Shown: positions 1 to 64,000 of the stretch, piece after piece
Layout: every line of letters begins with the position of its first letter
How positions within the stretch are numbered: the stretch's first letter is position 1
From: Henricia sp. BOLD:AAB3569
Lineage: Eukaryota > Echinodermata > Asteroidea > Spinulosida > Echinasteridae
NCBI GenBank assembly: GCA_037783545.1
Contig: JBBELK010000548.1
Location: forward strand, 186,001 to 250,000
Length of the DNA: 64,000 bases
Direction of reading: 5' to 3'
Notes under the pieces: model-generated
Told to the model about the DNA's origin: nothing
The model's database searches: none
The model's input: only the letters and a program-made list of their open reading frames with translations
Program-made: the position numbers and the translations under genes

Positions 1-159
1 AATGTTTACACACATTTGTTTACAAGGGCGCCCACATGTAAAAGAGACTAGGTCTCCGATTACAGTGGTAATATGGCTCTGTTGTCCGCACAGTACATTG
101 TATAACCACAGAAGCATCCCAAATAGGACAGCGGCTTTGCATAATTTCCTGAAAGCATG

Positions 160-1200
160 GTCACTTTTTCGTTTTCTCAGAATATGAATGAGGTACTGAG
201 CCGACATACACCAGGGATGAGATTGAAGGCAAACAACAATTCCAGAAGAAAAAAAGGCGGAAGGGGCGTGGCTTCCTTGGGGAGGGGGCAGGGTTGAGAC
301 ATAGAGACCACGAAGACTTCAACTTTGGCAACATTGATTGTTGAAGACGGTGAAGCGAAAGTGGAGGGTAAAATTTATTATTTGCCCACTGCTTGCCAAA
401 TCGCGCCAGCCACGCACTGCACACATGCCAAGCAGCACTGTACATACATGTACATGGTAAAGCGCTCTATGTCGTGGCACTTGTGGCAACTAGACTTGCA
501 TAAGTTTGCTTCGCAAAATTACTGAATCAATTGAGGGCGCTCATTAAAAGAAATATGGCCTGCTGGAAGGACAAAAAAGTGGAAAATAAAATGCGGAAAT
601 CCGCTAAAAATCAGAGATTTCACAGTGAAAAACAAAACTTTCAAATCGGAACCGAACGTGTCGTAAAAAAAACGGACAAATCTCACCCCCGATACACAGT
701 CTAAATTATTATACACATTCTAAATTCTATATGAAGATAATTATTAAAAGTTTTCCAACCTGTGTTTAAATTAGGGAATAAAAGTGGGTTTGGCCAGTCT
801 TAAACAACGTTCATAACCGGCAAATACCTTTTGCATTGTACTTTCCCACATTCATCGTGTTCCTTAACTGCTGTGCGCCAAGTTACATGTATTTTTGTTC
901 GAATGTGCACGTTACGCATATTGCAGGCATGCTGTACAAAAGTTATGTGCACGTACATGTACAAGATCGGGTACTTACTTTTGGTCACAGTACATCTAAT
1001 GTGCTTTTAGACATGTGCAGCTTCAGTGTGCGTTTGTAATTTATATGCGTCGGAACTGACTAAAGTGTGGGCACAGGCCAGGCTAGAAAGTGTTTAAGAC
1101 TGGCTGGGATTTTGTTTTTTAAGACTGGCCACGTACCGTGCTCCCAGCCAATAGGGATGCGTAAAGTGACTAAGGTATTTATAAGTAAATGTAAAGCAAG
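160..1200. other. No recognised gene or repeat
   Basis: This stretch should be the PRDM9-like intron after exon 7. I looked on the minus strand for Cys2His2 fingers or a further exon and saw none. Short open frames here have no family resemblance or splice support. Confidence 0.5.
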
Positions 1201-1213
1201 TTTGCCAACTTAC

Positions 1214-1469
1214 TGATGGACTCTTGTGCGTCACTCTTGCCATCCACTACAATCCCCAGCTCAGCAGCATATTCCTCTCCATAGAACACAAGCAGCTCTT
1301 GGCCCGGGTAGATTGGTTTAAAACTCCTGTAGTAAATGTGCTCTTGATACTGGTAAGCCACGAGGTTCTGCTCAGTTTCACTGCAAGCACAGTTCACATA
1401 GCGCATCCAGTTGCCTTTGGTTAAGCTCTTGCCATCCACATAACGGCTTTTCCCATCACGATCAAAAAT
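1214..1469 (-). CDS. PRDM9: PRDM9-like exon 7: SET C-terminal half
   Basis: A 256-nt exon, phase 0 in and phase 1 out, has acceptor tttctctgcag and donor ATCA|GTAAGT. It encodes [55 protein letters not shown] and [15 protein letters not shown]. Human PRDM9 has [40 protein letters not shown] and WYGDEYGQELGI. The tyrosines in IYYR and VFYGEEY, needed for catalysis in PRDM9, are kept. The expected preceding segment with a GYxW motif, which carries another key tyrosine, is missing. Confidence 0.93.
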
Positions 1470-4400
1470 CTGCAGAGAAATAGTGTAGAAAAAAACAGTG
1501 GTCAGAAATAGCCATCAGATTATGAATAGCTTCATTTGCTAAAAGAGAAAACGGAACAAAAGGACCAATAATCTTTTTAAAAATAATTTGTGTTGATTTT
1601 GATGTAATAATTGATTTGGGTCATTCTGTTAAAAACAGGACACAGTGTCCCTCTTACAATGTGACACTTTTGGAGTTGATTTTTTATAATTACCGGACTT
1701 CGGTATATAAATTAGAGCTATCTCCTTATTACCCTCGGCATATAAAGAATATACGGTATGACCTCATGAATCAAACACCACCTTTATCTGTTGATACTAC
1801 CCAAAACATAACGAGAATGATTCAATAAACTAGTGCAATCTTCTAAATGCAAGTGTGACATTTTGAGACTTTCGCTCAAAATGTAACAAATTTCGCTCAA
1901 AATGTAACAAATTTCGCTCAAAATGTAACAAATTTCGCTCAAAATGTAACAAATTTCGCTCAAAATGTAACAAATTTCGCTCAAAATGTAACAAATTTCG
2001 CTCAAAATGTAACAAATTTCGCTCAAAATGTAACAAATTTCGCTCAAAATGTAACAAATTTCGCTCATAATGTAACAAATTTCGCTCATAATGTAATTTG
2101 AATCAAAAAAGTCCAGGTTATGCAGCTGGGTAAAACCATCAACTACCTTTTCTAGAAAGAAACTCGTCAAGTTAAAAAATGCCTTGGAGTCCCCTCTTAC
2201 GTCGTGAAGAAATTTGTTTAAATATACCAAGACATGTCTGACCGTTTATAAATTATTTTAAATATTCTACATTATTTATAAATTGCACATAAATTTCTTT
2301 AAACAATTTTGTTAATGTTAAAAAGCCACTTTTACAAATGCATCAAAATGTCACACTGGCTCTTGTATTTATGGAAATACCAATTTTTAAAATTAGTTTT
2401 TTTGTCTTTTTAGGGATAAAAACGTCACTCCTCAAAATTAGGAGTGCAAGGTTGTTTTTATGCTAATTTTATTTTTTTACTGAACACTCCCCAAATAATT
2501 TTGCTGAGTTTGAAATCAACCATGCTAGACAAAGGAACGTTAGAGTGTACGATTTGTCAATATCCCACAAAAAGCCAATTTTCCGGACATTGCGTTTTTC
2601 TCCACCAAAGCAAAATGGGAAAGCCTTTGCAGTTTCTGTGTCTTCTTTTGGTGTTTTAGATAAACTGGAAGTAGTGGAGATTCTGTCAGGAGGAATGTGC
2701 CGGAAGATGAGGTAAAGGCCACCAACCCTGTATTACAGCCAGAAAAAGACTGCTATTTGGTCTCTGCCAGAAACCTGCAAAATAACCTTTAACACATGTC
2801 ACTTTAAAATAACCTTTAACATGGGTTAACTGTTGGATTAAGATGCAAAAAAATACATAACGAGTTTCATCGCAAAATGCGATAGATGCCAAATCCAAAG
2901 AAATGAGATAATGGTGTTAGTACATCTCGATCGGTGGTCCTATTGACCCCTTTCGAACATGTGCGAATACGCCATTTTGGGAGTCAAATAATGCTGAGTC
3001 ATTGTGGAAGCGATGTGCGTGCGCGCCGTTTGTCTCTCTGGTGGGCGTAACACGGTTTAATTCACCAATGGGAGCCTTAGCATTGCGCGTTACGCACGCT
3101 ATGGACACACACAACGCGCACGCACATTGCTTCCACAACGACATTATTTGACTCCTGAAATGACGTCACTGGCACGAGCTCAATACACCAATCCGGTAAG
3201 GTCTCCTTCCCTGTATATATCCACCATAGCTGGGGGCGTCCAGTGCATGGACTGTGCATTTTGTGTTGCTGTTAGAACAAAGAGCACTAATCCATTACAT
3301 GCACGCGACGCGCCCCCTTTGCGTACATAATCCTACAAAGATGTGCAACTTGTTTAAAGTAACAAATTCAAAAATGCAATTTCAAAAAGCCATACAGTTC
3401 ATTCAGTGGAAGCCCCCCACTATGGTAGATATAAAGAAAAGGAGTCCTCGGCTCTCAGATTGGTGTACATACATTTGTCAATTATTGTTACATTATATTC
3501 CACAAAACTGTTTTACTTATTGGAATTTGCCATAGACTACTAAAGTATGACGTCGGTTGCCATGGTAATTGGGTCTAAACATTCGCTGGTAATCTGAAAC
3601 GTGCATTGGTATAGCGCAGGGAAACAGTTCACTGGTTCACCCGGAGAAGACCGAGTTCTTCATTGCCTCATCACCAAATAATTTTGCACGTTTAAAACAT
3701 CTTACTCTTCATCTTGACCAAGCGGAAATTTTTCCGTTTTCTAAGGTTAGAAACCTGGGTGCCATGTTTGATAGTGACATGAAAATGAATGCTCACATAA
3801 CCCAACTGTGCCGGTCTTTGAATTTTCAGATCCGAAACCTCAGCAGAATCCGAAGGTTCCTTAATTTCGATGCCTGCCACAATGCAGTTCGTTAATTAAT
3901 TCTGTCCAGATTGGACTACTGCAATTCTCTGTTGAATGGTCTGTCATAGAAGAACATATTTCGTCTGCAAAAAATACAAAATAGGTGTGCCAGACTCATT
4001 TTTAAGAAACCCCCAAAGTGCACATGTAACACCACTCCTGCGTGAGCTTCATTGGCTCCCAGTTGCTAAACGTATTCAATTTTGCACTCTTGTCCACACA
4101 TACGGTACAAGTCATTGAATAATCTTTCTCCAGGTTACCTCTCAGCTCTTCTAGGAAGTCTTCGTCATATTCACTACGATCTCAAACTAGCACATGTCTT
4201 GATATTCCCAGATCACGCACTCAAGCTGGTGAAAGGGCTTTTTCCGTCTCTGCTCCTCGCCTTTGGAACAACTTGCCAGCTACAGTCAAGAATTCAACTA
4301 ACGTCATTTCTTTCAGAAAGGCTCTTAAGACCCACCTCTTTCTCTAGGATTTGAGCGATTCGATATCCCTCAGTTCTTTTTATCTCCCTGCGCTTTGTAT

Positions 4401-7400
4401 CCTTCGGTTAAAAGCGCATTATAAATGCCATATATTATTTTAGTGTAGACCCCAAAACCATGGCAACACACAAAGGGTGACGTTTTCACTTTAGTAGTCT
4501 ATTGACTGCAGTGCTTAGTTGTAATACAAAATGGCAGTTTTCTGGAAATACCAAAAAATGGATACTGTATATAGCATTTTGTGATGAAACTCTTTATATA
4601 AAATTATGAAAAAAATTGGTTTTTCCAGTAATTGTTTTGAGTAGTGTAGTACATGTGCTTTATGCACTTGTCAATTGATATCCCGGGGATGGCAAAATTT
4701 GTGTGCCAAACCCGGTCAAGTCCCGACCCCCGCTAGCCGGGCAATGAGCGCCAATCTCCGGCCAAGTCCCGGCCAAGTCCCGACCCTCGCTAGCCGGGCA
4801 AAGAGCAGCAAGCCCGGCTCAAGCTTGAAGTTGCGATGCGATACGGACCCCGATTATTCCGATTAATAGGTCGGGCGGTCATACGTACGTGACAGGTCGG
4901 TAGTCATGTGATGACAACCAGCGCGCCCATGAAGACGATGCATGACGACACTGCATGCACTGCAGCATAGACTAGCTGCACGCGCGAACTTCATTGTGCA
5001 TTGTTTTCATCGGCGCGGTGTACGTGTATTATGACGCGTGAGAATAAAGGTCCCGGATGTCCGCCCCGACCTATAGGGCTTCCTATTCCGACCACACACA
5101 AATTTCGATCTTGTTTTTGTACTAATATCTCCAAAAATATATACTTAGAATTAATCTTTTCATGATTTTTCCGTAGACTAAGCTCATTTGAATGATGATA
5201 TTATGTTGGTTTGATTAAATACAGGGAATTTAATGAAGAACAATGTGTGTTTTCTGTGCGTGCTGTTTTTCCAAACCCTGGCTTCGGTCTATTGTGGATG
5301 TGCCTCTGGTGCATTGCTAAACTGTATGAATAAAGGCCTCGCAAGATGAAGCTTGTGTTTCGAAAACGGCTAATGCGCATGCGCGATCTTTTCTATTTTC
5401 GGAATGCAACCCCCAAATTTGAAGTCATTTTATACGTCAAATTTACAGGGGAAAACAAGACAATTCTTTGCCCCAAGATGAATGATGCTCGGTGATGTCT
5501 TGTTTTTACGAATTTGCATTACTTTTTTAGACCATCTTCTGATTTGTGTCAGAAATATCACATATTAATTTTAGAGGCCGAATAGAATCACAGTGGGGTA
5601 GCTCAGGATCTCAGCACGACAATAGATAGTAAGTATCGTTTATAACAAATAATGACGGAAACATCGATATATTAAACGAATGAAATAAAAAGGGAGGCTT
5701 GTGTGGTTGCTATGTATGCTGGATACCGCTCAGTATTGACTTTGCATGTATTTACCCCGGCCTACTTGCCCCGGCCCCTGTTTCCAGTGGATGAAAGGCC
5801 ATGGCAAGTCACGGCCATCTCTTTAGCTAAACCCGGCCAAATCCCGGCCCAACTCCCGGCTTTTTGTCATGCGTGAACTCCCTCAACAAGTCCCGGCATA
5901 CGCCCGGTACACCCGGGCGAAAAAAATGGTCAACTCCTCCGTACGGTCCAAACCTCACACCTTTAGGGAAGAACTTCTCAGCCCAAATACCGAGGCCAGC
6001 ATCCTTGATGCTTGCTTCTTTTACCACCAAACCATCTGGGAGGCTGCGCCTGGCTTGATCTCGACACCCTTTGGGAACTGGTGTATTCTCAATGATGGTC
6101 AATGGATGGTCAGGACAGTCATGCTCGTAGAGTTCATGGCAGTCTTCACAATCTGTAATGTTTCATAGTAATGTAGTAGGAGACAGTTTAACGTGTGTTA
6201 AACGTATGCAGACAGAAGAAAAAAATAAAACATTCCCGGTTTTGTGTGCTGGTGGCGATACGATTGGAGTTTGTAGTTAATCCTTGTTAAATCTTGCTAG
6301 ACCGTACTCAAACCTAGTGACCTGCAGTCAATCTTTACCAACCGTCTTTAATAGCGCTCTGCACTAAAGACGTTACAACCTGCTGCACACGTGCGGCCAA
6401 AACGCAGAACTCAGTCAAATTTCCCATTTTTTACCGTTGCAAGGCATGGCAAAAATTGACATGACGGACGATGACAGCAATTTTCACCTTCAGAATAACG
6501 ACGAAAATACTTGGCACACTGTGAGCTACGAGCAGTTATCGAGATTTAAGCTGAGGTACATGACTTTGCACAAAAAAGTGAAATTTTCCGCCTCTTTCGA
6601 GACAATTCTTTTTCGTGTGCTTGCTGATAAATATTGCAACATGTACATGTAGTTGATGCCAATGCTTTGTGTATTTCGGATCAACCACACGTGGTAATAC
6701 GGGAAACACACACTGCAGTAAGCATGCATTTCACTCCAGTCATCGTGTCGAAAAAAGAGTCTTTAAATCTGACGAAAAAAAATCGCACTTTTTGAACGAA
6801 TGTAAGTAAATCACTGTACTCGACTGAAAACTTGATATCTGCTTGTAGCTGAGATTGTGTGCCAAGTACACTCGGCAAAAGAAGTTCTTGGACACTTGTA
6901 AAAGTTCAAATAATTTTTAAAAATAATTCATAAAAAGCACATTATTGTATATCAATATGACCACACAATAGTTCTCTACCAGCATGATATGGAGTTAACG
7001 CGTGAGCAATCATGCATGGCTGGTTACACGCATTAAACAATAGCAAGTACAGTAACAGAAAATTGCAAGAAATGGAGCATTCAGTTATTCAATTGTGAAA
7101 CAGTTTATGTGGCATAATGATCCATTGAAAGAAAAAAGCAGTATGTTTCTTTGCTGGGGGTTCATTATTGAACAAATCCCGTGCACATTGTCAAGTCAAA
7201 ATTAAATGCCATTTTGAAAAGAAGAGGAAATTACCCATCTTGGATGCATCATTATTCCACTGGAATTGTTAACAAAATTTAGGCCTGCAGGATGGACATG
7301 ATTATTAGCATTTGAATGCTCCATTTCTTGCAATTTTCTGTTACTGTACTTGCTATTGTTTAATGCGTGTAACCAGCCATGCATGATTGCTCACGCGTTA

Positions 7401-10400
7401 ACTCCATATCATGCTGGTAGAGAACTATTGTGTGGTCATATTGATATACAATAATGTGCTTTTTATGAATTATTTTTAAAAATTATTTGAACTTTTACCA
7501 GTGTCCAAGAACTTCTTTTGCCGAGTGTATATTCGTGACCATTTAGAGCATGAACAGTGTTGCTGTTTTGGGGCATTTTGTAGGCTAGAAATTTACGAAA
7601 AAAGACGCGGGCGGCCGAGACTGGCCGCCTATTTGGCCAGTGTGCCACAGCGCAGCAGGTCTGCGGTGTACGGTCAAACCCAGCGATCTAGCACATGTGG
7701 CCGATTTGGTTGTCTGAGGTGGGTTTAGTTGCGTGACGTCACCATCATTGAAAGTTATATTTTTAGCATTAGTGCGGAGCGCTATTAGCAACGTGTCTGG
7801 TGGAGTTTTACATGCAATACTTTGCTGGGACCAACCGGGAAGATGATGAAATGCATAGTTCCGACCGGTCAATCAAGCCGAACCCGCCGACCAATCACAA
7901 CAGAGCTAGCAGACAGCGCCCACATAGGTCAAAGGGCATTGCCTAAAAAAAATCACGCGATTTTCTGCCCCATACAGTTTGTACAGTATTGTATGCGGTG
8001 ATCCAGGTGAATTTGTGTTTCAATGTCGGGCGATTCGCTGTTCAAAGGTAGGAAAGCGCATTTTTATGAATATATGGCATCCCTGCATTGCTAGCCCTTT
8101 GCTCAGTGTGTGCTACGGTAACTGTCGACCCTACAACATAAATTAGGGCCAATGATTTTCCGTTTCAGAAAAGGGCAAATTCCGTTTTTGAAAAACATGA
8201 ATTCCGTTTCAGACAAAATAAATTCCGTTTCATGTTCTTTAATAGATAAAAGGTTGTTAATGCCCAGGGAGTCGATTATAAACATAACTTTTGTATACGA
8301 TGTACTGCTGACTTCTTAAAATGTTAATTTGAATTGAAAATTTTCCTGAAAATTACTGTAAGTTTACTTGTTGATTTGTTACATACAAGCCTTATCAGCA
8401 AAACACAATTATGATCAAACAGGCAAAGTTTTCAAATGTTCAGTTCTCTATGATAACAGATGATCAAAATGTCGGAAAATGTCTTTACTCGGTCAATATC
8501 AATGATTTACAATGCAACAGAAGTTGTCAAAGCTAAACAAACTTCTAAAACGTAATGCACTGACTCACTGACTGATCGCTGCAACAAAAACAAGAAACAT
8601 GTAACAGCCGTTGCACTGCAGTATCATTGCATGACGTCACCGTGTTCTTCTCCTCCACACAGAAACAAATTGTCAGCCATTTTGTTTTCGCTTTGGCGAC
8701 AAAATGTTGAAAGTTTATGGTTGATTTTAGACCTTTCCGAGATGAAAAATCAATGTGTGTGTTCATATAGAGCGTAGGTAAGGTAGTTTGAGTATAATTG
8801 TTGATAACAGGGAGGGAGAAAATGCAATTTGGGTGAAAAAAAATGTAAAGATCGTGCCGTGAATGTGATGATTTTGCCCTCGCGTCTAACGTGTATTCAT
8901 TTGCAATGTACATGAATCTCGTAACTTTTTACGGTCTGATTTCTGATGCTTTTTTAGTTTAACAAAAAGAAGCTTAATAAAGAATGCAGTGTTAAGTTAG
9001 CTTGATCAATTTCAATAGGTTTGGCCTTAATAACATGAAAAAAAACCTACGTTTTTGTCACTATATTTACAATTTTTTTTACTTCAAACTCAAATCCCGT
9101 TTTCCGTTTCAAAGGGCAGATTCCGCGAATTCCGTCCGTTTTCCGCGATCGCGGAAAATCATTGGCCCTAATAAATACCTTTGAGTTTTCTCTAATGAAC
9201 CTGTGCTTTCCATGCCGAGTCCGCGGTTGCTTTGTACGTTGTGTGTCGCCATTTTTTTGCGATGGCTTGTGAGCACATAGCAACTATATCTAATGGGCGG
9301 GGTTAACTGGGCAATCTCGGAACTATGCATTGTAGTAAAAATTAGTAGGACCCTACTGAGCCCTAATGGACCACTGGGGCCACCAGCACAGGAATATGTT
9401 TATAGTCATAGTGCATCGTAGGGGAGCCAAAACCGTGGCCGGGTGTAGCACCAAGACGCAAAACCGGTAATGCAAGACTGGTTCAACTTTAAAATAAAAG
9501 CGGCAAACCGAGGTAAACAATTTACTACTCAACTTAATTTTATTGTCCAATGATTTGATCTCAATTTTTAAGTTCTCATATCATGTAATGTCTGAAGCCT
9601 AGTTTCCACAAAATCGTAACACGCACACGCAGACTAGACGCAAACAGCTGCAATCAAACACTGACGGAGAAAAATTGGCAAAATTTGCTTAAACTTTGCC
9701 AACTGTCTGCTTTACCGTTTGCGTTGCTAGTTTGCCGGTACTCTCTTCCTTTGTTGTGATGATATGGAAACCATGCTTTAAAGTCATTACACACAGTGTC
9801 ACACTAGGTCAAATGTAGGAAACAAATATGTAAAAAAATACTTTATACTTTGTGGGATGCTGTGGTCGAGTGGTTTTGGCCACTGACTTGCAACACTCAT
9901 CTAAAAACTTGGGGCTGTACCGTACCTGTGCCTTTGAACAAGGCACTTAAAGGCACAGGCTCGTCAGCAATGCGGGCCTGCCAAATGTGTGCCACGCAAT
10001 ACGCAGCTCCATAGCAAAGGCATGGAGCTGCGTGTTTCGAGCACGAATTTGGCGCGCGCGCATTGCTGACGAGCCTGTGCCCTTAAACATGCTTGCTCCA
10101 TTTTTCGGAAGGGATGTAAAGCTATCGGTCCAGTGTGTTGTGTAATGCACTTAAAAGGTCCCAGGGGCACTCTTTCATGAAGAGTAATGAGAATTCACCT
10201 TCTGTACATGTATCTCAATGTTTAGGTGAACATACCCATATGGAATGTTCGGTGTATCAATTATAATAATAATAATAATAAAACAATACGCACACACAAA
10301 GCAGTCGTCACTTGGTCCATCTAGATCCTTGTAGCATTTCTTGGAGTCCCCTCGTTGAGGGTAACGCCGAGCATTTTCATTCGACTGGCCAGGACCTAAA

Positions 10401-13400
10401 TTAAAGAAAAACATGAACATGACGTCATATACCTCTTTCCCTGCTGTTATTGGCCAAGACTAAAATGGATCAAGAATGGCAATAAAAATGTGTGCATTAG
10501 AAATATAATTGTACATTACAGTTGATGACTACATGTAGGCCTACACGATTCCAAAATTTCTGTCATCCAATATTTTGGTCCCTTTTTGACACGGTGATCA
10601 GGGACCGTTAAAAATATTAGTTACTCTGCTTATGTGTAGTGCTTCTGTAAAAGTTCAGTTTTAAGAGAGACACTGATGGAGGATATGACTAGTGCCTTAA
10701 AGCTCAAGGGCTGCAATTTCATGGCTATGTCAAGGACACCAAATTTGCTGATGTACATATTACAGGTATTCTGCTGCCGTTTCTAAGAACACAATTTGGA
10801 ATTTTGGCTGGTAACCCATTTTACAAAGCAAATAAATTCTGTGCTAAGCGAATGTTTGTGCTTAGCAGAGCCATGAAATTAGCTTTTTGTGTGTAACATT
10901 GCATAATGGACGGCAGCACGAATTCTTCACTTTCAAACGGAAGTACAGTTTAAAAATTCACTACGCTCTTGTGGTGGTGCACGCCATTGCCTAGCAACCA
11001 ACGGTCTGGATGCTTGTCATATTGTCTTACGGTGATCATGGTAATGATTCCGTACTTCACACCTGCTACAGGCACCACATAGCATCAACAAATCAGTCTG
11101 GTCAAGTGGATACAAAGTGGTAATGATTCCGTACTTCACACCTGCTACAGGCACCACATAGCATCAACAAATCAGTCTGGTCAAGTGGATACAAAGTGGT
11201 AATGATTCCGTACTTCACACCTGTTACAGGCACCACGTAGCATCAACAAATCAGTCTGGTCAAGTGGATACAAAGTGGTAATGATTCCGTACTTCACACC
11301 TGCTACAGGCACCACATAGCATCAACAAATCAGTCTGGTCAAGTGGATACAAAGTGGTAATGATTCCGTACTTCACACCTGCTACAGGCACCACATAGCA
11401 TCAACAAATCAGTCTGGTCAAGTGGATACAAAGTGGTAATGATTCCGTACTTCACACCTGTTACAGGCACCACGTAGCATCAACAAATCAGTCTGGTCAA
11501 GTGGATACAAAGTGGTAATGATTCCGTACTTCACACCTGTTACAGGCACCACGTAGCATCAACAAATCAGTCTGGTCAAGTGGATACAAAGTGGTAATGA
11601 TTCCGTACTTCACACCTGTTACAGGCACCACGTAGCATCAACAAATCAGTCTGGTCAAGTGGATACAAAGTGGTAATGATTCCGTACTTCACACCTGCTA
11701 CAGGCACCACATAGCATCAACAAATCAGTCTGGTCAAGTGGATACAAAGTGGTAATAATTCCGTACTTCAAACCTGCTACAGGCACCACATAGCATCAAC
11801 AAATCAGTCTGGTCAAGTGGATACAAAGTGGTAATGATTCCGTACTTCACACCTGTTACAGGCACCACGTAGCATCAACAAATCAGTCTGGTCAAGTGGA
11901 TACAAAGTGGTAATGATTCCGTACTTCACACCTGCTACAGGCACCACATAGCATCAACAAATCAGTCTGGTCAAGTGGATACAAAGTGGTAATGATTCCG
12001 TACTTCACACCTGCTACAGGCACCACATAGCATCAACAAATCAGTCTGGTCAAGTGGATACAAAGTGGTAATGATTCCGTACTTCACACCTGTTACAGGC
12101 ACCACGTAGCATCAACAAATCAGTCTGGTCAAGTGGATACAAAGTGGTAATGATTCCGTACTTCACACCTGTTACAGGCACCACGTAGCATCAACAAATC
12201 AGTCTGGTCAAGTGGATACAAAGTGGTAATGATTCCGTACTTCACACCTGCTACAGGCACCACATAGCATCAATAAATCAGTCTGGTCAAGTGGATACAA
12301 AGTGGTAATGATTCCGTACTTCACACCTGTTACAGGCACCACGTAGCATCAACAAATCAGTCTGGTCAAGTGGATACAAAGTGGTAATGATTCCGTACTT
12401 CACACCTGCTACAGGCACCACATAGCATCAACAAATCAGTCTGGTCAAGTGGATACAAAGTGGTAATAATTCCGTACTTCAAACCTGCTACAGGCACCAC
12501 ATAGCATCAACAAATCAGTCTGGTCAAGTGGATACAAAGTGGTAATGATTCCGTACTTCACACCTGTTACAGGCACCACGTAGCATCAACAAATCAGTCT
12601 GGTCAAGTGGATACAAAGTGGTAATGATTCCGTACTTCACACCTGTTACAGGCACCACGTAGCATCAACAAATCAGTCTGGTCAAGTGGATACAAAGTGG
12701 TAATGATTCCGTACTTCACACCTGTTACAGGCACCACATAGCATCAACAAATCAGTCTGGTCAAGTGGATACAAAGTGGTAATGATTCCGTACTTCACAC
12801 CTGTTACAGGCACCACGTAGCATCAACAAATCAGTCTGGTCAAGTGGATACAAAGTGGTAATGATTCCGTACTTCACACCTGTTACAGGCACCACGTAGC
12901 ATCAACAAATCAGTCTGGTCAAGTGGATACAAAGTGGTAATGATTCCGTACTTCACACCTGTTACAGGCACCACGTAGCATCAACAAATCAGTCTGGTCA
13001 AGTGGATACAAAGTGGTAATGATTCCGTACTTCACACCTGTTACAGGCACCACGTAGCATCAACAAATCAGTCTGGTCAAGTGGATACAAAGTGGTAATG
13101 ATTCCGTACTTCACACCTGTTACAGGCACCACGTAGCATCAACAAATCAGTCTGGTCAAGTGGATACAAAGTGGTAATGATTCCGTACTTCACACCTGTT
13201 ACAGGCACCACGTAGCATCAACAAATCAGTCTGGTCAAGTGGATACAAAGTGGTAATGATTCCGTACTTCACACCTGTTACAGGCACCACGTAGCATCAA
13301 CAAATCAGTCTGGTCAAGTGGATACAAAGTGGTAATGATTCCGTACTTCACACCTGTTACAGGCACCACGTAGCATCAACAAATCAGTCTGGTCAAGTGG

Positions 13401-16400
13401 ATACAAAGTGGTAATGATTCCGTACTTCACACCTGTTACAGGCACCACGTAGCATCAACAAATCAGTCTGGTCAAGTGGATACAAAGTGGTAATGATTCC
13501 GTACTTCACACCTGTTACAGGCACCACGTAGCATCAACAAATCAGTCTGGTCAAGTGGATACAAAGTGGTAATGATTCCGTACTTCACACCTGTTACAGG
13601 CACCACGTAGCATCAACAAATCAGTCTGGTCAAGTGGATACAAAGTGGTAATGATTCCGTACTTCACACCTGTTACAGGCACCACGTAGCATCAACAAAT
13701 CAGTCTGGTCAAGTGGATACCAAGTGGTAATGATTCCGTACTTCACACCTGTTACAGGCACCACGTAGCATCAACAAATCAGTCTGGTCAAGTGGATACA
13801 AAGTGGTAATGATTCCGTACTTCACACCTGTTACAGGCACCACGTAGCATCAACAAATCAGTCTGGTCAAGTGGATACAAAGTGGTAATGATTCCGTACT
13901 TCACACCTGTTACAGGCACCACGTAGCATCAACAAATCAGTCTGGTCAAGTGGATACAAAGTGGTAATGATTCCGTACTTCACACCTGCTACAGGCACCA
14001 CATAGCATCAACAAATCAGTCTGGTCAAGTGGATACAAAGTGGTAATGATTCCGTACTTCACACCTGTTACAGGCACCACGTAGCATCAACAAATCAGTC
14101 TGGTCAAGTGGATACAAAGTGGTAATGATTCCGTACTTCACACCTGTTACAGGCACCACATAGCATCAACAAATCAGTCTGGTCAAGTGGATACAAAGTG
14201 GTAATGATTCCGTACTTCACACCTGTTGCAGGCACCACGTAGCATCAACAAATCAGTCTGGTCAAGTGGATACAAAGTGGTAATGATTCCGTACTTCACA
14301 CCTGTTACAGGCACCACATAGCATCAACAAATCAGTCTGGTCAAGTGGATACAAAGTGGTAATGATTCCGTACTTCACACCTGTTACAGGCACCACGTAG
14401 CATCAACAAATCAGTCTGGTCAAGTGGATACAAAGTGGTAATGATTCCGTACTTCACACCTGTTACAGGCACCACATAGCATCAACAAATCAGTCTGGTC
14501 AAGTGGATACAAAGTGGTAATGATTCCGTACTTCACACCTGCTACAGGCACCACATAGCATCAACAAATCAGTCTGGTCAAGTGGATACAAAGTGGTAAT
14601 GATTCCGTACTTCACACCTGTTACAGGCACCACGTAGCATCAACAAATCAGTCTGGTCAAGTGGATACAAAGTGGTAATGATTCCGTACTTCACACCTGC
14701 TACAGGCACCACATAGCATCAACAAATCAGTCTGGTCAAGTGGATACAAAGTGGTAATGATTCCGTACTTCACACCTGTTACAGGCACCACGTAGCATCA
14801 ACAAATCAGTCTGGTCAAGTGGATACTAAGTGTGTATGTGAAAGGAAGTACGTCAGTATACCAGACTAGGATACTAGACAATGAGTATTGTTAGTTTAGC
14901 TATAATTTCCAAATCAAACTTTCTTTTATCCGAAAGTCACTAAAAATTACTACAGTAAAGTCTCATTATAGCGCTCTTTAAGGGACTGAAATATAACCAG
15001 TGCATACACAATGTAGAGAATAATGGCTGGGACTTTAGTAAAAGGAGCTTTATAGAGGAGCTTTATATCGGGGGGTGTTATAACATAAGTTTACTGTAGT
15101 TTAAATCTTGTTTTGCAGTAAATAATTTCAAACCTGATTTTCTGGCTCTTTTCTTGCGTGGTATCCCATCAGACTGTTTGTCTACAGTCTCGGCATCTTC
15201 ATCAGCAACGAGGTCTCCATCTTCATTGATCGTCACTCGGCCCATATAGTCAAATGTATCTTCACCCTCTCTTTGCGGGGGTGCAGTTTTAGACGGTCCT
15301 TGTCTTGAAGAGTTCTGAAATGCAAATATCCAAATTTGAGTCAAGAGAAAAACCACATGGCCCCAACAAGATATATGAATCTGTGTTCTCTTGCAGAATG
15401 ACGTGATGCTCCACTACCTGGGATAGGCGACCCATTGTGTTACCCTTAGGTTTGCCCTAAGATTTTTATTTTATTTTAAAAATTCATGTCAATTTTCTTT
15501 CACCCAAATCACCACAATGCAAAGTATGTACATTGTACTATTGACCCCTTTCGAAAACGTGCAAATACGCCATTTTGGGAGTCAAATAATGCCGAGTCAT
15601 TGTGGAAGCGATGTGCGTGCGCGTTGTGTGTGTCTCTGGTGGGCGTAACGCGGTTTAGTTCACCAATGGGAGCCTCAGCATAGCGCGTTACGCGCGCTAT
15701 GGACACACACAACGCGCACGCACATTGCTTCCACAACGACGCGGCATTGTTTTTCTCCCAAAATGACGTCATTGGCACGAGCTCAATACATGTAACAAGA
15801 AATTAAAAGCCCAATGTAATTTGCAAGTTGAAACTTTTTGTGTGGATTCTTTGAATAAGTGCATACCATATCTGAAGAAGAATGTTGGTAAACTAGCCTG
15901 CAGAAATGTTTAACTAGTATGAATACATGATTTGTTTTAGGGATAATGTCCCAGGGACTGCCGAGGTGAATTTGATACCAATGTGGAAAATGTCCATGAG
16001 TTTGGGAAATCTAGATGCAGTAGCAAATTGGCTCCACCGGGATTCGAACCACAGACCTTCTGCTTAATGTGCAGGCCCTGCCAATTGAGCCAACTGGTGT
16101 TCTTGAATCACAGTTTTGCAGTTGTTTCTCACTGAGTTGGATTAGCTATCACGTAAGCTTAGCAGGCCCTACAGAGTGATAAACCCTTAAATGAGATAAC
16201 CACCCTTCCTAGAGATCGCTTACTATATGCCCCAAACCCCTGCTCGGCTTGCTCCAATGCATAGTTCCGACCTGTCAATCCGAACCCGCCGACCAATCAG
16301 AACAGAGCTAGCAGACGGCGCCCACAAAGGTCAAAGTGATGCAATCATCACACAATCACGCGATTTTCTGCCCATACAGTTTGTATGTTGTATGCGCCAG

Positions 16401-19400
16401 TGACCGGGTGAATTTTGGTTTCAATGTCGGGCGATTCGCTGTTCAAAGGTAGGAAAGCGCATTTTTATGAATATATGTCATCCCTGCATTACTAGCCCTT
16501 CGCTCAGTGTGTGCTACGGTAACTGTCGACCCTAAAACATAAATACCTTTGAGTTTTCTCCAATGAATCTGTGCTTTCCATGCCGAGTCCCGTTGCTTTG
16601 TACGTTGTGTGTCGCCATTTTTTTGCGATGGCTTGTGAGCCCATAGCAACAATATCTAAGGGGCGGGGTTAACTGGGCAATCTCGGAACTATGCATTAGT
16701 ATGAATATATGATTTGTTTTAGGGATAATTTACATTGGATGTATCAATAATTCAGAAACTCTTTAAATTTATATCATACGCATGGTGTTTGTGTTAGTCA
16801 ATTGTAAACAAATCCTTTATTTGTTAATTTCTCACAAAAAGTACCATTTTGGAAAGAAATAAACTCATGCCGTGTTTATTACCATTGCTATCAGTCAGGT
16901 TTTCTTGTCAACTCATGAAGTCAAATTTTTAGTCGCTGCAGATGATATTATTGGGATATAAATTAATTAAGCCACGGCAAAATAAGGAATGCCTCTTAAA
17001 TATCAAAACCACGTAATCGGCGCCTAAAGTGATATATACATGTATGTGAAAACATTTTGTTCATAATCCATTTTGGGTTGTTTGCATATTTTCATTGCAT
17101 AAGTATTCAAGATTCATCCTAACATGGTATATTTCAAAGCCGTTATTCTCGAAAAGTATTTCTGGCAACGGGAGTGCGCTGTCAGTTTCTTGCGTCATAT
17201 TGCCCAGATGCAGTAAGTTACATATATCAATTTATGTATAATGAGGGTATATGATAGGATTGACAGTTATAGATGAATTTAAAATCAAGAGAAAATTGCA
17301 ATTTTCTCGTGTTTCTAAATTCATCTCTAATTGTCAATCCTATCATATACCCTCATTATAATAATAATGACCTCTATAGTGAATGGGTTGGCATGGATTT
17401 CCCCCTCCCCCCAACCCCCTATTGAGGTAAGACCTCTCTTCACGATAGGCCATTAGTGTAGCTAAATTGGAGGGCATGGATATGTAATACGCCCCACTGC
17501 ATTGTTGGAAAAAGAGTGGCAATCACGAGATTGTTGTGATGCTCCGACGGGATGCCCAGATAGCTCGGTTGGCAGAGCAGTTGGCCATGTAAGCCAATGA
17601 CCTGGGTTCGAATCATAGTCGGTGCATTGCAATTTTCTCGTGTTTCTAAATTCATATATAAATTTGGTGTCATTGGAAAGCTGAAGAATTGGTCTTTCTA
17701 CTCGTGTATAAACCTCAGAAAGTCAAAGTTGGGGGACATTCCTGATTTTGCCATGGCCTGTCACATATTAAAATTACCTCAGGTTGGTCCGGCTTGGCTT
17801 TCTGCTAAACAGGAACTCTAAATGTCTGTTTCCTCTTGCAAGCTGATGGTGCTGCAACACAACAAATATGATTAGCATTCAGAATGGAGTTTATGTAATT
17901 TGGGAAAATGTCCACAAGCTGCCAAAATTTGACTCGTTTAAAAGGGACACACCGGCTTAATAGATAGTATTCGAACACGTGCGAATACGCCATTTTGTAA
18001 GTCAAATAATTGTGGAAGTGATGTGCGTGCGCGTTGCGTGTGTCTCTAGTGGGCGTAGCGCGGTTTAGTTCACCAATGGGAGCCTTCGTACAGAGCGTTA
18101 CGCGTGCTATGGACACACGCGGCGCGCGCGCGCATTGCTTCCGCAGTGGCGCGGCGTTGTTTGACACACAACATGACGTCATGAGAAAGCTATCAATGGG
18201 CTATTTTGGGCTCGAATTAGACCCATACATTATTCTGAATGCCCTTCTGAAATAAACTGAACATATCCTGAAAAGAAACCACGGAATTGTGCTGTTTTTG
18301 AGAAATTTAAAAAAAACAGAGGTCACATGACTTTTCGGAACCAGATTCTGGTTCCGAAAAGTCACATGGTCTTGTGAGTTAGTTTTGTATCCAGCCGCAT
18401 GAATGTTTTCTACTGCAGAACTGCACCAAACTCAACTCTGATTTACCCCCAATATTTATAAGATATTGACAAAAGAGAGACTATTTATTCAGGTATGAAA
18501 CAAAGTTGAACATATGTCTGAAAATTCGAACATTAATGTTTGTTTCGAGAGTCTAGGGAACGGGAGCGTGCGCGTGCTACGGCAGGCTACCGTGGAGTGT
18601 AGGATATTTTTCCCCGCGCAGCACGGCAAATAAATTACGGGATATTTTGAGGATATTTTTTCACAACGACCATCCAAAAAGTATTGTCAATGCTGCCAAA
18701 TCTCTAAATAATGTAAACAGTAGGTCGGTGTGTACCTTTAAGAATTACTTTTGGGTATTGATCACTCTGAAATGACGTCACTTCCTACAAACTGTCACGT
18801 GTATCAGGATCTTGAGCGAATTTCGGCTGCTCCGTATTTCGAACAAATTTTGAGCAAAACACACTTGATGGCGTTTAATACGCAGTAGCATTTTTCCTAT
18901 GAAGATGATGGTGCCTGTTAGAGTGGTCAATTAACCCTGGCTCCTTTGGGTGTGGGTAGGGTTTGTGTAAAATGTTATTGATTTCGGAGTAATGAGTCGT
19001 GTCAGGGTTGCAGAACGCTAGTATTTTTAGCATAACAAATAGGCTTACTTGTGCCAGATTAACGCTTTTTAAGTGTGAATCATTCATTCTCACCTCCAGT
19101 CACCCTGGGACGGCTCAGGCAAAATAAACGCATTCAACGTTGAACACTAATTCCACCCTACATGTAGATTGATTTTAACCTGGGTTGATTTTAACACAGG
19201 TTGAATCTATAGGTTGATTTTAAAGCAATATTTTTCACTAAAAGGAGTGTTAAAAAGAATATGACGTTGCCCATATACACGAGTACCATACTCAAACAAA
19301 ATTAAAGGGGCTGTTTTCCGGTTAGCCTTGTCCAAAGCAGTCTCCAGGTTTTTTGCTGTACGAGAGAATATGGGGTCTAGCGCATGCGAACCACACACGG

Positions 19401-22278
19401 CATCAAAATGAGCCACTGTGCGGTCTAACTTCCATATACCAGCCCATAGGGCAACACACTGGCTGCGTACATACAGCACTAGCTGCGTACGGCCTGTCCT
19501 ACCTCGAAAGACACCCTTGTCGCGTCTGTCACTTATTCTTTCGGCCAGTTTGGGCCAAAAATTAGCAGGTTTTGGATATGCGGATATGCAAGGTATGAAT
19601 ATTTAAAATTAGTCTTGAGCCAATCAAGTGCTTTATGAGTTGCACGTAATGACGCAAAGCATGCATTATGCATGTAATGGTGTCCTCCATGTTACGAGAA
19701 CCGTAGACGAAAACAACAAATAATCTCTGGTTCGTATTATTTATTGTGCTGGTCTGTTTACGTATTTGATTAAACTTTTGGGGGACAACGGTCCGTTGTA
19801 ATATGACAGTTTTCCTGAATGATTTGTGGGAGCTCTTAATACTGCCTCGGACAAACAAACTGGGGATCGCAGATCATATCATTTTTCAAACAACCTGTCG
19901 TGCGTCGACCAATAAAATTTCAGCTCACGCTGGGGTGGTTTATTACTGTAATGAGTTTCGCTGGCTGAATGCAGAACCATCAAGGCGTTGGGTTACGGAC
20001 CATACCGATACATGTACGTGTCATACATGTCATAGAGCGGCGTGCTGTAAGCCAATATGTGCAACAGATGCCGTAGTTTTTAAGCGCTTTGTTTTATCTT
20101 CAGCGGGCCGTCTAGAAGACAAGCCCAATGCCTTGATCGAGGCTATGTTTGTGCTGTGCAAAATTCTTTTAATTTTTTAATTAAGTGCGCGCTTAGAAGT
20201 AGTAGTGTTATTTCTTTATCACTGTCGCTGGAGTCTACATACATGTAGGTACTTGGGCTTTCTCTTACAAAATGGTCCATTCACAATTAAGTGCGCGCTT
20301 AGAAGTACAATATAGTAGTGTTATTTTGTTACACAACGCCATGGTTACTGAGTTTTCAAGTTTGGTTAAACATGCGCAAACTGTGACACAGTCTCTTTAA
20401 CTTTCTTGATGTCGGACATACAATGATGAAGTCCTGTTATAGGCCAAATTTTGCAAGATGTACAAACCTGTTTGTCTGTGATATTTATCCGTTCCACCAG
20501 GCTTCCAATCTTCATCACTGTCGCTAGAGTCGACGTACTTGGGCTTCCTCTTACGAAATGGTCCATTCATAAACTCTGGCTTCGATACATTCAGACCTGT
20601 GGAGGGTTCAAACATGCAGCTTGTTAAAGTTATACTACTTAAGAAAAGAAATGTAAGTCACTTCGGGCAACAGATTCGGACGATGCTAATATCGAATGAG
20701 AATGAATGATAGTGAGCATGAGGTTGTTTAATCAGCTGCAACAATGGCGGCTAGTTCTCACACGACACAACAAGGAATTGCGATTGTGAATTAGAGCGTG
20801 TTGAGCCGAGTACTGTAATACGCCACTTATTTCCGTTTCCATTGTTTGTGGAGCTAAAACTCTCAGAACATTCAGTGTTGTGACGGCTCTGCAAGTTTAC
20901 TATCCCTTACTGTGTACCAATCTGTGATGTGACGGCTCTGCAAGTTTACTATAGGCCTTACTGTGTACCAATCTGTGTTGTGTGTCGCAATTTTTTGCGA
21001 TGGCTTGTGAGCATATAGCAACAGTATCCAAGGGGCGGTGCTAACTGGGCAATCTCGGAACTATGCATTATTTGCGAGTAGGTGATTGATCGCGAGTAGC
21101 TGGCCAAGCATCAAAAGGAGAGGAAAAAAACCCACAAAATACTTAGGACACGAGTACCGGTATGTAACGGTACTCACGGCGCTACAATTAAATCAATTAT
21201 TTTTAAAATGATAATTGCGAGTCCGAGTACTACTATACAAATATTGACTGCAATGAGGGGCATGGTTAAGATTATAGGCACAAGGTGATCTCGAAGCAAT
21301 GACTATGCCCCGAGGCTGAAGCCGAGGGGCATAGTCTTGGCTTCGAGATCACCGAGGGCCTATAATCTTAACCATGACCCGAATAAACAGCAGTCAATAT
21401 TTGTTTTATATACCGAATGTGTAGATTTTTGTCATCTGGTTGGTTAAAAGTAACAATACATCATACAGTCATGACAGTGGTCCTTCGAGTTTCGATTTCG
21501 GAAGCTGGTCTACGGCGGAAAAGTTGTATATTTACAGCAAACATTTGTAGCATAATCACCTGGCACTTTAGTAGCACATTTCACCTGACAAAGTTTTCAC
21601 TGTAGGCCACTTCTCTTATATTCTTAAGGACTTCATCATCTACGACAGACGTCGAGATGCCGCAATTACCGTCCTGATAAATGTTTACGTGAAGCGCCCA
21701 GCTGCATAGTTGGTGCAAAGCTACATGTATGCTAACACATGTAATGCACGCGTCCGGAATCCGCTAAATGACTATGCCCGGGGCATGGCAAAGACTATTG
21801 CCCGGTGGGCATATACGCGCCGGGTCTAGCCGATTCAATGCCCCCACTTTTAACCAATCAGATGACAGGAATCTACGCATGAGGTATATAATTGCAATTA
21901 TTTGCTTAATCAAGCTATTCGCCCAGCGGTACATGTAGTATGCGGAATCAGGAAATTATTTTTGGACTGGCGCAGACATCTGGGAATTCTAATTATTAAA
22001 ATCCAATCAGAGTAGACTTTATAGAATTGTTTTATAAAGGGAAGTACGATCAAAAAAATGATATGCACATAAGTTATTTTCAATTTGCCGGGGCATTCTG
22101 CACTTAATCTCTACAAAACCAGCAACATCAAAATCAAATAACACTTACCGATTTCTATCATCATTTCATAGTTCTCCTTGATGTTTCTCAGCCGCAACTT
22201 TTCATAGTCTGAGAGTTCCTTAAATTCACTTGTAGTGAAGAACTGCTCAATGTCATCTGGACTGCTCGCTTTCGGCAT
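1214..22278 (-). CDS. PRDM9: PRDM9/Meisetz-like histone methyltransferase gene (7 exons seen, 3' end beyond window)
   Basis: Seven exons on the minus strand give, in order, a KRAB-like domain, acidic and basic linkers, an SSXRD-like motif, a Cys2-Cys-His pre-SET zinc site and a PR/SET domain. This is the order found in vertebrate PRDM9. In vertebrates PRDM9 trimethylates H3K4 and H3K36 at sites chosen by a C-terminal zinc-finger array, which places meiotic double-strand breaks. Exon phases (1,1,0,1,1,0, then 1 at the exit) agree at every join that can be tested. No zinc-finger array is visible in positions 1-1,213, so it should lie further left. Two defects stand out: exon 3 has an in-frame TAG, and the short segment joining the two SET halves was not found between 5,934 and 1,470. 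The gene may therefore be a pseudogene, a null allele, or affected by an assembly error. Family assignment is firm; functional status is open. Confidence 0.9.
1871..2096. repeat. 21-bp minisatellite (about 11 copies) in PRDM9-like intron 6
   Basis: The unit ttcgctcaaaatgtaacaaa plus one t is repeated about 11 times with almost no change; the last copies carry cataatg in place of caaaatg. Because 21 is a multiple of three, the array creates long open frames that are artefacts of the repeat. Confidence 0.95.
2930..3190. mobile_element. MITE family A, copy 1
   Basis: A 250-260-bp GC-rich sequence with an imperfect internal inverted repeat (tggaagcgatgtgcgtgcgc facing gcgcacgcacattgcttcca). It recurs at 15,538-15,785 and 17,962-18,195. 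It is a non-autonomous DNA-transposon-like repeat without coding capacity. Confidence 0.8.
3531..4507. mobile_element. MITE family B split by a LINE 3' fragment
   Basis: The two ends, tagactactaaagtatgacg at 3,535 and its inverted counterpart near 4,487-4,505, are the termini of a small transposon. Relatives lie at 36,318-36,476 and 57,800-57,976. About 800 bp of LINE sequence occupies the middle, between ...cactggtt and ...gtagaccc, where the uninterrupted relatives are continuous. Confidence 0.75.
3646..4440 (+). mobile_element. LINE 3' fragment (reverse transcriptase C-terminus)
   Basis: Plus-strand pieces read [34 protein letters not shown] and [20 protein letters not shown], the usual end of a CR1/Jockey-type reverse-transcriptase ORF. 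It is 5' truncated and carries stops and frameshifts. It ends in the common tail phrase gcgcattataaatgccatat. Confidence 0.88.
4680..5930. repeat. CCCGG-rich repeat in PRDM9-like intron 6
   Basis: Both ends (4,690-4,830 and 5,755-5,925) are full of the words ggccaagtcccgg and ctagccgggc. A 56-bp internal duplication lies at 4,717-4,810. The middle is unique-looking AT-rich DNA. It looks like one transposable element with repeat-rich ends. Its right edge lies about 10-20 bp from the end of exon 6. Confidence 0.55.
5935..6152 (-). CDS. PRDM9: PRDM9-like exon 6: pre-SET zinc site and SET N-terminal half
   Basis: The exon follows acceptor cattacag and enters in phase 1. It starts (Y)[15 protein letters not shown], a Cys-x2-Cys-x7-Cys-x2-His site spaced exactly as CEMC...SC..H in human PRDM9. 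It then reads [20 protein letters not shown] and [11 protein letters not shown], matching SLPPGLRIG, QAGLGVWNE and LGLHFGPYEG. The 3' boundary is uncertain: the best available donor, GGA|GTTGAC, is poor, and within about 20 bp the sequence passes into a CCCGG-rich repeat. The real splice site may have been lost to that insertion. Confidence 0.85.
6867..7529. repeat. 217-bp inverted repeat with 229-bp spacer
   Basis: The arms 6,867-7,083 and 7,313-7,529 are near-perfect reverse complements (one difference seen, in acttgtaaa versus actggtaaa). The spacer has no coding capacity. The shape fits a foldback element or a recent inverted duplication inside PRDM9-like intron 5. Confidence 0.9.
7850..9331. 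mobile_element. MITE family C copy 1, interrupted by a nested element
   Basis: The terminal inverted repeats are aatgcatagttccga (7,850-7,864) and its complement (9,317-9,331). The body matches the uninterrupted copy at 16,256-16,697 on both sides of an insertion at 8,144-9,170. Confidence 0.88.
8144..9170. mobile_element. 1,027-bp TIR element nested in MITE C
   Basis: The ends TAGGGCCAATGATTTTCCG and its complement are perfect inverted repeats, followed inward by several ttccgttt(c) words. It is flanked by ATAAAT at 8,138-8,143 and 9,171-9,176, where the empty copy of the host MITE (near 16,537) has a single ATAAAT. No transposase is visible. TAGGG ends recall hAT elements, but the duplication seen is 6 bp, not 8. 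Confidence 0.85.
9855..10282 (+). mobile_element. tRNA-derived SINE with a MITE nested inside
   Basis: It starts with a tRNA-like head (tggtcgagtggttttggcca), contains the family body gcttgctcc...ggaagggatgtaaag, and ends in an AAT repeat. Better copies lie at 23,796-24,185 and 41,766-42,143 (minus). A palindromic MITE interrupts it at 9,951-10,082. The AAT tail ends about 12 bp from the end of PRDM9-like exon 5. Confidence 0.85.
9951..10082. mobile_element. 132-bp palindromic MITE D, copy 1
   Basis: The element is almost entirely a self-complementary hairpin with ends AGGCACAGGCTCGTCAGCAA and is flanked by TTAA on both sides. A copy of the same length lies at 61,257-61,388, also between TTAA sites. 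TTAA duplication is typical of piggyBac and Kolobok-type transposition. Confidence 0.92.
10294..10395 (-). CDS. PRDM9: PRDM9-like exon 5: SSXRD-like motif
   Basis: A 102-nt exon, phase 1 to phase 1, follows acceptor tttaatttag. It encodes [20 protein letters not shown] followed by [14 protein letters not shown] and the first base of a Tyr codon. Human PRDM9 has [20 protein letters not shown], then DYLYCE here, so RYPQRG-KKCYKDL-GPSDD aligns with the SSXRD motif. I placed the donor at TTTGTGT|GTGCGT because it alone restores TyrCys across the junction with exon 6. The AAT-repeat tail of a SINE begins about a dozen bases beyond the exon end. Confidence 0.85.
11041..14832. repeat. 48-copy, 79-bp minisatellite in PRDM9-like intron 4
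   Basis: The unit begins gtaatgattccgtacttcac and ends tggatacaaagtg. Starts at 11,041, 11,120, 11,199 and so on to 14,754 keep an exact 79-bp register with no indel across 48 copies. Two linked variants alternate: ctgCtac with acAtag, and ctgTtac with acGtag; a few copies are mixed. Copies 23-37 are almost all the T/G type, which suggests recent homogenisation. The array lies wholly in the intron between exons 4 and 5 and has no long open frame. Confidence 0.97.
15134..15314 (-). CDS. PRDM9: PRDM9-like exon 4: acidic/basic linker
   Basis: A 181-nt exon, phase 0 in and phase 1 out, has acceptor tttcag and donor CAG|GTTTGA. It encodes [20 protein letters not shown], then an acidic run ([20 protein letters not shown]) and a basic tail (RKKRARKSG). 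Low-complexity linkers between KRAB and SSXRD are typical of PRDM9. The exon is assigned by its position, frame and splice sites rather than by strong similarity. Confidence 0.75.
15538..15785. mobile_element. MITE family A, copy 2
   Basis: Close copy of 2,930-3,190 in the same orientation, sharing the motifs aatacgccattttgggagtc and caccaatgggagcct. No coding capacity. Confidence 0.85.
16025..16103 (-). tRNA. tRNA-like sequence (pseudogene or SINE head)
   Basis: On the minus strand it has a D-arm-like ttggctcaattggcagggcc and a B-box ggttcgaatcccgg, followed by a pairing gtggagcca. The spacing is roughly right for a tRNA but the cloverleaf is imperfect. It is probably a tRNA-derived repeat. 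Confidence 0.45.
16256..16697. mobile_element. MITE family C copy 2 (uninterrupted)
   Basis: A 442-bp element with terminal inverted repeats aatgcatagttccga. It serves as the empty-site reference for the nested insertion in copy 1. A third, partial copy (right end only) lies at 20,975-21,071. Confidence 0.88.
17240..17361. repeat. Short imperfect palindrome
   Basis: atgagggtatatgataggat and the following sequence are reverse-complemented just downstream, giving arms of about 55 bp almost without a spacer. It is probably a small hairpin MITE. Confidence 0.75.
17552..17626 (+). tRNA. tRNA-Thr-like pseudogene or SINE head
   Basis: gcccagatagctcggttggc, then an anticodon arm ttggc-catgtaa-gccaa (anticodon TGT), and a T arm gggttcgaatc are clear. 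The acceptor stem has two mismatched pairs and no CCA-competent end, so a tRNA-derived repeat is more likely than a working tRNA. Confidence 0.5.
17778..17851 (-). CDS. PRDM9: PRDM9-like exon 3: basic linker with in-frame TAG
   Basis: A 74-nt segment sits between a strong acceptor (ttgtgttgcag) and donor GAG|GTAATT. Its phases (1 in, 0 out) are exactly those needed between exon 2 and exon 4. The reading is [15 protein letters not shown], stop [12 protein letters not shown]. The residues on both sides of the stop suit the basic linker seen in PRDM9 proteins. The other two frames either stop or leave the wrong exit phase for exon 4. Skipping this exon would join phase 1 to phase 0 and break the frame. 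An internal acceptor just after the TAG (cctgtttag) also gives wrong phases. Confidence 0.65.
17938..18741. mobile_element. TIR element E copy 1, with MITE A copy 3 nested inside
   Basis: The ends read aaagg(ga)cacaccggctt and, inverted, cggtgtgtacctttaag. The same element lies inverted at 48,827-49,629. Here MITE family A interrupts it at about 17,962-18,195. A perfect hairpin, gacttttcggaaccag facing ctggttccgaaaagtc, lies near 18,333-18,366. Confidence 0.85.
20178..20325 (-). pseudogene. Duplicated fragment of PRDM9-like exon 2 between direct repeats
   Basis: Positions 20,219-20,275 read on the minus strand as [11 protein letters not shown] and the start of the acidic motif. This matches exon 2 with several substitutions and a 10-bp TACATGTA-type insertion. 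The fragment sits between two copies of a repeat beginning aattaagtgcgcgcttagaa (from 20,179 and 20,285). It looks like an exon piece caught in a local tandem duplication, and it has no usable splice sites. Confidence 0.75.
20468..20596 (-). CDS. PRDM9: PRDM9-like exon 2: post-KRAB acidic segment
   Basis: A 129-nt exon, phase 1 in and phase 1 out, lies between acceptor cacag and donor GTTTGT. It encodes [20 protein letters not shown] followed by [15 protein letters not shown]. Human PRDM9 has RATRPAFM in the matching place, then an acidic stretch ending DSDEEWTP, so the match covers both the FM motif and the acidic SDSDEDW motif. A degraded second copy of part of this exon lies about 190 bp downstream in the intron (20,219-20,275). 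Confidence 0.88.
21217..21410. repeat. Imperfect inverted repeat (MITE)
   Basis: atattgactgcaatgagggg and catggttaagattataggc on the left face cctataatcttaaccatg and cagcagtcaatat on the right. The centre is a second palindrome around gccccgaggctgaagccgaggggc. No coding capacity. Confidence 0.8.
22149..22278 (-). CDS. PRDM9: PRDM9-like exon 1: start codon and KRAB-like domain
   Basis: The ATG at 22,278 opens a 43-codon exon that begins [20 protein letters not shown] and continues with [20 protein letters not shown]. It ends in a consensus G|GTAAGT donor in phase 1. Vertebrate PRDM9 reads [20 protein letters not shown], then RYRNVKRNYNALITIG in the same place, so this is the ancestral KRAB-type module. 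A KRAB motif was noted in a sea urchin Meisetz homologue by Birtle and Ponting (2006, cited from memory). I chose this ATG because the KRAB homology starts within ten codons of it. Any 5' untranslated exon is not resolved. Confidence 0.88.
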
Positions 22279-22523
22279 TGTGACGAAACTTGTTAGGCCT
22301 TGGTAGCACTACATACAGATGATGGTTGCACAAGTCAGCACCGTCTAATCAGTTGGGCTGTGGTCAAATAGTTGGCAAAACATTTTCATATTAGCATTTT
22401 AATTTTACAATATTTATTTGAAGGACTCAATGGACAGCCAAAGTGTGACATGGGTTGCCATAGTAATTGGCTCTCAAAACATCATGGCAATCGGAAACTT
22501 ACCAATGCTTGACTATTGACTAG

Positions 22524-22712
22524 CCCAGGTTTGACTCCGTACCGCATTTTAGTACATACATGTAGTGGACGGAGTCCAGAATATGAAGTTCCGAAACAGG
22601 GAGTCTTTTTAGTATTTCTACCTTGTGCTGGAAGCCGGTAATATGCTAACGAAGTTCCATGTGTCCTATCTCTGGGATTGCCAGGTTTAGAAATATTCTA
22701 CACAGCATCACC
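22524..22712. mobile_element. Partial TIR element F (related to 26,206-26,925)
   Basis: It starts tagcccaggtttgactccgt and matches the reverse complement of the right half of the element ending at 26,925, through ggttcca... and gggattgccaggtttagaaat. The other half is missing; RTE-like LINE sequence follows directly. Confidence 0.75.
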
Positions 22713-23795
22713 AAAAGGTGCCATAGAGTCGCGTACGACTCCTGACGACTCTGCATGTGGGCAAGCTCCCTCCAAGCCACATGATCTTCTACAGTCCTGA
22801 CCAGTTCAGATAGAGTTAAGTTTGTTGAATCAGTTATTCCTGACATCCATCTGGTTCTTTGTCGCCCCATTCTTCATATCCCTCCGGTCTTCCCTAATAT
22901 GAACGGTTTCTCCAAACTGCCATTGTGACACATGCAATGTCCAAAGTAGAGTAGCTGGGACTTGACAACCGGGGCTTCCAAAGGAATTAAGCGAGGGTTT
23001 TGCCAGATGCAGGACCGTGATGCGGTTGGACATTCTTTCAGTCCAAGAAATTCTCAGCATACGATGCCAGCACTACATCTCAAAGCATCGATACGTCGCC
23101 TGTCCGCTTTCTTGATTGTCCAGCTTTCTCTGCGCCGTACAGGAACATGGGGATAACCAAGGTCTCCACCATCTTCACCTTGGTCCCAAGCATGTATTCT
23201 GCAATCCGTCATTAGTGATGATAACTTGGTCATGGCAGCCCTGTCTAGAGTTATGCACCTACGGATCTCCTTAGAGCAGCCACTAGCTGTCCCTGTTTAC
23301 CACAGCTCCCAGGAAGATAAAGTCGCTGACTGCCTCTATTTTTGACGGTCAATGTTGTAGCAGTATGAGTCTAGCGGTGTTATGGCCATGACTTTAGTCA
23401 TTTTGCGTTTAGCATCAGGCCAGCTCTGGCGCTTTCCGTCTTGACTCCTTTGATGAGTATCTGCAAGTCCTATTTGTTCCCTGCGATTAGCGTAGTGTCA
23501 TCAGCATACCGCAGGTTAGACGTCACCTCTCCTCCCACTCTAACACCTACATTGCATGGTCTCATCCAGACCAGCTTGCCGCATGATGTTTTCAGCGTAC
23601 AGGTTGAAGAGATAGGGAGATAAGATGTAACCCTGTCGAACCCCCCGTCCGCTTGCAAACCAATCCATTGCTGTTTGGACTGTTGCTTCCTGTTCTGCAT
23701 ACAGCTCTTTTATTAGGAAGATAAGATGCTCCGGCACGCCTGTTGCTTGAAGTGCATGCCACAAATGGTTATGATCAACACAGTCAAAACTCAAA
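22713..23795 (-). mobile_element. RTE-like LINE fragment (reverse transcriptase to 3' end)
   Basis: Minus-strand pieces read SFDCVDHNHLWHALQATGVP, GVRQGYILSPYLFNLYAENI, NLRYADDTTLIAGN and GRQRTRWMSGITDSTNLTLS. YADD is the polymerase catalytic motif, and the GRQR...GITDS tail is typical of RTE/BovB-type elements. The copy is 5' truncated and carries frameshifts and stops. A SINE follows at its 5' side. Confidence 0.9.
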
Positions 23796-24185
23796 AGCTT
23801 TATTATTATTATTATTTCTTTCTGGTATTCATAGTACCAAGGATTCCTCTAAGTGCATTGTCACTCGCAAGTGTAAGGAAACCCATGAAGAATTAGAAAT
23901 TAGAAATTAGAAAATGGCCAGAGACACCGGGGAATCCCCTTCCTCTTCACGAAAAAATGCTCTGGGATATTTAAAGTGCGTTACCGTTACCTGACACACT
24001 GAACCAACGGCTTTACATCCCTTCCAAAGGATGGAGCAAGTGTGGTTGAGTGCCTTGCTCAAGGGCACGTACAGGTACGTACCGCAGCTGGGGGAAGTTC
24101 AAACCCGCAACCCCAAGTTTACCTATGATGCGAGTCAATGACCCAAACCACTCGGGACGGTACCCCACGATGCTGAAACAAAGAA
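23796..24185 (-). mobile_element. tRNA-derived SINE
   Basis: On the minus strand: tRNA-like head (ccgagtggtttgggtcatt...gggtttgaa), the body gccttgagcaaggcactcaa and ggaagggatgtaaagccgtt, and an AAT-repeat tail at 23,800-23,815. Same family as 9,855-10,282 and 41,766-42,143. Confidence 0.9.
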
Positions 24186-24567
24186 AGATACTCAATGTAC
24201 AATGGTCGAGTTGGTAAATGGTTGAGTTGGCACATTGTCAAGTTGGTTCAACGGCAAGATGGGATACGGGAACCTGTCTAATACGTACCATGCGCCAGTG
24301 CACTCGACTTCATGGACTTGGCGCATAAGAAACGTGCAAAGCAGCTAGCTCTCCCCGACATTTAGTCGAGATCGGACTTTACTTTTGTGCAAATAATTTC
24401 ATTTGGATGTGCTTCTTATTAGTTCTTTCTTCGTGGTTGACTATACCGACAATGACCGAGATACGACAAGTAAGGAATCTAGCAGGACGATAAATATAGT
24501 GAGTAGCACATATTTTAAGAAGAAATAGACATTCGAAAATTTCTAGGTGTGATCATGAGGTATTTTG

Positions 24568-26003
24568 TTCGTATACATTGAACAAAGATTTAAAGGAAAT
24601 TACCTCCTGGAATCAACACATAATGTAATTTTAAGATATACTTTCCACTTGCACTTTTGTCGCAAATGTTGCTTTTCTGTAGAAAAATCACGTTTTCTTC
24701 TTTAAAAATTGGCTTCAGTTAGTACAGTGCACAAGATATAACCATTCATGCACGCGCGCAGCGCCCTCTGTTGTCGCGCTTACGCACAGACCGCTCGCAC
24801 GTCATTTTGTGCATTACTTTATGCAGTAATTTTATAATTTATTTATCTCAGAAATTCAACATTTGCGACGGAAGTGTCAGTGGGAAGTATATATCGTAGA
24901 ATTGAATAAGCTATCGATTCCAATATATAAATTCACCCAAATCCGTGTTTATGAAAAAAAATCCGATTGGTAAATTTACCGGAATTTTTTTCATATACAT
25001 TGAACACGGATTTCAGTGAATTTATATATTGGAATCGATAGCTTATTCAATTCTAAGATACTTCCCACTGACACTTCCGTCGCAAATGTTGCATTTCTGA
25101 GATAAATAAATTATAAAATGACTGCATGAAGTATATAGTCATGTCCCCTAACTTGGCGCACTTCGACAACTCACTGGAAATCCGCTCACCTTATAGCAAA
25201 ACCCCCTAGCAGAATTAGTTGAAACTTACACACCTTGTAGTATAATTCATAGGCTCCAAGAAAAAGTAATACTTTAATATTTTGACTCATCAACAAGTAC
25301 AAAATAACACAAACAATCGGGACAAAACGATGAACACTTTTTTCCCGAAATCGCCCGGAGTGTCCCGTAACGTGGAGTGGGTCGCTGATTGGCTGAAACG
25401 GTTTGATGCCTTACTACGATGGCCCACAAAGACCACTTGCACGCACACACTGTGACACTGTACACAACGCCAGTATGCCTGGTTTTATTCACGTGAAATG
25501 CCTATTACAGGCTTCCGTGTATGGTGTCATGACAACCTGAAGCGAAAAGCGATCCCTTCACATTCCGGTGAATTTCTAGTAACTGAATGATTCTTCTCCG
25601 TATTTTAGTTTTGGAATTTATGAAGGTACTTGAGAACTTTATTTCCATTTAATGCCAAGTGCAACAGATTGTTTATTGCGCAACGAGAGAACGGAAAGTA
25701 AAACCCGCCACGTTAGGGGCCGCGCCACGTTGGGGGACATCAACAATAATGCACAAAATGACGTGCGAGCGATCTGTGCGTAAGCGCGACGACAGAGGGC
25801 ACTGCGCGCGCGCGTGAATGGTTATCTTGTGCACTAACATAAGGCAATTTTTAAAGAAGAAAACGTGATTTTTCTACAGAAAAGCAACATTTGCGACAAA
25901 AGTGCAAGTGGGAAGTAGGCCTATAGGCCTATCTTAAAATTACATTTATCTGTTGATTCCAGGAGGTATAATTTCCTTAAAATCTCTGTTCAATGTATAC
26001 GAA
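24568..26003. mobile_element. Foldback element with about 250-bp arms and an inner palindrome
   Basis: The outer arms 24,568-24,818 and 25,751-26,003 are inverted copies (shared words: gcaaatgttgcttttctgta, cgcgcttacgcacagaccg). Next to the left arm lies a second, tighter palindrome (24,830-25,130) built on related sequence (gtcgcaaatgttgcatttct). No transposase is visible. The 25,140-25,745 core includes inverted gtccccta/taggggac-like words. Confidence 0.8.
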
Positions 26004-26205
26004 AAAAATACCAATTTACCATATTCTGTGTTCAATCTGGTATTTCTCTCTACGACTCTAGGGCCAATTTCATAGAGGTGTTTAACTTTTACTTTAAGCA
26101 CAAATATTTGCTTAAGCACAAAAACCTCTTGCTTAATAATAATAGGGAACGTTGCCAGTCAGTGAAATCCTCATGTAATCTGGTAATAGAAGTTATATAA
26201 TGACC

Positions 26206-26925
26206 TAGCCCAGGTTGGACGTCGTCTTCATTGCATTACGAGTGACGTCCAGGTTACGATGTCTCTAAACAGGGGGACTGAAACTTCTACATAATTTTTA
26301 AGCTATATTACCTTTTAATGGACGTCGAATTTATGTCCATATATGCTTGACGTCTTCATTTACAGGAACGGGAGGTTTAAATGTCATATATACCAAATTT
26401 GATGAAAAAAATAGTGAAATCTAAGGCACAACCTAACGTTAAAGTTCAGAGAAATAAATAACGGCTGCCGTCGCGTCACGCTTCGTGAAGTTTGGATAGG
26501 CTTCTTGCGCGCGCGTGCGGCGCCACGATTCCAGGCACGCAATGCGCCGAGGCCATGACCTAGTTCAGTTGCGACGCGGGTGGCGCACGGCCGGCTGGCA
26601 CGCGTACGCGGGACTACGCGCGCGGTGAGAACAAAATAAGCTGAACGTAACTTGGCTGTCTGTATTGCACAAATATATAGCAAATTAGTGTGACTTTTTG
26701 CCATTTTCCTCCGGAATATGCAGTTCGGTGATGTGTAGTGGATTTCTAAACCCGGCGATCCCAAAGATAGGACACGTGGAACTTTGTTAGCACATTACCG
26801 GCTTCCAGCACAAGGTAGAAATATTGATATTTTTCTTTACAAAAATGTTCCCCCTGTTTTTGGAACTTCATACCCTGGACTCCGTATCCCCATGTAGTAT
26901 GCGGTACGGAGTCCAACCTGGGCTA
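26206..26925. mobile_element. TIR element F, complete, with 9-bp target duplication
   Basis: tagcccaggttggac and its perfect complement form the ends. ATAATGACC is present at 26,197-26,205 and again at 26,926-26,934. A 9-bp duplication points to Mutator-like transposition, though hAT (8 bp) cannot be fully excluded. The 126-codon minus frame inside has no family resemblance. Confidence 0.88.
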
Positions 26926-28630
26926 ATAATGACCAGTGTTAGAGGACTGTTTCATTATAGGTCAGTCGGAATTTCCTCGTCCGTGTAACACCCAAAATAC
27001 TTAACCAGAGCTACACAGTAAGAATCCTTATTGATTGGTAAAAACATATATCGATGTTAAAAAGAAAATGTAAGGGTCTTTTTTACGTTTTTTCTGGTTT
27101 TGTATCTTTAAACTACTTTCTTCCTATCGGATTAGCAAAATGAGTGCTTCGCCGCGCGCCCAGTTGACAAGGCTCGCGCTCTCGAGTGTCATTGCGCGAC
27201 GGATCGTACCATTATTTGTAGGGTATGCAGTTTATGAAAGTTCAAGTACGCCGCCAATAAATGCATCATATACCCATTGAAACTGCTTTTGAATGTTTTA
27301 AAACCGTGTTGGGAGAGGAATAAATTCTTCCTGTTTGAAAATATTAATATTTGTTGCGTTTGTTCGTAGTGTGTAATCCCTGCTAAAATCGGCCGCCCCC
27401 GTCCATATATTACGTGATCCGTCCTTTCGAATACGGCGCTAGACTGGTTTCCGATCCACATCTAAAAATCGGAACGGACGTGCCACTGAATGGGAAAGCC
27501 ATCTTCGTAGGAAGAAATGCGACTGCGTATTAAACGCTATCAAGTACGCGCACGCATACGCTGTGACATGTTCCAAACACGCGCGCGTGTTGCTCGAAAT
27601 TTGTTCGAAATACGGCGCAGCCGATGCGCGTCATAAAAAACTACGCTCAAAATTCTGATGCACGTGGCGATTTGTAGGAATTAAGTGACGTCATTTGAAC
27701 GTGATCAATTGATTTTCTTGCTTTATTTCCACAAACCGAAAATTAACATCAGTAAATTGAAACATTCTGAACCTCAAAATTTACAAAACAATTTGGGACG
27801 TTTTGGGAGATTTTATTAATGAAATAAAACTTTGTAAGATGAGGGACCAGCTAAATTTGTATTTTCAAATTTTGCTTAAAAACAGTATCAACATTTTAGT
27901 GCACATGTAAATACATATCACAATATTTTGTCAGGCAATCAACTTTTGCAATATAAAGCAGATAAATTATGTGCTAAGTAATGTTTCGTGCCAATAGCGC
28001 CATGAAATTGGCCCCTGGAGTTCAGAAATGTTTTCCCTTTTTTTCAATACTTCATTGCACCATCACTGCTGTCCTCATCTTTTGCAATGTCAGTCGTCAT
28101 CAAAGTCTTCATTATCTTTAAAGCCCAAAAATTTTACTTCACGAGCAGACAAGAAAAAGAAAACTAAAAAGTGTTGAAAGCAAGGTAACAATCACATTAT
28201 ATGGTATCTTTGTGGAAGAAAACTGCTAACTGAAGGTGTTTTAAGTTTTGAATATTTTTGTTTTACCTTTCATGCATTGGCTTAAATTTCTACAAGGCTC
28301 TTTATCAACATATTACTACGACTGTAATTGTGGGGAAATAAAACATGTTCCAAATTATTTAACACTTTATTAAACAGCTTCAACCCGCAAAGCATTATGA
28401 CAATTCAGTGATTTCTTTAGAATGTATTGTACCTGTATAGGTGATTGCACAACACCTACAATGGAGAAATGAACTGATTGCATAATACACACACTGAGGG
28501 AATGGAATGACAAGAATGCGAGTCAAGTAGTGTAGATAACAAGGAAATACAATTAATTACTTGTACTGTAACACTTATGTAATGCTGCTGCTCCTAATTT
28601 TAAAAGTTTTCCAGTCACGTAAATAATGTC

Positions 28631-28773
28631 TTAAAGTTGCTGCTGGTGGGTATCACCTTCATGCCATTTGGGAACGACTTTCACCTTCGCGGGTCCATCT
28701 CCTAATGGGAATGAGTGGACATGGGTTGGCTGCTCTCTTCCAAATGCCAAATACACCTCTTCGGAAGAATGAT
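28631..28773 (-). CDS. Candidate terminal exon of an unrecognised gene
   Basis: After acceptor cctag, a 143-nt frame entering in phase 1 reads HSSEEVYLAFGREQPTHVHS, then FPLGDGPAKVKVVPKWHEGD and a short end before TAA. Composition and the splice acceptor look coding, but I know no family for it. It lies inside TIR element H, so it may encode part of that element's protein. A polyadenylation-like AATAAA lies about 265 bp downstream. The join to upstream candidate exons is not resolved because phases disagree. Confidence 0.4.
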
Positions 28774-29707
28774 CTAGGGGAAAAAAACAATTAACTAATT
28801 TTAAAAAAATTGTTTAATATCCATATCTACATTCTTCAAAATTGATGCTTAGAATACAGACGTTAAAACAATTTTAGACGTTAAAACAATTTTAGACGTT
28901 AAAACAAGTGTAATACAATTGTAGATCACTTGATGAATACCTGGTTGGCATTTGACGCTTGCTCATACGTTTGGGTTCACCGGCGATGTCATCCTGTTTA
29001 TCCTCGAGCCTCAAATGTAGGTACAGGTGTGGACAATATGTGCTGCATCTGAAGTCTTCGCTCCTTGACAGTTTTGATCCAATCACTGTTCAGGTAAGTG
29101 AAATCTTCACTTCCTGACCCCTAATGCACCTGGTGGTTGGTGCCTTGTCCCCATCACTGTTGAACTGAAAAATGAATAACAAGTTAACATTAATAATAAA
29201 TGGCACTGAGGGTTGAGAAGTTGATCAGAATGTTTTTCTTTTTTTGAAATGACATATCGGTAAGTGCAAATTTGATGGAGATACCCACATTTTTGAGTTA
29301 GAAAAAAAACATTTTTGTGAGGAAACACTTAGTCTCATATGTTTTGTGCAAAAGGTCGTAAGACATAATGAACGGTATAAATACCGTACACGTTCGCCAC
29401 TAATTCTTCCTAATAAAAGTAACCATGTCATGATCATAAATGCCCCAGAAAGTGTAAAATTTGGTTAGGAAACACGATAAGAAAATATCAAGTTTTTCTT
29501 TGAAAACACTTTTTCGACCGTGACCGGTCGAGATGTCTTAAAACGGGACGACTGTCGCTGTCACTTGTTCACTGTACCGTGTACACTGCGCTGGTGCCTG
29601 GAGTGTGTTTTTCAGTTGTGAATTTATGCCACTTAAACCACGAATTAGCAAACACGGACCGCTAGCAACATAAAGCTTACTATAATATTGTTACCTTCAT
29701 TACTTAC

Positions 29708-29842
29708 TTTATTTTTACGAGTTATTTGTTGCTCATATACACAGCAATCTTTCGCGATCCATCGATGAAAATCATGATTGTTGCTGGCCGGCCGGTGCCG
29801 CGCCATACACAAAAAGGACATTTCAGTCTGGCTCTCTGACAT
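29708..29842 (-). CDS. Candidate first exon of an unrecognised gene
   Basis: From ATG at 29,842, 45 codons run to a consensus GTAAGT donor at phase 0. The peptide starts MSESQTEMSFLCMARHRPAS and contains FHRWIAKDCCVYEQQ. It has scattered Cys and His but not the spacing of a THAP or Cys2His2 finger. A further frame after acceptor ttttcag at about 29,166 (FNSDGDKAPTTRC) might follow it. Whether this is host or transposon coding sequence is unknown. Confidence 0.35.
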
Positions 29843-30837
29843 GACGTTAAAATGCCGTATATTTAAATTTCACAGGCCTGGATCCCAGACTTAAGGCCAA
29901 TCATCAGAGTGGTCGATTTTATAGCAGGAAATGCACAAGAAAAATAAAAACATCAACGATTTAAATTTTGAAACTAGAAGAATTTATTCTACTACAGCAT
30001 AATGTTAAAATTTTTAAATGTTATGAGCTACAATTCTGATGGTTGCATAATGTATACATTGACAATGTGCTTCAATTTTCATAAACCAGACACCCCACAA
30101 ATAATGGTATGGTCTGTCGCGAAGTAACAATCGGTTTCCTGTTTAATGGCGACGCACTCGTTGTAAATCCGGGAAAAACAAAGTAGTTCCAGCGTCAAAA
30201 ACCGACAAAAACGCGAAAAAGACCCTCAGAATTTATGTTTCACATCGATTTCTACTTTCAACAATAAATAAGGACTCAACTTGTTTAGGTCTGGTTAAGT
30301 ATTAAAGTCCTACACGGACGACGAAATTCCGACTGACCTATTACCATGACAATCTCATGAAATAACCCAATTTTATCAAGCAAAGTTTTTCATGCTTAAG
30401 CAGCTCTATGAATTTGGCCCCTGATCTGACTGAACTTGCTGAACGAAAAAATTACCAGCGCTTTTGTTGGATATAGGCCTACTTACGGTTATACTGTTTA
30501 CAAAAAGCTAGTACCAGTTGAGAAAAGATGGATTTTGCTGCCTCTCCCGTACCCTAGCTGTCGACGACGATTGACCAATAATTTTCAGCGCAGCAAATAA
30601 CTAAAAATATGGGCTGCTCCGGCTCCGCTGCTGGCGAAAAATAGCGTTCGCGGCGGTACGAAAACTATAGGAAAAGCCCGCGTTCATTGCGGAACAGGTT
30701 GCCATACACATGGTGCAAAGAAACTATCCCATGACTGCACGTAACACAGTTTCCACCAACTACACTCGCTTTTATCGTTTGCGTGCGGCGCTGGCAAACT
30801 AAACTGGTTCCCGGACCTCATATTACACATTCGACAT

Positions 30838-32601
30838 GGCGTAATTTTTTTTCCCAGGATGGTAAAGGCCAATATTTGCATGTTTGCTTCCGATTGGCTG
30901 GATTTTTGATGTATTGATAAATTGTTCATGTTGGATGTAGATTGGTTCCCGATCCCTATAGATTGGTTCGCTTATTGCGAAAATATAGGGATCGGTAAAG
31001 GCGGCCATGACGGGCAGAATTCTGCCCGTCACGTGGTTATTATTATTTTTCTTTTTTTAGTAAGTGCGCAGATTTTGCATTGACATTTGTAACTTGGCCG
31101 TGCGTGTCGAACATATCCAATTATGTAAATAAAGTACATTGCCTAAAGCAAAGGGCTTGGCCAATTTTTAAATATAAAAAACACAATGCGCACGCGCAAA
31201 GACGACCAATTACAGATCAAGATGAAGCGCCCTTTACCTGTTCTTATATTCTCCTGTGTGGAATATGTGGACGGGAATCAGTCTAATGTTGGATGTACAT
31301 TGCGTGCGTACCGTGTACTCAGTGAATAGCAAAACTCCCTTGCAATTGCAAGGTGGTCCTTGGCTGTGACTAGAAGTTTTACGATCACATGACTCGTGTG
31401 TATAATTCCATGGTAATTCGAAGACTCAACCACTAAACAAAATGGCCTAGTCTGAAGGCAATTCTACCATGTGGTTTGCAGTATTGATTTCGAAGTTAGT
31501 ATTCCCCTATGTTTTTTAGTTGGCCCATATGTGTTTTCTTCCTCCATGGTTGGCACAAGGCCTACAGTAGGCTAATCACCAAAATATTCTATACAGCGGG
31601 TGAAAATATAATCGATTTCTTATAGGCCTCCATCAACTTCAAATTAGGATCATTATTAATTCAACAATGTGAACAGTTTGGTAAAAAATTAAGTTTGAGT
31701 TCACATGCACCCTGGTTGCGCAAAACTAGTTTGCAGTACTTGGGAAAAAAATACGGTAGAATCCGGTGTGAGATTTGTACAGCATGTTGTGCACGAGCTG
31801 TTCAAACTCATCAAAGGCTTTGGTGAGGTAAATACAGCAATAAATATCATTGGTAACGTACGTGATGACATGCGGAATGGAGGTCAGTTTGGTTTAGCCT
31901 TTCCAAGTGCCTTTCCATGATCCATCACACACAATTGTGAACGCATATACAATTTATGGTGAAAAATAGACCATACAAGGACCATGGAGGTAGGACTAAA
32001 CATCTGAAACAAATAAACTTACAACTTTTACGTCACAAAGTCAATGATCATAAATTGATTGAAAACATATATGCCAGAATTTTCAAATATTAGTATTTTC
32101 TTGGAAGATTTTGGTTTTCTTGGGCAAACATCTATGTTTATCATTTCAATCATTTCAGGTTGACATTTATTTCTTGCCGGGTTAAAGCGCTGCATAAATT
32201 TATATTTGTGTCGTTGTTCTTGTTATGGTTTCAATTTCTTCCCATCATAGAGCAAGGAAACCTTCCTCTAAAACTTAGAATAATTTCTTAAATTCAAACA
32301 AAATATTGTAATGACATCAATCAAGTCATTTTTATTACCAAACTGTTCAATTCGACAATGTACAAAGAGAGTAATTCTTTGGCAGTAACATAGGCCTGGA
32401 TTTCTTGTATTTGTGGTCAACGTACTTAGGCCACACACTGCACAACCACACACACTGACACGTAAGTGTGCAGTACAGTGTGCACTTTGCAGGTATATGA
32501 CATGTAATAAACAAGAACATGAATATGCATAATGATCTGACCAACCAAAGCGAGGTATGCAAATATTGGCCTTTACCATCCTGGGAAAAAAAATTACGCG
32601 G
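30838..32601. repeat. 40-bp inverted repeats 1.7 kb apart
   Basis: taattttttttcccaggatg and the following ggtaaaggccaatatttgcat at 30,841-30,881 are repeated in reverse complement at about 32,559-32,600. They may be the ends of an otherwise unrecognised element. A perfect 22-bp palindrome (gacgggcagaattctgcccg plus tc) lies at about 31,011-31,033. Confidence 0.6.
31080..32250. other. No recognised feature
   Basis: The short open frames here have no splice support or family resemblance. The DNA is AT-rich and looks intergenic. Confidence 0.4.
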
Positions 32602-32860
32602 CCGGGCGCGGCGCGGCGGGCGGGGCATGTTACAAGGCCTGGGAAAATCTGCCAGTGGCAGTATCGGAATCCAGGACGGGAGCCCAGCAGGGCTGCTTTC
32701 GAGCGCGGCACCAGGTGCTCCATTGGTGCTCCATGGTGCTCGCCCGAAAGCGTGTGTAAGCATGTGTGTGACGTAACGTTTCCACCACCTGAGAGCACCA
32801 GGGACGAGCGCTCGAAAGCAGCCCTGGTTTTATTTATAATATTGAGTGCAAAATGTTTAA

Positions 32861-33434
32861 AGGGCCTGTGACATGCTAAACAACTTTGTGCCTAAGCTTT
32901 GCTTCATAATGACGGATTACTTGTTCAGCAAGACATACTATTGTTCGTTTGGATGTAAAATCAATAAAAGGTGGCCTTTTTCAACTTTGAAGATTTCACT
33001 GCAATAAATCACAGACAGAGGGCGCTGTTTTGAGTGCATCACATAAGGAAGACAGAAGGGAAAAGTTAAGAAAAAACTTAAGACTTCATGTTGGACTTGT
33101 GGCAAATTGCTGCAGTTTCTACCCCCAGTTTTGTCATGGCTTACAGCAGGCAACATGTAAAACAAACTCAAACAGCCATGGATTACAAAAGTTTCAGGAA
33201 AATTGAGAAAAAAGTGGAATCTTTTGTGCACAGTTCAATGTGATTTTCCTGTGTTTGCCTCTTGTGACATAGTGACCTTGGTCATGAATATGCATATTTT
33301 CATTAGCATAAAAACTAAAAACCTTTGTTTTAACCCCCAAAGCAAGCTCCAAATAGGATTTTTATGACTTTAACTGAGTAGAGTGGTTTTAAAGCATAGA
33401 TTTCATTGATAACAATTCTAAATAAGGGGCCCTT
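32861..33434. mobile_element. 574-bp MITE I, copy 1 (TTAA-flanked)
   Basis: Short inverted ends agggcc(t)/ggcccct sit between TTAA at 32,857-32,860 and 33,435-33,438. A close inverted copy lies at 61,393-61,964. The long minus frame inside is open in both copies but low in complexity and unlike any family I know. Confidence 0.88.
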
Positions 33435-34127
33435 TAAAGTGTAGATAGATTAGAAGAAATCTGAGACATCTTCCAAAATGACTTTCCTAAGTGTCCCAAG
33501 TGGAGAGAGAGGAGGCAGCTCGATTAACATTTGTTAAACAATGAAACATGTAATAATTAAACAGGTTAATGGAGCGTGTCCAGATTTTCTTGAAATTTGA
33601 TCTCGATCTAACTTCATAACAATCATATAAAACACATCCCAAAAATAATATTCATGACAAGAAAAAAAATAAAAATACCAAATATTAAGATGAACATTTT
33701 AGAGTAAATAAACGTCTTCTTCGCAAGTAGTGACACGAATCGATATCTCGCTGTTTTGCTTCCATACCATAACTCGAAATCGGACTGACATATGAAACTA
33801 AAGTTGGCTTTTCCGACTATAATTCATAGTGCTAATAGCTGTAGCATAATGTTTACTTACATTGGAACCTCCATGCAAAATATCCAAATTGGGTACAAGC
33901 CGGGGACAGCCATGGCTCTGAACCCCCAACAGGATAACTGACACCACCCTGTACATGTATACCACGCGGTTAAAACAACCACGTTTTACTGAGTTATTTT
34001 GAAATTGGAGGCAGTCAAATGTCACGTGATGTTGTAATTTGCATACTCGTACTTAGAGACATTAAATAGTTACTAATGAGTTTTGCAGTCAATTTGAATG
34101 GTCAAATCCAATATTCTCGTTGTACTT

Positions 34128-34310
34128 TTTGGCTTTTTCGTTTAGGACGAAAAAGCCTTTGTTTTCGTTTTGATTTTTGGCTTTTTCGCTTTGCGGCGAA
34201 AAAGCCTTTGTTTTCGTTTTGATTTTTTTTTCTTCCGTTTATTGGCTTTTTCGTTTAGGACGAAAAAGCCTTTGTTTTCGTTTTGATTTTTTTTTTTTTT
34301 TTTTTTCCGT
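34128..34310. repeat. Hairpin-forming ggctttttcg repeats
   Basis: ggctttttcgtttaggacga followed by aaaagcc, or its gcttt-gcgg variant, occurs three times, each able to fold on itself, separated by T-rich runs. It lies at the left edge of the Helitron-like tandem and may belong to it. Confidence 0.75.
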
Positions 34311-34315
34311 TTATT

Positions 34316-37300
34316 TCTTCTGATTTTTTTCCCATAGACAAAGCGCATAGGCGTTGTCGGCGCTTTTTCAGGTTGTTGCCAAACATTGATCTTAACCAAA
34401 CTTGGTCACATCAAAGACATAGTATAAGAGGTGTGCACCCAAGAATGGCTTCATTGTGACGTCATCAGTGACGTCATTACAATAGTTTAAAAATGCCTAA
34501 AAAGCCGAAAATTACCAAAATATGCACATTTTAAAATGATTCCCTTGCCAAAACCGCGTGACGCAGGGTCTTTATATTTGGCAGACATATAGTTCAGATC
34601 CTAGCCTACAATGTTCTTAGTGTAGACATTTTCATCTGACCCTTCCTTCCTGGGTCAATCGAAGGTCAAAGTTCAGCCAATTCAAAAATCACATTGTTTG
34701 TATTTTGTTTTATTTATGAAGCAATATTAGCTACTAAAGTACGCTTGATCTTCATAAAACTCATGAAAATGACAAAAAAGGCATTTTGTAAAATGTTTCC
34801 CTCTATAAAACCACATGACCCAGGGTCGTCATATTTAGCAGACATTATAGATCAGATCCTGGGCTACAATTTGCTTTGTGTAGTCATTTTCATCTGACCC
34901 TTCCTTCCTGGGTCAATTGAAGGCCAAAGTTCAGCCAAGTCAACATTTCCGTTAATACAGGTTGGATTAAAAAAAAACGAAACCGAGATATTATTGCTAA
35001 TTGTAACTAAAGTAGGGCGCGTATGAATGAACAGGAGATATCATCTGTTTGGGTTGAATCTCCTCTTTAAAATGACACCATGATCATGTCATTATGTTTT
35101 CGTTTGACTGAGCAGTGACCAGTGTTATGCCAGGGGCCTAGTTTTATATTTGACCGTTCTCAATGCGAGCAAACGTCGTAGCTGTCTATTCCGTGGCCCC
35201 GTGTGACACGGCGCCCACCTAGACGCGGACACGGCAACTACTTGCGTGGAAGCAGTCTTTTAACTGTCTCTACCACGGACGTGTAATTCTACAGAAGATG
35301 GTTTAACAAAAGGACAGTAAGTAGGATACAATCTTTTATGTTATTTCAGTCTTATTTAAGAGAGTCCACTCTCTACAAGAAAGTAATTGTATGTTAATTT
35401 GAGGGAATGTCGTAGTTTTGCCGTGAAGCATTCATTCCAATGTTTGTTTTCTTCCTTTTAGTTTTAGGTCTAGTAAGGTGCAAAAATATCTAGGCCTGAT
35501 ATCATTAAGTCATTGTCAGGATTTTAATGAACCATCTTCAACAAATCTAATTAAGAAAGTGTTCCTTCTTGGCCAAACTCTTTTCAATCTTAACAAATTA
35601 TGTGCTCTGATTTCTGCCTTTGATGACTAATATATGTAGGCCTATATCAGTTTTTCGAGTAAACATCGGATTTCCATCCCAAATGTGAACAAAACCAAAC
35701 AATTAACAATCCTTTTTCGCTGACTGCATCGTGAGACAGCAGATGAAAATTACCAAAATATGCACTTTTTAAAATGTTTCCCTCTATAAAACCACATGAT
35801 CCAGGTTCTTCATATTTAGCAGACATTATATATCAGATCATGGGCTACAATTTGCTTGGTGGAGTCATTTACATATGATTCCTCCGTCCTGGGTCAATTA
35901 AAGGTCAAAATTCAGCCAAGTCCAAATTTGTGTAAAACAATGCATAAGCCACCAAATGTCGACTTCCGTACGTGACCGGCAGAGGGCGCCATTCATAAAC
36001 TACGGTGATGCACAGACCTATAAACCTATAGACCAACGATCGTGCATTGAAAATCGTGACTTGGAAAAGTATGGGCAAATGACGACACAATGGGCTGCAT
36101 GAGCTAACCGCGCAGGTTTAAAGCGCTCACGGCTATTCCAAAACGCGCGTACGCCGTGTGTATTGTACGCGCTCCTATGAAGTATAGGCGATGGACGCAC
36201 GACGCTCGCAAAGCGGACTGACAGCGCGCACGAGAATTGAAATTGTCATGCTTCCAAACTACTTCTAAAAAAAAAAATAGTACATATCACCAAGTAACAA
36301 TATGGTAACATTTCGTGAAGTGTGACGTAAGTTTATGGTAATTGGGTCTAAACGTTCGCTGCTATTCTGAATCGTCCATCGGTAAAGCGTATGGAAACAG
36401 TTCACTGGTTTAACTGTAGATCCAGTAACCATGGCAACACATAAAGGGTGGCGTTTTTACTTTAGTAGCCTATTCGCTGGCAGAGTGTGACGTCAATTTG
36501 CGCGCGTTAATTCAATAAAAATTCATAAACAATTAATATATTACACATGCCATTTTAATATACATGTAGGCCTAGCATCTAAAAGCAAATTCAAACCTTG
36601 TCTGCATCACCCAGCTAAACTCCATATTGTACTTTAAATCTGCTGTTGTAATCCCGTAACTATATAGCCATTAATTATCGCTTTACGGTTACCGTAACTA
36701 TAGCGACTGCGTAGTGGTTCTGAATCAGTTGCATCACCAAATACACACGCAGCGGCACGCATAGTGCACGCATAGTGCACGCATAGTGCACGCGACGTAC
36801 CCGACGATAACGTCCGGACGTGCATTCGGGTAACTTCGGGAACCTTTGCAAAAAGGAGCAATTCCTCCTGTTTCAATATGGCGGGCAAACGTGTACATCT
36901 TACACGTGTACATCATACGGAGCGCGTGTGGTCTAGTGGGTATGAAGCGGGACTTCCAATCAGAGGTTGGGGGTTCGAACCCCACTTCGACCAGCGTGTC
37001 TGTGTCCCTAGGCAAGGCACTTAATCCCAGTTGCCTCGTAAAACCAAGCGATATATGGGAAGCTGTTAAGGGGAATGCCACGATCTAACTGCTGATAGTG
37101 TTCAAGCGAAATGGTTCTGGTGATTCCCTGATGGCAGCGGTAATAATGGTAACATCACCTTGAGCACCCTGCAGGGTGGATATGTGCGCTATATAAATCT
37201 CATCATTATTATGATTATTATTTAGATGCTCACATGCTTTGACCTTTGACCTTATTCCCGATTGGTCAAACAGACTCTGCCTTGTAGTTTGAACGTGTTC

Positions 37301-37777
37301 AGAGCTAGTCTACTGTGTTATGGTTCAACTAGGGTAGGGTATTCAAAAATATGGTGTTGACCTTGCTCACTTCCGGGAGAAACCGGAAGTGCATTTAAAT
37401 AAACCTATTTTGTAAAAGTGGTCAACGATGCCGAGATCGGGTTGGCAGTGTTAGTGTCTAAGGTAAATGCTTTCCAAAAAAGTCCCCTCTAGCGGCGAAA
37501 TTAACAAATCTTAAAATGACCCTTTCATAGCAATGTTTGCGCAATTAAGCCCATAGTGGTGATAATAGAGTACGTCGACCACCAAACATGTCTGTGTTGT
37601 TAAAACATCGATTACGTCATTAGTCCTTTAAAGGTAATGCATTAAAGGTTAATATTTTTTAGGTTAAATAGTTGATATGTTAACATCTAATTTTACAAGG
37701 TAAGCATGCTCATTTTTCAAGTTAAAAAAAATGTGAAAAAGCCCTACGCCCTGTTCATAGAACAGACGTAGCTCTAG
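34316..37777 (+). mobile_element. Helitron-like element, copy 1 of a head-to-tail pair
   Basis: The right end is a hairpin (ctacgccctgttc-ata-gaacagacgtag) followed directly by CTCTAG and T, the expected 3' terminus of a Helitron. The left end begins tcttctgatttttttcccat. There are no terminal inverted repeats and no Rep/helicase frame, so it would be non-autonomous. Inside are about 150-bp repeats (tgacccttccttcctgggtc with flanking words), a MITE B relative (36,318-36,476) and a SINE (36,917-37,215). Confidence 0.65.
36917..37215 (+). mobile_element. tRNA-derived SINE inside Helitron-like copy 1
   Basis: A-box-like tggtctagtgggtatgaagc and B-box gggttcgaacccc form a tRNA-like head. It is followed by ccctaggcaaggcacttaat and the tail gcgctatataaatctcatca with ATT-rich sequence. 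The duplicate copy is at 40,370-40,660. Confidence 0.85.
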
Positions 37778-40700
37778 TTTCTTCTTCTTCTTCTGATTTT
37801 TTTCCCATAGACAAAGCGCATAGGCGTTGTCGGCGCTTTTTCAGGTTGTTCCCAAACATTGATCTTAACCAAACTTGGCCACATCAAAGACATAGTATAA
37901 GAGGTGTGCACCCAAGAATGGCTTCATTGTGACGTCATCCGTTACGTCATTATAACACTTTAAAAATGCCTAAAAAGCGGAAAATTGCCGAAATATGCAC
38001 TTTTTAAAATGGTTCCCTTGCCCAAACCACATGACCCAGGGTTTTAATATTTGACAAACATTTAGATCAGATCATGAGCTTCAATGTTCTTAGTGTAGGC
38101 ATTTTCATCTGACCCTTCCTTCCTGGGTCAATCGAAGGTCAAAGTTCAGCCAATTCAAAAATCACATTGTTTGTATCTGTTTGTACTTATGAAGCAATAT
38201 TACCTATTAAACTACGCTTGATCTTTATAAAACTAGGTACAGGCATGGGCCCCATCACAAACTTCCACCACCATGTAGAACATCACCATGACGTCAATGA
38301 TTACGTAATTATAATTATTTAAAATTGGCAAAAAAGTGGATTTTCGTCATAAAAATGAGCCAAAAATGCATTTCGTAAAATGTTTCCCTCTATAAAACCA
38401 CATGACCCATGGTCGTCATATTTAGCAGACATTACAAATCAGATCCTAGGCTACAATTTGCTAAGTGTAGTCATTTTGATCTGACCCTTCCTTCCTGGGT
38501 CAATTGAAGGTCAAAGTTCAGCCAATTCAAAAATCACATTTTTTTGGTATTTGTTGTATACTTATGAAGCAATATTAGCTATTAAACTACGCTTGGTCTT
38601 TATGAAACTAAGTACAGGCATGGGCCCCATCACAAACTTCCACCACCATCTAGAACATCACCATGACGTCAATGGTTACGTAATTATAATTATTAAAAAA
38701 AGCAAAAAAGTGGATTTTCGTCATAAAAATGAGCCAAATATGCATTTCGTGAAATGTTTCCCTCTATAAAACCACATGACCCAGGGTCTACATATTTAGC
38801 AGACATTATAGATCAGATCCTGGGCTACAATTTGCTTTGTGTAGTCATTTTCATTTGACCCTTCCTTCCTGGGTCAATTGAAGGCCAAAGTTCAGCCAAG
38901 TCAACATTTCCGTTAATACAGGTTGGATTTTTAAAAAACGAAACCGAGATATTATTGCTAATTGTAACTAAAGTAGGGCGTATGAATGAACAGGAGATAT
39001 CATCTGTTTGGGTTGAATCTCCTCTTTAAAATGACACCATGATCATGTCATTATGTTTTCGGTTGACTGAGCAGTGACCAGTGTTATGCCAGGGGCCTAG
39101 TTTTATATTTGACCGTTCTCAATGCGAGCAAACGTCGCAGAAATCAATTTTTACCGTAGTTGTCTATTCCGTGTGCCCCGTGTGCCCCGTGTGACACGGC
39201 GCCCACCGAGACGCTGACACGGCAACTACTTGCGTGGAAGCAGTCTTTTAACTGTGTCTACCACGGACGTGTAATTCTACAGAAGATGGTTTAACAAAAG
39301 GACAGTAAGTAGGATACAATCTGTTATGTTATTTCAGTCTTATTTAAGAGAGTCCACTCTCTACAAGAAAGTAATTGTATGTTAATTTGAGGGAATGTCG
39401 TAGTTTTGCCGTGAAGCATTCATTCCAATGTTTGTTTTCTTCCTTTTAGGTCTAGTAAGGTGCAAAGCTTAATATATGTCTGATATCATTAAGTCATTGT
39501 CAGGATTTTAATGAACCATCTTCAACAAATCTAATTAAGAAAGTGTTCCTTCTTGGCCAAACTCTTTTCAATCTTAACAAATTATGTGCTCTGATTTCTG
39601 CCTTTGATGACTAATATGTAGGCCTATATGGGCGATGGACGCACGACGCTCGCAAAGCGGACTGACAGCGCGCACGAGAATTGAAATTGTCATGCTTCCA
39701 AACTACTTCTAAAAAAAATAATAGTACATATCACCAAGTAACAATATGGTAACATTGAAGTGTGGTGAAGTGTGACGTAAGTTACCATGGTAATTGGGTC
39801 TAAACGTTCGCTGCTATTCTGAATCGTCCATCGGTAAAGCGTAGGGAAACAGTTCACTGGTTTAACTGTAGATCCAGTAACCATGGCAACACATAAAGGG
39901 TGGCGTTTTTACTTTAGTAGTCTATTCGCTGGCAGAGTGTGACGTCAATTTGCGCGCGTTAATTCAATAAAAATTCATAAACAATTAATATATTACACAT
40001 GCCATTTTAATATACATGTAGGCCTAGCATCTAAAAGCAAATTCAAACCTTGTCTGCATCACCCAGCTGAGCTCCATATTGTACTTTTAATCTGCTGTTG
40101 TAATCCCGTAACTATATAGCCATTAATTATCGCTTTACGGTTACCGTAACTATAGCGACTGCGTAGTGGTTCTGAATCAGTTGCATCACCAAATACACAC
40201 GCAGCGGCACGCATAGTGCACGCATAGTGCACGCGACGTAGTACCCGACGATAACGTCCGGACGTGCATATAGCATTCGGGTAACTTCGGGAACCTTTGC
40301 AAAAAGGAGCAATTCCTCCTGTTTCAATATGGCGGGCAAACGTGTACATCTTACACGTGTACATCATACGGAGCGCGTGTGGTCTAGTGGGTATGAAGCG
40401 GGACTTCCAATCAGAGGTTGGGGGTTCGAACCCCACTTCGACCAGCGTGTCTGTGTCCCTAGGCAAGGCACTTAATCCCAGTTGCCTCGTAAACCCAAGC
40501 GATATATGGGAAGCTGTTAAGGGGAACGCCACGATCTAACTGCTGATAGTGTTGAAGCGAAATGGTTCTGGTGATTCCCTGATGGCAGCGGTAATAATGG
40601 TAACATCACCTTGAGCACCCTGCAGGGTGGATATGTGCGCTATATAAATCTCATCATTATTATGATTATTATTTAGATGCTCACATGCTTTGACCTTTGA

Positions 40701-41227
40701 CCTTATTCCCGATTGGTCAAACAGACTCTGCCTTGTAGTTTGAACGTGTTCAGAGCTAGTCTACTGTGTTATGGTTCAACTAGGGTAGGGTATTCAAAAA
40801 TATGGTGTTGACCTTGCTCACTTCCGGGAGAAACCGGAAGTGCATTTAAATAAACCTATTTTGTAAAAGTGGTCAACGATGCCGAGATCGGGTTGGCAGT
40901 GTTAGTGTCTAAGGTAAATGCTTTCCAAAAAAGTCCCCTCTAGCGGCGAAATTAACAAATCTTAAAATGACCCTTTCATAGCAATGTTTGCGCAATTAAG
41001 CCCATAGTGATGATAATAGAGTACGTCGACCACCAAACATGTCTGTGTTGTTAAAACATTGATTACGTCATCAGTCCTTTAAAGGTAACGCATTAAAGGT
41101 TAATATTTTTTAGGTTAAATAGTTGATATGTTAACATCTAATTTTACAAGGTAAGCATGCTCATTTTTCAAGTTAAAAAAATGTGAAAAAGCCCTACGCC
41201 CTGTTCATAGAACAGACGTAGCTCTAG
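37778..41227 (+). mobile_element. Helitron-like element, copy 2
   Basis: It starts exactly where copy 1 ends and is very similar to it over most of its length. Copy 1 has an extra 0.5 kb at about 35,646-36,181; copy 2 has extra internal repeat units at about 38,180-38,760. The 3' hairpin and CTCTAG end are identical. The MITE and SINE inside copy 1 are present here too (39,775-39,930 and 40,370-40,660), so they predate the duplication. Confidence 0.65.
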
Positions 41228-41765
41228 TTATTATGTGCGCTTGTAATTGTTTGCATGATTGTAATCCGTTTTCATTTGTGCATGCAGTATGTAGTGGAAA
41301 ATATGTAGGCCTACATATGTGTGATTTATGTATTTATTTATTTATTCACCACATCCAACAGCGGAAGGACCGCCAATTACAGGAATGGGATCAATTAACA
41401 TAAATAACTATAAGTAAAAGTTCTGTATACATAAATAAAGCATTTAAAGCATTAAAAAAAGAAAATACACAAATTAAACAAAAAGAATGACCAACAACTA
41501 AAAATTCTGAACAAAATAAGAATTAAGAAAATAAATTAAAATTGAAATAAATAGAATAAATGTTTTACACAAAAATTGTACGTACATGTAGATTTAGCTA
41601 AAAAGAGCATGGTTAACCTGTTTGCGAAAGGAGTTAAGAGAAGGTGCACCAAACACATCACATTTCCCATGGAGCCCATTGTAGGTGGACAAAATATATA
41701 AAATATATAGGTAAAGGTAAAACAGTGGACAGGATCAGGAGGAAGTAAAACATGATTTGCAGTCT

Positions 41766-42143
41766 TTTAAATTATTATTATTATTATTATTATTTATTTC
41801 TGGTATTCATACCAAGGATTCCTCAATAGTGCTCATTGCACTGTCACTCGCAAGCGTGAGGAAACCCATGAAGAATTAGAATTAGAAATGGCCCTAACCC
41901 TAATCCCTAATCCCTCCCCTTCTCTTCACGAAGAAATGCTCTGGGATCTTTAAAGTGCATTACCTTACCTAACACACCGGACCAACGGCTTTACATCCCT
42001 TCCGAAGGATGGAGAAAGTGTGATTAAGTGCCTTTCTCAAGAGCACAAGTGCCACAGTGTCGCGGCCCGGCATCGAACCCACATTCTAGAACTGGCACAG
42101 GAGCTTGAGTTCGCACTAGACCGCTCGGCCATAACACCCCTAC
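41766..42143 (-). mobile_element. tRNA-derived SINE (best-preserved copy of its family)
   Basis: On the minus strand: tRNA-Leu-like head gttatggccgagcggtctag, B-box gggttcgatgcc, the family body ggaagggatgtaaagccgtt, and an AAT-repeat tail of about nine units. Related to 9,855-10,282 and 23,796-24,185. Confidence 0.92.
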
Positions 42144-42189
42144 AATTACGGAACTAATTTACGTTTGACATGTCAAAATGTGACTCCAA

Positions 42190-42746
42190 TAGTGGGTTAT
42201 GGACTTCCGAAGTGAATACGTCATCTTTTGTTAGTTGCCTAGGCAATGGCTGCATACTAAAAAATCACTGAACCGTGTCCCTGTATTTTTGCAATGGACT
42301 AAAGCTAGGGAACACATCACACCAGTTTTGAGAAAACGTCATTGGTTGCCAATAAAGGACAGGATTTCCTTCCAAATTCTTATGTAGGCCTATGTACACC
42401 GCTCGTTCAATGGCAGACTACCGCCGTATCTGTCAGAGTTATCATACAAACCGGGACTCCGTGCGATCAAACAACAAACTTCCTCTCAAGAAAATCCGGT
42501 CTAGGAGATCCTGGGGTGACAGGACATTTGCATCAGCAGCCGCAACATTATGGAACAAGATACCGGAACACATCAAACTCTCAACATCTATGGCCTCCTT
42601 TAAATCATCACTTAAAACATATTTTATGAAATTGCATTAACTTAATATTTTAGTACCTTGGTTGTGATATTTACATGTGTTTTTCATACTTGTGTGTTGC
42701 TGCACCCTGAGCATCGATCTGATGGATACCGGCGCATTACAAATAT

Positions 42747-42783
<37 letters not shown>

Positions 42784-42852
42784 TTCTTCCAAAGTGAATT
42801 GCAACGGAACGTATGGCAACACGTCACACTTCGGGTGTCTATTATACAAATT
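42190..42852. mobile_element. MITE family B split by a second LINE 3' end
   Basis: Left part: ggacttccgaagtgaatacg and the following 100 bp. Right part: gcaacacgtcacacttcggg near 42,817-42,850. These match the two ends of the intact relative at 57,800-57,976. The LINE tail fills the gap. Confidence 0.75.
42300..42782 (+). mobile_element. LINE 3' end (CR1/L2-type) with ATT repeat tail
   Basis: Plus-strand pieces read VLRKRHWLPIKDRISFQIL, GDRTFASAAATLWNKIPEHI and KLSTSMASFKSSLKTYFMKL, the standard C-terminus of a LINE reverse-transcriptase ORF. A short 3' region ends gcgcattacaaatatt plus ATT units. It is 5' truncated with at least one frameshift. A piece of the same 3' region lies inverted at about 59,712-59,770. 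Confidence 0.9.
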
Positions 42853-45479
42853 TACCATATACAGTGGTGGAGTCGTTAAACAAAGAATCGCGTATTTTGT
42901 GTAATCTAATTAAGTCCCGCCTTTTAGATTTAAATTCAGCATTAAGCAGAAAGTACCAGAAACAACCAGAAACCCCTTGGGATTTTATTTCAAGGAAGTG
43001 AGTGGTAAACAAGTGAGTACATGTCAAAGGGGAATTCCCTGCAGTTACTTAAAATAGACTGTAGTACAATTACACAAACACTCTGTCTATTGGCTTCTCT
43101 CCAATGACATGAGTCTAAATAATATTCAAATTAGCTTCAAGGCAGGTTTTTTTCTAGAAACACATAGTAAACACAAGTCTCTGGAATATTCTGAGGCTAC
43201 ATAATACTTCTATAAATAAACTAAGTTTCCGGTAAGTTCCACAATAAGGCTATATGGCACATTCGAGAAGGTTCCGGTTAACTCCGGAACAATACATTGA
43301 GAAAATCATGGAATGTTTAGAAAAGATCCGGAACACGGCCTAGCCTATATATTTTGTAGGCCTACATAACATACAGGATACTTCATTACTGTAAATATTT
43401 CGATTTATTTGCGATCTGCATATAATTCAACTCACTTGCCCAAGTCTAGACTTCCCGTGTTTGGTCTGTACTGCGAGACAGAAGAAAAGAGATTAGACAG
43501 GTCACAAGTCCAGAGGGCGCGCTGTACGCTGCGCATTACAGACCAAATACGGGAAGTCGGACTTGTCTAGGTAAGGCGCACAAAACCTGCCGTGTTAAAA
43601 CGGCGTTCTTAATCATTCCACATCACAAATTGATTACAACTTTGGGAGGGCATACCGACAGGCAGACCGACCTTTATTCTTTTCCATTCTCGTTTCAATA
43701 TATATATATATACACACATGTTCAATATACATGTATCATAAGGCACAAATAATATCAAGCTTTCTCTAGTCTTGCTTGTAGTAACGAAGATTCGAATAAC
43801 AACTTAAAAGAATACCAGTATTGTAATTGTATATATATTTCCTATCTTAATCAGGATTACAACTTCTTCAATAACATTTGTAGGATGAAAAAAACCTAAT
43901 CAGGAAAAAACCTTGCAAATGTATTGACAGTTGCAACTCCAGGCATAGGAATTGTCAATATTTAAATTTCTTATATGCCAAATTTTAATCACTACGAGTC
44001 ATATTTAAGTAATTTTTTGACATATTAAAAAAAATAATAATGTTGTACGTGTAGCGCCTGTCGGTAACGCAGATGACCAATACCTGTCCCACCTGCCCTT
44101 ATATAGTGACCCATCACAACCGAAATACTCCGCGCATCACTCGCGGAGTGATTTCCCACAATAAAGAACTTAATTTCGTTCTAATTCGCCACTCAACCGA
44201 ACGAAATTACATTTCTTAATCATTCCACATCACAAATTGATTACAACTTTGGGAGGGCATACCGACAGGCAGCAGACATGTAAAGAACGGGATAAATTGT
44301 AGATAATCCCAAGAAATTACTTAATTTACCATGTTAATTTACGTGCTAGATATTATAGCCATTTGCTATTTTACTATAAATAATTGTTAAATTTAAATAG
44401 CGTGAGCTTAGAGGCTCAGGGACTGCAAGACCTTCAATTTCTCAAATAAGGCTTCTCTGATGTATAAATCCTTAGCAGTTTCGGACACCCAACGTCCATG
44501 TTTTTTGATTAACCCGTCAGGAATTCCACTCCTTGCAGCTTGGGTTGCACCCCCAGAGTGAAGGCTGTGGATACCATATCTAGTTACATCAGGTACTGTG
44601 TCTTTAATGGCCTCAAGAAATACTTCTCTCATTCTGGTATATGAAATCGGCTTGTTCGCCGATTGGAGGGTGTAACCACTTTTGTTCTTAGAGACTGAGC
44701 GAAAAATGAACTCTTGTGAATTGATGGAAAATTTGCATAAGTTAAAGTATTTTTCCAAAATACTAGCTGGGCATGCAGCCCCACCTGTTCTGCTTATAAC
44801 GACCCATGTACCTTCTCTGTGTTCGTCTGTTTTGCTTTTCTCTATAAATATGGTGGCATGGGTGTTGTAAATTACAATGTCGGAATAGCGAATACATTGT
44901 AGTTCACTAAATCTGAGAAAAGCAGCATACCCGATGGTAATAAATGCAAGGGTTCCGAGATCATATACATTTGCAGTTTCCAGAGGGCGTTTCTCACAAA
45001 TCTTTTGTATCAAGTCCAGTGTTATAGGTTCCTTCTATTCCGAGCTTTACCGAGTGTTCTTTTGGCTGCTTCAAGAACCGACTTGGGAAACGAGTTATCC
45101 GTTGGTAATGGTAGTGATGCCGTAATAACTGGTGCTGGAGTGTTGGCCGTTTGCATGATGCTCAACAAGTAGAGTGCAACATGCAGTGGTTCAGCTGGAA
45201 GCGGTTGCACCGGCTGTGTTCTTGCTTCTGCCCATCTTTTCCACCTCAGGAAACCATTGATGTACTGAGAGGTTGTTGTCCCTGCTCTGTCTTGCAGAAC
45301 CACGCTTGGCAGTTTGTCCAACAGATCCTTCATCAAAGGATCTTCCTTATCACCCATTTCTTGCCATGGACCCTGCAAACAAATTCTTATAGCCAGTATC
45401 ATTTTTCATAAAAATTGTTCACTCTTCCGGGATTTCCAACCCGAGTGCAATCCCGTACATACACTGCTAACTTTTCCTC

Positions 45480-45690
45480 AGTCCTCAAGTATTCTCAAGG
45501 CTCTTCAGCCTTTTCAAGAAAACCTGCCAGATAAATTTCAACCGAGTATTCTCAAGGCTCTCCAGCCTATTCATTTAAAAACTGCATTCCGATATATTCT
45601 ATATATAATATAGACCGTATAATTCCAGTATTCTCAAGGCTCTGCAGCCTGTACAAAATCTTTCAGGTATTATCATGGCTCTGCAGCCGA
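45480..45690. repeat. Short tandem-like repeats within the Ngaro-like element
   Basis: Four spaced copies of a word like tattctcaaggctctgcagcc, about 30-80 bp apart, lie between the recombinase and RNase H regions. They have no evident coding role. Confidence 0.7.
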
Positions 45691-48277
45691 TCAATCTATA
45701 CAACCTGAATTCCTTCAAATACTCTGGAAAAAAAAAAAAAAATCAGTGTGCGAATGATAAACGCAGTGCCATCATGCAAAATTTTGGACTTTTCTCATTG
45801 AAAAGTGTTCGACCGCTTTTTCCGCACAAAAATGAGTCATGTGACGCTGGAAATGTTCTGAATCAATTACCTGAGGTATAAAAGACAAATTTTCTGGTTG
45901 AATAAGCAGAGGCCAGAAAGGTGCCGAGACCCATTTTGGAATGATCAATGTACCTGTTGCTTTGCAATGCCTCAAATGAATAATTGTCTTAGCAATGAGA
46001 GAGATTGGGGGAACCAACCAGTATTTTCTCCAGCCCAATTTCCAGTAAATGCGTCTACACTTTCAGAACCTGGATTCAAGAATCTGGAGTTAAAACGCAA
46101 AATTTTCTTGTTGTGATTGTCGGCAAATCTATCGATAGAATGACATCCCCAAAGTAAATTTAACCTGTTAAAAATTGTGTCTGAAACTGCCCAATCATCA
46201 TAATCAACAATGCGACTTAACATGTCTGCTCGTTCGTTTTGAGAGCATGGAATCCATTCCATTTTCAAACCAATACCGTGTTTGACACAAACAGTGTAAA
46301 TTAGACCAGCAATTTCTTGTAGTTCTGGTTTTCCGCTGCCAACTTGAATAATTTTGTCAACGTTCTGGCTGTCTGTGAACCATTTAACATTACTACCTGC
46401 AAGTAAAGGTATGAAACTTTCCAAGACAATCTGAACTGCTTTCAGTTCTTTCCATGTACTACTCTTAAGTTTTTTCTTCGGAATTCCATGCTCCATGTGC
46501 TACCGCTTTGTTTGCACCTATTCCTACTGTATAACCTGCTCCGCCAGCATTGCTAGCGTCGGAATATACCACTTTGTGATACATGACGTCTTGTTTCATC
46601 GGTACGGGTTCTATGTCGGAAATATTCACACCCCAAAAACTTAATTCTTGCTAAGAATCTTGTGACAATTTTACAACACTGTGCCAAGCATGGCTCTGGT
46701 CATTAAACGTGTAATATTTCCCAATGCAGGTGTTAAGGCTATAATTTGACCCACTAAACTGGCGAGGGATTTGACCGCCAATTTCTGGTGACTTGCACAC
46801 TGAAGACATTCCGAGGTAATACGTTCTATTTTTGACTTATTGGCCAAATAAAACCTTTTTCTGTGTCTAACTGGAAACCCAGCCATTTGCATAGTAGTTT
46901 TGGTTGACATTGTGACTTTTCTTCGTTTATAATAAATCCTGCTTCTTCCAAATCTTTGAAAATGGCTTTAGATTGAATTTGAGCTTCGACAAGAGACAAG
47001 GCATGCAAGGCCATACCCAATCCATCATTAAGATAAACTACAATTTCTTTACCTTCAGATCTCCATTTTTTAACTAATTCTCTCATGATTTTTGAAAAAA
47101 TGTAAGGAGCAGATGTTAATCCAAAAGGTAGTACAAGAAACTTATAAAATGCCTTGTTCCAGAAGAAACCAAGGTACTGAGTACATGGAGTATGATCCTG
47201 CAACATGTCAATATTGATGATATCCGCTTTTTAAGTCAAACGAGAACAAAAATTTACCTTGTTTTAAGTAGTTACGAGCAATTTTAAGGTCTTCATATTT
47301 TACGGATTGCTTCCAAACATGGCGATTGACTTCACGTAGATCGAGAATAAGTCTCTTTTTTCCATTTGTTTGCACTGAAACTGACAATGGGTTTACCACC
47401 GTGGGTTTCCCACTGCATTGCACGATGCTGCCCGCCCTCAAGAGTTGGGCTACAGTTTCTGTTACAAAGGGGGCGTGATTAAAGGATGACCGGTTATTGT
47501 GTAAAAACATGACTGACGGCAGGGTATGAAATGGAATCGTGTACCCGTATCTTATGGTATCCGTAATAAATTCATTATTACAGTGTTCCTGCCAAAACAT
47601 TAAATGTTTCTTAAGTCTCCCTTTGAACACGGTTATGTCACTGCCTTGTTCATGTTCAAAGCTTTGTTCAATTAACAAACGAACTGAATACTCATCTTTG
47701 AAAACTGCAACTTTATGTGCTTCGGGCGTCTCTGGCGGACGTGATGCAGGAGGCTGTGGCTGGTGCATGGTTCCTGGCGTTGGTGGGATGAATGAAGGGG
47801 CATTCTTTTCTCCAGTGTCCAATTGAACCACAGGCAAAGCACGTTCCGGGCCTTGACCGAGCTTGGAATCTTGCACTGGAGTCCATGGTGGGCGTGGCTC
47901 GACGGGGGCTGGTAAAATAATGTGCGTGCTGACCGACGCCAAATTCCCCGCTTTGCATGCCTCTGAGGCTTTCACCAAGAGTTCAAAAATGTCACGATTT
48001 AACTCAAATTGTTTCTGATTTCCTTCTCGTTTCCATTTGGTCGACGTGGTTGTCTTGATTTTCTCATTTATTGCTTGGATGGACTCCCTTTGGTTGTCGA
48101 GGAGCTCTTCTCGTAAGCGTGCACACGAGTCCTTGAATGTCCGTTGGATTTAATTTGTTGTAGTTTGGAATGCGTGCAGTATCTGTTCTGTAGATTCGGA
48201 CACTTCCATGGTTGGCTAATTCTGTAAATAATAATGTTGTACGTGTAGCGCCTGTCGGTAACGCAGACGACCAATAC

Positions 48278-48561
48278 GTTGTTGTTGTTGTATATTTTAT
48301 GGCATCTTCGGCAACTAAGGCCCTTTATGCCATCAACTATACGGTTTTAGCTTTAACTATACTATATTATCAACTTGAGATGACGAAGAAGGAGTTGCAG
48401 TTTTAGAAGTGGGAGGAAACCCCCAGAGAAATGCCCCAGGGGAAAACCCACGCGGTCAAGTAGGGACTGCAAACCCAATCCACATACACGCCCCGGATTC
48501 GAACCCGGGACCCCAGAGGTGAAAGGCGAGGAAAGAACCCGTACGCCAACCCGACCGCCCC
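48278..48561 (-). mobile_element. tRNA-derived SINE inserted in a terminal repeat of the Ngaro-like element
   Basis: On the minus strand: ggggcggtcgggttggcgta, B-box cccgggttcgaatccgg, and a body ending in GTT/AAC repeats. It is flanked by gacgaccaatac (48,266-48,277) and gatgaccaatac (48,562-48,573), a 12-bp target duplication with one difference. The uninterrupted sequence is visible in the other terminal repeat near 44,075. Confidence 0.92.
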
Positions 48562-48826
48562 GATGACCAATACCTGTCCCACCTGCCCTTATATAGTGAC
48601 CCATCACAACCGAAATACTCCGCGCATCACTCGCGGAGTGATTTCCCACAATAAAGAACTTAATTTCGTTCTAATTCGCCACTCAACCGAACGAAATTAC
48701 ATTTTTCAGAGGTTGGCGATGCTTAAACCACAAAGTATCAAGTTTTGGTCTTGTTAAAATAAAGCGAATGCTTTACAAATTCGTTCAGAGAAAATCGAAT
48801 TTGCTGAGAACTACAGAAAATATAAC

Positions 48827-49629
48827 TTTAAAGGTACTGTTTACATGATTTAGTGATGTAGCAGCATTGACAATACTTTTTTGATGGTCGTTGTGAAAAA
48901 AATCATGCAAAATTAACATAAACGGTCAAAATACGGGTATATACGCTTTACCAGCCGTTGCAACTACACGCGAGCTTCACGACTTTGTCACAAACGATTC
49001 GCTCTTTTCCTACTCAAGATATCTCCAATTTTCTGATCACGATTTCACTCGACAGCCCGGACGACCGATTATGAATTTCCGCTTTCTCTGGAGAAGTTAG
49101 CATCATGTTTTTTATTCACGAACGTATACATGTACACACCAACCAACCCGCCGTGTGCACTCGGGATATTTGCCGTGCTGCGCGGGGCGATCCATCGTAG
49201 TTTGCCATACGCGCGCTCGCTGAGTCCCATTCTCCGGACTCTCGAAACAAACATTTCTGTTCGAATTTTCATACTTATGTTTAACTTTGTTTCATACCTG
49301 TATAAATAGTCTTTCTTTTGTCAACTACTTATAAATATTGTGGACAAATCAGAGTTGAATTCGGTGCAGTTCTGCAGTGAGAAACTTTCATGTGACTGAA
49401 CATGCGACTGGACGCAAAACTAACTCGCAAGACCATGTGACTTTTCGGAACCAGAATCTGGTTCCGAAAAGTCACGTGACCTCTGTTTTTTGAAAATTGC
49501 TCAAAAACGGCAACATTCTGTGGTTTCTTTTCAGGATATGTTCAGTTTATTTCGGAAGGGCATTTAGAATCTGGTATGGGTCAATTTCGAGCCCAAAATA
49601 GCCCAACGAAGCCGGTGTGTACCTTTAAG
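48827..49629. mobile_element. TIR element E copy 2
   Basis: Inverted copy of 17,938-18,741 without the nested MITE A. Ends ctttaaaggtac and gtacctttaag. The central hairpin around ggaaccagaatctggttcc is kept. Confidence 0.85.
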
Positions 49630-49639
49630 ATCGTCCCCA

Positions 49640-50095
49640 GTTAACTTGTCCCTGAAACTGCACTTTCAGACCAGTTACATTTATGTGAAATTTATGTCAC
49701 CTTTACATGACAAAAGAAACTTAATTAATGACCCTTGATGTCTGGGGTGGGTGACATACATGTATACCCTCCCCTCCTTCGCCCAGCAGACTCCCCAGCG
49801 GACTCGCCTTTGGGATAGCCAGTGTGCTTGCGTGCTAGGTAGTCTTGTGATTTATAGCTCAGAAGCTCAAAGACCCGCCTAATTTCGTGTAATGGTTACA
49901 CCACACAGAGATATAAGTACACACGTCAATTTAAATAGACTTATTTTTTACCTTTGCTGCCTAAATTTTTAGTTCCAAAGATGCAGTAAAGACATACGCT
50001 ATATTTTCTACAGGGTAATTAATACATTTTTGCGCTTTTTCACAATTCAGGTTGGAACTAAAATAATTGCTTTCCAAACAAAATGACTGCCGCAT
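49640..50095. other. No recognised feature
   Basis: Unique-looking sequence with no frame, repeat or splice pattern I can support. Confidence 0.4.
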
Positions 50096-50102
50096 TTTTG
50101 TT

Positions 50103-50160
50103 GGGGGGAGGGGGGGGGGGGGGGGGAGGAGGGGGGGGGGGAGGGGGGGGGGGGGGGGGA
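50103..50160. repeat. Poly-G tract
   Basis: About 58 bases of G broken by a few A residues. It could form G-quadruplexes and is also a place where assembly and read quality often fail. C-rich runs at 50,660-50,690, 53,743-53,761 and 62,248-62,262 are similar. Confidence 0.9.
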
Positions 50161-50554
50161 TATGATCGTGTTAAATTAGTAAATTAAAAGCAAAGTTGTT
50201 GATGGGAGATGGGAAATATCTGTGTACCAGATTATGAATAGGTTCATTGGCTAAAAAGTTGTGATTAAAAATAAAGTCAAATATCCTTGATTTAAATAAA
50301 CTTGTTTGTGTCCAGTAAGAGACTACGTACAGTGATTATTAGTCTCTTTGTTCAGTTTTTTTATCGATTTTTTATCGCTATTTCTGACAGGGTCGCTTTG
50401 AACCAGTTATCCATAAAGGTCTTCAGGATTTCTTGGTGGCATAAGAAAGAGAACGTGGTTAGGGAAGACACACAAATCTAATCGACAGCGGTACCGTTTT
50501 TTTTTAGCAGGACCGCCTGCAGAAAGGGAGAAACCACAATCGTCCTCCCTTCGT

Positions 50555-50845
50555 GCAGGCAACCACTAAAGAAACCGCCGGTGCCGCTGTCGGTATAGTC
50601 TTGTCACAAGACCGTATTTTGGTTCCCCCTTCCACGCCCCCACCTCCCCAACACCACCAAACCCCCCCCCCCCCCCCCCCCCCGCCCCCCTACGCGCTAC
50701 CCACTACCGATAGAGGGCGCCATTCACACTTCCACCTTCCGAAATATTTCGGAAGGCGGTGCGTGGAAGGGGGGAACCAAAATACGGTCTTGCGACAAGA
50801 CTACTGTCGGTACCGCTGTCGGTACTGGCGGTTAGATTTGTGTGT
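50555..50845. repeat. Inverted repeat around a poly-C run
   Basis: gtcttgtcacaagaccgtat, ttggttcccccttccacgc and nearby words on the left return inverted on the right (gcgtggaaggggggaaccaa, atacggtcttgcgacaagac). The centre holds the C run and a smaller palindrome ttccgaaatatttcggaa. Probably a hairpin MITE. Confidence 0.8.
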
Positions 50846-51419
50846 CTGCCCTTATGAAATTAATAGAACATTGTTTGCCGTTTTCCTAAAATACATGTGT
50901 TTCTTGGGTAATTGGCAATTTAATTTCTGTTTCATTTTTTTCTAGGACACCCGGTATATGCCCTTTCCACCGGCGGCCATCATAGAGGGCCTTTTTCGTT
51001 AATAATTGCGCGGCATTATAGATCGCATGTATGAGATTCTGGCCTACAATAATGGTCCTGGAGCATTATTCGTTGTTGTTACAGACCATATGACAACGTC
51101 TTGAGAAGAGACAGAATAAGTGGTAGTCTCTGTTCTGAGTGTTAAATGTGTTAAAGAAAAATGAGAAAATTAGGCTTATGGTCGGACCAGTATTGTAGAC
51201 CAGAATCTCACGCGTGCTTATAGATCTACAAAGCGTCTGTACTCGTGTATGATGCACTGGACAATTTCATTGGCCCGGTTTGTTTCATTCATCATTGACT
51301 ATTAAATTGTATTGATGAATTAATACACAAACTGTTGCAAACTGCTTACCAAGCAGCATCACCTGTAAATTCACGTGGAATTATTCTGCCATTACAATGG
51401 AAGAGCGCAGTTCCACCTG

Positions 51420-53660
51420 TTGCGCTTCTCTTCGCGTACGGTCCCTCCATTATCGTGTTTCATTATTTCTTTCTAGATCCACCGCGATGTAATTGCAGTT
51501 TTCATTTCCCTGACTCGAGCGTGACGCGTGAATCCTTTGACAAATTATATAGAGGCAATTTCAAATTGCCTTCGAGAATAAGGGTCTTGGTGCTCTTTTT
51601 TAACAGAAAAAAAGACAGATACAAAGACGCGTGATATAATACAATGGCTCAGCATCCAAGGCGAGGCTGTCAGAGCTAATTTGAAATTTGTCATTTAGAC
51701 TAGGATATTTCCGAGAAAATGTGACAAGAAGAGGCCTCAGTAGAAATTGGTAACATGTCGATTTAATCTAATTTTGGAAAGTATGCTGAATAAAAAAAAT
51801 GACATTTATTAGAAGAAAAAGAAAAACCATAAAAATGATCCAAAAATACTATCGGTTTTTCGTTTTAAAAAACTAGGTTTTATCAAATAGAACTGTTTGT
51901 AAACATTTTTTTGTTTTTAATAATTATATTTTTTTTATAAAACAAAACACATCCCTCAAAGTTTGCTAGTTGTAATTTTTTTATTCAGCACCACAAAATT
52001 AAGTAAGTGTGGCATGTTACCATGTTTTTAAACCAATTGCTATGTTTGTTTTTTTTGCTAAGAAACTTCATCATCATCTTAATCTACTTATGTACATGTT
52101 GGAACTTGCTTAATTTCCATTTTGGTGCCAATAGCACAACGATAAGCCCCTAATAAAGGGATTACAATTTTATTGAAGGTATGCATTCCGCTTGAATGAT
52201 TTTGTGTATGATTAGACAATTGTATATGCATGGCAGACGCACATTGTCACATGAATAGGTGAAAACAGTCATTTTTAAAAAAGTTCAAAATTGACAATGC
52301 CCCTACATCATTCAAGGTAGGCAAACAATAGTTTACAGATTATTATCAAATTACTTTGCGACAGTACAGGGTGTCCTATAGAAAAAGTCCTGATTAGTAT
52401 AATTTTGCGAACAAACATGTACGTTTCTCTTCACGTCGTTATGGCCACAGCAGACGACGATACGTTGGAAGCATGACGTTCCCAGTAGTTTCAATAGTTT
52501 CGATCAGACGTATACTTGCATTCCGCGAGGTTAATTTTGGAAGGGAATATAGAGCACGGAATTTCGAAAACAAGAATGAAACGTACATCGTGAGCTCTGA
52601 TCAGCATTTACTAGTATAACTCAAAATAGAAAATTATTTTATAATTTTTCGAAGTGAAGCTACTGGAGGGAGGAAAAACTGCAATTTCAAAAATCGTTTT
52701 ACCATTGAATTTTGCAGGCCATACTTATCAAGTGTGTGGGATTGTACGGGAAATACGACAGATTTAACTGCAAATTTCACCCCTTTGTAACCAGATGTGA
52801 ATTGAATTTGTCATGCCTCAAACTACATCTTCAGGGATTTTTGTGTACATCCGAGGCTGGGTACCTGTTACCACAAAACCCATTTTCTAAACACTTTTCA
52901 GGGGAGCGTCACACGGCCTATATTTTACTCACACGTGATTTATTCCCTAATGGGCTGATACATTAAAACTATCAAATGCTTGTAAGAAGAAGTACCAAGT
53001 AAAAGCATGAGCTCATCAAGCAGAAAAAAAGGCAAAAGCAATTGCTTGAAAAGATATACTACGAGCCAAAAAACATGTCCTACTTTTTAGCTTAAATAAC
53101 TGTGTCATTTTCTAACGGATTTAAACCGAAATTTCAGATCATGTAAACAATTAAAGGCCTGATAATTTGTTTAGTGAGTTTCATCAGTTTTGTCCAAGAG
53201 AGTGAGATGTAAAACCCACACGAAAAAACACAAAAATTTCAGAATTTGTCACTTGTCTATGTCCGAGGTCCCTTTGCACCTCTTGATGAATTGAGAGAAA
53301 TGATCGAGATGATTTGCGATAACATTATAGGGGTAGTCCTGCATTTTTCCCGGAAGCTTTGAGCTGCAGCACCGTCTCCAGCGATGTATTGATATTAAAT
53401 GAGGCATGGTTTGCGATAACATTGTAGGGGTGGTCCTGCATTTTTTACAGAACTGAAGCTTTCAGCTGCAGCACCGTCTCCAGCGATGTATTGATCACGT
53501 GGTCAATTGACATTAAAGGAGGCCAAGTCGAAAGTGGCAAATTCTGAAATTGACCCTTTTTTGTGCGGCTTTTAAATCCTACCCTCTAGGACAAAGCTGA
53601 TGAAACTCACTTAATAAAATCTGTTCTGTCCGAAAAGTTGTCCTGTGTCACATATCGTAC
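51420..53660. repeat. About 2.1-kb dispersed repeat, copy 1
   Basis: Shared in the same orientation with 57,000-59,170: ttcttcgcgtacggtccctc, tggctcagcatccaaggcga, gatacgttggaagcatgacg, agctgcagcaccgtctccag and many more blocks, with several indels. The last word occurs twice in this copy (near 53,364 and 53,463). The right end contains inverted words (gagtttcatcag/ctgatgaaactc), so it may be a foldback element. Confidence 0.8.
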
Positions 53661-54817
53661 TGCAGCTTGCCCCAAAGTGGTTGGCACACTTGCCACTAGC
53701 GTGCTTATTTAAGGGGTGTGCGCTGCGGACGCGCCCTCACCCCCACCCCCCCCCCCCCCCCACCCCCGCCCCATGTCTTCAATGAAAAAAGAAAGTCCCC
53801 ACAAGATGGCGGCTATTCGATACGGTCTATACACCGCTGGCACATACGGTTGGAACTCTAGCTCCTATCAGATTGTGTTCGCAAAAACATTAAATTTAAC
53901 ATCAAGTAATGCCTCAGTTACTTAAATCAGGCATTTAGCAACAACAGTCTGCCTTTCCACTGCTTGAACGTTTCACAAAGACTTTATTTATAATTTAGGC
54001 ACTGTCCGTCTCTTCTATGTAAATTTCTGACTTACATTAGCAATCGGGTGAGGGTGGGCGGTTGGTTGACAACACGCCAACACGCGGTTGATAGCACAAC
54101 TGTTGCGCCAGACAGATACATTTGTCACCTCTTGGCTTTTCATTGGTCGAAAGTTGCCTTTTCGTGCGCTGTTACTTGGGAGTGGTTCAGGTCGCTATCT
54201 CAAAGCGTACGACTGTGAATTATATATTTTACCCAACAGTCATAAAATGGATTATTCTAGAAGTGTGCTTATCTTAATTTTCCTGACTAGGAAATGGGTT
54301 TAGAGATTTTTAAAAAACAATTTCGGTACCTAATTTGCATATCTATCTTAACAATATGAGTTGAAAAACGTGTTGATGTTCTCTGGCTATGAAAACATGG
54401 GTACGTTGCAAAAATAAAGTGTAAACTATTTTTTTTTCATAATGGTGGTCGCTAATTTGCATTATTTGCATATTTGTGTTCACACTATTAATTCAGAAAC
54501 ATGTTTACCGTGTACTGTGACCATGCAAACATAGGTTTATACACTTCATGTGCTTTGATTGGGTACCTACATATATACTAAAGTGAAAAATATAATTTTC
54601 CTAATGGCGGCAGGTAATTTTCATATTATGCAAATTTGACACCCTTCCACCAAATATATTTTGGTAAACTTTTAGTATGGTGTCTTTAGTATGGTGTCTT
54701 TAGTATGGTGTCTATGGAGACTTTAATGCATAACAAAATGATACCAGTTAACAAAAGTCTGTTGCAATTAGTGATGTGTTGACCCAAAATATTGCAAAAA
54801 GCAATATCAAATCGCTT

Positions 54818-55362
54818 CTACAAACGATCGGGACAGCAGTACGCTTTCGCATGGGAGGGCGGTCTAGGTGTATTTGGTATGACGCCTTCGTAACACTCAG
54901 GGCCAGTGTGGTAGTGAGTACAACGGTCAAGCACCTGGGCTTCGCGGTTTGGTGTGGCAAAATAACACCAGTACCATGAGCGGTATCGCTGATCATATGC
55001 CTCCTTTAGCTCGACAAGATTGCACAAATGAGCAGCCTGGGCAGAGCAGTCACGGGTCATCCCGTCACGGTCTACCACGGCGTAACCACGCTGCGTATAG
55101 AAGGGGTGTCGATAGCTCAGCGGACGTGTGCAACAGAGCCCACGGGCCGGGAGCGATAGCGGGCCGTGGTAGGTCACCCCGGTCTCGTTCAGTTGGTTGT
55201 CGGGGTTGGAGTACCACAAGCTCAGGGACTTGATTACCGGGTAGCCTTGCTGGTAGGCGTACTGGAGTTCCCACTTCAAGCAGAGGTGCTGATCCGTCTT
55301 CTTGCACGCATCAGAAGCCGATGCGTGGGTTTGGAACCAGCCTTCCGTGAGACGTGGCATTC
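54818..55362 (-). CDS. Terminal exon of an unrecognised cysteine-rich protein with two tandem repeats
   Basis: An open frame of 181 codons follows a possible acceptor (gttttaaag) and ends at TAG. Counting from the ATG at 55,360, residues about 19-77 and 105-176 form two repeats of the pattern Cys-x6/7-LC-x3-EL-x2-AY-x2-x-Y, with a Trp-Tyr pair and a closing Cys-Cys (76-77 and 175-176). Typical pieces are LCLKWELQYAYQQGYPVIKS and LCNLVELKEAYDQRYRSWYW. The even cysteine pattern suggests an extracellular, disulphide-bonded domain. The LC-EL-AY part faintly recalls Link domains, but I cannot name the family. No signal peptide is seen, so upstream exons are expected to the right, perhaps beyond the LINE at 55,449-56,134. 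Confidence 0.75.
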
Positions 55363-55448
55363 CTTTAAAACAAACAATGTAGGATTTTATTGACAAACAT
55401 CCCAGAGAACACTTGAAGAGATAGCCGTTCAAATACATATTGTAGCGA

Positions 55449-56134
55449 AAAGAGGTTATTTGTTTATGGCATCTGGCTCCAGCCGTTGCATTTTTAGTTA
55501 TACAGGGGAGCCAGAGCCAAATAATTCTTCAATTTCTTTAACAAACTCGAGAAACTCGTCAATCTGCCGAAAAGACACTGAAAATTCCCTTTGCACGAAA
55601 GGGGTCTTACGCCTCGAGTTTTGCTGTAACTGGCGCCGCAATTTGGAACAGCCTCAGTGTACACCTTAGAACTATGTCTTCTTTGAGCTCATTCAAATCG
55701 GCACTTCGCCAAACATACATATAATATTCACATGATCAACTTCAAGTGAGAAATGCTAATTTATGGAGTCGTATGACTTGGTTGCCATACAATCAAACTT
55801 TAATTTTGGAGCCGGAGGGGAATTTTCCCATTTTTAAAATTTGTTTTCTCTTAAAAAGAGTTTTTGCGGGTTTTTCGCCCTTCCCGTAATTAGCGTAAAT
55901 TTTAGTGTCACGTGCATGTATTATAATTACTTGTGATGTTGTTCTTTTGTAACCATTAGTTTTTTATGTTGTAGTTGTTGTACAAATGTATCTTATTCCA
56001 GTTTGTTTGTGATTGTGAAGTTGTTCAATTTAGTATATTTGTTCTATGTGTGTTTGCAGGGCCCCAATGGAAACCAGTTTTTGTAAACTGTTTGGGCACA
56101 CCCTGGTTAAATAAATGGAATAAATAAATAAATA
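55449..56134 (+). mobile_element. LINE 3' end with AAAT tail
   Basis: Plus-strand pieces read SFAVTGAAIWNSLSVHLRTM and SSLSSFKSALRQTYI, the C-terminus of a CR1/Jockey-type ORF. A 3' region follows, ending caccctggttaaataaatgg and AAAT units. It is 5' truncated and frameshifted at its start. Confidence 0.88.
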
Positions 56135-56574
56135 AAACTTTTATTTTAACTGCTCAGGTGGAGCCAGGACTTTGGACAATAGAAATATAATTCCTTTTGT
56201 TATTTTAAATCATATAACTCTGGGTGCCTGCATGCAGACAGGTATTTGCGTCTTGGCGGTCGTATCGTTAACACCGTTTTAGTTCCATCATTTTTACCCA
56301 TAGACACTTTTGATTACTACTGCATGGTTTGCGTGCAGGTGCCCTGGGTTCTGCTTCGGGTAGCGGGCGCGGCCACTTTTCGTTGAGGTGTTTTCCCTTT
56401 GGAAGGTGACCGTGCCCGCTGCGAAGGCTGGATGCCTCTATTTCGTTTGATTTGTATTAAGTTGTAAATCCGTATTGTTTTTCTGTTGCTGCATGGCGAT
56501 CACCAAGTTAGGGTTCGTTACAATATACAGGTACAACGTGTATTAAACACAGCTGGGATGAGGAAAAAAATCAT

Positions 56575-56645
56575 ATGGTCTTCGTGGGATTCAAACCCGG
56601 ATAAGCAATCCGTTGACATTAAAACCTCAAAACCTCACCATTACA
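56575..56645 (-). tRNA. tRNA-like remnant
   Basis: On the minus strand, ccgggtttgaatcccacgaa resembles a tRNA B-box and T arm. The rest of the cloverleaf is not convincing. Probably the head of a decayed SINE. Confidence 0.3.
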
Positions 56646-56999
56646 ACCAAAGTAGTTGTGAATCCCTTCCAGTTCGTCAGTAAAGATCGGTGTATCGGTG
56701 TAAAAGGACTGGTGGCTTCGTTTGAGCGGCACTGTGTTAACAGGGCCTGGCCTGATGTTGGTGCATGCACACAGTTCCCTGTTGGTACCAGACATGACCC
56801 AGCGTAGGCGACCTCCTTGACTTTCGTCTGGTTCCTGGCCGACGTAGCATACCTTTTTCGCAATTCCCAAACCCCAAAGCTGAGCTACAGCACGGCATTG
56901 ATATATAAAAAAAATAAAATCAGCAGAAATAGTCAAAGTGTTCTATACAAATATCCCGAAAAAGCAACTGCCCCTGGGCAACCGCATGTTTGAAAAATT

Positions 57000-59170
57000 G
57001 TCTTGGTCTTGGTGCTCTTTTTTTAACAGAAAAAAAAAGACAGATACAAAGACGCCTGATATAATACAATGGCTCAGCATCCAAGGCGAGGCTGTCAGAG
57101 CTAATTTGAAATTTGTCATTTAGACTAGGATATTTCCGAGAAAATGTGACAAGAAGAGGCCTCAGTAGAAATTGGTAACATGTCGATTTAATCAAATTTT
57201 GGAAAGTATGCTGAATAAAAAAAAAGACATTTATTAGAAGAAAAAGAAAAACCATAAAAATGATCCAAAAATACTACCGGTTTTTCGTTAAAAAAAGGTT
57301 GTATCAAATAAAAAAAATGTTTTTAATGATTATATATTTCTTATAAAACAAAATTATTCAGCAGCACAAAATTAAGTAAGTGTGGCATGTTACCATGTTT
57401 TTAAACCAATTGCTATATTTGTTTTTTTTGCTAAGAAACGTCATCATCATCTTAATCTACTTATTATGTACATGTTGAAACTTGCTTAATTTCCATTTTG
57501 GTGCCAATAGCACAACGATAAGCCCCTAATTAAGGGATTACAATTTTATTGAAGGTATGCATTCCGCTTGAATGATTTGTGTATGATTAGACAATTGTAC
57601 ATGCATGGCAGACGCACATTGTCACATACTTTGCGACTGTAGGCCTACATGGTGTCCTATAGAAACAGTTCTGATTAGTATAATTTGGGAACAAACATGT
57701 ACGTTTCTCTTCACGTCGTTATGGCCACAGCAGACGACGATACGTTGGAAGCATGAGGTTCCCAGTAATTTCAATAGTTTCGATCAGACGTATACTTGCA
57801 TAGACAGCCGAAGTGTGACGTGCGTTGCCATGGCAATTGGATCTAAACTATCATGGCCGTCGGGAAAAGTACCATTGGAAAAGCAATGGGACACAGTTGA
57901 GTGATTTTTAGTTTAGATCCAATTGCCTATAGGCAACCAACAAAAGGTGACGTATTCACTTCGGCAGTCTATTGCGACGAGGTTAAATTTGTGAGCGCCC
58001 TCTATGGCTCAAAAAGTGACTGCATATGACAAACATAATATTTTGGAAGAAAATATAGAGCTCGAATTTCGAAAACAAGAATGATCAGCATTTACTAGTA
58101 CCTGATAATTCAAAATAGAAAATTATTATATAATTTTTCGAAGTGAAGCTACTTACTAGAGAGAGGAAAAACTGCATTTTCAAAAATCGTTGGATTGTAC
58201 GGGAAATACGACATATTTAACTCCAAATTTCACCCTTTTGTAACCAGATGTGAATTGAATTTGTCATGCTTCAAACTACATTTTAGATCCGAGGCGGTGT
58301 ACCTGTAACCACAAAACCCATTTTCTAAACACTTTTCAGGGGAGCGTCACACGGCCTATATTTTACTCACACGTGATTTATTCCCTAATGGGCTGATACA
58401 TTAAAACTATCAAATGCTTGTAAGAAGAAGTACCAAGTAAAAGCATGAGCTCATCAAGCAGAAAAAAAGGCAAAAGCAATTGCTTGAAAAGATATACTAC
58501 GTGCCAAAAAACACGTCCTACTTTAGAGCTTAAATAACTGTGTCATTTTCTAACGGATTTAAACCGAAATTTCAGATCATGTAAACAAGGCCTGATAATT
58601 TGTTTAGTGAGTTTCATCAGTTTTGTCCAAGAGAGTGAGATTTAAAACCCATACGAAAAAACAAACAAACCCAAGTTTCAGAATTTGTCACTTGTCCGTG
58701 TCTGAGGTCCCTTTGCACCTCTTGATGAATTTAGCGAAATGATCGAGATGATTTGCGATAACATTATAGTGGTAGTCCTGCATTTTTTTACAGAAGCTTT
58801 CAGCTGCAGCACCGTCTCCAGCGATGTATTGATCAAGTGAGAGTGGTTAATTGACATTAAAGGAGGCCAAGTCGAAAGTGGCAAATTCTGAAATTGACCC
58901 TTTTTGTGCGGCTTTCCACTCCAATCAGTCTTTCTGCATGACTGCGCTTCTCTTCGCGTACGGTCCCTCCATTATCGTGTTTCATTATTTCTTTCTAGAT
59001 CCACCGCGATGTAATTGCAGTTTTCATTTCCCTGACTCGACTCGCGCGCGTGATGCGTGAAGCCTTTGACAAATTATATAGAGGCAAATTCTGAAATTGA
59101 CCCTTTTTTGTGCGGCTTTTAAATCCTACCCTCTAGGACAAAGCTGATGAAACTCACGTAATAAAATCTG
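57000..59170. repeat. About 2.1-kb dispersed repeat, copy 2
   Basis: Same-orientation copy of 51,420-53,660 with rearranged order at its right end: the ttcttcgcgtacggtccctc block is at about 58,944 here rather than at the left edge. It contains an insertion of MITE family B at 57,800-57,976. Confidence 0.8.
57800..57976. mobile_element. MITE family B, intact copy
   Basis: Ends tagacagccgaagtgtgacg and, inverted, cgtattcacttcggcagtcta. Inside, gatctaaact and agtttagatc continue the palindrome. The matching empty site is in repeat copy 1 near 52,515-52,535. A TA dinucleotide at the edges would suit Tc1/mariner-type insertion. Confidence 0.88.
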
Positions 59171-59307
59171 TCAGGTCTCGTTTACATGATGTGAAATTTT
59201 TGTTTAAATCCGTTGAAAAATGACAAGGTTATTCAAGATCAAAAGTAGGACTTTTTCGAACGTGAGACATAACATTTTGCCTGGCTGCGTTTTCTTCAGC
59301 TTCCCTG

Positions 59308-60280
59308 TAAAGCGTCGGTCACAACCCACCGTGCGTGTTTTTAGTCCGTACGTTTTTTGGGGAGGCCACGGCCGCCACGTTTTTCTGAAAACGTGTGGAG
59401 GGAGTGGTAAGAGCAGGGAGGGAGTACGTCAACGCACGTCACCCGCACGGTTGCGCAAGGTGTAAGTACGTGACCCGCACGCCACGCCTGGCCGTGAGCG
59501 GTTGCGTGCATCGTACGTTGCGCAAGTGGTAAGTGAGTTGTACGTGCTTACAACGTGCTTACAACGTACGATCTCCGTGCGATTGCCACGTTATCGTACG
59601 GAGACCGTACTTACACGTGCTGCTCACGTACGGTGTCCTTACTCACTCGCATGTTGTAAGACGTGCAAGTGCGATGAACGTGACTTTTTCCGCCCCATGT
59701 CGGGGGGTAATTAATATTTGTAATGCGCCGGTATCCATCAAAAAGATGCTCAGGGCGCAGAAGATGCTTAGGACCTTCCCAGGTTCTCCAGAAGTCCCAG
59801 CTGCTGCTGCCTCAAATCAGTGCACACAACGTGCGTTGTAAGTGGGGAGCACGTGCTTCCTCGGTACGGTCCACGTGAGTTCTGCGTGCTCATTTGACAG
59901 TTGAACTGGGGAAGTGCCGAGTAAGCACGGATCACGCACTTATCAAGTACGCAGCACGCACGTGCTAAGTGCGCCGTCCGTAGAGCAACTGACCGTGGGA
60001 AAATTTTAATTTAACATTAAAAATTTTAAAAGACTCACGGAGTCAGTGCGTTGTGCGCTCATTGGCTGTAAAGGGCACGCGCGTCACCCGTACTGGGGGT
60101 GAATCCGTAACCCGAACGCAGCGAAAGTTCCTCGTGCACTAAAAGTGCTACGGCGTGTCTGCGTGCTCGCAAATCCGTACTGATGCGGTACTCACTACGT
60201 ACGGATCCCCAAATTTTGCCCACGTTTTTGCAAGAAGACAGCACGCACTTGCAAGTACGGCGGGTTGGGACCGACGCTTA
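59308..60280. mobile_element. TIR element J (about 970 bp)
   Basis: Ends taagcgtcggtcacaaccca and, inverted, tgggttgggaccgacgctta-like sequence at 60,261-60,280. The interior is full of acgt and gcacg words and also holds a small inverted LINE 3' piece (about 59,712-59,770). No transposase. Confidence 0.8.
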
Positions 60281-61010
60281 ATAGACTATGGAAGTTGACC
60301 TCGCGAACGTACGAGACCGCGCGAGACCACTGTTATTTCCGGGCACAAGACCCCATCTCTTCAACGCACGTCGCGAGCGAAATTCTTGGATTATTTTGTT
60401 TACGCAGGTTTTTGTAAACTCAGACGGCCCAAAACGCGTATCTCTAAATAAAATCTTGTATTCCAATTGATGAAGTGGGGTATATAATCAAAAATAAGCA
60501 ATCGAAATGTAAAAATTCACGATCTTTTCTGAGCCGATAAGTCAATCTTTGAAGATCGTAAACTACATGCAGCAAAAGGTATGCAACACGCACAGCAGCC
60601 GATGTACGTATGCCTACTGTGTACATACAGACCTCGCTAGCGATAGGCGAAACGCCATCTACCAAAAGTAGAGCTTGCAGACCTTTTTTTAAAGTGCCCA
60701 AGTTCGAAGCATTCATTTTCACATGAATCCACACTTGGGTCATCCATTCCAAATTGGATGAAGAATATGCTAGCAGAGAAATTTATTCAGGTCACGAAAT
60801 TTTAGAGATAATTATGCATGTATTCTATATTGTAAAAAAACATTTTAGTTACCCGAATCACTTTCGGCTCGGTTGTATACTTAAGATTGGACAGAAAAAT
60901 TTATATACAAAAAATAAAATCTCGCCCGTGTTATAGGAATAGGCGTTTTAGTCGTGTTGTTCCCGGAAGCTCAGATTTGACCTTTGCCGCGAGACTTACA
61001 TAGTCTATAG

Positions 61011-61130
61011 CAATTGCTTGTGTTCTAAACAACAGCGCTGTCAATCCAGGGCGTGAATAAATAGAGCGGCTTCTAATTATAGACGCACTGTATGATTGCT
61101 TTTTACCCCCATACAATAGCCTATTGAAGT
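61011..61130. repeat. 120-bp repeat, first of two direct copies
   Basis: caattgcttgtgttctaaac through tacaatag.ctatt.aagt recurs at 62,100-62,212 with few changes. It could be part of a larger element whose borders I cannot see. Confidence 0.8.
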
Positions 61131-61256
61131 GTGTGTGTGTTACCAAGGTTACTGGTTCTACACTAAAACCAATGAACTGTCAATTTCCTAATGGACGTTT
61201 CAAATTACCAGCGAATGTTTAGACCCGATTGCCGTGGCAACTGCTGTCACACTTAA

Positions 61257-61388
61257 AGGCACAGGCTCGTCAGCAATGCGCGCCCGCCAAATGTGTGCCA
61301 CGCAATACGCAGCTCCATAGCAAAGGCATGGAGCTGTGTAATTCGAGCACGAATTTGGCGGGCGCGCATTGCTGACGAGCCTGTGCCT
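61257..61388. mobile_element. 132-bp palindromic MITE D, copy 2
   Basis: Same length and ends as 9,951-10,082, flanked by TTAA at 61,253-61,256 and 61,389-61,392. The right TTAA is also the left border of the next MITE. Confidence 0.92.
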
Positions 61389-61392
61389 TTAA

Positions 61393-61964
61393 AGGGCCCC
61401 TTATTTAGGATTTTTATCAATGAAATATATGCTTTAAAACCACTTTACTCGGTTAAAGTCATAACAATCCTATTTGGAGCTTGCTTTGGGGGTTAAAACA
61501 AAGGTTTTTAGTTTTTATGCTAAGAAAATATGCATATTCATGACCAAGGTCACGACGTCACAGGAGGCAAACACAGGAAAATCACATTGAACTGTGCACA
61601 AAAGATTCCACTTTTTTCTCAATTTTCCTGTAACTTTTGTAATCCATGGCTGTTTGAGTTTGTTTTACATGTTGCCTGCTGTAAGCCGTGACAAAACTGG
61701 GGGTAGAAACTGCAGCAATTTGCCACAAGTCCAACTTGAAGTCTTATGTTTTTTCTTAACTTTTCCCTTCTGTCTTCCTTATGTGATGCACTCAAAACAA
61801 CGCCCTCTGTCTGTGATTTATTGCAATGAAATCTTCAAAGTTGAAAAATGCCACCTTTTATTGATTTTACATCCAAACGAACAATAGTATGTCTTGCTGA
61901 ACAAGTAATCCGTCATTATGAAGCAAAGCTTAGGCACAAAGTTGTTTAGGATGTCACAGGCCCT
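61393..61964. mobile_element. 572-bp MITE I, copy 2 (TTAA-flanked)
   Basis: Inverted relative to 32,861-33,434 and very similar to it. TTAA lies on both sides, the left one shared with MITE D copy 2. Confidence 0.9.
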
Positions 61965-62954
61965 TTAAAGTCTTTTCCCGAAATGATTGCAGACAGCGGC
62001 GTCGCTGTGCCCCCAGCCCCCGCCCCTCCCCCGTAGCTACGCCGCTGCACGGCTATATGGGCAATGCTATTACGGCGCTGAGCTTCCCTGTAATAGCAAT
62101 TGCTTGTGTTCTAAACAACAGCGCTGTCAATCCAGGGCCGTGAATAAATAGAGCGGCTTCTAATTATAGACGCACGATCTTATTGCTTTTTACCCCATAC
62201 AATAGACTATTAAAGTCATTTTGGTCAACCACCGCCCCCAGCACAACCCCCCCCCCCCCCCCATTCAAAAAGGTCTAGCGACGCCGCTGATTGCAAAGAG
62301 GTCAAACTGCTGTCAAAATTTGGCCAACATCTGAGTATAGTTTTAGTATCAACGTGGTGTAACAGTTCTTAAAAAGGAAAGTCTTCAAAATGTGATTTAA
62401 AATGTTTTACTTGTAGAGAGAGTCAACTACCAAACAACTGCAAAACAACTGCAAATATTGGGGAAAACAACAACAAAAATACATGGATGACAATCTTTTA
62501 TTAAAGAAGATGGGTACAGAGGAAATGACACGAATGAAACGAGAATCGTAAAATCAATTCGTGTTCCTTGTGGCAAGATCTATGTCGACGTGTGGGGCAG
62601 GGGATGGAAACGCTACCATTTCCAGACAAGAATGTTTGCGCCAACCTTTCGATGTTTTGTTTAAATAGTTTGCAATAAAAACGTCTTTGCGATCCTGTTT
62701 CAGCGTGTTAGACCTAGCCGTATTCTATGAAAATGAATGTGATAATATTACCGGTTGATTCTACCAGATAAGCAAGAGCTCAAGCTCGTGCGTGTATAGG
62801 GAAATGGAAATACTGCAGTGGCAAAAGGATATTTCCACATTAATGGGGTACTTTTCTGTGACATACAAGATCTTAGGTCCAAGCTCACATCAAATGTCCT
62901 AATTTTATCCAGCTAAACTGAGGAAATAACATTTACCCTGAGAGGCAAGAAAAA

Positions 62955-63105
62955 TAGTCCTACAACATACATCTCTGAAAACCCTGTGTACAGATTTTCC
63001 CTTATACGTATGTAACAAAGACAGACAAAAACGTCACAATTGGTCTGTCCACGTTACGTATAAGGGGAAATTTGTACACAAGCTTTTCAGAAATGTATGT
63101 TGTCA
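62955..63105. repeat. Imperfect palindrome
   Basis: acaacatacatctctgaaaa and ttttcccttatacgtatgta return inverted as acgttacgtataaggggaaa and ttttcagaaatgtatgttgt. A small hairpin element or its remnant. Confidence 0.8.
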
Positions 63106-63234
63106 GTGGCACCATTTTCTTACATTTTTGGGCGAAAGATATCTGTTGAAAACAGTACATGGAAATGTCTTTAAGTTTGAGATAAACTGACTTAATTTTA
63201 AAAATATACCCCACTACCGCGGAAAGACCTAAAA

Positions 63235-63478
63235 GGGTCTTTCTATAAATTAGGGGTCCAGCTTTGGTGTCCCCCGTTACATTTTACATCTTATTTTTGT
63301 AAATTCAGGACACATTCTTTAAATACTTTCCATCTCAAAGAGTGACTACATAAAGTACAATTCATACAAAATGGTTTAAAAGCCATTTTAATGATTTTTG
63401 TACGAGAAATAACACATATTAGGTGTAACGGGGACACCAAATGTCACACTTCTGGACCCCTAATTTATAGAAAGACCC
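63235..63478. mobile_element. 244-bp MITE K
   Basis: The ends gggtctttctataaattagg and their complement are perfect for at least 26 bp; a second inverted pair (gtgtcccccgttaca/tgtaacggggacac) lies inside. No coding capacity. Confidence 0.9.
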
Positions 63479-63479
63479 A

Positions 63480-64000
63480 AAAGCAAAATAGTTGTTTGTG
63501 TTTACGCTTTTAAGCAATTGCTAATCTGCAGTGGTGGATCCAGCCTCATTAAAATACAGGGATACGATGGATTTCAGGAGGTTGAAACCTTTTGTTTGTT
63601 AGAAATTGCTTATTTTTTATAAGCAAAAGTCTAGAAAGAGCAATTGCTGGTTTTTCTTTTGCCCCAACCTATATATCTATTTACATCAGATAAGTTATAT
63701 CACACCGTACCAATTTGTAAACCGTTATTTGCCTGTATCTGAGTACAGGGTGCGCTGTATGATCGGGAATCGTTGTGAATTCCGTTGACGGGAATATTTT
63801 ACGTAAATATTTGTGAAAAGAGAGCAATTCTTACGAATTATGTACAATACCTCATTGTTCACAGTCCCTTCAATGCCAGCATACATTACCATACGGTTTT
63901 ATGAAATACTATTTTATTTTAATACTTGACCTAGCTTGAATGCTTGATACTATGTAATGCTATTCTTTATTAAGAATGATTAGTAAAGTCCCAGGATATG
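63480..64000. other. No recognised feature
   Basis: AT-rich sequence with no supported frame or repeat. Confidence 0.4.

Follow-up and report, generated by a model that had tools for sequence, protein, structure and literature searches.

A multi-copy PRDM9-type locus in a sea star: three copies with open frames and one probable pseudogene

Introduction

PRDM9 picks the sites of chromosome recombination in mammals. In vertebrates the protein (Meisetz) combines KRAB, SSXRD, zinc knuckle, SET, post-SET finger and C2H2 array, and the same order, with KRAB-like and SSXRD-like parts, is found in the sea-star genes described here. Further traits in common with the vertebrate gene are three catalytic tyrosines, kept in the open sea-star copies, and near-identical 84-bp fingers that differ at the contact positions. 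Unlike vertebrate PRDM9, the sea-star gene is present in four copies, of which three are open and one, referred to below as W, is broken.

The salmonid Prdm9 alpha paralogues are likewise a mixture of tandem and dispersed duplicates, many of them truncated or carrying stops, with one or two full-length copies kept, according to the available part of PMC11703093. In salmonids, each species as a rule retains a single full-length alpha1 copy, and function has been mapped (PMC11703093). The sea star has three open tandem copies of putative function. Among invertebrates, the PRDM9 genes of a sea anemone, a limpet and Capitella also carry an array in which the fingers evolve in concert, and the three similar sequences of Capitella are regarded by the authors as possible alleles or fast-diverging paralogues (available text of PMC2779102). 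Compared with the invertebrate genes in that text, the sea-star copies are resolved on one contig and have full exon models, and there is a broken fourth. The same study, by Oliver et al. in 2009, reports germline transcripts of PRDM9 in sea urchin, among others (PMC2779102). In the portion available of a 2026 review, full-length homologues reach cnidarians and sponges, and conservation of function is described as unknown (PMC13186367).

Complete PRDM9 genes outside vertebrates have thus already been published. What is added here is a multi-copy asteroid PRDM9 locus, with three open copies whose finger contacts are nearly unrelated and a recently damaged fourth copy. Our literature search covered titles and abstracts, with most subscription journals and preprints outside its scope, and within it we found no paper treating PRDM9 of sea stars.

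Results

Gene model of the window copy

The window is the whole stretch of DNA that was analysed, 64,000 nucleotides long (C548:186001-250000), and belongs to an assembly of 740.7 Mb in 2104 contigs. The first-pass annotation had described seven minus-strand exons of a PRDM9 homologue in this stretch. These exons are real: their outer limits are the same as first drawn, and they are conserved relative to three further copies, P1, P2 and P3, on contig C570. The model of the window copy, W, is as follows, in window positions unless a contig is named.

Exon 1: 22149..22278, minus strand; start codon ATG and KRAB-A-like segment
Exon 2: 20468..20596, minus strand; KRAB-B-like segment, then an acidic stretch
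Exon 3: 17778..17851, minus strand; linker of 74 nt, with an in-frame TAG at 17807-17805
Exon 4: 15134..15314, minus strand; linker
Exon 5: 10294..10395, minus strand; SSXRD-like
Exon 6: 5935..6152, minus strand; zinc knuckle and first part of SET, without the last 48 nt and the C570-type donor
Dispersed repeat adjoining the exon 6 break: 5435..5934, minus strand; 500 bases used as query
Exon 7: 1214..1469, minus strand; second part of SET
Exon 8: C548:182668-185291, minus strand, beyond the window, at a distance of 709 to 3332 bases to the left of window position 0; post-SET finger, one further separate finger and tandem C2H2 array

Exon 3 was found by comparing the four copies, and exons 2 and 4 are out of phase without it. 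Six of the seven window exons have 88.5-98.6% amino acid identity to the C570 copies; exon 3 was aligned as DNA instead. The C2H2 array that had been predicted to the left of the window is indeed there, at C548:182668-185291, with 24 tandem fingers of 84 bp. KRAB-like, SSXRD-like, SET- and finger-coding exons follow one another in the vertebrate PRDM9 order, as originally proposed.

AG precedes exons 2-7, GT follows all seven exons and the phases fit throughout. The earlier statement that junction phases match is formally right at every border, but at exon 6 the match hides a loss of 16 codons; the phases agree there because the adjoining repeat starts with GT and the loss comprises whole codons.

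The introns of W contain several other features. A 79-bp tandem unit in 48 copies (98% match) occupies window positions 11039-14832, between exons 5 and 4, and a 21-bp unit in 10.8 copies (99% match) lies at 1870-2096, between exons 7 and 6. A remnant resembling exon 2 at 20143-20286 (minus strand) has 78% identity over 74 bases to P2 around exon 2, and is perhaps a partial exon duplication. Elsewhere in the window, at 44408-48149 (minus strand), broken open frames look by eye like a reverse transcriptase and a tyrosine recombinase of a DIRS-like retroelement.

Three open copies on a second contig

Searching the genome with exon 6 returned four places, and the query of exons 1 and 2 returned eight, namely two exons in each of four copies. 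On sequence evidence, W is one of four PRDM9 copies in this sea star. The other three lie in tandem:

P1: C570:627247-640249, minus strand, 841 aa
P2: C570:658259-677599, minus strand, 955 aa
P3: C570:707345-733752, minus strand, 896 aa

Their eight-exon frames are open, beginning at the ATG and running to a stop codon within the finger exon. At the exon borders AG and GT are present and the phases fit, and there is no stop before the end of the array. P1 and P3 share one short C-terminal tail. In P2 the array is frameshifted after 12 fingers, and four more complete fingers with a tail of the P1/P3 type lie downstream in another frame. In one finger of P3, a zinc-binding cysteine is replaced by arginine. 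Tyrosines 276, 341 and 357, which are named for PRDM9 in the available part of PMC5519329, are kept in all three copies.

Relation to PRDM9 and other PRDM families

The knuckle-SET region of P3 scored 170.5 bits against the solved structure of PRDM9, compared with 123.5 for PRDM11 and 103.1 for PRDM14, and its SET region matched solved PRDM9 with an E-value of 4e-49. Over 164 residues, the SET domains of P1-P3 have 45.1-46.3% identity to PRDM9 of human or mouse. Identity to PRDM11 is 39.6-42.1%; that to PRDM14 is 45.7-46.5%, but over 129 residues. The best solved match is thus PRDM9 rather than another PRDM family, in keeping with the relationship first suggested from the window, and assignment to a different PRDM family is ruled out by the bit scores together with the exon architecture.

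PRDM11, the next-best solved SET match, is not known to carry a finger array. A SET tree of seven rows placed PRDM11 with vertebrate PRDM9 (support 95/91) and P1-P3 outside this pair, with PRDM14 at the opposite end. When rooted on PRDM14, this topology agrees with an origin of PRDM11 from PRDM9 within vertebrates, as reported in the available part of PMC5519329. Deep support was weak (35/89) in a tree of 11 rows, and the SET trees do not decide between PRDM9 and PRDM11. The sequences of the sea-star genes fit best with their being relatives of the PRDM9/PRDM11 group that have the architecture of PRDM9. The genome also contains SET matches of lower identity that resemble other PRDM families; a PRDM14-like one is backed by the tree (95/97), and labels of PRDM1- and PRDM10-like were given by eye.

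For the N-terminal exons we compared the sea-star peptides with human PRDM9, using the human letters and 2000 shuffles. The KRAB exons 1 and 2 aligned without gaps over 68 residues and scored 151, against 33.1 +/- 5.2 for the shuffles, none of which did as well (0/2000). Among solved structures the top match of this part was the KRAB domain of ZNF93, with an E-value of 0.16. The SSXRD-like exon, which lies just before the zinc knuckle, scored 44 over 26 residues, against 25.7 +/- 4.1, a value reached by 3 of 2000 shuffles. The Pfam SSXRD profile found no match in this exon, and an NCBIfam scan gave one hit, to a bacterial SET model, far below the cut-off. In two respects these parts are unlike vertebrate PRDM9: the KRAB-like exons are missed by the Pfam KRAB profile, and linker exons 3 and 4 have no likeness to human PRDM9, 1133 of 2000 shuffles being as good.

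Damage in the window copy

The reading frame of W is not intact. Exon 3 contains an in-frame TAG at 17807-17805 where P1, P2 and P3 have a lysine codon, and this stop is unique to W among the four copies. In exon 6 the likeness to P1-P3 ends after position 5935, while those copies continue for 48 nt, or 16 residues, before a GTAATT donor. The GT found at the break in W is formed by the first bases of the repeat. Human PRDM9 retains the part of SET with which the 16 lost residues align; all three catalytic tyrosine letters are present in W, but the missing residues lie between the first and the second. A second TAG cuts the last finger, in a finger exon that is open over 874 codons.

We searched 164 kb of the 352-kb contig C548 for the missing 48 nt and found no match longer than 13 bases. 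The repeat beyond the break, used as a 500-base query against the whole genome, was found at 33 places including the query itself. Among the 32 others, 11 match over the full 500 bases at 90-96%, and in 22 the match extends as far as the base that adjoins the exon. Because the query itself ended at the break (5934), repeat sequence is shown up to the exon, and the element's own end may differ. The loss from exon 6 may represent an insertion accompanied by deletion or a recombination between repeats.

The salmonid study takes a gene as likely non-functional if it has nonsense changes or lacks the SET exon, and tolerates stops inside the array (PMC11703093). Applied here, this rule would make W likely non-functional because of the stop in exon 3, and P1-P3 would count as canonical. 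Judged from its sequence, W is very probably a pseudogene of the PRDM9 family. We stop short of a firmer statement because an in-frame splice from the GT at the break to exon 7 is formally possible and would yield a SET domain shorter by 16 residues.

It is improbable that W still yields a useful product, whether by skipping or reading through exon 3, by using the GT at the break as a donor, or as a shorter KRAB or finger protein. The remaining splice sites and frames of W are intact, its finger exon is open over the length given above, and its ratio of nonsynonymous to synonymous change is not raised, all of which would suit such a product. Skipping exon 3 alone would shift the frame, however, as this exon is 74 nt long; the residues lost from SET are ones that human PRDM9 keeps, and the GT at the break differs from the GTAATT donor found in P1-P3.

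Very improbable is a second alternative, in which the lesions are artefacts of a chimeric or mis-called contig that really represents an intact copy or another haplotype. The assembly does seem to contain unmerged haplotypes, as suggested by SET matches with equal scores on the contig pairs C91/C121, C293/C69 and C122/C363. But three separate lesions would have to be explained, the repeat adjoining exon 6 is spread over many of the genome's contigs, and W differs from the C570 copies by a dS of 0.12-0.14 with introns that resemble each other in islands only, a divergence greater than alleles would be expected to show.

We therefore retain the view of W as a very probable pseudogene. Over the non-finger exons dS is 0.119-0.137 between W and P1-P3, compared with 0.089-0.112 among P1-P3. 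The dN/dS of W against P1-P3 is 0.23-0.27, no higher than among P1-P3 themselves (0.22-0.26, finger exon left out); it follows that the decay is recent or that the lesions have yet to become fixed. With counts rounded, Fisher tests gave p values of 9e-6 to 1.4e-5 for the pairs among P1-P3 and 1.7e-7 for W and P1. The non-finger exons of P1-P3 are under purifying selection, and W was probably once a gene of the same type as the open copies, before the damage to exons 3 and 6.

Finger arrays

All four copies have a tandem C2H2 array in a single exon with diversity at the contact positions. In W, 24 fingers fit the pattern; one degenerate finger before them and one cut finger after them are not counted. 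Lettered by identical DNA, the W fingers run ABCDEFG ABCDEFG ABCDEF HIJJ, and when each finger is set against the one seven places further on, no difference appears in the first 13 of the 17 pairs.

Over the 54 array fingers, contact positions -1, 2, 3 and 6 have a pN of 0.447 and a pS of 0.189, whereas the values elsewhere are 0.051 and 0.116. The contact share is 0.522 in W, 0.457 in P1, 0.588 in P2 and 0.498 in P3. Random sets of four non-ligand positions seldom reached these shares: out of 10626, 11 did so for W and 3 for each of P1, P2, P3 and the pooled fingers. Each array has 7 or 8 different helices. W shares none with P1-P3, while P1 and P2 share one, P2 and P3 two, and P1 and P3 three; the finger contact residues thus differ almost completely among the copies.

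As controls we used C2H2 arrays from six of the 150 places listed in the same genome, drawn from the strongest finger matches; two of them share the PRDM9 finger consensus. Their contact shares were 0.463, 0.336, 0.354, 0.308, 0.688 and 0.322, so that one control lies above all four PRDM9 arrays and one more lies above P1. The arrays whose finger consensus equals that of PRDM9 are L068 (C70:229950-230800), which is the one with the share of 0.688, and L064 (C607:739950-740850). Several such arrays are clustered on C70 and C607.

Mitochondrial gene order

The genome had been called echinoderm-like from the window, a description that the mitochondrial DNA supports and narrows to a sea star. A 4.3 kb mitochondrial piece has the order ND1(-), Leu(-), Gly(-), Tyr(-), Asp, Met(-), Val, Cys(-), Trp(-), Ala, Leu(-), Asn(-), Gln, Pro(-), COI, Arg, ND4L, COII, Lys, which we take to be the inverted order of asteroids. 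The tRNAs were called by program and the protein genes by eye, and one overlapping Ile call was set aside. COI is open under the echinoderm code and also under tables 5 and 13, and the genetic code therefore adds little. COX1 occurs three times on C955, at a spacing of 16,221 bases, and a single time on C2104. All four pieces, each 4341 bases long, are identical, and C955 looks like mitochondrial DNA in tandem.

A ZCWPW1-like gene

A CW-domain exon on contig C497 has ZCWPW1 as its best solved match (1.8e-8), followed by MORC4 (1e-5) and ZCWPW2 (1.1e-4). It is followed on the contig by pieces coding for the start of a PWWP domain. When the CW and PWWP pieces were joined by eye, the CW part matched at 2.1e-12 and the PWWP part at 9.7e-9, the latter over 25 of 93 positions. 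The PWWP piece alone had NSD2 as its best solved match, with no ZCWPW1 among the 60 matches listed, and a genome-wide PWWP search did not have the piece near the C497 CW exon among its results. Taken together, the pieces make the presence of a ZCWPW1-like gene probable. Among vertebrates, ZCWPW1/2 losses accompany losses of PRDM9, according to the available text of PMC8892340.

Discussion

The first-pass annotation expected its locus, if a finger array lay just to the left, to bear on whether PRDM9-directed recombination is older than vertebrates. For W this does not hold, as W is most likely a pseudogene, with its exon 3 stop and with 16 residues absent from SET. The copies that do bear on the question are the three open ones on C570, which lay outside the view of that annotation.

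By analogy, we infer that the open copies act like the PRDM9 of mammals and salmonids. In such a scheme, their fingers would bind selected DNA sites in meiotic germ cells, and their SET domains would add H3K4me3 and H3K36me3 to nearby nucleosomes. The KRAB/SSXRD part would connect to the break machinery, and the ZCWPW1-like reader would recognise the H3K4me3/H3K36me3 marks. Turnover of the repetitive finger exon would renew the binding sites as old ones wear out. We consider the chances evenly balanced that at least one open copy places hotspots.

The open copies might instead be KRAB-SET-finger regulators, for example of mobile elements or germline genes, that do not place hotspots; this is possible, though we lean against it. 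Several copies with different fingers would suit changing targets, and the finger consensus recurs in other C2H2 arrays of the genome, one of them with a higher contact share. The function of PRDM9 outside vertebrates is also given as unknown in the available parts of PMC6116924 and PMC13186367. Against a purely regulatory role, all the domains that accompany PRDM9-directed recombination in vertebrates, by the criterion in the available part of PMC5519329, are present, with SSXRD as a putative one, and a ZCWPW1-like gene is likely present too.

Returning to hotspot placement, we tentatively suggest, without pressing the point, that the sea star may run several complete PRDM9 genes at once, with near-identical KRAB and SET parts and with fingers that would read almost unrelated DNA. 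On its own, W would count as a pseudogene in a family already known. With its three open copies and probable ZCWPW1 gene, the sea star offers a tractable setting for asking whether PRDM9 sets recombination sites outside vertebrates.
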